64,000 nucleotides of DNA from Polytrichum commune. Lineage: Eukaryota > Streptophyta > Polytrichopsida > Polytrichales > Polytrichaceae. The notes under the pieces are model-generated. The model had not been told where the DNA came from, did no database searches, and was given only the letters and a program-made list of their open reading frames with translations. Positions 1 to 64,000 of this stretch are shown here, in pieces. Position 1 is the first letter of the stretch. Each line of letters opens with the position of its first letter. A program made the translations under genes and the position numbers. The stretch lies in the NCBI GenBank assembly GCA_950295325.1, contig OX485805.1, positions 36,631,501 through 36,695,500 on the forward strand, given 5' to 3'.

Positions 1-2073
1 CCACAACACATTAATGGGTGGACTTTGAAACACTGGGATTTTGACTGATTGTGTCCAAAAATCTCTTCGGCCACTAAACTATGTGAGTGTTATGCGGTTA
101 GTTTCCTTAATCGGACCCCTAGCTTTGATTGGTATGGGGTTCGGTGAGGATCGTAGACCTAACATCATGAAGACACATGTATAAAAGAGATTGGACTACG
201 TCTTCAAATCTTAATAACCAATCTACACTCAATAGTGAACACAATTGGGAGGACCCATGTATCTAGTTAAGAAATCAAACAAACTTGCACTTTTGGTAAC
301 CATAACTAAAGCAAGAGAAGTCTGATTTTGGATCCGGTTTTTGCATAAGTTTCAACATGGATTTGGTAATGAAACACAAGTTTTGTTGTGTAGATTTAAC
401 TGCTAGAAGCAGAAGGACATGAGAAAGTAACCAAATAACACCCACATACCTTCAACCACTTTCTGTTGGGGCCTTGGCTTCGTCTTGTTGCTTATTATTT
501 TAATGTCATGAGTTGAGTCCTCCATAGTCGGCACAAGTTGAGGTAAGCAATGTCTGGGGAGAACCGGTATTTAGTGTAATGGCGGCCGGTTGGTTTTGTG
601 AAAAATCCGGTTGAAGTGGGAAAGTGGAGGATGTGAAACCGGTGCTTTTAAAAAAAACACCGATTCCAACCAGCAACCATTTTGAGGAGGAGGATTTTTA
701 CCCAGATGAATTCTGAAATAGGCAGATTTCATCCGGTTTGATTCATTTAGGGCCGGATATCATTTGGTTCTAGGGTTTAGGTTATGTGTACGTTGTAGGC
801 TTGTAGCGATTTGGTGAATGGCGGACAGGCGAAGCTTTTTTATTGCTTCATTATTGCATTTTATTATTGACGGCTAGTGTTTAGAATGTATTATGAGTGT
901 GTCCATGGAAGATCTTCGTGGCGATCTTGATAATGTACTAATGGAAGCCATAGCTTTATGGAGGAACTCTACAAAGTTTAGATGGTTGTCTTCACATCCA
1001 CAAAGATACCTTTCAGGGCATTTTCCTCTTGAAGGTGAAGATGATACTATTGATTTTGACTCTAAGAATTGATGAATTTCCTTTTTGTATATAGTATGGT
1101 ATGTTAGGTTACTCTTTTATCATGTTGTGGCCTCAAATCTAATATGAGGTTTTAACCTACGTATGATAGAAGAGTAAATCCATGGCCATCGACCGATTGA
1201 TGGGTTATTTTAGGTTCAACTCCCGCTATGGATAAATTGTTGATCATCGTTGTTGTTTATTATACGTAATGAATTGTTGATCATTGTCGTTGGATGTTGA
1301 TATCATTACATATTATTGTTGTATGTTGATATGTTCTTTAGACGTTATTGTTGAATGGTGTATGTTATTTGTAGATATACTTTTGCTACATTGAAAAACC
1401 GACTTACTTATCAATGCCCAAGTTTTTGGCCGGTTGTCAATACAATGAAGAGCAAATTAGCCCGCACTTGAAAAAAATATAAGATATTGGCCGGTCCAAA
1501 TTAATGACAGCAAGTTTGCATCGGTCAAATCCTGAAAAAACCGGTAGAAATTATGAAAGGGCAGATTTTAGCTGGTTGAGCTCAAAAATCTCCCGAACCC
1601 TGGAGGTAAGTTAGGTAGGAAGCTGTGAAGGGACATGGAAGACTCCTTGAAAGGGGGAGGCCACACGATTACAGACAAGTCTACCCACTGAAAGAGGGAC
1701 CGAGCTTCGAGAACGAAGGAACATGTCAAGGCCAATTTGTTTTTAAATCCGAAACCGACGTTTTGGAACGTGTGGAGCCTCCCCTTGAGTCAGGGCATGG
1801 CGAAGCAGGCGGGAGATAAGTTAACTTAATTGTTCCCATCAGTCGAGATTCCTGCTTATCGGTAACAACTAGGACTCGCTCATTTTGTTTTTTATTTTGG
1901 GTAAGGAGCTGTCAACCTTGGACTGTTTCCAAGGCCGGATGCTAAAGAATCACTATCGAGCTTTGTCCGCCTAAGAATCCGTTGCCCTTGGCCCACCCGC
2001 TAGTGCCTAGACCAAAATTTACCGGTGTTGCCCACGTTGTTGCCCGTAGCTTGCTTGATTGCACACAACCATG
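1..2073. other. AT-rich non-coding stretch
   Basis: No convincing gene apart from the 59-codon ORF at 893-1072 listed separately. The stretch repeatedly carries CCGGTTG/AACCGG motifs (about 565-660, 1390-1570). Around 155-215 there is a block (GACACATGTATAAAAGAGAT and downstream) that resembles sequence near 54,985-55,035, so it is probably an interspersed repeat. The 1625-1819 open frame has no protein-like character and is not called. Confidence 0.5.
893..1072 (+). CDS. Small acidic ORF of unknown function, possibly a terminal exon
   Basis: A 59-codon open frame from ATG at 893 to TGA at 1070-1072. It begins MSVSMEDLRGDLDNVL, has a tryptophan- and histidine-containing middle (around WRNSTKFRWLSSHPQ) and an acidic tail ending DFDSKN. 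The composition looks protein-like (mixed, amphipathic, acidic C-terminus), unlike the surrounding AT-rich reading frames. I do not recognise a family. It may be the last exon of a decayed transposon gene, since a CACTA-type terminus lies 1 kb downstream. No splice acceptor was established. Confidence 0.3.
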   Translation: MSVSMEDLRGDLDNVLMEAIALWRNSTKFRWLSSHPQRYLSGHFPLEGEDDTIDFDSKN

Positions 2074-2454
2074 CACTACAACAAAACACGTCTTTTATTC
2101 CAACACCCACTTCACTACATGTCTTTTATTGTTATTAACAGTGAAGTGGTGAAATGGTTGAATTCCACCTTTATTCATTTTATGTCTGAGTTAATTTTGG
2201 GGAGACATGGTAGTGAAGTGGGATAGAAATTCACTTGAGAACGCACTTGAGAACGTGTTTGGAAACGTCTAAGAGAACGTGCATGACTATGGAAAGTGAA
2301 GTGGTTGATTTGGGTTTGTCAATTCAAATTGGCACATGTTTTTCGGTTTTGCATTGAATACTCACAAAAAATGATCCATCTCTTTTTGGATTAACAATGA
2401 ATTGTACATATTTATACACAATATGGTATTTCTACACACTCAGCATATTGTAAT

Positions 2455-3120
2455 TTAATCTATCAGAGGATTTCCATCTTCTTCAATTCCAAATTCATCC
2501 TCATCTTCGTAAGATGGTTCATCTTCATTTGTTTTCAAAACTACAACCACTTGATCACTGCTTAGAACCACAACCTCGTCTAGTATTGGATCTCTTGGTG
2601 TAGTATCATTGTCTAATGATGCCGGTACCAATTCACACTGCTCTTCAACATTGCCTAAAGATAAGCATCCTATGTCTAGTATAGAATTTTTTTCATAAAC
2701 AACTCTTGCTCCCTTTGGCTCTTTCCGTAGAACCACCTTCCATCCATGATTGTTCAAATCATCCGCAAAGAAAACTTGTTCAACATGGAGTGGAAATACA
2801 AAAGATTCGGCTGATAATGGCACTAGTCTATCAAAATTCACTAGGCTAAACTTATAATCATCTCGCTTCATAATAGCATTATGCCCAACACCATTTGCCA
2901 TCATCCAATTACAATATAACACAACCAACTCATATCGATCATAGTCCAAGGCCAATATTTCTTCCACCCATCCCACATACTCCAAGTTTGCTACCTTCAA
3001 GTTCCTTGCATGTACACTTGAGAGACAATGTTGGGAGAATGTGGCGGCCACAATAGAGTCGACTGTTGTCAAAGTCCCTTCTACACTATGCACACGGATA
3101 TGGTTTCCGAAAACATACAT
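2455..3120 (-). pseudogene. TNP2-type transposase C-terminal region (DUF4216)
   Basis: A 221-residue reading frame whose middle matches the DUF4216 domain of CACTA transposase polyproteins. Visible signatures are YVGWVEEILALDY, VVLYCNWM, NFDRLVPLS, then HVEQVFFADD and GWKVVLRKEP. The C-terminal third is strongly acidic (YEDEDEFGIEEDGNP), a common end for these proteins. It acts, in intact elements, as part of the nuclear transposase ORF. Upstream domains lie in other frames (3856-4439), so the element is not autonomous. The domain call is confident from motif order; the boundaries of the exon are not. Confidence 0.75.
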
Positions 3121-3855
3121 AGAGCGTACGATGTTGCTTGGCTAGAGGGTGGTAGAGACAAGACCAACAAATCATTGTCAATCTCATATCCCTCTTGTTT
3201 GGCACGTAAAAACTCTGATTTTAACCATTTCGAGAAATGTTCATCTTGGAGATTTTTGGCATAAACAATCTTGTCATTTTATTTTTTTTCTTTGATAGTC
3301 TTCATGATCCAATTTGCGTTGTGTCATATTAGCAGTGTGGCGCCTGTAAAATAAAACAATTTTGTGATGCATTTGATGTTTTTAGACTACATGCACACTA
3401 AACATACATAAGTGACATACATTAGTTTTTTTAATCTTCTTTTTATCACTAACCAAATTCATTTCCAATTAACATAACAAAAAATATGGTATCACTCTTT
3501 TTGTGCCAACTTTCTATTTACAAATATCAATGTATTCTACATTTGGGATGAAGTAACTTATTATTTCTACGACTCTAAGGGAGCCACATTATTCACCACA
3601 AATTCATGTATCCAATGGCATAGCTCAGGTGTTAGTATCTTTGGTCGCCGAATATCTTCAATTATTTCATCATTCATTGTAGGATCCTCCTTATCATCCC
3701 ATATCCTGCAACTTATAATGGTAAATGTTTACATGTACTCCGTGCGAAAGCCAAACGCTTCATCTATGGCATATCCTTTAGCCATGGAGGCTTCGTCTTG
3801 CGCGATTTCAAATACAACCCTACAATGTTTTCAAGTACCTTTCCATTGGATACAT

Positions 3856-4346
3856 CTAGCGAGCATGTACGGACCCGCAAATATCTAATTCTTTAACCAA
3901 ATGCACCAACAAGTGCGTCATTACATCAAAAAATGCCGGTGGAAACTCTTTTTCAAGCATGCACATATCCTCTCGTAATTCAATCATTTCTAATGGATTG
4001 ATAGTTTTGCACATATGCATTTGATTATCCGGCTTAGTCTTATTATACATATACGGACCTCCTTTGACATGATTGTGAGTACACAAAGGGACGAAACTTG
4101 TTGCATAAGGACATGGTAATATTGGGATTTCAATCCTTTGAGGCTCCCATCCACGTTAATTTTTTTTTGCAATTGGTGAACATAATGAGTTGGAATTTTC
4201 AACTGCCGCACAACATCCACAAATACCTCATTTTTTTTAATGAGCACATATGAAGCTTGCGGCAAAGTCAAGTTTCCTAGTTTTTTCCCCGGTATGGGCC
4301 ACAAATGTGGCCGTATGTTGGCTTCCTTTAGGTCCATAGGAACCTT
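3856..4346 (-). pseudogene. TNP2-type transposase DUF4218 region, frame-broken
   Basis: Minus-strand segment with DUF4218 hallmarks. The first frame has KVPMDLKEANIRPHLWP followed by GLKS and HVLMQQ (normally GLKSHDCHVLMQQ). The second frame has IELREDMCMLEKEFPPAFFD, VMTHLLVHLVKELDICG and VHAR. A frameshift near 4086 separates the two. The upstream edge is not the usual Transposase_21 domain: at about 4347 the sequence joins directly to the katanin motif CRDTSM, so the reading frame is chimeric. It is non-functional as transposase. Confidence 0.7.
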
Positions 4347-5332
4347 CATTGATGTATCTCTACAAATATTAGTGAGGTCGTCTCCACTATAGCCTTCCAT
4401 ACACCTTGCCAATTCTTGTATATCTACATCCTCCGCTAGCTACGTCCAAAGCACAACAAGCTACATACATTATGGTTCTATCATGACTTGCGACATAGCC
4501 CACAAGTAACAATGTTTTACAAGAAGACACATATTCTTCATGAGGATTCACAATAATGAGATCAATGAAGATGCATTCTCTTCTTAATGTAAATGATCAA
4601 GAATTTATGATGTACATCATAACTTAGTTTATCAATAAATGTTTGTTGATAAACATACAAGAAATTCACCTCAACATCTTTTAGGTTGATGCATATTAGC
4701 TCTCGCCTATCTTCTTCATCCGGTAGTGGTATGTATATCCTTTTCTCCAACCTCCTCCTATTCATAAAAACACGAAGCAATTCTTTCATGTCTTCGGTCA
4801 TGTGTTATGTTGAGTGAGAAATACTTCAATCTAAGAGATTGTAGCTTCATTCAATGAATTGTGATGAATTTTCATTGGGACCACACCCATATAGATAGAT
4901 AGAAACTCCGGTCCCTTTTAAGGGGCCGGCATGAATAAAGTGTCCGTTCGTAATGACCACACCCATATACAACACAATGAATAAATACAACAAATCCAAC
5001 CCAACTCTAGTATGCTAGCATAACTTACCTATAGCTTTTCTTTGCTCCTCTACATTGCACACTTTGTTCTCATGACCCAAAGAGACATGCTAAAAATAAA
5101 CTCAAATTTAGGATGGATGTTTCTATGACAAAAATAAGCATGATACAAGTTCTATATTTGGATATTAGAGAACCTCAATGCATCATCAATCTCCCACGGG
5201 AAGTTTGTTGCCACTAGAACCATTACAGGCTACTTGTCACCATCTTCTCCATTTGGAATGTTGTTCACACCATCCACTTGCACAAGTAGTTCCGATTTGA
5301 TTCGCCGAGATGATTCACTCCCCCCAAAGGCT
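4347..5332 (-). pseudogene. Captured katanin p60 AAA-ATPase fragment (three exons, introns retained)
   Basis: Three minus-strand blocks read as consecutive katanin p60 exons. Exon A (5332-5174) has ESSRRIKSELLVQVDGV and VMVLVATNFPWEIDDALR. Exon B (4757-4670) has RRRLEKRIYIPLPDEED and INLKDVE. Exon C (4439-4347) has LAEDVDIQELARCMEGYSG and DDLTNICRDTSM. GT donors and AG acceptors sit exactly where exon phases join (TTG-AG/G and a phase-0 GAG/CTA). This covers the second region of homology and sensor region of the AAA core; Walker A and the N-terminal microtubule-targeting part are absent. An in-frame TAG interrupts exon A (within GDK*PVMV). Exon C continues in frame into transposase DUF4218, which points to transduplication by the CACTA element rather than a resident katanin gene. 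Confidence 0.8.
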
Positions 5333-5610
5333 CTGACTTTCATGACAAAAAAACATCTAAGGTTTACTTGTGAATCTACAATGTTTTAATGCTATGTCTA
5401 TTATTGAATATGGTTAAAAGATATGAAAGTTAAATATATGCCTTTGAATGTCTTGTCCATGATTTTCTTTCTCAACCCTCGATTCATATATTGGACGAAA
5501 ACTTGTCCATTACAACTATCCATTGTGACTTGTCCTTGGCAACCTTTAGAAAGAAAATGTATAAACAAATAAATGTGGTTGCAAACCCAAGGTCTTTGGA
5601 TAGTTGACAA

Positions 5611-6530
5611 CCATTATGATTATACATACATTTGTTAGTAAAAAATCGCAATGGACAAGTCACAACGGACCATTGAAATTGACAAGCTTTCTTCTACAGG
5701 ATCTAATCTAAGATAACAAAAACCATGTAAATATATGATTGAGAAATTAATAGATTGCTAGATCCTAGAGGAAAAGTATGAATTACATAACAAGCAAAAT
5801 GACAATGGATGATGAGTTACAATAGCAATTAGACAACCACCTACTCAAGTAGTTTATGAGACATAACTACTATGTTTATGGAGAGGAACTGAAGGTTATG
5901 GATGAATTGCTCTCTACATGAAATAGAAAGCACATGGGAGTTGTTGGAAGTTGCTCTCCACTTGCATGACTAACCGGTTATGTTTGGAAATCCTGTTCAT
6001 TTGCAAGATACAACCATGCTTGGCCTTCTTCAACAGTAATCAAGAATGACATAAAATATCCATATAATAAGTGAGGAAAAATGATGACCTACCCACATGC
6101 ATTACAAAGGGAGTTGATTCTCTTCCGTGCGACATTATTGCGTTGTTTCGTTTGGAGTGTGCCATTGGCTTAGGTATGTTGTTTTGATGGGTCACCGGCC
6201 ATCAAGTGTAGTGTGAAGGAAGGTTCAGGTGTAGCTTGAAAGTGTTGGGTTGTGATGGCGGAGCTCTGAGAGCCGGAAGGGGAGAAGACCAAGCTGGGAT
6301 GGCCGTGTGCATTGCTGCAAGCAAGCTGTGATTAAGCGTTCATACGCATAGGGTGAAACCGTTTCCGTTGAATCTATCACACGCACAACGTTTGCAGACC
6401 GAATTTTCAGTGAGCGATTACAGACTGGTCTGAGACACGGGTGGGTGCAGGGAGGTGTGCAGTTGCAGATGCGGGCAGATCGAGGTCAGACGCCGCAGAG
6501 TCAAGAGTGTGTGGATGTTGCGCATGTAGC
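5611..6530. other. Non-coding gap
   Basis: AT-rich to 6100, then mixed composition. No convincing coding or RNA feature was seen. A TGTAGTG at 6207-6213 was considered as the CACTA right terminus and not accepted. Confidence 0.4.
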
Positions 6531-6685
6531 TATAAGGAGGCCGGAGATGATATCGCCGAAATCATGGTATATCACCCCGGAACGGATCGGTGCAGCACAG
6601 GAGGGGAGGCTGTAAGGAGATCGGAGATTCTACCACCAAACCCGCCGAGGTATACCACCCCGGAACGGATCGGTGCAGCATAAAG
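6531..6685 (+). repeat. Two-copy 82-bp tandem repeat
   Basis: The block containing CCCCGGAACGGATCGGTGCA occurs at about 6575 and again about 82 bases later, each preceded by a related AAGGAG-CCGGAGAT segment. The local sequence is GC-richer than its surroundings. It leads into the 90-bp tandem array that follows. Confidence 0.6.
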
Positions 6686-6789
6686 GGGGTTAGATCGTTA
6701 AAACTCTGTGCCTTGCTTTTTCTTGTGCGATTGTGTAGATCTGTGTAGGGCGATCCAGCCGAATCCCTGATCTCGATTAGTTGATCCTT

Positions 6790-7450
6790 GGACCAGAAAC
6801 ACCACGGCCGGATTAGTGGTCGCACTGACCGGTGTAATGGCTTAGCATCGTGCGTACTCAGGAGGCTTAGATCAACCTGTCTACACACCGGACGAGGAAG
6901 GGGACAAACCATAATCGGTGCCGCGATGCCCGAGGCTCTTACCGAATGTACTAGGGACGCTTAGCTTAGACGGTCACCCACTGGGCGAATTCGGAAGACT
7001 GTGAAACGGTGCTGCGCTACCCGTGGATCGTACCGAGTCCTGGGAGGAGTAGCATCTACCCTCTCATCGGGCGAATTCGAGGATCTGCAAATCCGACACT
7101 ACGTCAACTACGGATCGCACAGAGGGTGACCAGAAGGCGAAGCTCAACCTGTCCTCGCACCGGGCGAATTCAGGAGCTACATAACCAACGATGCACTGTT
7201 GAGGGTCACACCGTATGTGATCGTGAGGCGTAGCTTAATCTGTCACCACGCCGTGCGAACTCGGGGATCGGCAAAACCTAGGGTTGCGCTACTGAGAGTT
7301 GCACCGTGTGAAATCAAGAGGCGAAGCCTGTCAACACACCAGGTGAATTCGGGGATTTGCGAATCCAAGGCTGTGCTGTTGAGGGTGGCGCCGTGTGGAA
7401 GCGGGAAGCGAAGCCCAACCTATCACCACACCAGGTGAACCCGGGGATCA
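6790..7450 (+). repeat. Decayed tandem array, about 90-bp period
   Basis: The phrase CACCGGGCGAATTCGGGGAT, in variants, recurs with cores near 6983, 7071, 7162, 7252, 7341 and 7432 (steps of 88-91 bases); a more diverged copy is near 6893. Each unit also carries GAGGGT-CACCG and AGGCGAAGC. The open frames through the array are arginine-rich and clearly by-products of the repeat. Divergence between units suggests an old array. Confidence 0.75.
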
Positions 7451-8603
7451 TCACAACAAAGGTTAGTTGCCTGGAGCCCGCAATGAACGAACTATAGAAG
7501 CTAAGCCGACCAGTCAAGCTGCGGGGGCTTTACTGCTAAATAGCACAACAATCCCACACGACCGAAATCTTGGTAACACTCTGCACATTCTGCACCGGAT
7601 CCACAACCAACACCAATCTGCACCGAACCAGCAACTCATCCAAGTACGCCTGGGCCAAATCCAAGCAACATGGGTGATTCCATCATGCTAGGATAGATCT
7701 CGTGTGAAGTTTTCTGTGCCAACTCAGAGTTGATGCCGCAAAGTAGAAATGTGGATCCAAATGTAATAGAATTATAGCCCAAACTGAGCATGCTGGGGGG
7801 CTTATATTATGTTGTTGGCACATAAAATTAGCTCTAACATTTGGAATTACATAGACACTTAGCGAGCTAGACACTAGGACAAATCAAGGTCCTTTGGACT
7901 AGATATTGGACTTCCTTTAGTATAAATATCACCCAAGTATTTTTTGACTACCTAGTCATTGTGGAGCGGTCAAATAGTCACTAGTCAAATGTGTCTTAGT
8001 CAATATATCATAGTGTTCATTTGACTAAAGGGGCGTTTGTATATATGACTATATCTCCAACATGCATAATAGACTTTTACTAGTCAATAAAGCATATGTA
8101 CATTAGACTATCTCGAGTCATAACAACATAGTGTGAGTAGACTATGTACAGTCAAAACGGCACATGTACATTTGACTTTGGATAATCATAAGAGCTTTCA
8201 AAATGATGCATCTCAACTTGAAGAGTTTTGACATAATAGACTAGTCCTAGTCAATTAACCATGATTTTTGATGGTGTTATTGACTTCATAATGCATATTT
8301 ATTGACTACAACCATGTTCACATGAATTATGTTTAGTAAAATAAACCAGTTAGTTCATTTGTCAATTAATCACAATGTCATTGTATTTATTGACTAGTAT
8401 AACACCATTAATTGACTGATTATAGTGAATTTATAACCTAGAAGATTAAAAAGAGTGGAGTCAATGTACATAGGATAATTTGAGTCAATGTAGATAGAAA
8501 ACATGTATATGATATTTTAGTACATATAGAGTCAAAATACAGAAACTCTATTCTAAAATGAGTTTCTCACTTTTTTACAAAAATTAGTTTCCCACTCTTT
8601 TCA
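7451..8603. other. AT-rich flank with scattered TAGTCAA motifs
   Basis: No gene was seen. From about 7900 to 8530 the words TAGTCAA, GACTAG and ATTGACT recur irregularly on both strands. The same word forms a regular tandem repeat inside the downstream gene's last intron (8838-8958), so this looks like a decayed extension of that repeat. Confidence 0.5.
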
Positions 8604-9869
8604 CTATAGTGTAGTTTTTTTCCTTGGGGATGTCCGACTACCTCCTACTTTACTACCTCCTGGTTTGTTCCGTATGGCCCGATCTACCTTGGATTTTGAA
8701 GGTACTCCAATCCCACTATTACTTGGGCTAGGACCACTGCTAGGATCCAACGACACGATATTTGCTGTTGTTGCTGCAATATTCCCCAAAATAGTCATAG
8801 CATCCTGCAAAACACGTACATTAGACTTTCACTAGTCAATAAAAACATGTACATTTGACGTTCACTAGTCAATTAGGCATTTTCACTAGTCAATTAGGCA
8901 TTTTCACTAGTCAATTAGGCATTTTCACTAGTCAATTAGACACTTTCACTAGTCAATAAATCTACTTACCTTCTCCTGATTGGCTGATGTCCTTTGGCTC
9001 TCAAAATTTGCATCCAGGTTTGTAATGGATTTCTCAACTACCGGGCCTACATGAGCTCCAACTTCTTCAGTTGCAAGGTCTACATGAGCCTTCTCTGTAT
9101 CTAAGCTCACAGATCTGGGTGGATTAGTTTTTGAGGAATTCACGAACGCTGAAAACAAATTGAACATCTCATCCATTTTGCCCTCCATTCGGGACATCCT
9201 CCCCTCTAGTGCTCGATTACCAGCTTCATGAGCTACCTGATTTGATGCTCCTTCACCTCCACCAACCTCAAAATTTACCTCCTACAACAGTTCAACACAC
9301 ACATCAGAATTTACCTCTTACAACAGTATACATATGTACCAACACAACCCAAATGACCAAGTAGACATATATACCACCACTACCCAAATCAAAATACCTA
9401 ACAACACGATATCCAAACTTACCCATAAGACTGCAGAGATCCCTGAGGTACATGTTCTTTGTTTCTTGGCACCCCTTAATTTCAGCATTTCAACATTGAT
9501 TTCCTCATTTGTGGGTGTCCTGCCAAGCTCATCCTCCTACAATATCATAAATAATTTATAACAACTAACCAAATAAGAAAGACAATAAACCTGAAAACAA
9601 ACAAACAAACAAACAACATCATCACTTACCAAACCCTCTCGGATGAAGTCTTCTCCATGAGCGGACCTCGATGTTGTCTGCTGGCATCCACGCGCTGCCC
9701 TCAACCTCTCTGCCTCTCCAATTTTTTCCGGGTGCTTGATGAGCAATTTCATATTCTCCCAATGCTCTTGAATGCATGTCCTTGGTTTTGCTTTGTTACC
9801 CTCAATGCGAGATTTAATTAGATACCTTTTGTTCTTCAGAATTTGCTTCAGGTGCTTTTGAAAGGCCAT
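8604..9869 (-). CDS. Transposase_24 (Ptta/En/Spm)-like protein, four exons, apparently intact
   Basis: Four exons join in phase 0 with GT-AG introns: 9869-9630, 9536-9423, 9281-8970 and 8804-8604, giving 288 residues. Exon 1 has a lysine-rich start (MAFQKHLKQILKNKRYLIK), then CIQEHWENMKLLIKHPEK and a polar segment. Exon 2 begins EDELGRTPTNEEINVEML. This W-x-x-M...ELGR-PT-E arrangement resembles the plant Transposase_24 family, which is tied to CACTA and related elements. Exon 3 contains a probable coiled coil (EGRMSRMEGKMDEMFNLF), and exon 4 ends in a basic, Ser/Pro-rich tail. Start chosen at the first ATG of exon 1. It may be an accessory DNA-binding transposon protein. No lesion was seen, so it could be expressed. 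Confidence 0.65.
8838..8958 (+). repeat. 21-bp tandem repeat in an intron
   Basis: Four to six copies of TTTTCACTAGTCAATTAGGCA and near variants lie head to tail within intron 3 of the Transposase_24-like gene. The core ACTAGT is palindromic. Confidence 0.85.
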
Positions 9870-11113
9870 GTCATGCAGATTAGAGGAAAGTTAGTATGCG
9901 AGCAGAGAGCGGCGATTTGGAGAGCGGAGAACTCCATTTGAGACATGAATTGAGAGGGGAAATGCACCTATAACCGTGAGATTATGGGTTTAGGGTAGAG
10001 CTATTTTTAGAAATTTTTATGAGTTAGGGTCTCTATTACCGTGGAAATAGGACAACATTTCCCCATTTGAAACGTTTACATAGTTTTGAAACATATATAT
10101 ATTATAATAAAATACAAAATTAGGGCTTACATCACTATTACGTCATAAATACAATTACCAAACTTGTGTACTATAGTACATATCACTGTAAATCAAATAA
10201 AAATTACTATATGAAGGAAACACGAAGGAGGTATGTGAAAAGAATTCCCCACATATAGTCCACTCTATTAATGTTACACCTATAAATGTTAACCCTTTCT
10301 AATTGTTAACTTTATTCTACTCCCCACATATTGCACACTTTTAAATTTGACTCTATATATGTTAACGAATGAAATGCAACCATAACTACTCTTTGGAAAG
10401 ACTACGTTTGGCTACGTTTAGTTCTAGTGACGGAAGTGTAAGAATGGAGGCACATGAGAACTTCCATTAGAAGGTACATGGAAACACGTTCATGTGGGTG
10501 TCCAAGTATGTGGGTTTGTTGGTGCAAATTGAGAAATATTTGCAAGTTGTGCATGCCCATGATTCATACTTCACCCATGATTTCTAAACTTCATATTGAA
10601 TAAAGTTTTGATTGGGTTTGCAATTTTATGAATGGTATTCTCTCACAAGGACTCTTCAAAAATGCTTATATTAATAAATGTGAAGATTTGTATATTGGTC
10701 GATAAAACAATTTTATAATTGGTAACTGTTAACACCTTAATAAATGTTAACTATGATCGTTTCCCGAGGGTTAACATTTGAGGGTGAACATTATAGAAAG
10801 TGTTGTGTGGTGTGCAACTTAAGTATTATTGAGTATTTATGATTTAGTGAAACAAGGAGGAGGTGTGTGAGGCACCAACTTTATATTTGAATGGGTGGAT
10901 GCTACATTAGCGGTTAAGATTGTGAGAGGCATACCGTTTAGGGATACTTGAACTATACTTAAGGGCTAATCCACAAACTAAAAATATTTACAATAATAAT
11001 TGAAAAATGCAATGCGGGTTGACATTATGGGAATGAAATAAAGAAGAGCAAGTATGAGACTTGCGTCGGAAATCTAAAAGCCAAAAATAATACAATCCAA
11101 TACAAAATGGAGT
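9870..11113. other. Non-coding, AT-rich
   Basis: No gene was seen. The first 70 bases contain GAGAGCGGCGATTTGGAGAG, which also occurs (reverse strand) at the 3-prime end of the multi-exon gene near 53,640, marking a shared dispersed sequence. The remainder is AT-rich with a few long A/T runs. Confidence 0.45.
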
Positions 11114-12421
11114 TCAAGGAATAAACTCATCCTCACTCTCCGAAGCACTTTGATCTATGTATCTAAGTACTCTTGGATCGTATCTCTCACGTGGACTAGA
11201 AGAGGCACTAGAGCTATGGGAGGAGTATTTGGCATAAGCTACTGCCATATCCTCGGCATAAGAAGGAAGTCGCATGGTAGGACTAGTCGGCGAGCCGAAG
11301 TATTGATCCATCAGACTGCACCAACAGAGGAGAAATTACGATTGTTAGAATACTTCCAATCAAATGCAACATACTCAACATTAAGTTTAAGATGACAACA
11401 AACTTACTCACATAGATTAACTGCACCCTGTTGAGGGAGGGCATCGTCGTCGTCCTCGCCAAGGTCTACAACGTGAGTTGGATCGACCCCTAGAGACTCC
11501 GAGGCTGCGACCTGTATTGGGTGCAAAATTTCTTCGTACAATTCCTTGTCTCCCTCAAGTGCCACTATTGCCCTGTTAGTAGATTGTGCTGCAAGAACCG
11601 AGGCACCTACAAAGAGCAAAACAAATGAATTAGTAGAAGGTGATTGAATTGCCTAAGTCTAGAGGCATGGGAATGTTACACAAATTACTCATACCAGTTC
11701 CAGCAGTGAGGTCACATATAATCCCGCCTGGAGGGCTAAGGCCACTGATTAGAAGCTGGAGCAGGGACACTGCCTTCTCTTTAGGGCCCCTCCAGAATGT
11801 GTCACCGTCGTTGCGCTTGAGTGCAGTATCAGAGGTGACAATGTTGAAAAGAACGTCATCATTTGCAAGGTCAACATCTTCAAATTTGTCACTGGAAGAA
11901 ATAACAAACTCCTTGGGTGGCCTAAGCAAAGGTGTGGAGAAAGATCGAACCAACACGATTGCTTTGAATTTCAGAGTCTGGACATCAAACATAGGCCTCG
12001 AATTGTTAGCAATGTGATTGAAAGTATGAATGACTTCGAACTTGAAGAGTGGGAAATGGCTACAATTACTCACCCGCTTAGAGTTATGCATAGGGTGAGT
12101 GAGGTGTAGAGAATTAACGATGGTCCATTCCTCCTTGACCTCCAAGTTGTTGTTGTAGAGAAAGCTCAAGACCTCCTTCTTGATTTGCACACTGTCAGGA
12201 TAAAATAAGAGGAGTGCGCCATCGTCGTGAAGATAGCCCTGACAAAAACCAATGGTGAACTTGATAAAGTTCGGAACCTGCTTATTCCAATTTGGAACTT
12301 GCCCCGGGAATTCAGAAACTCCTGGGACATGCAAACCATCAGGATACTCTGCAATGACGAGGTCCACCGCAGCCTTATGCAACACCTTGCCGGAGAAGAA
12401 GAATTCCCTGGATGCTCCAAC
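11114..12421 (-). pseudogene. N6/N4 DNA-methylase-like protein, 5-prime truncated, degenerate catalytic motif
   Basis: Exon 12421-11695 opens VGASREFFFSGKVLHKAAVD directly after an AG acceptor and is spliced to 11606-11412. Across the junction the frame reads GGIICDLTAGTG then ASVLAAQSTNRAIVALEGD. This is the motif I (SAM-binding FxGxG-type) signature of N6_N4 methylases, which normally reads DPFAGSG followed by E/D-x-D. Some 170 residues earlier, DLVIAEYPDGL lies where the catalytic DPPY of motif IV belongs, so the catalytic tetrapeptide reads EYPD and activity is doubtful. The IV-before-I order is that of beta-class enzymes. Strict splicing to the next exon (11315-11114, acidic tail SESEDEFIP) runs into TGA at once, so the true 3-prime end is unclear. 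Upstream exons are missing or lie beyond the satellite that starts at the splice site. Confidence 0.6.
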
Positions 12422-12429
12422 CTAAAAAG

Positions 12430-13009
12430 AAAAAACCCGTGAACGGCATATCTCGAGAGGGTGCCGTTAACGAAAAATTTGATTTTCATTACCATATCAA
12501 GCATCCTAATATGACCATTAACCAAGAATTAAATGAACGTAGCGGGTCCACCTATATGACCAACCTGAAATTTCTAACCATATTCGGTCATCCTAAACCT
12601 ATTAGTGCATATCCAGGCCATATATGAGCACCAAAAAAATAAAAATAAAAGTCCCCCGAGGGGGGTGCCGTAAACGGCAACTCTCGGGGGCACCACATAT
12701 TAACCTCAAAATCTTATATTTATGAGTGTATTATGCATCCTAATATGACCATTAACCAAGCTTTAAATGACCGTAACGGGTCCGAATATATGACCAACCT
12801 GAAATTTCTAGCCATATTGACTTACCCTCAACCTTAGAGTGCATAAACATGCCATATTCAAGCACCAAAAAAATAAAAATAAAAACCCCCGAGGGGGGTG
12901 CCGTTAACGGCACCTCTTGGGGGCATCACATTTTATCCTCACAATCTGATATTTATGAGTATATTATGCATCCTTATATGACCTTCAACCAAGACCAACA
13001 TCAACTTAA
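12430..13009 (+). repeat. 234-bp satellite, left part of array 1
   Basis: Repeat units are marked by the 16-bp palindrome GTGCCGTTAACGGCAC or a variant (about 12,462, 12,665, 12,897) in a CCCCCGAGGGG...CTCGGGGGC frame, then ACCTCAAAATCTGATATTT, TATGACCTTCAACCAAGACC and CAAGCACCAAAAAAATAAAA. The first unit is diverged and abuts the acceptor site of the methylase-like exon. The array continues at 13,836 after the piggyBac-like insertion. Confidence 0.9.
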
Positions 13010-13835
13010 CCCCTAAGTGCCCGAGCAACCATATATGGTTGATCAAAAATTTCGGCTCGTTTGTGTGTGGGCAGGTAAAATTCCTTTGACCGCGTAAATT
13101 TTTTTGGCGGGCAGTATGGAAGGGCAACTTTTGGATTGAGGCATTTTTGACCAAAAAGAGTAAATATTCGATTTTAGAGAGGGTCGGAAAGGCATATGTG
13201 TCCGTGATGTAGGGAATGGGTGGAGAAAGTGCTTTACTACTTCCTCAATGTTTCAGCTAATTGGACTATTGTACTTGTTTTTGACATCCAAAGAGTTCTC
13301 ATTATTCATTTCTTTTGAAAAGTGTCGTAGTGGAAAGAGTAAAAAAATTCCGTATTTTTGACCGTTGAATATTAGTATTCACAATTACCAATGTGAAATA
13401 ATTTGCAATATCAAATCGTCAAGTGTTAAAATAAAGAAAATGCATTTCAAGAATTGCAAGGAGGATTGCGAAATGATTGGGATAGCTCTATATGCATACA
13501 TAGGGTCTTTGGAATCACATTTTTGTATTCTTTCACATGTTGGAGTTGTTCATGTCACCTCAAACTCCTAAAAACACTTATGAGCAAATCATACCAACAT
13601 TGTGGGGAGGGGCGGCATACAAAAAAAAGAATGTATACATTTCTCCTGTTTGTATCTCACAACTCTTATGCAATCTCGGTCTCAAAATTGGTATGCATAC
13701 TAATAAACAAGTTCTTTAAACATCTATACGGTTAGATTTTGGATAAAAGACAAATTCCTCCATTGGGGATTGTATTAAAGCCATGCACATATTTTTTAGG
13801 AAAAGTGCATTCCGAAAGGCTTGGGCACTTAGGGG
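13010..13835. mobile_element. piggyBac-like non-autonomous element (TTAA duplication)
   Basis: An 826-bp insertion in the satellite. The left end is CCCCTAAGTGCCCGAGC and the right end, reverse-complemented, is CCCCTAAGTGCCCAAGC: 16 of 17 bases match. It is flanked on both sides by TTAA (13006-13009 and 13836-13839), and removing it with one TTAA restores the satellite unit (CAACTTAAGGGGGTCC). CCC-starting termini with TTAA targets are typical of the piggyBac superfamily. No transposase is encoded; the small open frames inside have no protein-like pattern. Confidence 0.8.
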
Positions 13836-14500
13836 TTAAGGGGGTCCGAATATATGACCAACGAGCAATTTCTAGCCATATTGACTTACTCTCAACCTTA
13901 GAGTGCATAAACAGGCCATTTTCAAGCACCAAAAAAATTAAAAAAAAGACCCCCGAGGGGGGTGCCGTTAACGGCACCTCTCGGGGGCACCACATTATAA
14001 CCTCAAAATCTGATATTTATGAGTATATTATGCATCCTTATATGACCTTCAACCAAGACCAAAATCAACTTAAGGGGGTTCGAATATATGACAAACCAGC
14101 AATTTCTAGCCATATTGACTTACCCTCAACCTTAGAGTGCATAAACATGCCATATTCAAGCACCAAAAAAATAAAAATAAAAACCCCCGAGGGGGGTGCC
14201 GTTAACGGCACCTCTTGGGGGCATCACATTTTATCCTCACAATCTGATATTTATGAGTATATTATGCATCCTTATATGACCTTCAACCAAGACCAACATC
14301 AACTTAAGGGGGTCCGAATATATGACCAACGAGCAATTTCTAGCCATATTGACTTACTCTCAACCTTAGAGTGCATAAACAGGCCATTTTCAAGCACCAA
14401 AAAAATTAAAAAAAAGACCCCCGAGGGGGGTGCCGTTAACGGCACCTCTCGGGGGCACCACATTATAACCTTAAAATGAGATTTTCATTTGCATATTAAA
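13836..14500 (+). repeat. 234-bp satellite, right part of array 1
   Basis: Palindrome cores lie at about 13,962, 14,196 and 14,430 (234-base steps). Units here are very similar to each other. Long open frames that read through the repeat (for example 13,739-14,479) are repeat-derived: their sequence repeats every 78 residues. Confidence 0.9.
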
Positions 14501-14510
14501 CATCCTAAGC

Positions 14511-14920
14511 CACGGGGAGGTCACTTCATTGTCAAGTTGACACCACGTGCGGACAAAGTTTGCTACCCCTATATTACATGCCATATATAATTTTAAAATT
14601 TATGATATTTTTTCTACATATACATAACCATTGATAGTATCTTTTGTATACTTTTTTGAAATTTGTAGTCATCTTTATTTTTTTTAGTAAATTTTTTCGT
14701 TCAATTCTGTGTCATTCTAGTTAGAATTGGTATGTTTTATGAAAAAAACAAATCATCAAATTTAGTTACCAATTTTGACTATGTCATAGGTACTGTGTAT
14801 ATCTACTCATGAAAAAAATTTGATAAAATTTTGATCCATTCTGGTGGTGCAACTTACCAAAAGAAGATTTTTTTTGGCCGCACGTGGTGTTCAACTTGAC
14901 AATGGAGTGATCTACCCGTG
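14511..14920. mobile_element. 410-bp hAT-like foldback MITE
   Basis: Terminal inverted repeats of about 45 bp: the left starts CACGGGGAGGTCACTTCATT and the right, reverse-complemented, starts CACGGGTAGATCACTCCATT. Both continue into TGTCAAGTTG and CACCACGTGCGG. It is flanked by an exact 8-bp duplication TCCTAAGC (14503-14510, 14921-14928). The 8-bp duplication is typical of hAT elements. The AT-rich centre has no coding capacity. Confidence 0.85.
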
Positions 14921-14928
14921 TCCTAAGC

Positions 14929-15466
14929 AGACCATAACACTATATTCGTTAAATTGAGACTTTCTATAGTCTCAAATTAATATATGGATCAAACAACATT
15001 CCGTGTTCCGAAACTATATTGCGAACAATCTCAAATATATTATATGTTCTAATATCCCAAATCTATTATGTGTGGACATAAGCACATATGGTAGAGCACT
15101 CAACACCAACTTCATCAACAAAAACACTTTGGGTAGAGCACTCCAAACTAGTTTCACCCAAGAAACATATAAAATGATTTCTATTATTAGCATGGTCAAT
15201 AAAATATAGACATTGCAATATACAAAGTGCATGCAATAAATGCATATTTCTTCAATGGAAAATTTAGTCCCAAACTTAATAAAAAAATGAACTTCACAAT
15301 TGTATTGAAATATAGTAAATGGATATTCATCCAACCCCAAACAATATAGCATTCGCAAGTTCTACCCAAACTTTGCCCCAAGTTTGAGGAGCACACATAT
15401 GAGTAATATATATTCGTCGAATTACTGTTTACACTATAATCATGCTAACACAATCCTACCAACTTC
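14929..15466. other. AT-rich spacer
   Basis: No gene was seen. It contains a short duplicated phrase (GGTAGAGCACTC at about 15,092 and 15,133). It probably holds the 3-prime UTR and terminator of the minus-strand gene ending at 15,467; no specific poly(A) signal could be fixed. Confidence 0.35.
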
Positions 15467-18400
15467 TCATTCAACGTGGGTTGCTTCTTCTACGATCCGA
15501 GCAAGGTTGTCTTTTGCAAAAGTTATGTACTTTTGAGGGATGGACACTGATCTACTATGATTTTTCCGTGGTTTCCATGCTATGAATATGGAATCTGTAT
15601 CTACCCAAGATGGACCGTGCTCGGAATCCACCTTCCACCGAAAGTGTTGGTTTGTATCCCAGCCTGTATAATGCCGAACAACATCTTCATTCCGTGCTGT
15701 CGGTCGGTAGTACTCTACTTGTATTTGTCGAAAATGAGGGCTGGAAGTTACAAAATTTGGATTGGACAAAGCTCTTGCCACCCACACTGGCTTTGCATAT
15801 GTCTCATCTCCAGGACGCAAAATGAGCATATAACCTTCATGACAATCCACTGCAATGCGGAAAGATGGTGGCGGACGACTACTAGCAGGCCCCACGTAAT
15901 GGTCGTCCACATCAAACTCCTCTCGAACCTCTCCATTTCCCAAAAGACTAGCCTCCGAAGCTTGTACATTGACACGTGTTTGTGGCCAAAACCCATGCCT
16001 TAAAGTAAGGGGTGTATCTTGATGAAGGTTTGCCAAAGCGCCACGAACACGTGTCCAATATTGTATCCAATTTCCGTAACGAAGCCAACACGATCCACCA
16101 ACATCCGCTACCCTCAAACTCTCCCAATATTGTATGAAGCCTGATATGCCTTTACAAATGTCCTCCAAATTCTTCATGGGTATTGGTTTGCAAGGCTTAG
16201 GCTCTCCGTCAGGCAACATCGTCCTTCCCTCCCCATCAACACGCCATACAAGGAGACCCTCTGGCGGGCTCCAGTCTTGTGACGTGCACAACAACTTGTA
16301 TTGCATGGCGGGGACACCATCGTCACGCACGTAGAACCGAAATTGTTGTGCCTTCGTATGTCCGATCAATCGGTGAGCTCCGCTTCGAATATACGGTTCT
16401 ATAAATGCCTTGAAGTCGGGAACCTCCTCGATCATATGGGGGATGACGGGAATGTTCTCCAAATCCATGTACGACTTCATCAACAATGGGATTGTTGGAA
16501 AATCCTCCTCGCGCAACTTCATGCTCCACCGCCCAAAAGATGCATCGATATCGTCGTGCGTGTGGCCTACCAATAGAAAGGACACAAAAACCTCCTTGAA
16601 AATGCCTTTCGCAACCAACAACGACCAATATGCAAAAACATATCTACTTTTATTGTCCTTCGCACAATTGTCCAATTGGACACGCAGAGTTGGGGGCAAA
16701 TTCTTGGCAATCACATCTTCACTTGGTGGCTCCGGCAAGGAGTGCACGCATACATCTCTTCCATCCAAGACCGCTTCATATAGAGGTGTTGATCCCGAGT
16801 TTTCAAATAACAATCTTGATGAATAGGACGGCGGTTTCTCTAAATCACGTAAAAGCTTTGCAAATGACCCTATCGTGTGGTTTGAATCCGCCGGATACAA
16901 ATCAAGAGCATAATGAGCATACTTGACATCACCGTGTCCATGTGCAATCATCCCTGCAAAGCCAACCCAATGGTTTAATATTCAACTATAACACCAAAAA
17001 ATTCACATGGTGTACATCTATGGCCCCAAGTACAAACCTAAAGCACAAATTTGTGTTTAGGTAATGCAATGCAATTGTTATCGAAATCACCTGTAACCGA
17101 TACAGGAAGCTTAAAAAGGCCGTCCGTGGCTTTGATTCGATTTGCAAAACATGGTGAGGCTGTTTTGGCATGGTCCATTTTGTCATGGATGATTGTAAGG
17201 ACCTCCAAAGGCCTAGAGATGGACAAAGCTCTATTTGTGTAGTAATCATTACGGTGTGCCTCTTGCATGTTCACATGCTTGAAATAGTTCATTTGATGTG
17301 CGGCATAGGACTCTGTCCCCATCGTGTGTGCATCTCGAAGGCGTTTCAACTTCTCGCATTTAGAACAACGGGCAAATTTGTCGCCTCGTCTTTTTGTGAT
17401 GTATTCGCTAAAGTGAGATTTTTTGATTGCACTCAGTTTCGACAACGAAATAGGGTCCAACCCAGCCTTCTCGCCAACTGCGTTTACGTCCAACAATATG
17501 TCTTTCCATTTCGTGCCTGTAGGAAGAACCTTCTCCACAACATTTTCACCGGTTGCGAGTGTGCGTGTTTTGTGCGGCATTGCATCGGCAAGGGGGACAA
17601 TGATGGTTGCCAGAGTGGCGGTTGCTTGTCTCGTTGCTTCCCTTGGTTTCTTTAAGCCCGTATTCCCATGGCGACGGGACCGGCGGCCTTCCTTGGCATA
17701 CGCGGTTTGTCTATAAAATTCCGCTTTCGACACACCGTGAATGATGTACCATGCCGTACAACACACGTCTATGCTCTGAAGGGTGATGACCTTGCGACCC
17801 GCTCCGTTCACATGTATCGCCCTATGGACATCAAGCTTTTTGGTGGATCTTAGACGGAAATCTCCAAGCCACATTTCCTCGCGGATGGCCTTCAATTTAT
17901 CCCTTGGGAACAATTGGCAACAACGATGTACACAACAATCCTTCGTAGCAACTTCTCTAATAGACTCCTCACAGAGCAACCTTTGACGTTTACACTCATT
18001 TGCAGACGGAGTAGGACGTGCCAATGTATCGTACTTCCGTAGGCCTTTGCGTGGCCGAATGTTTGCTTGGAGCTCTTGTTGGATTTGGATGTGTCGTCGC
18101 TCATGCTCATGCAAATTAACCCCATCAATTGTCACATTCCTCAACGGCCACCTTCGCAACGAGAACCTATGAGTTGGATTAACTTCGGAATGTACGAGTG
18201 ATTCCAATATAACAACTCCAATGTCCTCGGTGCCAAGGGGGTTTTCATCAATGCAATCTTGTGGATGTGTGTTACAACAAATACCCTCCGCCACAGCAAC
18301 TCCACTGTCATTAACAAGTACCACATCCAAATTCACCCATGAAGCTCGTAAAAGCCCAGCACATTCCACAGTGGGGCAAGAAGGGGCAGATGGCGAAGGA

Positions 18401-18555
18401 CTCCCCAAATGACCTTCATCTGCACTGTCACCAAAACTATCCTCCCCGACAATGTCTAGGTCATCCCCAGACGAGGAATGGGAGTTGCCCATGTCTTCAG
18501 AGAAGGCATCCCCTCTTCCACCAACTCCCTCCATTTCGCCTACACACATGCACAT
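15467..18555 (-). CDS. DUF7869-like protein, two exons, apparently intact (983 aa)
   Basis: Exon 1 (18555-17091) and exon 2 (16953-15467) join across a 137-bp GT-AG intron as SVTG-MIAHGHGDVKY, giving 983 residues. The N-terminus is acidic and low complexity. Next comes a Cys/His-rich segment (DCCVHRCCQLFP, then QSIDVCCTAWYIIHGVSK), a later FARCSKCEKLKRLRDAH, then YTNRALSISRPLEVLTIIHD and DKMDHAKTASP. The second exon has VQLDNCAKDNKSRYVFAYW and SFLLVGHTHDDIDASFGRW. These acidic and histidine motifs in this order match the DUF7869-type family that is expanded in lower plants and resembles a captured transposase (RNase H-like) core. The C-terminal 200 residues look like a chromatin-reader-like tail but are not assigned. 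Alternative starts are MEGVGG a few codons in. Possible role: domesticated or active transposase. No lesion seen. Confidence 0.7.
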
Positions 18556-18724
18556 GAAACCTCAACAAACATGCATACCATGTAAAGGTTCAAAAGAATC
18601 AAATATCGAAAAATGCAAGACATCATGATAAATGGGGACACCGAGGATAAAGACATTTGCAACACAACTACAATGTGAACTCCCAATACTTTGCGCAAGT
18701 TCCAAAAAACATTTTGGGAGGGGG

Positions 18725-19530
18725 TTTGGGTCGACCGATCCAAACCTTCTCATGGTCAACCTCCAGCCGGCAAATTGGGGTTGGGGTTTGGGTCGGTCGA
18801 CCCAAACATTGTATGTCAAGGGGTCGAGGGGTTTTGGTCAAGCCTGCCCACACTGGTCGAGGGGTTTGGGTCTACCGACCCAAACCTGATCACGGTCAGG
18901 CTGAACCCGCCCACACTAGTGGAGGGGTTTGGGTCGACTGACCCAAACCTGGTAAGGATCAGGTTGAAACCCTCCCACACTAGTGGAGGGGTTTGGGTCG
19001 ACCGACCCAAACCTGGTAAGGGTCAGGTTGAAACCCTCCCACACTAGTGGAGGGGTTTCGGTCGACCGACCCAAACCTGGTAAGGGTCAGGCTGAAACCC
19101 GCCCACACTAGTGGAGGGGTTTCGGTCGACCGACCCAAACCTGGTAAGGGTCAGGCTGAGACCCGCCCACACTAGTGGAGGGGTTTCGGTCGACCGACCC
19201 AAACCTGGTTTAGGGTTTAGGGTTAAACCCACCCACACTAGTGGATGGGTTTCGGTCGACCGACCCAAACCTGGTTTAGGGTTTAGGGTTAAACCCACCC
19301 ACACTAGTGGAGGGGTTTTGGTCGACCGACCCAAACCTGGTAAGGATCAGGTTGAAACCCTCCCACACTAGTGGAGGGGTTTGGGTCGACCGACCCAAAC
19401 CTGGTAAGGGTCAGGTTGAAACCCTCCCACACGAGTGGAGGGGTTTCGGTCGACAGACCCAAACCTGTGTAAGGGTCAGGCTGAAACCCACCCACACTAG
19501 CGGAGGGGTTTGGGTCGACCGACCCAAACC
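18725..19530 (+). repeat. 64-bp tandem array of the TTTGGGTCG palindrome (array A)
   Basis: Thirteen units with the palindromic core TTTGGGTCGACCGACCCAAA at about 18725, 18787, 18865, 18928, 18992, 19056, 19120, 19184, 19250, 19317, 19380, 19444 and 19509. The spacing settles to 64 bases. Spacers share CTGGTAAGGGTCAGGTTGAA and CCCACACTAGTGGAGGGG, the latter with an ACTAGT palindrome. Two units (19,200-19,300) replace part of the spacer with telomere-like GGTTTAGGGTTTAGGG and are 66-67 bases long. The left end lies about 170 bases upstream of the DUF7869-like gene start. Open frames in all directions through the array (GRSTQTP, GFGSVDPNP peptides) are repeat by-products. Confidence 0.95.
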
Positions 19531-20226
19531 TGATAAGAGTCACACTAAAACCCTCAAAATCCGGCGGATAATGCGGCGGATAATCCGAAATCCCATATGA
19601 TTTTGAGCTCATTGCAAAGTTCCCGGTGGGCTTCCATGCTGTGGATAGGTGCTCATGAACTTGCATGCTGTGGATAAGTGCTAATGAACGGCAGCATGCA
19701 CGAACCTTGAAGTATAGCTCCGACTAAGAGTTCTCTCTACGAATTCAAGAGTGGGAGAAGAGCAAAAAAGGACAGAGTTTTGGGGGGTGCGTCCCTTTAT
19801 ACTATCCACCTCCGTTTCTCCGACTTCCTCATTGGATGCCTTTCCCGCCTTGTTCACCTGCAGAGGTTTTTTCAAACCTCCTGACATAATTCCCCGTTTT
19901 CTGTTTATAGTAGAAAATGCGCATCTATCAATGCCCCTCTCATACCCCAGCCGTCATATGACTTAGTCTATGATATTTAATCTATTTTTTTTTGTCTTGT
20001 GTGGATATGACATACGCCGTTGGGAGGAAGGGTGGCGGCCACATTAATTTTTCAAGTATCATCAAGGTATATTTTAACCAATATGTAGACCCAAACACAA
20101 CTCCATTCAATGCTTTCAAGTGTAAACCTATTTAGGTGGGGTTTGGGCCATTTGGAGGCTGCAATTATGAGAGAGTTTCCAAGGCTTGAGGCCATTGTCA
20201 TGATGAATAGAATTATTTATTTGTCT

Positions 20227-20246
20227 CCCCTAAACCCTAAACCCTA
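20227..20246. repeat. Interstitial telomeric repeat
   Basis: CCCTAAACCCTAAACCCTAG, the plant-type telomere motif on the C-rich strand. Confidence 0.85.
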
Positions 20247-20943
20247 GAACCTTGCTCTATTATCTCACATGCAAGAGTGGCAATGACGAACGTATGTGGA
20301 CGTTGTTAAGGGGATACTAACTACCAATGTCCCTTTTTAGTTCAATCTTTTAATGTTACTTGAATCCATCCTCAAGTTCACTTCAAGTTTACTAATGTGT
20401 GAGAGCAAAACATCAAAAATTGGACCCTAAACCCTTATAACATCCACAACATGAAATACGCATTGACTAAATACAAAACCAATTAGGATATCATGTTTAA
20501 ACGTCCCATATAACATATTAACATGATCAAGATTGTATTTACTATGACCTTCCGATTAGACTCTTCTTCATATTATGCAAACAATATCTGTTATATCTTC
20601 CTCCATTATCTAATACACGTGGAGAGAACAATGAATAACAACATGATGTTGTGCTTCTCCGATTTACTTTTACATCACATTCCATATATTAAATACATCA
20701 TGAACGATGGTTTATTAGCGACTAATATGTGATTCCCTAAAGTGAGCGAAACATCCAAAGTTGGACCCCTAGCCCCTATTAACATCCACAATATTTCATG
20801 TTATTTGAATAAACACAAGACCAATCAATATATCGCGTTTAAACGTCTCAAATAAACACAATATCGTCTTCACTATAACCTTCCTATAAGACTCTTCTCA
20901 CGAGTAAGACAATGTTATACATTGACATAGATTAATATGTTAT

Positions 20944-20996
20944 AACCCTATCCCCTAAACCCTATCCCCTATCCCCTAAACCCTAAACCCTAAACA
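20944..20996. repeat. Interstitial telomeric repeat, degenerate
   Basis: A run mixing CCCTAAA and CCCTATC/CCCCTATC variants over about 50 bases. Confidence 0.85.
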
Positions 20997-21702
20997 CCAA
21001 AATTTAGTAGTGGTTCACTGATGCCCCCATATACAAACAACATCTATTTTAAACGTTCTTATTAAGTGTATCAAACACTAACTATCATATTGAGTGTAAT
21101 TATCATATTCATTGTAGTGACACTACAACACTTTCATTGACTAGATAAAACTAAATTGGATATATAGAGTTTGATACACTAAATATAAATGCATACACTA
21201 ATTACCAATATCCCTATGACAATATGTAAGGTTATATCTAAGGGGTTTTATTCTACTTGGAGTCAAACATTGTGGTATAATTCAAGCAATATATTGACAA
21301 AAGAGGTGCCAATATTATAAAACCTCATATACTAAAAGTCACTAAATATAATAGTTAATGCAATTATTTAGACCCTCGCATGAGGACTTATATCTTGAAA
21401 ACAAGGAATTGATGCCATGACAAAGTTGAATATTTTGGCCAACTTTCAATTTGCGCTAATCAAAAGAACATATGTTGTTTGTAATGTGTGCACACAACAT
21501 TGCTCCATCCTCAAGCATGCAAGTGTGACATTAACATACGTATGTGGAAGTCATTAATGGAACCATAAATCACAAATGACATTTGTGAGTTCATTCTTTC
21601 GTGAATTAGGATGTTCTGATGACAATATACATTTGTATTGAGAACTACAAGCACCAAGGCCCTGTCATTTGACGTGTGTGCCATTCATTTATGGTTTGTG
21701 GT

Positions 21703-21724
21703 GTTTAGGGTTTAGGGTTTAGGC
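21703..21724. repeat. Interstitial telomeric repeat
   Basis: About three copies of GTTTAGG on the plus strand, opposite in orientation to the two upstream blocks. Confidence 0.85.
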
Positions 21725-22480
21725 ATCATCGAACAAAAAACTGAATGTTTAAATGGCTTCATATGATATGTGAAGTCCATGGGGTTGAAGTAGATACATT
21801 TGTTATCATTTTGTTTCTCCCATGTACTTCAAATTTGAGCTTCTAAGTACATATGTTAATGTTCACTCTAATGCTACTTGTTAGGGTATCCATTGTAGTC
21901 TAGAGCTTTGTCCTCTACCAACAACCATCATAGAAATTAGAATACATAACCCAATACCCTTAACCATGTGAACGGTTACCATATTTATATTATTGCACCA
22001 TGTAATTGCCTTTGAAGATTGCAATATAATTATGAATTACTCCTCTTAGATTTTGTAACACTCTCATATGATTCCATACGACTACATTATTGAAATACCA
22101 AAACAAATAATGGCTACGATGTTATCAATTATCAATTCCAATGGGCGATCATTCAATTCAACACCATTAAAATCAGAGTTGGCGATGGTGTAAATATTGT
22201 GCAACACCTTAGTCTATGTAGCTTTTTGAATGTTTTTGAATTGCCGGTAATGAATACCGGGTTAGAATGCCGGGGCCGGGCGGCCAAGAGAGGCGCCGAC
22301 CCTCCTATGTCCCGCCCCTAGAGGCAAGGACAATGCCGAAGGCAATGTCCATAGGGTGCCATGTGTCAACACCAGAAGCCGCGCGGGCAACCACCTCCAC
22401 CAAGGAGGTTTGGACACCTGGCATGGTTTTGGCCCGCGAGGCTTCTGGGCCGTTGATGGGCCCAAGAAATCGCATGGCCA

Positions 22481-23101
22481 GGATTGTCTGAAGGGGAACC
22501 CTTCGGCTCTCTCCTTCTCTCCCCTCCTCTTTCTCTCTTTCTCTCTTTCTCTCTTTCTCGCTCTCCTCTCCCTCCGCGCGAAGCGCCGCTATTGGAAACG
22601 CCGCCGCCGTTTTCCATAGCTACGCGCAAAACACTTCTTTTGTGTTTTTTTTTTTGCGCTTGGACGCGCCGCTTCAAGCGAAGCGCCGCTTTCCTCATTG
22701 TCTTTCTCTTCACTTTTTCCTTCTCATTCTTCTTCTCCATCTCTCTGGTGCTTTTCCTCCTCTTCTCGGATGATATGCTTACTCTCTCTTCTTGGTCCAG
22801 AGTGCATGCATTGAGTGAGTTCAGAGCGGATTAGTTGAGCGTCTTTCTTGTTGTAGAGTGGTAGCAGTGAGTGACATCAGACTTTTGTTGTTGTTGTGGA
22901 GTGATTTCAGGTTGTTATTAGTAGTGATCAGAAGGCTTGCAAGAATCAGGGTGTTTGTGAGAGGGTTTCAGAGTGCTTGTGAGATTCATAGTGTTTTTTA
23001 GGTGTTTCTGAGTGTTGATTTTTAGTGATATCACAGATTCTCTGGATTCTGGTTATAAGAATCAGCTTGTAAGAGCAGCTTACAAGAGTTTCAAACACAA
23101 G
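22481..23101 (+). promoter_or_regulatory. CT-rich leader and probable 5-prime UTR exon of the ParB-like gene
   Basis: A pyrimidine-rich run (CTCTTTCTCTCTTTCTCTCT type) at about 22,508-22,575 is followed by mixed leader sequence ending at 23,101 with a consensus-like donor CACAAG/GTATAT. The next acceptor (TTTCAG at 23,883-23,888) places the ATG at the first base of the coding exon, so the 23,102-23,888 intron lies in the 5-prime UTR. Pyrimidine-rich stretches are common near plant transcription starts. No TATA box was identified with certainty. Confidence 0.45.
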
Positions 23102-23287
23102 GTATATCATTTCACTCTACACAATTTGCTTCAGTTCCTTTACGATCATGTTTCATATACAATGCATTGTATATGATGTTTAAACATTAAACATGCCTCT
23201 GGAAACTGAGTAGTTTCGGGAGGCGATCCAAATCCCAATTTAAAATGTAATGAAACATTTAAAATCAGCTTGAAAATTGATTAAATG

Positions 23288-23861
23288 TTTGGGTCGATCG
23301 ACCCAAACCCCAAAGCCTCATGTTTGGGTCGATCGACCCAAACATTGCAGCCTCATGTTCGGGTCGCTCGACCCAAACCCCAAAGCCTCATGTTTGGGTC
23401 GAGCGACCCAAACATTGCAGCCTCATGTTCGGGTCGCTCGACCCAAACCCCAAAGCCTCATGTTTGGGTCGAGTGACCCAAACATGAGGCTGCAATGTTT
23501 GGGTCGCTCGACCCAAACCCCAATTCAAAATATAAAAAAACACTTGAAACTAGATTGAGAATTAATAAAATGTTTGGGTCGAGCGACCCAAACCCTAGAC
23601 CCTCATATCCGGGTCGCTCGACCCAAACCCCAATTTCAAATCTACTGAAACACTTGAAATCAGCTTTAAAATTAATGAAATGTTTGGGTCGCTCGACCCA
23701 AACACTGTAGCCTCCACATTTAAAGAATACGAGCCACCAAGTGGTCAAGGTTTCGGTCGATCGACCCAAACCTTGAATTCAGGATGGTCAATAAAATACA
23801 TTTGTTCCATTCCATCAAATGCTAAATGCATTGTGGACTACTTTAGGTCGATCGACCGAAA
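23288..23861 (+). repeat. Palindrome array B in the 5-prime UTR intron
   Basis: Twelve copies of TTTGGGTCGATCGACCCAAA and variants start at about 23288, 23323, 23358, 23393, 23428, 23463, 23498, 23573, 23608, 23683, 23751 and 23842. The first seven are exactly 35 bases apart with spacers alternating CCCCAAAGCCTCATG and CATTGCAGCCTCATG. The centre dinucleotide varies (AT, CT, AG), but the arms stay complementary in almost all copies. All lie within the predicted 23,102-23,888 intron, just upstream of the coding start. Confidence 0.95.
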
Positions 23862-25216
23862 CTAATAGTTTGCATTTTGGACTTTCAGATGGCCCCAAAG
23901 AAGAGACCTAGAGAAAGGTTTTTTATGCTCGCGCCAGACGCACTATGGCAGGAGTATGAAACTCCCCAGGACGACTCATACGTGCCCAAGGATGGGCTCG
24001 TTCTTGCGTGGTCAGTTCAGGTTGTCAAGGGCTCCCAGTTCAAGCTCCTGTTCGTGGTAAAAGTAGGGACCCACGAGAACCACACTTGGACAACGTTGAC
24101 AGGATGGGAGGTTGCGTCCGTCCAAGCCCTCGGGGATTACGTGGACGTAATTCTGGAGAACTCCGCCGTGCAGAACGCCCACATGTTCATGCACCAGTTC
24201 TCCAAGTCATTCGACACCATATACGCCAAGGAGTCATGCGTGGAGCCTGAAACAATTAAACCGGAGACAGTTTTCATAGATGGCAATGTAACCAACACGA
24301 AGGTTGCAAGTAGGTTTACAAAATTGAAACAGGCTATCACGGTCCTCAACAAGGCGCTGCAAAGTAAAGCCAAAACGCAGCAGCCTGTGAGGCGTAAGGC
24401 AACGGCGGAAGAAGGCGCAGGGTCGTCCAGACCCCAAACTGTGAGGATGCCGCGTCCGGTCCCTGCAGACTCCAGACGGACTAGCACTACAGGAACGACA
24501 GCGAGACGCCCACACCGTCCGGAAGTCGGCAGACAACCCCGTCGAAGAGGGCGAGAGAGTCCTCCGTCATGACTACCGAGCCAGTTTCCCCGGAGCTGCG
24601 GATGCCGAAACCTGGCCAAGAGGTGGATGCAGGCGAGATACAGAAAATCAATGATAACTTCGAGACGAAGTGCCTGCATTGCTTCTTCATGGGCAGGGAT
24701 TTCAAGTTCGAGGTGGACATTGCACAGTGCCACCTTGCGCTACTTGAGAAGTGTGTCCGAGCCAAGGAGGACGCCTACGACGACTGGATGGTCGCTCAGA
24801 TCTTGGGAGGGCAATTCAAAGACGAAAGGCAGACAATTGTTGTCATGCCCCAAGGGCTGAAGAAAATGCCGACGCCTGAAATGTGGCCGACAATATGCAA
24901 AGGGGACTTCTGGCTGATTGACGGCCAGCACAGTGTGGAGGCCTCTAAAAAAATTCAGCTGATGACCGAGTGGGACGACCCCAACAACCAAAAGGAGAAG
25001 CTAAAGGTGTGGAAGGCATTGGTGGTTTGGTCTGACAACGAGACCGTACTAACCGACATCTCACGCTTCTTCAACATGGGGAACAAGAAGAGGGCGTACC
25101 AGGCATCCTGGATTCGGAACATCATGGCCTCGAGGGAGGTGTGGGAGTTTTACGGCAGGCCTCCCAAAGAAAGGGAGAATGCTAAAGACAAGAACCCAAA
25201 ATGGGAGGTGAGTATG

Positions 25217-25293
25217 TTTGGGTCGATCGACCCAAACTCTTGCATTGTTTACTTTTTTTCGTCAGGTTTATAGTTTGGGTCGATCAACCCAAA
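25217..25293 (+). repeat. Two palindromes in intron 2 of the ParB-like gene
   Basis: TTTGGGTCGATCGACCCAAA at 25217-25236 and TTTGGGTCGATCAACCCAAA at 25274-25293. Both are followed by CTCTTGCATT, so the copies share flanks. They sit inside the 134-bp intron 25,208-25,341. Confidence 0.95.
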
Positions 25294-26708
25294 CTCTTGC
25301 ATTCGCAGTTTTCTAACATGTGTTATTTACTTCATGTGCAGGACTTTAAATACCAGATGATCAACAAATTCTCCTCGATTGACAACGCTTCCCACAAGCA
25401 GAAGAAGTACAACGAGCTAAGAGGAGAAATTTATTTGATCACAGCGTCTGACTCCGTGTGGGGGAGATGGAAGACTGTTTTCAAGAAACACGAGACGGGG
25501 GACCTCATGGATCCTGACACCGGCATGCTCTTCAACCAGACTGGGCGCTTCAAGCAAATGAAGCCTCTGGTGAGGGAGTTCTTCAAGGCTCTTCAAGATC
25601 TCTCGGAGACAAAGATGGGAAAGGCGGCGTCCCACATCCTCCACGTGCAGCCGACTGCAAAGAGATGCTGGATCCACCCGAAAATCGTCTTCATCAAGCC
25701 CAAAATCTTCGTCCCTTCATGCTACACCATGAAGGAATGGACATAGAATAGGAAAAAGAAGACGACCATCGTCCAGGAGCTGCACAAGCTAGTGCCGGAG
25801 AGGAAGCTCATAGTGGATGGAGAGGTCGACGAGGCGCACTGGAAGGCATTCAAAGCCGACTACAAGTTCACCAGTGCGTCCATGGCGGCACTCATCAGGG
25901 AGGCGGGAGACGACTTCCTGAAGTCCAAGCTTGTGAAGGGGGGGAAGAACCGGGCGCTTCCCAAACACTCCACGCGTGCCTTCTCCAACTTTATAAAGGA
26001 GAAGAAGATCGTCAGCTTCGAGGGCGACGCCTACTTCAACTTGGTCACCCTCGAGCCTCTCAAGATCCAAGGATGGCCGGGCTCTGATGCCAGGAAGGCT
26101 ATCAGGACAAAAGCCGGGGACCGCTTCCCCTTCGGAATGATAGACTTCAGGAACATCCCTGGAGCCTCATTCGAGGGCACAATGAGCACCCCGTTCTACG
26201 AGCCGTTCTTCACGAAGTTTGTGGATTACGGCAACCCCAAATTCAGGGAGGTCGACGTCTGGCTGTGGATTGTCGAGGACAGGAGGGCAGAGCAGGTGTA
26301 CGAGATCGTGTGGAAATTGCAGCCAGAGTACTCCGTCTCAAAATCTCACTACGTTGCTGCACCGGCGGAGGGGGCGTACAGCACGCTGAAAGACAAGAAG
26401 ACGAAGATCGTCAACGTGCTGTGCTTGTACTTCGTGTACAAAGCTGAGCTGATTAAGGTGCCAAACCATCCCATAGCCAGGATGGAGAAGCTCTTCCAAG
26501 TCCAAGAAGGGTTGGGCTCCAGCAGAAGCTTGTACGACGAGGCGAAGTACGCCAACTACCCCGCGGATGAGCTGCGCATGGAGTTCTACCTGCGGATGAT
26601 GAGGACCCTCACGAAGAGAGGGGACTGCATCTTCAACGTCTTCGGGGGCTCCAAACCGGTTTTTGCAGCCATGGTAAGCAAAGAACCCTGCAGAGCCTAT
26701 ACGGACGG

Positions 26709-26764
26709 TTTGGGTTGAGCGACCCAAACTATGGGCATACCTAGTTTGGGTCGCTCGACCCAAA
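26709..26764 (+). repeat. Two palindromes in intron 3 of the ParB-like gene
   Basis: TTTGGGTTGAGCGACCCAAA at 26709-26728 and TTTGGGTCGCTCGACCCAAA at 26745-26764, inside intron 26,674-26,847. Confidence 0.95.
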
Positions 26765-27969
26765 CTAACTATTCTTATTTTGTTTTGGATGTCATTTTCC
26801 ATTATTTGTTCATTTGGTGATACTAAGTATTGATTTTGATTGTGCAGATGTCTGGGTTGAACATCTACTCCTATGTGGAGGATGCCGATGTTCAATTCTA
26901 CAGGACCCAGAAGGCGCTGGCCAAGAGAATGGACATCCTCGACTGGATACCCGGATCCTACCTCGAAGAGATCGTCGAGGGGGGCGAGAATCCTTTGGAT
27001 ATGGCGAGGCGAATCAACCCGGGTGAATTCGCCATGCGCGCCCCCGTTCAATTGCCAAAGCCGCTCATCAGGTTGCATCCGAGCAATCCGTCAATGGGAG
27101 CAGGTGGCGAGGTTGCAGATGAGGGGGAGGAGGGGGAGGAGGAGGAGGAAGCAGAGAAAATGGAGGGGGAGGTGGAGGAAGGGGCAACAAGATTCACTCA
27201 AGAATCCGAGGCCCCTCAGCGGAAGAAGGCCATGCGGGCTGCCACGCCGCAGAGCAAGCTAGTGCCCGTCCTCACGGTGGCCGACGCGAAGGACATGCAT
27301 TCGAGGGACGCGACGGCCACCTTCAGGGAGCGGCGAATGCTGAAGGGGAAGAAATTATACAGCGATTATGCGGTGGAGGAGACGATCGCCATAAGCTCCG
27401 AGGACGAGGACGACATGGAGCTCGCGAAGAGGATGAGGTCGGATCCTGCCTCCCCCACAGCGTTCGCTGGGATGGTGAAGGTGAAACCCGAGGTCCTCAC
27501 CGTGGAGGAGGCCAACGCGAAGATGCTCCGGGACGAGGAGCAACGCGTCCGATTGCAAAAGGCCGCCGCCGAGGAGCCCTCGGTCCGCAACGAAGTCGTG
27601 GAGTTGAGGGCTCTCCTGTTGGAGCAGGAGCGGCAAAGGGCGATGGCCCAACCTCCGTCCCAAGCGGATTTCATCACGCAAGTGATCCAGGGCATGCTGG
27701 CGCAGGGATTGGTGATGGCTCCCCCGAGTTCATTCCCTCACTTGCCCGCAGGCTTCCCTCCACAGCATATCCACCCGCGGCCCACGCCGCAGCAGTCCTT
27801 CAGCTTCGCGCATTTGCTGCAGCCGCACGCCCGCCCTTACACACCCGTCCAGCAGGTGGACGACCCCAACCTTTGGCGCGTCCCCGGAGCTTCCAGCTCG
27901 TTGGCACCCCCGCCGCTCCGGCCTCCCATCCTCTTGCCCCCACACCACCAGCGGGACGACCCCCACATG

Positions 27970-27989
27970 TTTGGGTCGTCCGACCCAAA
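27970..27989 (+). repeat. Palindrome inside coding sequence, copy 1
   Basis: TTTGGGTCGTCCGACCCAAA lies in the last coding exon and is read in frame as FGSSDPN. It does not shift the frame. Confidence 0.95.
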
Positions 27990-28038
27990 CAGTGCCGACG
28001 TTGCAGCGTCCCAGAGCGACGCTCGCCAAGCAGCAGGG

Positions 28039-28058
28039 TTTGGGTCGGCCGACCCAAA
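28039..28058 (+). repeat. Palindrome inside coding sequence, copy 2
   Basis: TTTGGGTCGGCCGACCCAAA, a perfect 20-bp palindrome, is read in frame as FGSADPN, 69 bases after copy 1. Confidence 0.95.
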
Positions 28059-28342
28059 CCCCGTCCCCGACCAGACCCCGGTGGACGAGCTCATGTAAGA
28101 TGTTGAAGGCCCGCAAGGGCCTGGTGATACCTCTACTCCTAACCCAGTCGATGAACCAATGCATGATGCGCATGCGGAGGTTGGGTTGGGACAAAGGCCT
28201 GACAGTCAGCCTTTGCAGGAGCAGGTTGCGGCTGACGTCGTCGTCGGAGGCGGCGGTGACAGAGGTGGGGCAGCGCACGCGGTGACGGCATCCACGTCGT
28301 CAAGGCACGACCAAGGCGAGGTAATGCACTGACCCCACTCAG

Positions 28343-28362
28343 GTTGGGTCGGTCGACCCAAA
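28343..28362 (+). repeat. Palindrome in intron 4
   Basis: GTTGGGTCGGTCGACCCAAA, 22 bases into the intron that starts at 28,321. It is the last clear copy of the family in the window; a decayed candidate (TTTGGGTCTTCCTCCCTAAA) sits in another intron at about 31,575. Confidence 0.9.
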
Positions 28363-29129
28363 CTCCCTGGGTCTTTGACTTCTTGCCTTGGTCGTGTCCC
28401 CTAGCTACCCTAAACTCACGCACACGTCGCGCCCCCCGGCACTCGCGCCCTTCGCCACATCCCCCCGACCATTCGTTCGTCCACATACCCTCGACTTGCG
28501 ACGAAGTCTTCATCACGGTGGCCCGTCTCTTCAATTTTTGCTAGATGTAGAAGTAGGCTAGTTTGAACGCATCGTTCAACGCGGCTCCCTCCATTCAAGA
28601 TGTACATAGAGCATTGTATACACTATAATCGCCATTTATTACTCCTATATACTTGTATCCTGTGTTTGGATGTATGTTGTATGCTCTTGCCTCTCTTGTG
28701 TCCCTTGTTGCACCCCCTCCAAAATGAATCAAATGGTTTTGTGTTTGCACCGAGAACACTCGTTTCTTTAATGCTTCGTTTGGACATAGCATGACATAAG
28801 TCGCCCACCGTTTTCTCTCGATCGTATCCGCAGGGCTCGGAGCATAGCGTAGCGGCTCCCCGACGCTCTTCTCCAAGGAGCGGAGAGGGCAGCGCGGCGG
28901 CACCCCCGATTTTACCCGTCCCGCCCCCACGGCCGAAGAAACGATTCCTGGTGTTAGACCTGAACGGGGTCCTCGTCCAATGCGTTCATTGCCCTAGGAC
29001 CCCCACGGTGCCCTTTTGCAAGCCCGAGGATGCAAATTACGACGGGCCGCCCACGTTCATAAAGAGCAAGCTAGTTCACCTCCGCCCGTGGCTTTGGACC
29101 TTCCTCCAGATGGCCCAACAACAATGGTG

Positions 29130-30453
29130 CACTAGTAGAAAATTTTGCGTCCGGATCAACAGAAAGACGTTGGTCGCGGTTGTTACTTAGGACGCGTTGA
29201 CCTGGACATGATGTAACACAATTTTGTTGATTTTTTCTGTTGATATGGTCACAAAAATATTTTTTTTTTAAAACTTATTATATATATATATATAACATTA
29301 AAAAATAAAAAATGAATAAATGTCAAATATGCAATTCCTAACCCCTCCCAAGTAACCCTCAACCTATACCTCACCTACAAGTATAGACTACCTACCACTC
29401 ACATAGGTGGCAAGGCCAAGGCCAAAGGTGTCGGCCACGGGAATCAAACCTTGCACCTAGTGATACCCACACATGTGCCTTAACCACTAGGTCATCACAT
29501 CACACATGATATAAACGGAGTGTTTTAAACCTTTCTAGAATAAGGCCACTAATTTCTCTTTACTACCTACTTGATGTATATATTTACAGTAAATATATAC
29601 AGTATATAATTACAGTATATAATTACAGTAAATATATACAGTATATAATTACAGTAAATATATACAGTATATACTTACAGTAAATATATACTGTATATAA
29701 TTACAGTAAATATATACAGTATATAATTACAGTAAATATATACAATATATAATTACAGTAAATATATACAGTATATAATTACAGTAAATATATACTGTAT
29801 ATAATTACTGTAAATGTATACATATTTATATGTTATATATTATATACATACATGTTACATATATTGTATACATATATGTTACATATATTATATACATATA
29901 TGTTACATATATGTTACATATATTATATACATATATGTTACATATATGTTACATATATTATATATATACATATATACATACATACATATACATACATACA
30001 TACATATACATATATATATACAGACATATATATACATATATATATTATATGTTACATATATTATATACATATTATACATATTAATATATTAATATTAATA
30101 CATATATAATATTAATTATCAACTAATATAATATTTATAATATTTAAACACCTTTGAATTCGTAATTATTTCCATACCCATACACTTACAAGTCCATAAA
30201 TTGCAAAAAATTAAAAAGATTTTACAATATTCCAATAGATCCTAGAATATTCCAAAAAAGATTCAAAAAAGATTTCACATTTACTAAAATTTTGTTGATT
30301 TGGTCATTGTACTATTCTAATCAACAAAAATGTAGGCAGTAAACTGTTGATTTTTACAAAAATTCAAAAATCAGTGAAATCGGTCATTGCAGTGCCCGGA
30401 TCGACAAAGATCTGTTGATTTTTTGTTGATTTGGTCATGATTTTCTAGTAGTG
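29130..30453. mobile_element. 1,324-bp non-autonomous CACTA element
   Basis: Left terminus CACTAGTAGAAAATTTTG. Right terminus, reverse-complemented, CACTACTAGAAAATCATGAC. Exact 3-bp duplication GTG at 29127-29129 and 30454-30456. Subterminal CTGTTGAT/ATCAACAG motifs occur in both ends, as expected for transposase-binding repeats. The centre is simple-sequence DNA with no coding capacity. It must be mobilised in trans. Confidence 0.9.
29578..30115 (+). repeat. AT-rich microsatellite core of the CACTA element
   Basis: First about nine repeats of ATTACAGTAAATATATACAG (29,588-29,820), then (TATATTACATATATGTTACA)-type and TACATACA runs to about 30,115. Open frames rich in Tyr/Ile/His across it are artefacts. 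Confidence 0.9.
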
Positions 30454-30980
30454 GTGGGTGGTCGTGTGGAGCTCCATGACGGCCGAGAACACCAATGCCG
30501 TCGTGGAGTTCATCTTCAAGGGCATCGAGCCCCCCTGCATGGTCCTAGCACAGGAAGCCTGTAGAATATTGTACACACAGGACGGCAAAGTCGTCAAAAA
30601 ACCAAACAACCCCGCTTCCCCCCAATATCTCAAGGTCTTGAAGCCCATTTTTTGGGACCAGCGTCCGTCCTTGATAGGCGTCCCCTACGACGTCCGCCCC
30701 ACCCGCGAGAACACGCTCATGGTGGACGACAGCATCGCAAAGAACATGTTGAACCCGACGGCCAACCTCATAGTTTGCCCTACGTGGACGGTCGAGAAGG
30801 TCCGGGACCGATTTTTGTTAGACCTTGGTAAATACCTCCAGTCGCTATGCGGAAGCGGACTGCCTGTAAACAATTTTGTTAGGAACAATCCGATAGGCGA
30901 GAGTTACTTGGATCCACGAGACCATTTGTACAGAGAGTTGTTATCTCACGCGAAATTTAACAAGCTCATTTGAGACACTA

Positions 30981-31041
30981 CGTGTGTTTGTATGTGTATG
31001 TGTGTGTGTATGTGTGTGTGTGTGTGTGTGCGCGCGCGCGC
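30981..31041 (+). repeat. (TG)n/(CG)n microsatellite
   Basis: About 45 bases of TG/TATG repeats ending in six CG dinucleotides; alternating purine-pyrimidine, so potentially Z-DNA forming. It lies just past the phosphatase-like stop codon. Confidence 0.9.
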
Positions 31042-31144
31042 CCGTTCATTTTGTGTAATATATGCTTCATATGTATCTTGATTTTCACGCGCTCTATCAA
31101 ACCCTCCTCCCTTGGGTTTTGTTTCGTTTCCTTTTTTGCGCTAG

Positions 31145-31946
31145 CGTTTGGAGCCCTCGATTGACATCGTCAGCGAGTCAGAGTTGGGGAGCTTCTTCTA
31201 GGAGACCGTTTACGACGCCGCGTCAACCATTGACTACTCCAAGGAGCCTCTTGACGCCGGCGTCGTCGATAGCCCCCCACCCAAGCAAATCTTCCGGCGA
31301 TCTCCGTCCCCGTCGCCGCTCAAGGGCATAAATCGCAAATGCGTCCGGACGTCCCCCTCTCGCCCCGGCGGCAATAATACACCTCAACGGCGGCTGCGGA
31401 TGGACACTCGGCCCACGAAGAGCGGCACCCTTCCTATTCCTTTGCGGGACGCATTGCCCCTCCTCGCCGACTCCGACGGGAACGCCCCCGGTGACAAGGT
31501 GAACCCCCCCCCCCAAAACATGGTTAACCGCGCATTACAATCATCCCGCACTTAAAAAATGAACGTGTGACACGTTTGGGTCTTCCTCCCTAAACTAACA
31601 CATGTGGTTTTGCATTGACGCATTGCAGGTTGCTCCCTCCCGTAAACCTATGCGGTCTAGTATGTCCGTCGAGTTGGAGCGTTTCTACTCCATGACCAGA
31701 AATGCAAGACAGTCCACTTCATCGTATTCGAATTCTTCGTCGTATAATTCGGGCGGCCGACGGAATCCAAAATGTGTTATTGTTGGCACTCACCCCAAGA
31801 ATGGCTATAGTCGCGGGGCGGAGATTTTCAGGAATGTTGAAGCAATGCGAGCAAAAGAAGCCGCAGCAAAAGAAAAAGAGGCAAAAGCAAAAGAGGCAAA
31901 AGAAAAAAAAGCAAAAGAGATAGAGGCAGTCTCCGAGGCTACATAG
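31145..31946 (+). pseudogene. Unknown two-exon protein fragment with Lys/Ala/Glu-rich C-terminus
   Basis: Exon 31145-31498 follows GCGCTAG and reads RLEPSIDIVSESELGSFF, an in-frame TAG, then ETVYDAASTIDYSKEPLDAG and a Ser/Pro/Arg-rich stretch ending DSDGNAPGDK at a donor. A 130-bp intron leads to 31629-31946: VAPSRKPMRSSMSVELERF, a Ser/Asn-rich middle, a short RRNPKCVIVGTHPKNGY segment and a charged helix made of AKEKEAKAKEAKE repeats (probably a single alpha-helix or coiled coil), ending at 31,946. No family is recognised. Its position after the phosphatase-like exon and similar codon use suggest it once belonged to the same or a neighbouring gene. Confidence 0.4.
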
Positions 31947-32089
31947 GCCATAGTAGGTGTAGGGTTTTGGACCATAGGCAATATGATTTTGGGTCGCACT
32001 ATCCAATGGATGTGTGGTGTTAGCATGCTATGCATTTTACGTGCCATACTTTGTATGTTTTTCTTTTTGCAATAATATAAGTGTCACAT

Positions 32090-32400
32090 GATTTTGCCTT
32101 CAATATGGTCTAAGGTTTGGAGTGCCTTATTGTGTGCATTAATATGAATGTTTTAAGATTTCCCCTTCAATAAGATCTATGGTTTGGAGTGCCCTACCTA
32201 AACCATACATTACAAGCTCTCATATTTTGTGTGCATTAATATGAATGTTTTAAGATTTTTGCTTCAATAAGATCTATAGTTTGGATTGCCCTACCTAAAC
32301 CATATTCATACAAGCTCTCATATTTTGTGTGCATTAATATGAATGTTTTAAGATGTCCCCTTCAATTTGGTCTAAGGTTTCGATTGCCCACCCTAAACCA
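32090..32400 (+). repeat. Tandem repeat, about 70-98-bp steps
   Basis: Four copies of a phrase with TTCAATAAGATCTATGGTTT, GGAGTGCCCTACCTAAACCA and GTGTGCATTAATATGAATGT. Starts are near 32,098, 32,165, 32,263 and 32,358. The first copy is shortened. Confidence 0.8.
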
Positions 32401-33221
32401 TCACAAATATGAGTTATTAATGGGGTTCTTGGTCTAAACAACCGCTTCAAAGTGTTCGCATCTTACAACTTTCACCAATATGTGTTCCATTTATCCTTGT
32501 TCTTATTTCTATGAATGTCTCAAAATGCCCAAAAAGTTTTAATTTAACGAATATAGTGTTCCATGGCGTTAAGGGAAGATGCATTTGGTGAATAGAGGAA
32601 GGTGAGCCGAATTGAATGGGAATTAAGCAGAATATTTACCTCATTGAGAAAAGCAACCATGTTATCGTAAGTTGAAGGGAATTTGTTGTGCTTTGTCTTA
32701 TAATCTAACATCCTGTGGAAGGAGTCATTAAGTAAAAGAACCCGAGGAGAAGCAGAGGAGGAGTTGTATGCCTGGGATGAAGACATTGTCTTGACAGCAG
32801 GTGGGATGAATCTGATGGGATTGGATTCACCAGCAACTCCTAGGCGAATACGCTTTAGAGCAGGTTCCCGCGGAGTATGTGAGATAAGAAGGTCCGCAAG
32901 TGAATCAGGTTGATCACCGATATCCTCTGTTACTTGAATATCTTCGTCCATTGGCTCCTCAACCACCTCAGCAGCCTTCCGCTTAGATACCCGAGGCCTA
33001 CTCCCTGTAGTAGCTGTCTTGCTTTTGGAGGAGCCACCCATAGGAGGTGTAGGAGACTGTGAGACAAAAATTGATGCGGCGGGAGAAGGTAAGAGAGGTT
33101 GGATGGAGTCCCTGAGTGCGATGTCAAATGGAGGAGGCTTCTTGAACGGACAATCCAAATGCCATCCGCACTGTTGAAAATGGATTGGATCCCATGTCCT
33201 TATAATTGCAGTAGTGAACAT

Positions 33222-34629
33222 CAGGGTTGTCTATCGCGACGTCATGATGTGTCGTGCCGTCATGTCGTGTCGTGTCGTGACGGACCCCTCCGTCACGACA
33301 CAATAGGGTCCACGTAGGGTCAACATAGGGGGAACGGACTAGGGTGGGTAAAATACTTACCTTCTTGCCAAGGTGGCGTCCTATGTGGCAGAAAACGCCG
33401 ACGTGGTCGTGGATATGCCTAGCGCCAGGTAAATCATTTTGCCATTTTGTTTACCATTTTGTTAAAATCAAAGTAGTAAAAAACAACTAAGGAAGGTGTG
33501 GGGCGGACGGGGAACGAGGGTGGGGCGGACGGGGGTGGGGGGGGGAACGGAGCGGACGGGGTCGGGAACGGGGGCGGGAACGGAGCGGACGGGGGGGGGG
33601 AACGGAGCGGACGGAGTCGGGAACGGGGGCGGACGGGGGGAACGGGAGCGGACGGGGGGGGGGAACGGAGCGGACGGGGGGGGAACGGGGCGCGGATAGG
33701 GGGGAACGGGGCGGACGGAAGGGGGGGAAATTTTTTTAAAAAAAATGGGGCGGACGGGGAAGGGGGGGGCGGGGAAAAAAAAAAAAAAAAAACTGGGGCG
33801 GACGGGGGAGCGGACGGAGGGGCGGACGGGGCGCGGACGGGGGGGAACGGGGCGGACGGGGGGGAACGGGGCGGACGGGGTCGGGAACGGGGGCGGACGG
33901 GGGGGAACGGGAGCGGACGGAGGGGGGGGGATTTTTTTTTTAAAAAATGGGGCGGACGGGGAAGGGGGGGGAAAAAAAAAAAGAAAAAAAGAACTGGGGC
34001 GGACGGGGGGGAACGGGGCGCGGACGGGGGGGGAACGGGGCGCGGACGAGGGGGAACGGGGCGGACGGAGAGGGGGGAAATTTTTTTTTTAAAATGGGGC
34101 GGACGGGGGAGCGGACGGAGGGGCGGACGGGGGGGGGGAACGGGGCGCGGACGGGGGGGGAACGGGGCGGACGGGGTTGGGAACGGAGCGGACGAGGGGG
34201 AACGGGGCGGACGGAGAGGGGGGAAATTTTTTTTTTAAAATGGGGCGGACGGGGGAGCGGACGGAGGGGCGGACGGGGGGGGGAACGGGGCGCGGACGGG
34301 GGGGGAACGGGGCGGACGGGGTTGGGAACGGAGCGGACGGGGTCGGGAACGGAGCGGACGGGGTCGGGAACAGGGGCGGACGGGGGGGCGGACGGGCTCT
34401 AGTAAATTTTTCCCCACTTTACCTTTACTTTGCTGACATGTCATCACACGTGGACATTGTAAATCCTACGTGTCTGAATTGGGTTAATGTAATTACACAA
34501 AAAAATCGGTAAAATTCAAGTCCGTCAGGATAAAGACAGCATCCGACATAATGTCGTGACGGATACGTGTCGTGACGGCACGACATTATGCCGGGATTAC
34601 CCTCCGTCACGACACAATAGACAACCCTG
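33222..34629. mobile_element. 1,408-bp non-autonomous hAT element carrying a GC-rich minisatellite
   Basis: Terminal inverted repeats start CAGGGTTGTCTAT at both ends (13 perfect bases, then a longer imperfect match with CGTGTCGTGACGG-type repeats). An exact 8-bp duplication GTGAACAT flanks it (33214-33221 and 34630-34637). CAGGG termini with 8-bp duplications are hAT hallmarks. Subterminal regions contain several TCGTGACGG/CCGTCACGA repeats. No transposase is present. Its removal restores the host reading frame (SPDSMFT-TAIIRTW). Confidence 0.92.
33496..34395 (+). repeat. GC-rich minisatellite (GGGGCGGACGGGGG units)
   Basis: About 900 bases of GGAACGGGGCGGACGGGG-like units, with four islands of a homopolymer-rich unit (GGGGGGAAATTTTTTTTT or poly-A runs). 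Strongly purine/G-rich on the plus strand, so a G-quadruplex candidate. Higher-order repeats of roughly 150-170 bases are visible near 34,080-34,330. Gly/Arg/Asp-rich open frames are artefacts. Confidence 0.95.
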
Positions 34630-36659
34630 GTGAACATGGAATCAGGGCTTTCAATATCCAAGTAGTTAGGGAAGAAAACGGGTACCTTAGAGATGGCCTT
34701 CCTCGGCAAGAGAACGTACCGAAAGTACATGTAAAGGACCCTGCGGACAGCTTGAACGAAGAAAGGTTGCTTGTCCGGGGGGTTGTTCTTCTGAGCACCG
34801 TTATCTCCACCTAATTCAACAAAGAATGCAATCTTCCAAAGTTGACACCTCATAGCCTCCACGTAATCGAAAATAGTTAGGATCGGATCTTCGCCATGGG
34901 GATTGTAGTCAACAACTTCTCCAAGATCTGTGAGAATACCCGAGAAGAGCTCCTCAGCCTCCACCGCAATCTGATGCCATGCGCAATTAGATATAGTATG
35001 AAAGGTTAAGGTTGATTTCCATAGCTCATTACTGGACATGCAAATGACAACATAAACTTTGAGATGAATGCTCATCTACGCCCACCATGTTGCACGATTA
35101 AGCCATTCCGGGAACTTGGAGTCGGCGAAGGCAGTCTTGGGAAAGCGATGCGCATCCCGGATTGCCGCAGAGGAGTTCCACCTCTGGAGCCACTTAACCA
35201 TCATTCTTGAAGGCATCGCTGAAGTAGCTAGCATATACAATTTCTCTTTAAGCATCTCAGGTTTATCAAACTTCTCATAATGAGCCTTCACTTTCTCTAG
35301 AAAAGCAGGAGTTAATTTGGGATCCGCGACAGGCAAATGCTTCTTGAGCTCCGCGACAAGCTTATCCTCCACCTTCTTCACAGCTTTCCTAACCCATTCC
35401 TGTGCATTACGCTCCGTCCAATTGCTAGAATCTGGGTTCTTCATCTTGTACTTGTCCTCAGCGGCATGGGCAGCTTCTGCAATCTCTTGCTATAGGTCAA
35501 ACAAACAATACAATCAGTTACATGAATTGTATATGCATAATTCAAATGACACGATAATATTAGAGGTTGAGATTACCTGGTAAAGGACCGCATTGAGACC
35601 TTCAACGGTGAGGGTGATGTGCGATTTTTCCCAGCCTGCTTCTTCCTTGCAGCCTCCAACATAGTCGGAGATACTAAACCCTCAAAGTAGGACAGTGGCT
35701 GGGGTGCTAGATTCTGTATGCGAAATAGCTTGTGAACTAGGTTTGTGGTGACGTGTGATTTTTTATTCTTCCTGGAAAACTAAAATATATATTAGAATGA
35801 TGCATGACTAAAAGCAAAATTCAAAACCAGAGATTAGGATCTTACCAATTAACTTCGTGCAGAGCGGCTATCACGGATGGAACGTCTCCTCTAGGTTCAA
35901 GGATTACACCCTCAACACAGAAATGCCAAATAATATCATGAGTGTGAACTTGCTCAATGATAGGCATCCATGCTTGAAGCCGATGGTTCCCATCCCAAAC
36001 CATGAACATCTTATTAGAAAATATCTTCAAATCGTCATCTGAAAGAAGCTTCTTCTCAAATTCGTCATTCACCTCCTTCCACTCCGAAGACCACTTGGCA
36101 ACCACATTGGGTGTCACGTCATTGGTGTGTCCATGGTGGTCCTCCAATGCCACATAAAAGAAACCACACCCTTCCATGTAGCCATCAATCATAAAATGAG
36201 TAGCAAATTGAGATACATCATTTTTAAGAAACGGTCTCACAACAGGAAGAGGCATCATGCGACAAAGAGGGATAAAGAGACGACCCTTTTGTTTTGGTTG
36301 CCATTTAAGTTTCTCAAGCCTAGATGCAGTTGGAACGCTCTCCTTAATGGCAAGGTCGTGAAGCTTGAGTTTCAACTGTCCATTTGTAAGGCAGACTTCA
36401 TCTGAACAAAGGTCTCAGCATCAAAATACATCAGAAGTGATAAGAACTTGTCCTTAACTTCAAACAATTGAACTAAAGCGCACTCCTAAACCTTAAAATC
36501 AGATCAATAACCAAAACCTGAAGCTTCATAATCAAACAAAGAAAAAAAAACCCATTGAAGGCCACCTGTAAGCGCAACGAGAAACCTCAAACCATATTCA
36601 GTCATACTAAGCCATACTCAGTTATCCTAATGTATAGAATACATAAATAAGCCATATAC

Positions 36660-38460
36660 AAGCAACAAAAAAACAAAAATAAATACCCCCGAAGGGGTGC
36701 CGTTAACGGCACCTCTCAGGGGCACCACATTATAACCTCAAAATCTGATATTTATGAGTATATTATGCATCCTTATATGACCTTCAACCAAGACCAAAAT
36801 CCACTTAAGGGGGTCCGAATATATGACCAACGAGCAATTTCTAGCCATATTGACTTACCCTCAACCTTAGAGTGAATAAACAAGCCATTTTCAAGCACCA
36901 AAAAAATAAAAATAAAAACTTCCAAAGGGGGTGCCGTTAACGGCACCCCTCGGGGGCACCACTTTATAACCTCAAAATCTGATATTTATGAGTATATTAT
37001 GCATCCTTATATGACCTTCAACCAAGACCAAAATCAACTTAAGGGGGTCCGAGTATATGACCCACCTGCAATTTCTATCCATATTGACTCAGCCTCAACC
37101 TTACAGTGTGTAGACAGGCCATTTTCAAGCATCAAAAAAATAAAAATAAAAACCCCCGAGGGGGGTGCCGTTAACGGCACCTCTCGGGGGCACCACTTTA
37201 TATCCTCACAATCTGATATTTATGAGTATATTATAGATCCTTATATGACCTTCAACCAAGACCAAAATCAACTTAAGGGGGTCCGAGTATATGACCCACC
37301 TAAAATTTCTGGCCATATTGACTTACCCTCAACCTTAGAGTGCATAAACATGCCATTTTCAAGCACCAAAAAAATAAAAAATAAAACCCCCAAAGGGGGT
37401 GCCGTTAACGGCACCTCTCGGGGGCACCACATTACAACCTCAAAATCTGATATTTATGAGTATATTGTGCATCTTATATGACCTTCAACCAAGACCAAAA
37501 TCAACTTAAGGGGGTCCGAGTATATGACCCACCTGCAATTATTGGCCATATTGACTTACCCTCAACATTAGAGTGCATAAACAGGCCATTTTCAAGCACC
37601 AAAAAAATTAAAAAAAAGACCCCCAACGGGGGTGCCGTTAACGGCACCTCTCGGGGGCACCACATTATAACCTCACAATCTGATATTTATGAGTATATTA
37701 TAGATCCTTATATGACCTTCAACCAAGACCAAAATCAACTTAAGGGGGTCCGAGTATATGACCCACCTAAAATTTCTAGCCATATTGACTCATCCTCAAC
37801 CTTACAGTGTGTAGACAGGCCATTTTCAAGCACCAAAAAAATAAAAATAAAACCCCCGAGGGGGGTGCCGTTAACGGCACGTCTCGGAGGCACCACTTTA
37901 TATCCTCACAATCTGAACTTCACTCTCATATCAAGCACCATGTTGTGTCCTTCAACCAAGACCAAAATGAACTTAGGAGGTCCGAGTATATGACCCACCT
38001 GCAACTTCTAGCCATATTGATTCATCCTCAACCTTGCAGTGTATAGACAGGCCATTATCAAGCACCAAAATAATCAAAAAATAAACCCCCGAGGGGGGTG
38101 CCGTTAACGGCACCTCTCGGGGGCACCACATTATAACCTCACAATCTGATATTTATGAGTATATTATGCATCCTTATATGACCTTCAACCAAGACCAAAA
38201 TCAACTTCAGGGGGTCCGAATATATGAGGCACCTGAAATTTCTGGCCATATTGACTCATCCTCAACCTTGCAGTATATAGACAGGCCATTTCCAAGCACC
38301 AAAAAAATTAAAAAAAAACCCCCGAGGGGGTGCCGTTAGTGATACCTCTCGGGGGCACGACATTCTATCCTCACAATCTGAACTTCACTAGCATATCAAG
38401 CATCATGTTCTGTCCTTCAACCAAGACCAAATTGAACTTAGGGGGTCCGAATATATGAAC
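36660..38460 (+). repeat. 234-bp satellite, array 2
   Basis: Same satellite as at 12.4-14.5 kb. GTGCCGTTAACGGCAC cores lie at about 36,698, 36,931, 37,165, 37,399, 37,632, 37,866 and 38,099, with a diverged one near 38,330 (GTGCCGTTAGTGATAC). The alternation of sub-variants (ATGCATCC versus ATAGATCC; CACATTATAACC versus CACTTTATATCC) suggests a two-unit higher-order pattern. Last units diverge toward 38,460. Confidence 0.95.
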
Positions 38461-38840
38461 CTGAGTCTCCGCTGGACACTTCGGGTTCCATCCTCGGCCT
38501 CCAAATCCTACCTCACCTTACAATCAAACCCTCAAGAACAAAACCCTTCCACACCCTCGGGGGCACCCTAGAGCTCCAAAAGATTCCCTCAATTTTGAAA
38601 GTTGACTTCACTCCTTGGCTGTACCTTCAAACCCTAAACCCGTAAACCTTTGGACCCACTCGGGTGCACCCTAGGGCTCTAGAAAGATTCCCTCAATATC
38701 GAAATTTGACTGCACTACTAAGCCATACAATCACTTCCGGAGGGGTGCCCTTGACGGGTCCTATTCTTTGGCTACTCTAAGCCCACCACTTTTTGGGCTA
38801 ACTTCTATTCCGCGTCTAAATTCTTTCAAAATTGTCAAGT

Positions 38841-39232
38841 TTAGGGTCCGAGGAACCAACCTTCTGGTTCCATCAAGCTCGTCTCTTCAACCTCTTCCTC
38901 GCCACTCTCCTCCTGCGATGCTGGATTGGATGCGGGATTGGATTCTGTCCCCACATCCTTTGATGCTTCTCGACACTGTGATCCTGGGCTCTTGGATTTT
39001 GAGGGACCCAGAGATTCGTCTATCGTCGATAATGTTCTGTTCTCCTCAGTGTCGTCAAAATCTAAAACTTTGTTAATTCCACTAGTGTCATATGTTTCAG
39101 GCGCCACCTTCTTCCTCCCCATCCTGCTCGACTTCAATTTCTTAGTGCTACTGAAATATAACTTCCCTCTCTTCTTTCTCCTCTTGATAGGGGCCTGCAT
39201 GTCACGTGTCACCCTTCCTGTGCATGTCTACT
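38841..39232 (-). CDS. Candidate exon, basic N-terminal region of an unknown protein
   Basis: After GGAGTAG at about 39,233 the minus strand is open for about 125 codons: a basic start (APIKRRKKRGKLYFSSTKKL, RMGRKKV), then Ser/Pro-rich and acidic segments (SQEESGEEEVEETSLMEPE). A possible donor follows (CCAGAAG/GTTGGT). The KRRKKR cluster looks like a nuclear signal. It could be a far-upstream exon of the DGNHR gene at 32.5-36.4 kb with the satellite array inside an intron; that is inference only. Confidence 0.4.
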
Positions 39233-39474
39233 CCAACACTCGCAAACCCTCCCGTCAATCAAACACGTCTTACGCCTCTCATGAAATTCATAACTTTTGA
39301 CACTAAGTGAAAGGATATGAGTTTCACGAAATCTAAGACAAGACTTTCCAGGTGTGACATTCCTTTATTTAATGCCTAATTGGGATTTCATTATACTTCC
39401 TATTCCTGTCCTGAAACGTCATGCCTAATTATGATTTCAGGCTTTATATCGGCGCCAACTAATAATATGTAATT

Positions 39475-39690
39475 GCCTGTCAAGTAGTATGTCTACCATG
39501 ACTTGGACTCTCTTATTTAGTATATCGTGACAGCGTTACAAATTTTAAAAATATTAATGTTACTCTCGTTTAGAGTACCTCCGTCATGTGGAGCTTGTGC
39601 ATCGCAGTTCTCTTTTGGCAGCACATTCCTAATAAATAGGTAGCCCACAATGTTGAGATTCCTCTTTCATATTTCCATTGTAATACATTC
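39475..39690 (+). repeat. Direct repeat, left copy
   Basis: Contains TGTCAAGTAGTATGTCTACCATGACTTGG..TATATCGTGACAGC and later CCTAATAAATAGG..CCCACAATGTTGAG..CATATTTCCAT (quoted as short pieces). The same ordered pieces occur at 40,383-40,625. Confidence 0.7.
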
Positions 39691-39858
39691 TAATCCTTCA
39701 TGCTACAGTTTGTCACAATTTACATAAATACATATTGACTCTATATTGATCTAACAGGTTATCAAATATTCTAAGTGCATTGGTGTCTACCCTAAGTGTA
39801 TATAATACCCGATTACTTGTACCCATTCCTTCATGTAATCTACTCATATTCTTCTCAA

Positions 39859-40278
39859 ATGGGTACTGACGCAAGTCCCCCCAACCTTCCTCCGTCAAGT
39901 GCTCCTAGTTCCTCTGGAATTCACACCAAGTTGACCATCGATGGTTCTTCAGACGTCAACATCATTAAGATTGCCAACCCACATGACTGCTCAGTTCCTC
40001 CGGCTGTCGTCGTTCACACTCCTCAACCACATACTCCATCTTTGCAGGCAGATGTTGCAACGCTGAAAGAGGACAAGTCTACTTTACAAACTCATGCCTA
40101 TTCTAGAGCAGGGGTTATTAAACCGGGCACTTACTCCAGATCCCTGTTTAGGAATGCCAAAGGTCATAAACTCGATTGCGCAGCATGCACTGCAGTTCAT
40201 AGTTTGGGGATTGACCATTGTCATAAACATGACGGTGACAAATATGGCAAAGGGCCCCATAAGCGTATTCGTCGTTAA
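39859..40278 (+). CDS. Small hypothetical protein with a C-terminal Cys/His cluster
   Basis: ATG at 39,859 (MGTDASPPNLPPSSAPSSSG) opens a 139-codon frame to TAA at 40,276-40,278. The N-terminal half is Ser/Pro-rich. The C-terminus reads LDCAACTAVHSLGIDHCHKH, then a basic KGPHKRIRR end; C-x2-C with spaced His/Cys could bind zinc. An earlier in-frame ATG at 39,796 is less likely, as it begins in AT-rich sequence. It lies between two imperfect direct repeats (39,475-39,690 and 40,383-40,625). No family recognised. Confidence 0.45.
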   Translation: MGTDASPPNLPPSSAPSSSGIHTKLTIDGSSDVNIIKIANPHDCSVPPAVVVHTPQPHTPSLQADVATLKEDKSTLQTHAYSRAGVIKPGTYSRSLFRNAKGHKLDCAACTAVHSLGIDHCHKHDGDKYGKGPHKRIRR

Positions 40279-40382
40279 TAACAATGTTGCATTCTAATGT
40301 TTGGAATTTCCTATTCATGAGGTACTATCATGTTTAGTATATATGCATGTTATTGGATTCTACTATTTGAAAATAAATACTA

Positions 40383-40625
40383 TCTTGTCAAGTAGAATGT
40401 CTACCATGACTTGACTGATATAATTTGGTATATCTTGACAGCCTTTCTGCTCCCTTTCAGACTCCTTGGTTTAGGGTGGGTCATTTTTAGAAGTATTTAT
40501 TCATGTTTTCCTTCATTGTTCATCCGTCATTTGGATCTGTCCATCATTGTTGTCTTTGGCCATTCATTTCCAATAAATAGGTTTCCCACAATGTTGAGAA
40601 ACCTCTTCCATATTTCCATCACCGC
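40383..40625 (+). repeat. Direct repeat, right copy
   Basis: Second copy of the 39,475-39,690 block, with TGTCAAGTAGAATGTCTACC, GGTATATCTTGACAGC, CCAATAAATAGGTTTCCCAC and CTTCCATATTTCCATC. The pair flanks the small ORF at 39,859-40,278. No LTR-type TG...CA ends or duplication were found. Confidence 0.7.
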
Positions 40626-41094
40626 GCAAGGCCTCATTCCCCTCATTGTGAGGCCAAACCCCCCACCCTTAAGCGTCCGTAGTCCGAGTAGTGGGTTTGG
40701 GCTCACATTCCTCCGCGGTATTGGATTTGGACTTGGATGAGTCCATAGTGCAATGTTCACCCTTCAAGTGGTCTTGGATTTAATTGGTGTCTCCATACCG
40801 TACATAAGCCTTTAAGTATTAAGAAATACTTATGTGACTTATGTCAATCTCTCCCTCGCACCTTTGGTCTTTGCTTCCTTTGTCTTGCCATCGCGAGAGT
40901 GCTCCACATTCTCCATTAAGTTGTGCACGTGGTTTATTTTTAAAGAGAGGATGCAAGTGTTAAAAAAAACACTATTCTCTATAGTCAATCTCAAATACAT
41001 TTACTTGTGAAAGCCACACATAACACTAACTAGCATAATGTAACTAACTACTTGTCTATGAGCTAATTAGGTAGGCTATCTACTAAGCTCCTTC
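40626..41094. other. Non-coding gap
   Basis: Mixed composition; nothing recognisable. Confidence 0.4.
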
Positions 41095-41455
41095 ATGAAC
41101 CCATCTCTTTACTTTCTAATTACATAAACCTAGCTCCTTCATAAACCCAGCTCCTTCATAAACCCAGCTTCTTAGCTTCTAACTAAACAAACCCAGCTCC
41201 TTCATAAACCCAGCTCCTTCATGAACCCAGTTCCTTAGCTTCTAACTAAACAAACCCAGGTCCTTCATAAACCCAGCTCTTTACTTTCTAACTAAACAAA
41301 CCCAGCTCCTTCATAAACCCAGCTCCTTCATGAACCCAGCTCCTTAGCTTCTAACTAAACAAACCCAGGTCCTTCATAAACCCAGCTCTTTACTTTCTAA
41401 CTAAACAAACCCAGCTCCTTCATAAACCCAGCTCCTTCATGAACCCACAACTTTG
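41095..41455 (+). repeat. Minisatellite of CCCAGCTCCTTCATAAA units
   Basis: The 18-base phrase AACCCAGCTCCTTCATAA recurs, grouped with AGCTTCTAACTAAACAA into a higher-order unit of roughly 100-120 bases repeated about three times. Confidence 0.9.
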
Positions 41456-42669
41456 TAGTTGTAATCCCCAACTACCTCACTAATTATTCAAGCCCTTAAC
41501 TAATCTTCCTACCTAATTTCCCTAATTCTACTAACAACCCCTTTCTAATCACACAATTCTTCTCTAATCCTAAAATCCTAAAATCCTAGAGAGGAGAGGG
41601 GGAGAGAGAATTTCCTAACTTCACTAAGACTAACTAATTCACACAAGTATATTTTTGCACTCATCACAACATCAAGTGCTCAACTCTTAAACATGGAACT
41701 TGCAACCACGTGTATTCAAAACATGAACTTTAAGTACCACAAATTGGAATCATGAATTAACTTTAAAATCCTTCACGTCAACACTAATTCTACCAAGAGG
41801 TCAAGCCCTCTTCAAGGCTAACAAGCCTTGGCTCTCAAACTAAAAACTAAGCACACACATGTGCTCCAATATGGCTTCCCACACCCACACTTATAACTCG
41901 TGGGGTGCCTTGGAGCACAAAGGAAAGAGAGGATGAGTGAGGGAAGAATGAGGGATTATATAGTAAGCTTGAGGGGGTGAGCACCCTCAAGGCTCACGAT
42001 AAGCCCTTGAGATTTCCTCCTACTTAGTAGGCGCCAATCCTATCTTCTAAGCCTTCCTCCCTCAAATGATCAACAAGGATCCTAATTCGAACATTTAACT
42101 AGCCTTGGCTTTCTACCTACCACACTTTACCAAACTTGGGATGCTTCAACCCAAACTTAGCCTCCTTCGCTTTCCGCCGCCATAACTTTCTCCCCTTACT
42201 TTCCCAAATCGTCGCTCACCACTTAATTCAAACCACGATGCTTAACTCGTGATTTGATTGGTGCTTTGAGAATTTGCTTATCCTCCACCTTGCATTCTTC
42301 CTTGGGCCTTCCCCATTAAGTGGCCATGATGAGGTGGTCCACTTGTGCGCTCCATGTGATCCTCCATTCATCCCAATTCCAATGCACTTGCCTCTTGAGT
42401 CACTTTGGTTGTCTCCATCCATTTGTACTAGCCTACTCACTAACTACTCAATCCAAGTTCTCCTTACCTATCCTCATTCACTCAAATCCTTCCGAAGGTA
42501 AAAACACAATAACAACTCACATCCTAGCCTCTTACAACATGGTACTTCTAAGACTAACATTTCACTCTTTTTATATTTTTGTGAAGTAACATGCTACTTC
42601 AAAGTGCATCAACTAACGTTTCAAGGGTCTAAGACTAAATGTGGGCACCCTTTTGGGCTCACACTCATC
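41456..42669. other. Upstream region of the MULE-like transposase
   Basis: No gene was seen. It is AT-rich with a possible TATA-type sequence (GGGATTATATAGTAAGC at about 41,952). The element's terminal inverted repeat is expected here but was not identified. Confidence 0.4.
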
Positions 42670-45175
42670 ATGGCTCATGTGCCTGCTAACGGAGAAGTCG
42701 GTATGACAATCCTCAGAGCCGATGGAGAGAGAGTCCCACTTACCTTTCGCATGGATGACAGCGGACTAGCTTACGTGACGTCCCAACGTCTAAATATTCG
42801 GTTCGGTTTCAGAGCGGACACTATTGTTGTTGACGAGGATATTTTTGATGTTGTCACGTCTGAGCTTACACATACCCTAGGTCGCATTTCGCATCGTGAT
42901 GAGAACAATAACATGTTTTGGACTCTTCATCCAGGTAGTTACCGAGTCTATGGCCTCACTGAATCTCAGATGGCTGCTTCTACTGAGATCCTCACTCCTC
43001 GCTCTTCCTCTACCTGCACCATTCAAACTCCTCTGCCACGTGATGTGAAGGTCAAGCTCGAACCCGGTCTCGAGACGCCTATTGTAGACAACTCTAGAGT
43101 AAAATCTGTAATTACACTTTCTTCAGATGACGAGGTCAGTCCCACCAAGCCCCCGCCTCAGATAATAGTTGGTGGGGACGCTCCTAAAGTATATCCTTTG
43201 TCGCAAGATACTGTTAGCATAGTACCATTATTAAAACAACTTGCAGCAATGCCGGGAAAAAAAAACATTCTTAAAAAAATAGACTACTCGGTGATTAGAC
43301 ACGAGAAGGTAGAGTACCTTCCTGCTATGTTCGATGGTGCTATCATCTTCGAGTTGCCACCCGTTGGTCACACGGCCGCACGGTCACAGGCCAAGTCTAT
43401 GCAAGGAATGGACAAGCGTTACGACGGCCATGTGTGGACCAAGACCATCACCACCAACATCACAAACGACTTTGGTTTGTCCTTCCGTTCTTCCTCCTGC
43501 GTTGGACACCTGCGTTGCAAGAACAAGGAGTGCGAATATCTGATCCGCCGACCTCGTATTTTCGAAGTCAACGAGACAAAGTTTGAAGGTTGTACCCTCC
43601 AAGCCTTTGTAGTAGATCAAGCACCCCCAACTGACTCTACGCTTGTTTGCAAGGTGTGTAAAGAACCCCCGACATGTATTGCTACATGTGGGGCTAAGAT
43701 TTATTATGTTGATGGCAAAATCAACCATACAAGAGCGTGTATCCACCTTGGAATTCACGATCACCCAGTCAAGGTGGGCGACTACAGAGACACTAAGGCT
43801 GAGATCAGTGGCCTAATTGAAGAACAGATCGAGAAGACTCCCCAGGCTACCAGGAGTGCGGTTGTGTTGGAGGCTAGCAAAGTTCTAATTGGCAGTTATC
43901 TCCTTCAACCCGATGACGTGCCAACAAAGAAGCTTTCTCTTGAGGAACTTGTTCCAGTATTCGACCGGTGCAAGGACATGGCTTCCCCAAACATCCGCAA
44001 CAAGGCCATGAGCTTCCGTTTCCTCAGAAGGTATGGTGTCATGGACTCTATCACCAAATTCCGTGGAATCAGTTTATGGGCATTTGTGCAGGAGAACAAA
44101 TTCCCAGGTCAAGGGGCAGATCTTGACAAGGTTTTTGTCTTTAAGATGTCGGAAGTCGGGCCTGGTAGTGGGGTAGACTTGGTGAAGCGTATGCAGCCCG
44201 GCGAAGATCTGGAGAATGCTTGGATTATGTTCGACCATGTGAAACGGGTGAGACAGTGGACCACAATGGCATGCCACGTGTATGACTCCACGTATTGTCG
44301 TGTCATGACCATTGCAAGCTATAACATGCAATCGGAGGACTGTGATGCCCATATCGTTTTCTGGAAGAATCTCAATGCTGTGATGGAGAGGAATGGCGTT
44401 GTCGATACCAACTTCAAGGGTTTCATGGCCGATAGCGCCCAAGCCAATTGGAATGCAGTTTGGGTCATATATGGCAACGGGAAGAAGGAGGACCGCATGG
44501 ATGACCAGGAAAGAACCTGTCAGTTTCACTGGACCCAATCTATGGTTAAGTATACCGAGAAATACATCCCCGAAGAACTCTGGGAGCAACACAAGAAGAT
44601 GTGCCACCAATATAGGACCGCCAGGACCATGGACGAAGCGGAGAACCTGTACCACGGGCTACGTGCATGGTGGGTATCCGCCGGGGCAGTGACAGAGAAG
44701 GCACTGGACAAACTCGAGCTCTGGCTTGCATTCTGGCACTTCCATTATCGCCAATGGGGAGGCTTCATGACCGGGGTATGTTCTCCCAAAACTTGTTGTT
44801 TTTTTTTTCTTTTCACTCTAATATGAAACAACTCTTCTCCAATTTCTAATTGCTTACACTATGTACACGCAGAAATTTACAGTAGAAGAACTAGCAGAAA
44901 TGCCTTCATGTAATCTCGCCGAATCAATACACAACAAGTGGCTTCAATCGTCTGGAAACAGCGGCGGTGACCTCTATGTTGCTACAGTGGACGACTTTGT
45001 TCGAGGCTTCCTTCAGGTTGTCAATTACTACCAGTTCCTGAAAGGTGATGTTGGCGGTACAGGCCCTACAAAGAAAGAGCTCAAGCTAAGGTTGGCAGAG
45101 CGTAGGGCGAAGCAAACGGGTAATCCTTTAGTCCTCGAAGACCCCATGATGGACATGCCTGGAGCAGAAGAGTTC

Positions 45176-46148
45176 TGTCGCGCACCTCTCCATGAGGAGT
45201 GCACGAAACACCATGGGCACAAGGGGGACCCCGGAGTGACACCCGGGACTTGTGGCGCCGTTGGTGAGAGGGCCCAAGTGATCCTAGTGTGGGTGAGGGC
45301 CCCGGGCGTTGGGAACGCCTCCCACCCACGGAGACTAGGATGCACAAGGGTAAGGCCATAAGCTATGCGTAGCTCATGGCGTGGTGATTCTAGAATGCTC
45401 AAGATCACCTCAATTGGAGGTGTGAGCTAGGAGTTATGGCCATTTGAGTGGGGTGCTGTCCCGGGACAGCGCCCTGGTACAGCAGTGCCTGGGAGTGATT
45501 CCCGGGACTGCCAAGGTTCAAACAGGCATAACTTCCTCAAGACTTGCCCGAATGGGGCAAGCGAGGAGTCCATCGGCATCTACGTGAAGCGTAGATGAAG
45601 ATGGAGTGGTTGGTTGTTATGATCAGACATCATACAAGGAAGTTATGATGGTCTGAAGCTGCTGGGGGGGTTCTAGGCCCAGCAGCTAAAGGAAAATGTC
45701 CACTTGGCCCCAACTCTTGGTAGAGAGACAAGAGGTTGGTTGGCGGTGGGGTAGGGGCCCCGTGTAGAGTCCTAGAGGCTTATATGGGTGAGGTGGTGTG
45801 GCCTCACCCACCCGAGGCCGAACGGCACGGCCTCCATGGGCATTGGCCCATTGTGAGGCCATAGTTGCCTAGTATGGTTCGGGTTGTTGTAGTGTTGCTC
45901 CGGCAACGCGATGATCAACATAGGATTGGACTTCCATGGATGGAAGTCCACATCCAAGAAATTGGTTCCCGATTAAGGGGTGAGTCCCGAAAGCAAAGTA
46001 GGAGGGTTGGTTCCCTCCTATGAACTATTGGTCCGGGGTAAGAGGAGCTATCCATTAGCATGGCGGAATGCGAAGGGTTAGCGCTCGTAACCTTTGCTAG
46101 AAACGAAAATTGGCAAGATTGTTAAGGGAGCTAGCAAGGGTTGCAACA
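45176..46148 (+). repeat. 5-prime LTR (973 bp)
   Basis: TG...CA ends. Contains hairpin-prone GGCCTCCATGGGCATTGGCC- and CTTCCATGGATGGAAG-type inverted repeats. Near-identical to 50974-51946. Confidence 0.95.
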
Positions 46149-46150
46149 CT

Positions 46151-46162
46151 TGGTATCAGAGC
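46151..46162 (+). other. Retrotransposon primer-binding site
   Basis: TGGTATCAGAGC, complementary to the 3-prime end of initiator methionine tRNA, two bases after the 5-prime LTR. Confidence 0.9.
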
Positions 46163-46189
46163 AGGGTTCCAATATTTTGAGCTAGCACT

Positions 46190-49100
46190 TTGAGGGAGAC
46201 ATGGCTATCAAACCTGAGGGTTATTATGGTGAGCCCGGGTTTTCCAAAAGGTTGTAAGGCTCAAATTGGAACAAAGATCATGTGTAAATGGAATTTGGCC
46301 ATACCATTAGTTCTAATGACAATGGTGGGCATGATGGTGGATTTAGTAAGGAATATGGTAGAGTCCTTTGAAAGGGCTCCCGCACACCTCAAAAAAACAT
46401 TTGGGGCCTAGAATACCGAATGCACCCAAAACCTTGGAGGGCATTAATGTTGGATTGAAATTCCAATTCGAAATGATTGGAAGGTATTGATGTTGGAATG
46501 AATTTGGTGGAAATGAGGCGTCCGGGCCTCTTAAGGCATATATGCGTGCATTTCACACCCAAATGAATAGTACATCTTTGATGAACGAGCTTTCTAAGAA
46601 ATGCATCGTTTTAGGTGGGTTTCAAAAGCGGGTGGTGAATACCAAGTTCAAATTTCCAAAGTTTATTGAGGTTGTAGCGGGGATCATCAAAATTGCCATG
46701 AGCATCAAGGCCGATGACCCCATTAAGCAATTTGGCGGTGCGTTACAACAATGGACGTTGAGGGGAGATAGGTACCCCGCCAAATAATACTTGTGCCGCG
46801 AACCGAATGTAAGACGATGGCATTGTGGCCAAGGCTAGTAGCCTTAAGCCGAGGCCAAGTCTTTTGTACCTTGAGGCTCAAATGAATGGGAGAAATGTCT
46901 CATGTATTGATAAAGAGGCTACCACTTCTTCTTGAGCCCAAAACTCATAAGGGAGTTGGGGCTTGCCGATTGGTAGAGCGGGCAAGCCCACCAAGGTGCG
47001 GTTTGGAAAGGGCGATCCGCATGAGACAAAGGAGGCCGCGATGCATGTAACCTTTCAATGTGGGACATTGGATTTTTGTCAAAATTTCACACCAAGTGAA
47101 ATAGATGAAATGCATGTCATTGTGAAGGCCGCCTTCTTTGAAACTCACATGATAGATGTGAGGTGCAAGCCGGTGTGCTTGCGGTGCATTATGATGTGTC
47201 ATAATGGCAAAGAATTGAAGTTCAAATTGACAAGGACTCCTATGGTAGGAGGACCTAAGTTGAATTTGGTCTTAATGGACCAAATGAAAAATAGAAAGCA
47301 TAATGGTCGTGGTTCAATTGGAGCAACTCCAAGGAACGTATGGGGAGGCTAGGAAAGACGGGCCTCCCCCAAACAACATTGGTGTGATGTTGGTGAGATA
47401 CAAGGATGTATTCACCAATGTGTTGCCCAAAAAAAAAATTGCCGCCAAGGAGTGAAAAATAACTTTGCTCAACGAGAGATTGAGTTCTTAAGGTATGTGG
47501 TGACAAAGGAAGTTGGTGGACGAACATGAAGAATGTCAAGGCAATCCAAAAGGAGAATTGGCCCTTCATTCAAAAGGGCTTAGGTCATTTGTTGGCCTAG
47601 CCAATTAGTACCACAACTTCATTCGAGAGTTTTCTAAGGTTCCTAGGACCTTATTCAACTTATTGAGGAAAATGGCTATCCCAAGAGTGGGATGAGCCTT
47701 GTCACCAAGCCTTTGGGGGGCTCAAAAACAAGTTTTCTTCGCCGTCCGTGCTTAAGTTCGCGGACTTTAACAAACCTTTTGAGGTGCATATGGGGGCGAG
47801 TAATTTTACCATTGGCGGATGTTGATCCGAGATGGATGCCCATTGCATATGGGAGTATTAAGCTTAAAGGTTGTCAAACCTTGTGCGACCTATGAAAGAA
47901 ATGGCTATCCCAAGAGTGGGATGAGCCTTGTCCCCAAGTCTTTGGGGAGCTTAATACAAAGTTGTCTTTGCCACCCGTGTTCAAGTTCGCGGAGCTTGAC
48001 AAACCTTTTGAGGTGCATACGGGGGGGGGGGGGGGGGGGCGAGTGACTTTGCCATTGGCGGATGGTTAACGTAAGATGGATGGCCATTGCATATGAGAGC
48101 GTTAAGCTTGATGGTTATCCGACCTTATCCGACTTGTGGAAGAATTGGCTATCCCAAGAGTGGGAGGAGCCTTGCCACCAAGTCTTTGGGGAGCTTGAGA
48201 GCAAGTTCTCTTAGACGCCCGTGCTCAAGTTCGCGGAGCTTGACAAACCTTTTGAGGTGCATACGGGGGTGAATGACTTTGCCAATGGCGGACGGTTGAT
48301 TTAAGATGGATGGCCATTGCATATGGGAGCATGAAGCTCGATGGTTGTCAAAGAAGACAACCAACTCATGCCAAACAACTTCTTTGCCGTAGTGCATTAC
48401 TTGAAGATGTGGCGACACTATTTGGGGTCGCACAAAGCAAAGGTCTATATGGACAATGTGTCCTAAAAGAATTTTGACATTCAAGCGCAAGTGAGCGCCA
48501 AGTCATTGCGGTGGCATGATAGTTTGGCGCTTATGAACGTGGATTTGATCCACAAACCGGACCGTGGAAATGTGGTGCCGGATGCGCGAAGTAGACCGGA
48601 AGAGTTCCAAGCAATGAGAACCATCCAAACCTTGTGGCTAATGTGTGCCGGCGAAGGAAACTTGTAATGCAAGATACAGGAGGGGTAAATTAACTACCCC
48701 AAAGCACAAAAGCTTTTAGGTGAGCTTCGCAAGAGCAAGGTGCTCAAAGAGGTTAAGTTGGTGGACGGATTGTTCAAGTGCAAGCAAAGTTGGGTGTATG
48801 TGCCACAAGGCAAGTTGAGGCTATCGGTTTTGAAGGAGGAATATGATAGTCCTATTGCCGGCCATAAAGGAGAAAGAAACAACCGCCATAGAATGGTGTC
48901 AAAGAGGTACCATTGGGGGTGCATAAAGGAGGATATAACCCACTTTGTGAAGGCGTGAATAAAGTGCCAAGTGAACCGAGCCTCTTACCAAAAGCAAGGC
49001 GGTTTCTTGCAACCGTTGCCTATCCCGTCGGCGTCATGGCATAGTATGTGCATGGACTTGATCACAAGTTTGCCGGAGTCACATGGGTATGATGCCATCT

Positions 49101-50157
49101 TGTTGATGGTAGAGCGGTTTGCCAAGTTGGCACACATGGTGCCGATTGTGGGAACCGCCACCGCGTTGGAGACCGCATAGCCTTTTCTCAAAGGATGGTT
49201 GAGGCACCACGGGTTGCCAAGAGTGATTGTGTGGGATCAAGATTCAAAGTTCACAAGTGCATTTTCAATGCATTTCTCTAAGGAGGTCGGAATGAAACTA
49301 AGGTTTAGCACGGCCTTGCATTCCCAAATGGATGAGAAAACGGAGCGTGTGAATGGAGTCTTGAAGCAATACTTGAGGAACTTGGTGGGGGCGGACCAAG
49401 GAGATTGGGCGGACTATGTGGGTCGAGCGGAGTGTAATTGCAATGTAGCCACGCACTTGGCTACCAAGGGGTGGTCTTTCGTGGTGGCTTATGGAGTGGA
49501 TGCGCTCCAACCTATTAACCTAGCTCTCGAGGGGGCACATTCAACACTAGAGTTCAACCAAGATGGTGAGGACTTGGCCAAGGATGGTAAACAAGTCTTG
49601 GAGATGACCAAGTTGTTGGTGGAGAAAGCCCGAAGGTGCTACGGAGTGCAAATCAATGCCGGAAGACGCGAAGTGGAGTATGAGGTGGGCCAATAAGGTG
49701 TTGTTGAATGTGGACAACTTCACCTTGCCCAAAGGCCTTACTCCAAAAGTTCATGTCCAAAATTGGAACTTCGTTTTCCATTGTGGACCAAGTGTTCAAG
49801 GACATGTATAAGTTGGAATTACCGCCGGAGATCAAAGTGCATCCGACATTTCATGTCTCATTACGAAAGTCATTTTAGGACGACACCTTGTGGCCCGATC
49901 ACAAGCAAGTGATTAGGCCACGTCCCGACCTTGTGGAGGTCACTTGGAACATGAGGTAGGAGGGCATCCTCAAGTGTAGGAAGCCCAAGTGAAAATGAAA
50001 GAAAATGTACAAAGGAGTACTTGGTGAAATGGTGAGGATACCATGAGAAACAAACCGCTTGGGTGGCGGCAAGAGACATGGTGAACACCAATGAATTGGT
50101 GAAGCACTTTGAAGAAACTAAGGCTAAGGATTCCAATAAAATGAAGCGTAGGCATTG
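46190..50157 (+). pseudogene. Degenerate gag-pol of the chromovirus
   Basis: Many frames and stops. A gag-like segment (about 46,540-46,790), a protease/RT-proximal segment (46,963-47,352), RNase H-like sequence (47,670-48,665) containing a tandem triplication, then integrase: a zinc-binding HHCC region, VNGVLKQYLRNLV and DQGDWADYV motifs of the core (48,840-49,700), and a chromodomain-like C-terminus (50,000-50,155; KEYLVKW, a stop, then WVAARDMVNTNELVKHFEE). A typical reverse transcriptase core with YxDD was not seen, so most RT appears deleted. The element cannot be autonomous. Confidence 0.8.
47672..48380 (+). repeat. Tandem triplication in the RNase H region
   Basis: Three copies, about 229-240 bases each, starting near 47,672, 47,901 and 48,143. 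Each has GGCTATCCCAAGAGTGGGA, CAAGTCTTTGGGGAGCTT, AAGTTCGCGGAGCTTGACAA and CCTTTTGAGGTGCATA. The second contains a poly-G tract (about 48,026-48,043). Confidence 0.9.
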
Positions 50158-50973
50158 ATGAGGACATCAATCTCCTTTAGTGGGGGAGAGACGCTAGTAG
50201 CACACTTAGCTTCGAGGTTAATTACTCCACGACATGAACTTGTTTTTTTGGCTTGAGGGAATAAAGTCCAAACTTTAGTGGTGCAAAGAGAAAAGTATGA
50301 GATGAGGTCCTAGTCTTGTACTTGTGCTTGGTTAATGGAAGAGGGGGAATAGACATGCCAAACTAGGTTGGGTAAGCCGAGTAATTGGGGGCCATGGCTT
50401 GGAGGGGCCTTGGATAAAACCAAGAAACTTCTTAATTGTGGGCTTGTCCGGGCGGGGACAAGGTGATGGCGCGTGCTCATAAAAGTGCTACCCGCGAGCT
50501 AACGAAAGTTGGCGCATGGGAGTCATGAACCCATGTCTCGAAAGAGCAAAGTGGGAACCGAGTCGGGCGGGACTTGGCATCACCCCCGTGCGATCGAGGC
50601 GTGGCTTAACAATGGAAAGCCATCTCGGAGTTGCAACCGAGACAACTTAGTGGAAGCGTTGAGGTCTCGCCTAGATGTGTCACGTTAGGCTAGTGGAGCC
50701 TAACGGGGGAGGCCCCAAAGGAGGGGCAACCCAAGCGAGTCCCAAAGTAGGTGGGTCTAGTGTAGGTTAGGTCCTTGGATGAGAGATCCAAGGTCGCTAA
50801 CGGACCACCTAGGAACGACACCTTTGGGACTATGCCAAATTTGAAGATGCATTGTGGGGGTCGCACCCTAAGGTAAACACAATGCTGCACCATAGAGGAT
50901 GGCAACTTGAGAATTGGTGTGCCGACTACGAGTATAGTCGATGAGGGCATCGACTCCGTTTGGTGGGGGTGAG
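50158..50973 (+). other. 3-prime untranslated region with two polypurine-like tracts
   Basis: Tract 1 (TTTAGTGGGGGAGAGA, about 50,176-50,191) directly follows the pol stop. Tract 2 (TTTGGTGGGGGTGAG, about 50,959-50,973) abuts the 3-prime LTR and is probably the functional one. Both are preceded by related GATGAGG-CATC-A sequence, so a block of about 35 bases is duplicated with about 780 bases of unassigned sequence between. Confidence 0.65.
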
Positions 50974-51946
50974 TGTCGCGCACCTCTCCATGAGGAGTGC
51001 CCGAAACACCATGGGCACAAGGGGGACCCCGGAGTGACACCCGGGACTTGTGGCGCCGTTGGTGAGAGGGCCCAAGTGATCCTAGTGTGGGTGAGGGCCC
51101 CGGGCGTTGGGAACGCCTCCCACCCACGGAGACTAGGATGCACAAGGGTAAGGCCATAAGCTATGCGTAGCTCATGGCGTGGTGATTCTAGAATGCTCAA
51201 GATCACCTCAATTGGAGGTGTGAGCTAGGAGTTATGGCCATTTGAGTGGGGTGCTGTCCCGGGACAGCGCCCTGGTACAGCAGTGCCTGGGAGTGATTCC
51301 CGGGACTGCCAAGGTTCAAACAGGCATAACTTCCTCAAGACTTGCCCGAATGGGGCAAGCGAGGAGTCCATCGGCATCTACGTGAAGCGTAGATGAAGAT
51401 GGAGTGGTTGGTTGTTATGATCAGACATCATACAAGGAAGTTATGATGGTCTGAAGCTGCTGGGGGGGTTCTAGGCCCAGCAGCTAAAGGAAAATGTCCA
51501 CTTGGCCCCAACTCTTGGTAGAGAGACAAGAGGTTGGTTGGCGGTGGGGTAGGGGCCCCGTGTAGAGTCCTAGAGGCTTATATGGGTGAGGTGGTGTGGC
51601 CTCACCCACCCGAGGCCGAACGGCACGGCCTCCATGGGCATTGGCCCATTGTGAGGCCATAGTTGCCTAGTATGGTTCGGGTTGTTGTAGTGTTGCTCCG
51701 GCAACGCGATGATCAACATAGGATTGGACTTCCATGGATGGAAGTCCACATCCAAGAAATTGGTTCCCGATTAAGGGGTGAGTCCCGAAAGCAAAGTAGG
51801 AGGGTTGGTTCCCTCCTATGAACTATTGGTCCGGGGTAAGAGGAGCTATCCATTAGCATGGCGGAATGCGAAGGGTTAGCGCTCGTAACCTTTGCTAGAA
51901 ACGAAAATTGGCAAGATTGTTAAGGGAGCTAGCAAGGGTTGCAACA
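50974..51946 (+). repeat. 3-prime LTR (973 bp)
   Basis: Near-identical to the 5-prime LTR, same TG...CA ends, followed by the AGTTC duplication. Confidence 0.95.
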
Positions 51947-53145
51947 AGTTCTGTACCCGGGTGCCTTGTATGGTTGGGGAAGAGGTGTTCGGGTCCACGA
52001 AGCGCAAAGCAGATCTACCTCTTGGAGCAGAAGAGGAGTCGCACAGACCTGATAAGGTCAACTTCTCACATCCATGTGCCTCTAGTAGGGCTGTCCGGAC
52101 TCGTTCCACTGACATGCCCATAATTATTGAAGAGGAAGATTCCAATGTCCTGGAAGTTGCACCCCCGGCGCCACATGCGGACGATATCGTCCCGTCCCCC
52201 ATCCCCGTGGGACGAATCAGCCACGTCACTGCTATCGAGGAGACTAGGGTGAACGTGAAGGAGTGGCACATCGCTCGGTTGCCAAAGACTTCTGCCAAAT
52301 GTTGTTGGGCACAGAGAGCCGTCACCAAAAAGAAGTGTACTGAGAGAATCGTAAGGGGTGCAAAATCAACCCCTGCCCCTACGTACACCGGTCTATGGCA
52401 CAGCACTAGGAGAAATGTGAAAGAGACCACAGAGTTTTTCTTCTGCTCAGATGATATCCATAGGTGCGTTAAGGGTAGCAGGCGCAAATGGGTTGTTCAA
52501 TACTCTGCGGAACAGGAGAGGCCAAACATTCCGGATGTTTGGCCAGTGAAACTTGGGACTAACCTCAAGCAATGTGAGATCCTGGCCCTCGAGGCGGCCG
52601 GATTCCAACTGCCGCAGAAAGTGCCAGTCTCACCCAGAAGGCTCTTTTCCACTGCACCGTCTCCGGCAAATTTAGACTCCGTGCCGGTGCCAGCAGATGC
52701 GGACAGGTATCCTGGGAAGAGAGAAGGGAAGCTCGTTAAGCGCACCGCAACCCGTCCAAACCCTCAGCAGCGGTTATCCATGGGCTCTGCGAACTCCCTC
52801 AAAGCTCAACTCCGCTCGGTGACGATGATTCCTCACCCTGGCCATGGCTGCATCATTGCGCTAGACTCGATGACACCACCCGACGTGACACAATACCACA
52901 TCACCATCAGTTCCCTCCCGGGTTGCACCTGCCCTGCATTCAAGAAGACAATGACCAACTTTCGAGGGCGGAGTCAATTCTCGTATTGCAAGCATGTTTA
53001 CTATATTTTTTTAAAGGTCGGCCATCGCAATCCTGATGTAGACCTTTTCATCCACGCGCCAACCTTCAGCTTCAACGAGGTCAAAGTTATTCTCGATAGT
53101 GGAATTTTAACTCACCCTTTAGATCGGGCCTACGATTTACTCTAA

Positions 53146-53602
53146 GTGTCCCTTTCTCCCATCAACATGATAGATGAAGTAGTGCCTATTCATCCATGTT
53201 TCTAATAGAGTACACCATATACTAAGTGATATAAGATTTTCATTGAATAATTAAATATTGTCAGCTCAAAAATATAATAAATATAATCGCATGGATTATT
53301 TTTATTCAGCTCAAAAAGTTGGATTACAATACTCAACCGTATCATGTGTCTCTATACATATTGGGATTATCATTGGTTTTCATCATCTACTTAATTATTA
53401 TATCACAATTTTACGATCATTTTGGCACTTCACGGTTCTCAAACTAAATCAGACCATTTCAAATTCAGGGCATTTATTTTATTTAGTGCCCACACATTCC
53501 ACGGAAATAGGTCCCAAAAATTTTCTATTTTTGGCAGAATCTGGAATGTTCTAAGTATATTCTTTTACTATTTTTTAGGGAATTCTAAATTTAATGCAGA
53601 AT
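53146..53602. other. AT-rich spacer
   Basis: Lies between convergent gene ends. Probably carries the 3-prime UTRs and possibly the distal end of the MULE element; no terminal inverted repeat was identified. Confidence 0.35.
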
Positions 53603-53646
53603 CTATCCTATTTTTACCACATTTCCGCTCTCCGCTCTCCAAATCG

Positions 53647-53680
<34 letters not shown>

Positions 53681-56600
53681 ACCGCTCGCATACAAGCCTC
53701 GTCCGTCAACAATGTTGAAATCCAACGCATGGGAGTATCCTCGAAGTGCCGCTCCCCACAAATACAATCTATTGCCAGTAGGGCAGCCTCTGGCATTACA
53801 CCTCACCCAGTAAGGTTTCTTCCCCGCTGCTTTCCGGAGAACTGCCTCAGCTCTTGCATCCGCTTCAATTTTCCTCCTTCGAGCTCTCAACCTTACGGTG
53901 CGTTCCAAGGCATACTCCCCTGGAATTCGGACTCTAAAATCGGTGTCGACATCAGCTCCAAATTGGATGTTAGGTATGGTAGGTGCAGGTATGGGTGGGG
54001 CCGATGTCTGCAAAACCAAGGGTAACTTAGGAATACTTAAATGCAGAAATAATGATCAGAATTAACAGCGCGGGGTACACAAAGTAGAGAGAAATAATAA
54101 CCTAGATGTTTGATAACATACCTGATTGAGTAGTCCAGCTATCAGAGCTCCTATCATGTTGCCCTGATTTTGACCCACACTAGGATAGGCTACATGTTGT
54201 GGTGGAGGTGGTTGTTGTCCCAGTGCTTGAAGTAATATTGCCAATTGCGGATTCAATTGTGGATTCAATTGCTGATTCTGTATGTTTTGCAATTGAGGGA
54301 GCGGCTGCATATGGTGCATCTGTTCAAAGCAAATACTCAAATATGTGAGTATTGGTTTACACAAAAGAGCTTCCAACTAGTACACCAAACAAGATGTAAG
54401 AGCTTCCAACTAATACACCAAACAAATGACTTCCAATCACCGGGTTGACTTTAGGATTTTTCAGATTTGCATTTAAATGTCAGGAGTAAAACAGATTCCT
54501 AGCTGAAGTGAAATTTTGGAGTTGACTATGATGAAAATTAATTGGGAGCCACCTTTCACCATTAGCACAGTTGGCCCACTGTGTGGATTTCCCAACAAGC
54601 GACTGAGCTAGGCAACTTCGGAGTCTCCAAAACGTCTATGATGCAAGTAATGAAGGCCCTCCCCTCTTTCGGTCTAAAAGGTGTGGAAAGGGGAAAAAAT
54701 AATGCACAGGAAAAAACACAAGGTTAGATGAGAAAAGATCAAAAAGCAAGACTAGGTTGAATTAAAGTTGTCATGCGGTGGTTCCAGACTAGGCTGAATT
54801 AAATAACTAATTAATTACCACAGCAGGCAGAAAATTAGCAATTTAGCACAGCAGAATGTTAGCAATCCAACACAACTACAAACATGGGTCAACACTGCAT
54901 GCACTAAGGTCAGCATGTCTAAAGCGAAGACTTATCTTGATTGAACACCTGTATTTGAGTGATGTTTGGGTGTGGATCTAAGGACTGACACTATAAGACA
55001 TGTGTATAAAAGAGCTTTAGATTATGTCTTCTATATAAAAAATGAACCTAACTTCCTTGTTCAATTGACCTTTAGACTTCACGACATGCACAAGGAACCA
55101 AAAGAGGTTACAACACGTATCAATCCCACTGACAAGCAATGCCCATAATTGAAACACAGTCTCAACCCTGAAATGATTACACCCAGTTAGCAATAATGCA
55201 CTTAAGTAACCAATTTCCATCAAATTCAATGCACTATTTTGTGATAAGTGAAACTCAAAAACACCATCGTACTACAACATTAGGGAACTATTTGCAACAT
55301 CTTATCTTAGATGTTTCACTTAAAACTTCAAAGCTGGTAGCAAGTAGAGAATGTTCTCCAAAATTCAAATTTCCAAGTTTGCAGGAATTGGTTGAGCCTG
55401 ATGATTGCTCCAATTAGACAAGCTCTGCAGAGGCATCCTCTTAGATGTTATCTTCATCAACTTAGTACTCACATATAATTCTTTGCTTGTAGAGCAGGTA
55501 CTTAGAACCTTGTATCCGAAGATAAGTTTACACTAGAGCTGGAGGGCCTAGCTAATCATTTCTAATGTTTGTAGCAGGGTCTAATTTCTAGTTGAATAAT
55601 GTTTGTAGCACAACAGAAAATTAGCAATCCAACACCTAGGGCCAGGTCTGGATGGTGACCCCTGTTTTAGATTAATTGCTTCTAATTCGTTTTAAAAATG
55701 ACATTGAAAGAGCAAACCATACAGTGAAAGAAGCTAAATACCTGAGGATTGGGTTGAGCAGGTGGTGGGTCATCAAGCTCATCATCCTCATCGTCCAAGT
55801 CAAATTCTCCCATCCACAACTCATCATCCTCACCAACATCGGCAGGTAATGGATCTTCAACTGCTTTTCTTTTGTTTTTTGCCATTTTATTGCCTGGATT
55901 ATTCACTCTGCTCGTCTTCTTCCAATCTTGCAAAACCACCTCCTAAACATACAGATCACACATTTGACAAGTCATGACCTACAATACAAACAAAATAAAT
56001 GAGTGACTAGCAAAGACAGAAAATAAATGAATGTACTAGCAAAATAAATTGTACCTTTTTTTTTGGCTCTTCTGTATCTTGAGATGTATCTTCTGTGGAG
56101 CTGCTAGAACTCTCACCACTTGCATGAACTTCGAAATCAGCGTCAGATTTTCTCTTGTCCTCGTCTGATGACTCTACCACCACTGGTGCTTTACTCAAGC
56201 CTCTTTGCAATCGCCTACTACGTCTAGGTGTGGAAACTCCTTCCAACACACCCTCTGATCCAGGTAAGGTTCCTTGTAATTGGAATGAATGTCTTTACAA
56301 GTTTTGAGGTTGCTTTATCAAGAATGGGCTGGTGAATAGAAGGAAACCTACTCAATGCAAAGAACACATTTTGTTGGTCAAAATCAGACATGTAAGCCAA
56401 TGATCTAATAATTCCATTCACATCCATTGGATGCCCCATTCCAAATCAATCTACTTTGTCATGTGCAAGCCAAGGGTTTTGGACCCCATGCGATGATTCC
56501 CTAAACCCTAGCGGCACAAGGGTTTCGGCACAAGGGTTTCTGGATTGGGTAAACAAGGGTTTCGGCAAATCGAGCAAAGGCGGAAAGCAAATCGAGCAAA

Positions 56601-57383
56601 GGATATAAGCAAAAACAAGCAAAGACAAGCAACGGCAAAAAGCAAAGACAAAGCACAAAGCAAGACAAAGGTTTCAAGGGTTTTGGACTAATGATGACTT
56701 AGTAATGACTTAGTAACTAAGGAACATAATGATGGATGAACATGGACTTGGGGGGGAAAGGGGGGGAGGGCGGGTAAACATAAGGGTTTACACTTCCTTA
56801 AACCCTTGCGGCACAAGGTTTCCACATGGTTTTCCACATGGTGTACTCTTCCAGGAATGTTGAGGATGGAGCAGTCTTGAGGTTGCTTGAGGGTTGCAGG
56901 TGCAGTCTTGGAGGATGCTGGTTTAGGGTTTAGGTCTTCAATCTACTTTGGGTTTCGGCACAAGGGTTGAGGGTTTCGGCACTTGGTGGCTTCAGGGTTT
57001 CGGCAGAAGGGTTTCGGCACAAAGCACAGACAAGCAAAGGCGGAAAGTAAGACAAAGCACAGACAAGCAAAGGCGGAAAGCAAGACAAAGCACAGACAAG
57101 CAAAGGCGGAAAGCAAGACAAAGCACAGACAAGCAAAGGCGGAAAGCAAGACAAAGCACATACAAGCAAATCAAGGAAAGCAAGAGGATCTGGCCTGCCT
57201 TGGTTGCGCTCTTCCACCGTGCAAGTGACCAAGGGTTTCAACTCAGGGTAAGTGCATGAACCTCCAGAGAGATTAGACGCACCGCGGCTTCTGCAACGTC
57301 GGAAGATTCAGTGATGCCAGGAACGCGTTGTTCTTGGCTATATTTTGCCTCCTTACACACTCATAGTCGTCACCTTCCGCCAT
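53603..57383 (-). CDS. Multi-exon hypothetical nuclear protein (acidic and Gln/Pro-rich)
   Basis: Supported exons: 57383-57283 (MAEGDDYECVRRQNIAKNN, then AFLASLNLPTLQKPR); about 56,285-56,055 (STPRRSRRLQRGLSKAPVV and an acidic Ser-rich stretch, ending KKK at a donor); 55943-55742 (EVVLQDWKKTSRVNN, then DDEDDELDDPPPAQPNPQ); 54319-54122 (Gln/Pro-rich: NPQLNPQLAILLQALGQQP); and 54007 to 53,603 (TSAPPIPAPTIPNIQFGAD, RIPGEYALERTVRLRARRR, basic helix). All listed junctions have GT-AG. The YE-x-x-R-x-x-NIA-x-N motif plus RRS-RRL resembles N-termini of several plant nuclear proteins (for example WDR76-like), but no defining domain follows. A segment at 56,439-56,250 also looks coding (SDFDQQNVFFALSRFPS) but joins out of frame. 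The last exon runs into a 7-bp microsatellite. It may be transposon-related. Confidence 0.45.
53627..53692 (-). repeat. 7-bp microsatellite within the last exon
   Basis: Repeats of GCTCTCC on the plus strand, read on the minus strand as SGERRAE units (three frames of 7 bases = 7 codons per 21 bases). Flanked by GCGATTTGGAGAGCGG, which also occurs at about 9,906. Confidence 0.9.
54380..55680. other. Intron-like AT-rich stretch
   Basis: Lies between exons of the hypothetical gene. It contains a copy of the repeat seen near the window start (54,960-55,040) and two copies of GTTTGTAGCA / TTAGCAATCCAACAC phrases (54,860 and 55,620). No independent gene was supported. Confidence 0.35.
56440..57015. 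other. Intronic region with telomere-like and GGGTTTCGGCA motifs
   Basis: Repeated GGTTTCGGCACAAGGGTTTC phrases and CAAGCAAAG microrepeats; no coding exon was identified here. Confidence 0.4.
57019..57178 (+). repeat. 33-bp tandem repeat
   Basis: Five copies of AAGCACAGACAAGCAAAGGC plus GGAAAGCAAGACA, 33 bases each, in-frame readable both ways (KHRQAKAES; CLSVLCLAFRL). It lies in a predicted intron, so the open frames are not called. Confidence 0.95.
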
Positions 57384-57445
57384 AGCACCAGTCGGGATGG
57401 TGGAGGAACTTACACCAAGCCCGACATACTGAAACCCCAAAACGC

Positions 57446-58506
57446 CACTACAAGAAAAAACGGTTCCGTTCCAACAGAGTTCCAACAGAATTCTGTTGAT
57501 TCTACCTGTTGATTCGGAACTCTTGATTCGGAACAATTTTAACACATATCTCTTGATTGAGGCATTGGTTAAATGTCCAAGTTATACTAGTAAAAATGAT
57601 ATAAATTAGTAATTCCGCTCCTCACATCCCGGGCCTACACACCTACTACCAAGGACCACCTTGCCTAGCCTAGGCTAAAGGACCTAGCCACCTACCTAAC
57701 CTAGGCTAGGCCCAAGGGTGAAGGCCAAGGGTATCGATCCTTGAACATCTTGGCTACCAGGAGGAGGCCTTAGCCACTAAGCCACCACTCATCACATGAT
57801 ATAAAATGAGTATGTAAGACATTTGTATAAAGAGGCCGTAAAATTTATAAACTTTTGTAAAATTTATAATTACATAGATTACATAATTACATAATTATAT
57901 CATTACAGTAATTACATAATTATATCATTACAGTAATTACAGAAATTAGTAATTACTGTAATTACTGTAATTGTTTTTATTACTATAATTACTATAATTA
58001 GTCATTTCTGTAAATATTTTAATTAGTAATTGCTGTAATTACTTTAATTAGTATTTTATGTAATTAGTAATTATTGTAATTACTTTAATTACTTTAATGA
58101 GTAAGTACAATAATTAGAGTAATTGCTAATTAGTAATTAAAGATACTATAAATAGAACAAACTTACAATCATTCACACTTTACTATAATTGTAAATTTAA
58201 GTAATTAAAATAATTAAATATTGCAAATTAATAAAACTATTTAATTATTGTAAATTATAGGAATCATAGGAATTGATTACTTTAACATAATTAGTGTTAT
58301 TTTAAAATTAAAATAAAATAATTAAAATTCCTCTACTGAAATCAACAGATAAATGATCTTCCTCTGTTGAAATCAACAGATAAATGTTCCCTCTGTTGAT
58401 TTGTGTCGCACAATGGATCCATTTCAACATTGTTTTTCCCAAATCTGTTGAAATCAACATAAATTAGTTGATTTTATGTTGATTCGGACTGCGATTTCTT
58501 GTAGTG
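57446..58506. mobile_element. 1,061-bp non-autonomous CACTA MITE
   Basis: Left terminus CACTACAAGAAAAAACGG. Right terminus, reverse-complemented, CACTACAAGAAATCGCAGTC. Exact 3-bp duplication CGC at 57443-57445 and 58507-58509. Subterminal CTGTTGAT/ATCAACAG motifs cluster at both ends. The AT-rich centre is built of ATTACAGTAATTAC-type repeats. No coding capacity. Confidence 0.92.
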
Positions 58507-58866
58507 CGCGCGGGAGGGTTGTTATATGGGTTTAAATTAGAAAACCCTATGTAGTGAACCATGTGCCTTTTGACTCACTGTAGTCTATAGTTATACCCTA
58601 TGTGCTGAACCATGTGCCTTTTGACTCATTGTAGTCTATATTTATACCCTATGTGCTGAACCATGTGCCTTTTGACTCACTGTAGTCTATATTTAAATGT
58701 CAAGACTAAATAGTTGACTATGTAGTACCCTAAACCATATTTATAAGCCATTTAGAGGATCTCAGGCTATGTGATATATTTAAGTGCAACTTCTTGCTTT
58801 GGAAAGACACTATCAGGTATGGGAGAGCATTTTATTTGTATTTATTACTAAATCATGTCTATGCAG
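58507..58866. other. Spacer with a 58-bp tandem repeat
   Basis: Between about 58,545 and 58,690, ACCCTATGTGCTGAACCATG and TGCCTTTTGACTCACTGTAG recur three times at roughly 66-base steps. Confidence 0.75.
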
Positions 58867-59482
58867 ATTTGGCAATGGACGGTCCAACTGAGGAGGCGCT
58901 TTGGGCCAGAGAAGAATTGCAAGCGGATCGTCTAAAGTTGCACGAATACCGTTGTTCATGCAACAAATGCCATGGTTCCCGAGTGCTCAATCGAAGCACA
59001 ATATGGGTACATTTACGAAAATACAGGCGTGACACATTCTTCACGCAATCAATCCTAGTAAGTTCTCCTATCATAATTACATGTTCAATGCATCCTACTC
59101 GGTGCAACATCTTGTGAATAACATGGAAATCAGAGGGTGATGTATTTGTTTTTATCTATGTTGTAGGATAAACATCGTGTGCAGGTGAAAAAACAAATGA
59201 GTTTGGCATTGAAGGCTTTCCTGGCAGAACCTCCCAAGCAAGAAGCTACAACTCCTTATGTACCTAAGGCCATAATGCAATTGGTCACATTTGATATGGG
59301 GAGGGACTATGGCCAATGGCCTAATTTACCAATCCCACGGATGACCCCTTTCACATGGTGGAACCGTCGATGGGAAATTAGAGTTTCCACATTTCCATAC
59401 ATGGGTTGGGGTTTGTTCACACTTCAAAATTTGAGACCAGAAGAAGAACTAATTCCATTTACAGGGCCTTACTACACGGTTA
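58867..59482 (+). pseudogene. Cys-rich/SET-domain protein fragment truncated by an insertion
   Basis: Exon 58867-59057 (after TGCAG) has MDGPTEEALWAREELQADR, then YRCSCNKCHGSRV and VHLRKYRRD, a C-x-C-x2-C plus His pattern like the zinc-type leader of many plant transposon proteins. GT-AG splicing joins it to 59167 onward: KAFLAEPPKQEATTPYV, then WNRRWEIRVSTFPYMGWGLF and LQNLRPEEELIPFTG. The second part matches the first 35-40 residues of a SET domain (G-x-G-L-F, then a tyrosine/glycine turn), the SAM-binding start. The catalytic NH and Y motifs are missing because the frame breaks off at about 59,483 where LTR-like sequence begins. Two fused origins are possible; the frame across the intron is continuous. 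Confidence 0.55.
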
Positions 59483-62400
59483 ACTGTGGTACTTTTGGGC
59501 CACCCCCTTTCGAGGGAGCCTAAAAGTATCACACAAGCCCTTCGGTGAAGGTGGCCTGCATTTGCAGGCGCCCAAGCCGAACCCGGATGATAGGTGTATA
59601 ACGTGAGTAGTTAGATTTTTAAGGGAGATTAAATATGCGTCGTAGTACCTCCGGAGGTTAGGCCTTAGTTTTTTACTAGTGTGGCTTTAAACTCCACTAA
59701 CCAATTTCATATCTAGTTCTAACCTTAACGTACAACCTATTCTACGCGCAGACGCACCAGCCTTGAAACCAAGGCAATCCTAATTTGTGAATTGGGATGG
59801 TTCTGATACACCCAACCGGGTGTGACTCATACCACCCTAACTCAACGAACGGAATAACGACAATTTGATGGACCATTCAATTCTTCCTATTTCTTTATTT
59901 AGTTCTATTTAGTTTTCTAAGCGGGGGAACTTGGCCTAAGTCCCACCCTTCACACAATTCCTTCTTAATTACTTACTTTTGTTTGCACGTCCTAACTTAC
60001 TACATTAACATATTAGGCATCACCCCTTACCTCGGGTCTCTTGCCAACAAGGGTTTACGATTTATTTTGTATGTTTTGATTGTTAAATGTGTTTACACTG
60101 GATAGACCACGAAATGCAACTCAATGGGACCAGGGTGACGGGCGACCTGTAGGTTCAACCTGTTGCGCAATCTTCATAAATTGGGGCCATTACTCCCAAT
60201 CTATGGGGCCAACAATATAATAGTGGATTCGCGGGTCATTAACCCCACCTTTCCACCAACAACATTCAGAGTGGTCGTGTCGGTGATTAATCCGACTTAC
60301 CACACACGAAACTTGCTAATAAATGAAGCTACTACCACAAAACATACCAAGGGCCCCGAAAACAATGGAATTGGGTACTCCCTTGGCGGTCAAGTGGTCA
60401 AGCCACTTGACCTTACGAGATAGGTGAGTGGGTTTAGATATGCGTACCTTAGCCGTGCTCCCTCCAATCCTAAATGGAAGGCTTAAGGTTAGTTAATTTA
60501 CCTCAATTTTCCTCGGTTGATTTGGGCTTGATGTAGGCCGAGCCGCTACCTCCTTCCTTGCTCCACTTTCCGAGCGTCGACCTTGCCTCCTTCTTTGTAA
60601 CTAGTTTGGTAGTAAGCGTACCTTAGTTAACAATTAAAATATAAAGTGTTATTCTGCCCTGTAATTTAATCCTAAGCATAATTTTTATACTTAGTGCACC
60701 AAATTATCTTTCCAATGATCTAAAAATCACTCTAATTGGATAAGAAATGCAAAAGTTATGAGGGTTGGAAGTGTGAGGTCGATTCAACCGACCCTTCCAA
60801 CCCACCTATCTACCTTCTAACTTCAAGAATTCATAGCACATTCCTTACTACTTGGATCTAGGCTTTCCTTATACCATTGGAAAGCTATGAACAAGCTCTA
60901 ACTAGAAAAAATTATGACATCAGCAGGTTAAGCTAATAGAAATTCAGCGGACTCCTTGTAACACAGCAGTCAATCAAGAAGGCTTAAACTATGTATCTCG
61001 CCTTCAACAATTCATATCTAATTCAAATCTTAGTCAAATCAAACGTTCTATATGACCCTGGAGAGATATTAAAAAGATGTATTTGATAAAAATATGTGAT
61101 TAGAAAGGTAAGCCGAAGTGAACCCAGCAGGTCCTCTGTAATGCAGCAGTCAACCAAAAGTTCTCAAACTATGTGTCCCATCTTGCACAATTCATATCTA
61201 ATTCAAATCATGCTCAAATCAAATGTTCTAAGCCATTTTGGAAAGCTACACAAAAGTTCTACTTGGGAAAAATATAATTTCTTGGAATTAAAATTCCTAT
61301 TGGGCTCGCAGGTCTGATCCAGCAGCCGCTACCCACAAGACCACCCAGTTTTTCTACTCCATCTTTGAAAATCCATAACTAATTGTCATCTCAACCAAAT
61401 CACAAATGGGAAACGGCTATGGATAGCTATATGAAATCTCTCTAAGAGAAAAATGATAAGTATCTTGTTCTAGCTTTTGAACTAAGCCTTCAGGGCATTG
61501 GCAGATGAGGTCTATAATGCCTCTACTCAAAACTCTACCATCCAACCTACCTCTACAAAAGAAGGAATAATTTTGTTGGTGTGTTAATAAACACACAACC
61601 TAACTAGGAGAGAGAGAGTAGAGAAGGTTCTCAAGCCTTTCTTTTAGACCATTGAGAATACATGCTAAAGGATTTTTTCCTAACTACATTGAAGCAGGGC
61701 TTCGCCCAAAAACTAGAGAAAGAGAGAGAGCTACAAGGTGGAAGGAGGGGTTTTTAAACCCTCTCACAAAAGGGTTGGACCCCTCCTCCACCGGATCCAT
61801 TTTTCAAACCCTTTCCCGAAATTTTGGCTCGGGGGTTTTCCCGGTTGAGGTTGCCACCCTCTCGCCGAGGTGGCTCCGACAAAAAACCTTTAGAAATCTT
61901 TCTAATTTTTCCGCCATCGAGTTGGCAAGGGGGCAAGTGGGCAAGTATCCCCCTTGCTCTCTTTCTTTTTTGTCTTCAAAATTCTTCACGCCGATTTTAT
62001 CTTCTTACGTAAAACACCTCCAATAGTCTTGTGTGCCTCACACTAACTAATAAACTAACACTTGCTTAGCTAGCATCTACTAACATTTGCTTAATAACTA
62101 GCATCTACTAATATTTGCTTAGCTAGTTGTTTTTACTAGCTAGCACATTTTTTCTACTTTGCTATCTTCTAGCACTACTTAGTTTCATTTCGACCTTCCT
62201 TCTTCTAGGCTAAATGCTAAATGAACTAATTTTTCCTAAATTCCCTATCAATTCTAACTTTTAATGCTAACATTCTAACTAAAAGTGATCCCGCAGAGTG
62301 GTGGACCACTCAAAGGGTTCACATATGTCGGCCATCAGGGGAGCTGCTCGTTCGAGCGCTACGAACACCAGCTCTTGCTCGCACGCCAATCCTGGGTACA

Positions 62401-62601
62401 CGGTCACCTGCATGCACACCACCACTTACACATATATTTTTTGTTTTATTTTTGTTTTTTCTTATCATTACTTGCATCTTATCCTTTCAAAGATGTGAAG
62501 AGGAGAGAGAAAAGAAGAAGATAGTACTATACTAAAGCCAAAAAACACTTCAAAGCCGCCACACTCCCCCACCGGACTGGGTTTGTGTCTATCTAGGACA
62601 C
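59483..62601 (-). repeat. Probable long LTR of a minus-strand Ty3/gypsy element
   Basis: On the minus strand the ORF at 62,860 is followed by a purine tract (plus-strand CCCCCTCCGCC at about 62,602) and then TGTCCTAG, a likely LTR start. The other end would be TGTGGTAC on the plus strand at about 59,483, exactly where the SET-domain frame is interrupted, giving a roughly 3.1-kb LTR. Only one copy lies in the window, so the limits are inferred. No other coding region of note is inside; the open frames at 60,163-60,423 and 61,652-62,026 lack protein-like pattern. Confidence 0.45.
60820..61450 (+). repeat. About 180-bp tandem repeat within the LTR-like region
   Basis: Four diverged units each hold AACAATTCATATCTAATTCA, then TTGGAAAGCTA and a TCTAACTAGAAAAAAT-like end; unit ends are near 60,880, 61,062, 61,238 and 61,422. 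Confidence 0.7.
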
Positions 62602-62859
62602 CCCCTCCGCCTTGCGGGAGCAACTTGGAGCTATAGAAGAAAAAACATTCAACCCGCTTCCTTCCTCTTCGGAGAGATTTCGGACTACAAGAGCAATTCC
62701 CAGGCGCTGAAGAAAGAAGGTCCCCCTACTGGTTTCCTTCAAACAATGACCACGGAGGGCCGACCTCTAACCTAGCACCTATTGCAGGAATTGGAAACCC
62801 TCCGCCTTTGCTTTGGGTCTAAAGGTATCACATCGCATTTAATCCGCTAGTTGCACCTG

Positions 62860-64000
62860 TCACACATTATACAACTTACACCGACCCCCGTTAGTTCGCG
62901 TAGGGAAATATGTGCCATCAAGTGTAGCCAATTGAACCGAATTATTGTCATACACATTCGTGACCCAAAAAGGGCCCAACCACAAGGCGTGAGACTTACC
63001 TGGGAACTCCAGTTTCCTCGCATCTTGGAGCATTACCGACGTCCCGGGTTGCAAAGTTCTTACCTTGTGTCGTTTGTTGAAGACGGCCTTGCGCCTCCGT
63101 TTCATCGCCTCGAGATGTTGCACACTAGCTCGTCGTCGCTCGCTAAGACTCTCTAACATTAGCAACCTATCTGATAGTGACTCGGCTACCGTAAGTCGTG
63201 AATCAACTGCAATTCGCAAAGAGGGGATCTCCAACTCGATTGGGAGCACTGCTTCAATCCCGTATACAAGGGCAAACGGCATTTGGTTGGTTGGACCTTT
63301 ATACCAATCGTTTGGCACCGAAGGATATGACGCGAAATCATAGCCTACCTGAATTCCAGTAGAGGTGTTCTTGAAATGCAAGGATGGAACAATATCTTCT
63401 TCGAGCACGAGGTCTTCTAGGCCTATAGGTTGCGTGCCATCAATCTCAAAGGAATAAATTGACTCAAGCGGTAGGTCATCGGCTATGAGTGCGAATCTGG
63501 TGTGTCCACTTGACGTGTCCTCGGTGGCGGTGATCGCATATACCTGGGTGTGGTTGGGAATTTCTTCCGGGTTGAGTTCCATCCATGCTGTGAACTCACC
63601 TGTGTCCTCCCAGCCATAGAGGCCAGGACCCATGTCCTTTACTGGGCCTAGATGGGTCTTAGTGCCCAATGTTTGGTTGGCTAAGTCTACCGAAACTATG
63701 TTGGGTTCTGGCTTCGACTTGGGTAGGTCGGATTCCGTGAATTCTGTCGAAGGCTTACGGAGTGCAATTCTTGTCGTTGTTCTGTTGTGAGGGGGCCCAA
63801 ATGTTATTTGGGAGGTACCCGTAGACCACTCGGTTGTGGCATTTGCTCTCCGAAGCCAGTCTCTACCTAAAAGTATCGGATAACTTTTGGATGTTACAGG
63901 GAGCCTCAAAACTTGAAACGTGATCGTATAGACTTCTCCCCCGACTTTCATCAAGCAATCCTTTACTTGTCCAAGGGGGGTGACTTGTCTTTGGTCCGCG
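62860..64000 (-). pseudogene. Internally deleted Ty3/gypsy polyprotein (protease joined to integrase C-terminus), partial
   Basis: A single uninterrupted frame on the minus strand, open to the window edge, so the start is not seen. The first part has LRLPVTSKSYPILLGRDWL, the strand after the retropepsin flap (I-L-G-x-D-W-L). A unique acidic linker of about 130 residues follows. It then passes directly into MPFALVYGIEAVLPIELEIP, a coiled-coil stretch (RLLMLESLSERRRASVQHLE) and FNKRHKVRTLQPGTSVML, the C-terminal end of integrase. Reverse transcriptase, RNase H and the integrase catalytic core are absent, yet the frame is kept. Stop at 62,860. The element would need another copy for transposition. 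Confidence 0.8.

Follow-up and report, generated by a model that had tools for sequence, protein, structure and literature searches.

The locus

The window analysed here is a 64-kb stretch of DNA, and the 32 palindromes described below lie within a 17.6-kb DNA transposon (14936-32560) that carries two divergent genes, one for a DUF7869 protein that is the putative transposase and one referred to as gene A. Its features are, from left to right (strand given where one applies):

14932..14935, CCAT target duplication on the left flank (letters read)
14936..14963, + strand, left terminal inverted repeat; identical at 26/28 positions to 32533-32560 read as reverse complement
15128..15147, - strand, subterminal motif TTTGGAGTGCYCTACCYAAA at the left end, related to the palindrome
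15467..18555, - strand, DUF7869 gene, putative transposase, probably of two exons (PF25273 match; splice sites approximate)
18725..19528, 13 intergenic palindromes upstream of the DUF7869 start, the majority in an array with a 64-bp step
23103..23888, + strand, 12 palindromes, the majority at 35-bp steps, in the predicted gene A 5' intron (splice-site letters)
23889..25207, + strand, gene A exon 1, with a PH-like N-terminal part and a predicted ParB/Srx-fold domain; frameshift near 24500
25208..25341, + strand, gene A intron 1 with the palindromes 25217 and 25274 (site kept in homologues)
25342..26673, + strand, gene A exon 2, in-frame TAG at 25744-25746
26674..26847, + strand, gene A intron 2 with the palindromes 26709 and 26745
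26848..28320, + strand, gene A exon 3, coding palindromes at 27970 and 28039
28321..28833, + strand, predicted intron 3 of gene A, palindrome at 28343 (splice-site letters)
28834..30973, + strand, NIF/FCP1-like phosphatase domain (PF03031), interrupted by a CACTA-type insertion and predicted to be joined to gene A
29130..30453, CACTA-type insertion, GTG on both sides (letters read)
31575..31594, + strand, degenerate palindrome (4 mismatches) in what is probably another intron
32183..32299, + strand, subterminal motif at the right end, at 32183 and 32280, within a 98-bp repeat
32533..32560, - strand, right terminal inverted repeat, partner of 14936-14963
32561..32564, CCAT target duplication on the right flank (letters read)

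The ends of the element, its two coding regions, where the palindromes stand and that homologues keep them are shown by the sequence itself. The terminal inverted repeat pair scores 23.4, whereas the best of 60 shuffled pairs reached 15.2, and its first 19 letters occur at only these two places in the window at up to three mismatches (0.03 expected). At the same threshold the subterminal motif has three matches in the window (0.01 expected), and those at 15128 and 32280 place this second motif near both ends in inverted orientation. CACTA/EnSpm elements have termini that begin with CACTA and a 3-bp target site duplication; the repeat here begins AACACTA, the left-hand CACTA stands next to TAA and the right-hand one next to TTC, and this identity was rejected. 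Sola elements have a 4-bp target duplication, can exceed 15 kb, carry terminal inverted repeats of 11 to 1124 bp and are found in Physcomitrella (PMC10741241). In line with these properties, the element is flanked by CCAT on both sides and has terminal repeats of 28 bp, 26 of them matching, where at least 11 bp are expected. Its CCAT is unlike the AT-rich target duplications of Sola2 (PMC3627910). Zisupton (KDZ) elements have an 8-bp duplication (PMC12730594) and are ruled out, as only 4 bp are repeated here; no published account of DNA transposons of the KDZ kind in moss genomes was found. A viral origin was likewise rejected: in viral contigs, from which records near the window's own genome were possibly left out, the exact palindrome pattern had no match, and neither the DUF7869 alignment nor the gene A homologue P0001 as query had a relative.

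The two genes

In a profile search of the window ORFs, PF25273 matched the ORF at 15467-16951 with an E of 1.8e-40, and both DUF7869 ORFs of the window, which have no palindrome between them, correspond to one protein in P0155. Homologues number 224, the best cluster being 93% identical. Sola elements are marked by a Sola-type DDD transposase; a search with the DUF7869 profile, at an E limit of 1, gave no match among solved structures, and no published account of DUF7869 was found in the literature.

The intron-exon model of gene A, including the phosphatase exons joined to it, is a prediction. Structure prediction models exon 1 as a ParB/sulfiredoxin fold, which is the N-terminal fold of ParB, and rows 1 and 3 of a viral fold library search were ParB-like proteins (E 1.5e-3 and 4.2e-3). 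An earlier model from a 6-row alignment, the only one to reach exon 2, had a pLDDT of 31 and was set aside. Exon 3 contains a TAA at 28096-28098, where P0001 reads on. PF03031 matches profile positions 3-52 before the insertion (E 0.026, below cut-off) and 56-153 after it (E 1.1e-5, above cut-off); the gene A product probably carries a phosphatase domain of NIF/FCP1 type. Ephrin receptor profile matches (E 0.024 and weaker) were taken as noise, weak NCBIfam matches fell below cut-off, and kinship of gene A with the neighbouring DGNHR gene was unsupported (hhalign probability 1.4).

The palindromes

A scan of the window at up to two arm mismatches found 32 copies of TTTGGGTCG-NN-CGACCCAAA, the first at 18725 and the last at 28343-28362. 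A second search of the window returned the same 32, and the 32 copies counted at 18.7-28.4 kb in a sequence-only reading are confirmed. Fourteen are perfect, 15 have one mismatch and three have two; 100 dinucleotide shuffles of the window gave a mean of 0.00, which rules out a chance origin. The statement that none occur elsewhere in the 64 kb is correct at this threshold, but at three to four mismatches five further places appear (15128, 31575, 31988, 32280 and 48422). The intergenic stretch holds 13 copies and four introns hold 17 (12 in the 5' intron, two each in introns 1 and 2, one in intron 3); two stand in the coding sequence of exon 3, and gene A exons 1 and 2 have none of the 32. The described occurrence in 64-bp-step and 35-bp-step arrays, introns and a coding exon was borne out. 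The earlier reading saw no resemblance to a known transposon terminus; the sites turn out to be an internal part of a large transposon with termini of its own, which that reading did not report.

Conservation extends over a core of 22 bp, since position -1 is G in 30/32 copies and position +1 is C in all 32. Past this core the flanks hold no sequence common to all 32 copies, and satellite DNA is ruled out because the arrays have only the core in common, in agreement with the view that this is not simply one satellite. Local tandem duplications have units of 64, 35 and 98 bp, and the 64-bp and 35-bp arrays arose by tandem duplication. Among the matches listed, a literature search with nine letters of one arm returned items unrelated by title.

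The centre does vary, as had been noted, but its commonest form, AC (12/32 copies), had gone unlisted, and the arms keep their letters without compensation. The 18 imperfect copies have 21 changed arm positions, none of which is restored by a matching change on the other arm, 4 giving G-U and 17 a mismatch; the commonest change, in 6 copies, is G to C at position 4. Within the window, the arms are conserved by sequence. The proposed test for compensatory changes came out negative there, and complementary arms around a variable centre give no evidence that selection acts on the inverted repeat as such. Local copying is borne out by the duplicated arrays, and selection on the sites is supported by their persistence in the introns of homologues.

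Palindromes in gene A homologues

This persistence can be followed in 47 homologue clusters whose gene calls extend at least 10 residues into intron 1. They derive from 51 tails, less seven false junctions removed by eye (P0034, P0039, P0078, P0093, P0105, P0116 and P0118), plus three clusters added by a wider pattern (P0076, P0079 and P0119); the shuffle control on tails covered the 51, not the 47. Intron 1 carries the palindrome in 27 clusters, a variant in 6 and a form one residue off in 5, with none in 9. Homologues with 62-84% identity to the reference P0002 keep the palindrome in the corresponding introns, and intron 2 of P0001 and of P0002 has two sites each. Seven homologues have residues upstream of the start, which bear on the 5' intron; of these, one is canonical, three are one residue off, one is a variant and two are too short. 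The tails of the distant relatives P0076, P0079 and P0114 (35-43% identity) have no palindrome, indicating that the motif may be limited to a gene A subfamily. As read from peptides, the P0022/P0024/P0026 clade may have changed both palindrome arms. In the 120 DUF7869 homologues listed of the 224, strict palindrome peptides were absent and one-substitution forms numbered two.

What might read the palindromes

The palindromes lie mostly in non-coding DNA of a large land-plant transposon encoding a predicted ParB-like protein, and for this reason resemble landing sites for self-control. We lean, if not strongly, towards the view that they are candidate recognition sites for a transposon-encoded protein, most likely the gene A product. 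A symmetric dimer of this protein would recognise a pair of TTTGGGTCG half-sites, with any two bases allowed between them; the site arrays upstream of the transposase gene, in the 5' intron of gene A and in the other introns would load the protein, which would then cover the element's own non-coding DNA and either keep the element's genes transcribed or tune their level, as VANC does on VANDAL. Such binding, the identity of the binding protein and an effect on silencing or transcription are what we infer. More tentatively, and with appreciable doubt, the system may represent a ParB-parS-like pair in a eukaryotic transposon, in which a ParB fold and a polymerase-CTD-type phosphatase have their own palindromic loading sites in introns and the promoter region, protein and site co-evolve with one clade switching both half-sites, and self-marking of the VANC kind has arisen a second, independent time.

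It is unlikely that the sites are instead bound by a host transcription or silencing factor, either recruited by the element for its expression or marking the element. The intergenic and intron placement suits regulatory sites, and CpG-type transitions of the kind seen in methylated DNA account for 4 of the 21 arm changes, yet the sites are confined to the element within the 64 kb, and the apparent clade-wide change of motif is more in keeping with a reader that the element encodes than with a conserved host factor. Neutral spread of a short sequence by tandem duplication and gene conversion, for which the evident local duplications and the ten identical letters following palindromes 25217 and 25274 speak, is improbable, considering that the sites share only their core and that this core survives in the same intron of the diverged homologues. 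Slightly more improbable still are sites for transposase binding or end pairing during transposition, like CACTA subterminal repeats: a related motif does stand near both ends in inverted orientation, but the palindrome itself (at up to two mismatches) is missing from the left-hand 3.8 kb and the right-hand 4.2 kb of the element and concentrates in the interior and the introns. We give least credence to RNA hairpins in introns or a leader that serve splicing or small-RNA production. The 22-mer with an AT centre folds into 9 pairs at -13.2 kcal/mol (z -4.5), but 17 of the 21 arm changes break a pair, the commonest change halves the energy to -6.6, and 13 copies lie between two predicted genes.

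Comparison with known systems

VANDALs are Mutator-like elements, and their VANC proteins bind the motif and remove methylation. Bacterial ParB-parS and KorB operators combine a ParB fold with repeated palindromic sites, and the palindrome is bound by the central helix-turn-helix of ParB, whose CTP-binding motif is GERRxRA. The element shares the predicted ParB fold and the repeated palindromic sites, and differs in its eukaryotic transposon setting. No helix-turn-helix was identified in gene A (exon 2 model pLDDT 31), and the arginine motif for CTP is absent from the consensus of 66 sequences, which has GQHSVEA at that place, as positioned by eye.

VANC proteins of Arabidopsis VANDAL elements are anti-silencing proteins (PMC5735166, PMC10398659). 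VANDALs have dense arrays of short motifs in introns, intergenic and terminal non-coding DNA (PMC5735166), the arrays grow by tandem repeat, and the motif varies between related families, to which the motif of the present element can be likened; motif arrays in introns and intergenic parts are found here as well. The same accounts describe the VANC21 motif as a nine-base YAGTATTAY arrayed in one orientation, whereas the motif here is palindromic, and assign DUF1985 and DUF287 to VANC proteins, neither of which was found here (Pfam searches with an E limit of 5 for P0001-P0003 and of 0.01 for the ORFs of the window).

Giant algal DNA transposons such as Sola1-1_Ec32 have ParB-like accessory proteins, and it has been suggested that such a protein may bind its own element (PMC12477816). 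Sola1-1_Ec32 resembles the present element in being a giant DNA transposon with a ParB-like protein on the strand opposite the transposase, but has a DNA methyltransferase as partner domain rather than the predicted NIF/FCP1-like phosphatase, and the parts consulted describe no binding sites (PMC12477816). A published account joining a palindromic intron motif of a transposon, a transposase and ParB was not found. Self-binding by a ParB-like protein has already been proposed for giant transposons (PMC12477816), and what is added here is candidate sites. These are many, have a symmetric form, persist in diverged homologues and may be switchable from clade to clade. With such sites visible, a single protein and a 22-bp probe suffice for a direct test of the self-binding proposal, which, if true, would suggest that sequence-specific self-recognition arose more than once in transposons.

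Palindromes and the Element That Contains Them

The 32 palindromes that the sequence-only reading had described at 18725-28362 are all borne out, with 14 perfect, 15 carrying one arm mismatch and three carrying two, and the palindrome is absent from 100 dinucleotide shuffles of the window. The conserved unit in these copies is GTTTGGGTCG-NN-CGACCCAAAC, preceded by G in 30/32 and followed by C in 32/32, and outside this G/C-flanked unit no letter is common to all 32 sites. The centre is AC in 12 copies, AT in six, CT in six, AG in four, GT in two, and TC and GC in one each. CpG-type transitions make up four of the six changes at arm CpG positions (palindromes 18928, 23463, 25274 and 26709), a hint of past methylation of the window copy.

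Every one of the 32 palindromes falls within a single element. Comparing the flanks for inverted matches gave a terminal inverted repeat, AACACTATATTCGTTAAATTGAGACTTT at 14936 with a counterpart ending at 32560, in which 26 of 28 letters are equal (score 23.4, against a best of 15.2 in 60 shuffled pairs); no third place in the window matches its first 19 letters with up to three mismatches. CCAT immediately flanks both repeats, and together they define, at the level of sequence, a DNA transposon 17,625 bp long whose target duplication measures 4 bp. A related motif, TTTGGAGTGCYCTACCYAAA, occurs at 15128 and at 32183 and 32280, in inverted orientation and downstream of both genes of the element, as would be expected of subterminal repeats.

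Similar 234-bp tandem units, containing the perfect palindrome GGTGCCGTTAACGGCACC, flank the element on both sides (13836-14477 and 36643-38458), and a MITE-like stretch with 35-bp inverted repeats (86%) lies just beyond its left end, at 14506-14925. A minus-strand gene region at 32544-36375 has a DGNHRLQAW motif, recalling DGQHR/ParB proteins; it is interrupted at about 33.5-34.4 kb by a G-rich array sitting between 45-bp inverted repeats (33219-33263 and 34588-34632; 71%). The long ORF at 42604-44826 is MULE-type-transposase-like by eye and has no Pfam match at 0.01.

The Two Genes of the Element

Features of the element
18555 to 15467, minus strand: DUF7869 gene, putative transposase (Pfam DUF7869, E 1.8e-40), probably two exons
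23103-23888, plus strand: predicted 5' intron of gene A, from splice letters
25208-25341, 26674-26847 and 28321-28833, plus strand: introns 1, 2 and 3 of gene A, from splice letters
29130-30453: CACTA-type insertion, CACTAGTAGAAAA...TTTTCTAGTAGTG, GTG on both sides, splitting the phosphatase match between profile positions 52 and 56

The search returned 224 homologues of the DUF7869 gene; among the 120 of them listed are proteins annotated to two mosses, Ceratodon purpureus (50%) and Physcomitrium patens (51% and 45%), as well as a metagenome cluster with 93% identity. Such matches make a moss, or a close relative of mosses, the probable source of the window.

The introns of gene A, whose exon 1 is modelled as a ParB/sulfiredoxin fold, are drawn from splice-site letters and homologue frames. 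Reading the letters with the donor at 28321 keeps exon 3, whose last codons are GGC GAG, in frame with the exon at 28834, where the NIF/FCP1 phosphatase match begins; the homologue cluster P0001 terminates in GEVMH, which is what translation through this donor would give. The match covers profile positions 3-52 before the CACTA-type insertion and 56-153 after it. Phosphatase activity of the predicted domain is doubtful, because its motif reads DLNGV where DxDx(T/V) is usual. The window copy of gene A reads as broken: its frame shifts near 24500, and it has stop codons at 25744 (TAG) and at 28096 (TAA), the latter where P0001 continues; assembly errors may be an alternative cause.

Thirteen palindromes lie between the two genes, mostly in 64-bp steps, and 12 in the predicted 5' intron of gene A. 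Introns 1, 2 and 3 hold two, two and one, exon 3 holds two, and exons 1 and 2 hold none; a degenerate palindrome at 31575 sits inside a probable further intron.

Sites in Homologues of Gene A

A spliced-protein search gave three relatives of gene A, 66-69% identical, and an alignment search gave 118 among 7992 candidates scored. Many homologue gene calls appear to run on into intron 1, exposing it as peptide, in which the palindrome reads FGSxDPN, WVxRPK or LGRxTQ according to frame; selection on the sites is assessed from peptides, not DNA. Among 47 clusters with at least 10 residues beyond the exon end, which are not independent since many may be copies from one or a few genomes, the tail has the canonical form in 27, S[GV]xRPK in six, a form one residue off in five and none in nine. 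Four of these nine (P0015, P0083, P0101, P0119) have partial forms by eye, three (P0076, P0079, P0114) are distant relatives, and the intron 1 tails of P0014 and P0071 bear no trace of the palindrome. Canonical hits arose at 0.001 per shuffled set of 51 tails, and residues 1-400 of 36 long homologues contain none.

Clusters with the canonical form are 62-84% identical to the reference homologue, P0002, whose intron 1 contains three sites and whose intron 2 contains two. In P0001, two sites fall in intron 2 and one in coding exon 3; the other coding site of this homologue has decayed to FGTSSSN.

Five clusters (P0022, P0024, P0026, P0028 and P0050) form one group with support 99/100, in a 51-row tree whose bootstrap had not settled. 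S replaces W in all five and SG replaces WV in three, for which the simplest DNA would be a left arm of TTTCGGGCG. P0026 has FRSIARN upstream of its start, which, if it is the site, would imply a right arm of CGCCCGAAA; P0024 ends FRASA, the start of such a form. These peptides of few sequences together suggest that both half-sites changed symmetrically in the group. Against a motif switch count the peptide-only reading, the small number of sequences and the fact that arm position 4 alone is altered in 6/32 window copies; the SV rows P0028 and P0050 also nest inside SG rows, and P0032, a further SV row, falls in a different part of the tree.

A Candidate Reader of the Sites

A dimeric DNA-binding protein, which would read the arms across the spacer, fits what is seen: arms with dyad symmetry, a 2-bp spacer free to vary, a high copy number and placement mostly in non-coding DNA. 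That the palindromes act in RNA fits worse: a perfect 22-mer folds well as RNA, but the compensatory arm changes for which the sequence-only reading had proposed a search did not appear, as none of 21 arm changes in the window is compensated, 17 break the pair and four leave G-U. Two observations make the element itself the probable source of the protein reader: the window has the sites nowhere else, and the motif seems to differ between clades of the gene that the element carries. The product of gene A is the best candidate, given its predicted ParB fold, and its proposed effect is one that we infer from VANDAL transposons of Arabidopsis.

Comparison with Known Systems

Passages of PMC5735166 place the VANDAL anti-silencing protein VANC21 on arrayed motifs in introns and in intergenic and terminal non-coding parts, and parts of that paper and of PMC10398659 give other motifs for the targets of VANC6. 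On TSD length and size, the element would fit the Sola superfamily of DNA transposons, which a passage of PMC10741241 reports from moss; set against this fit, Sola2 TSDs are AT-rich in the portion of PMC3627910 that treats them. PMC12477816 describes a 21.5-kb Sola1 element of Ectocarpus in which a protein with ParB-like and methyltransferase parts is encoded on the strand opposite to the transposase; the authors of that paper propose that proteins of this kind may bind the element that encodes them and mark it. We found no report of such binding sites in a library of open-licence papers. Compared with the Ectocarpus element, what is new in the present element is a different predicted partner domain and the presence of candidate binding sites.
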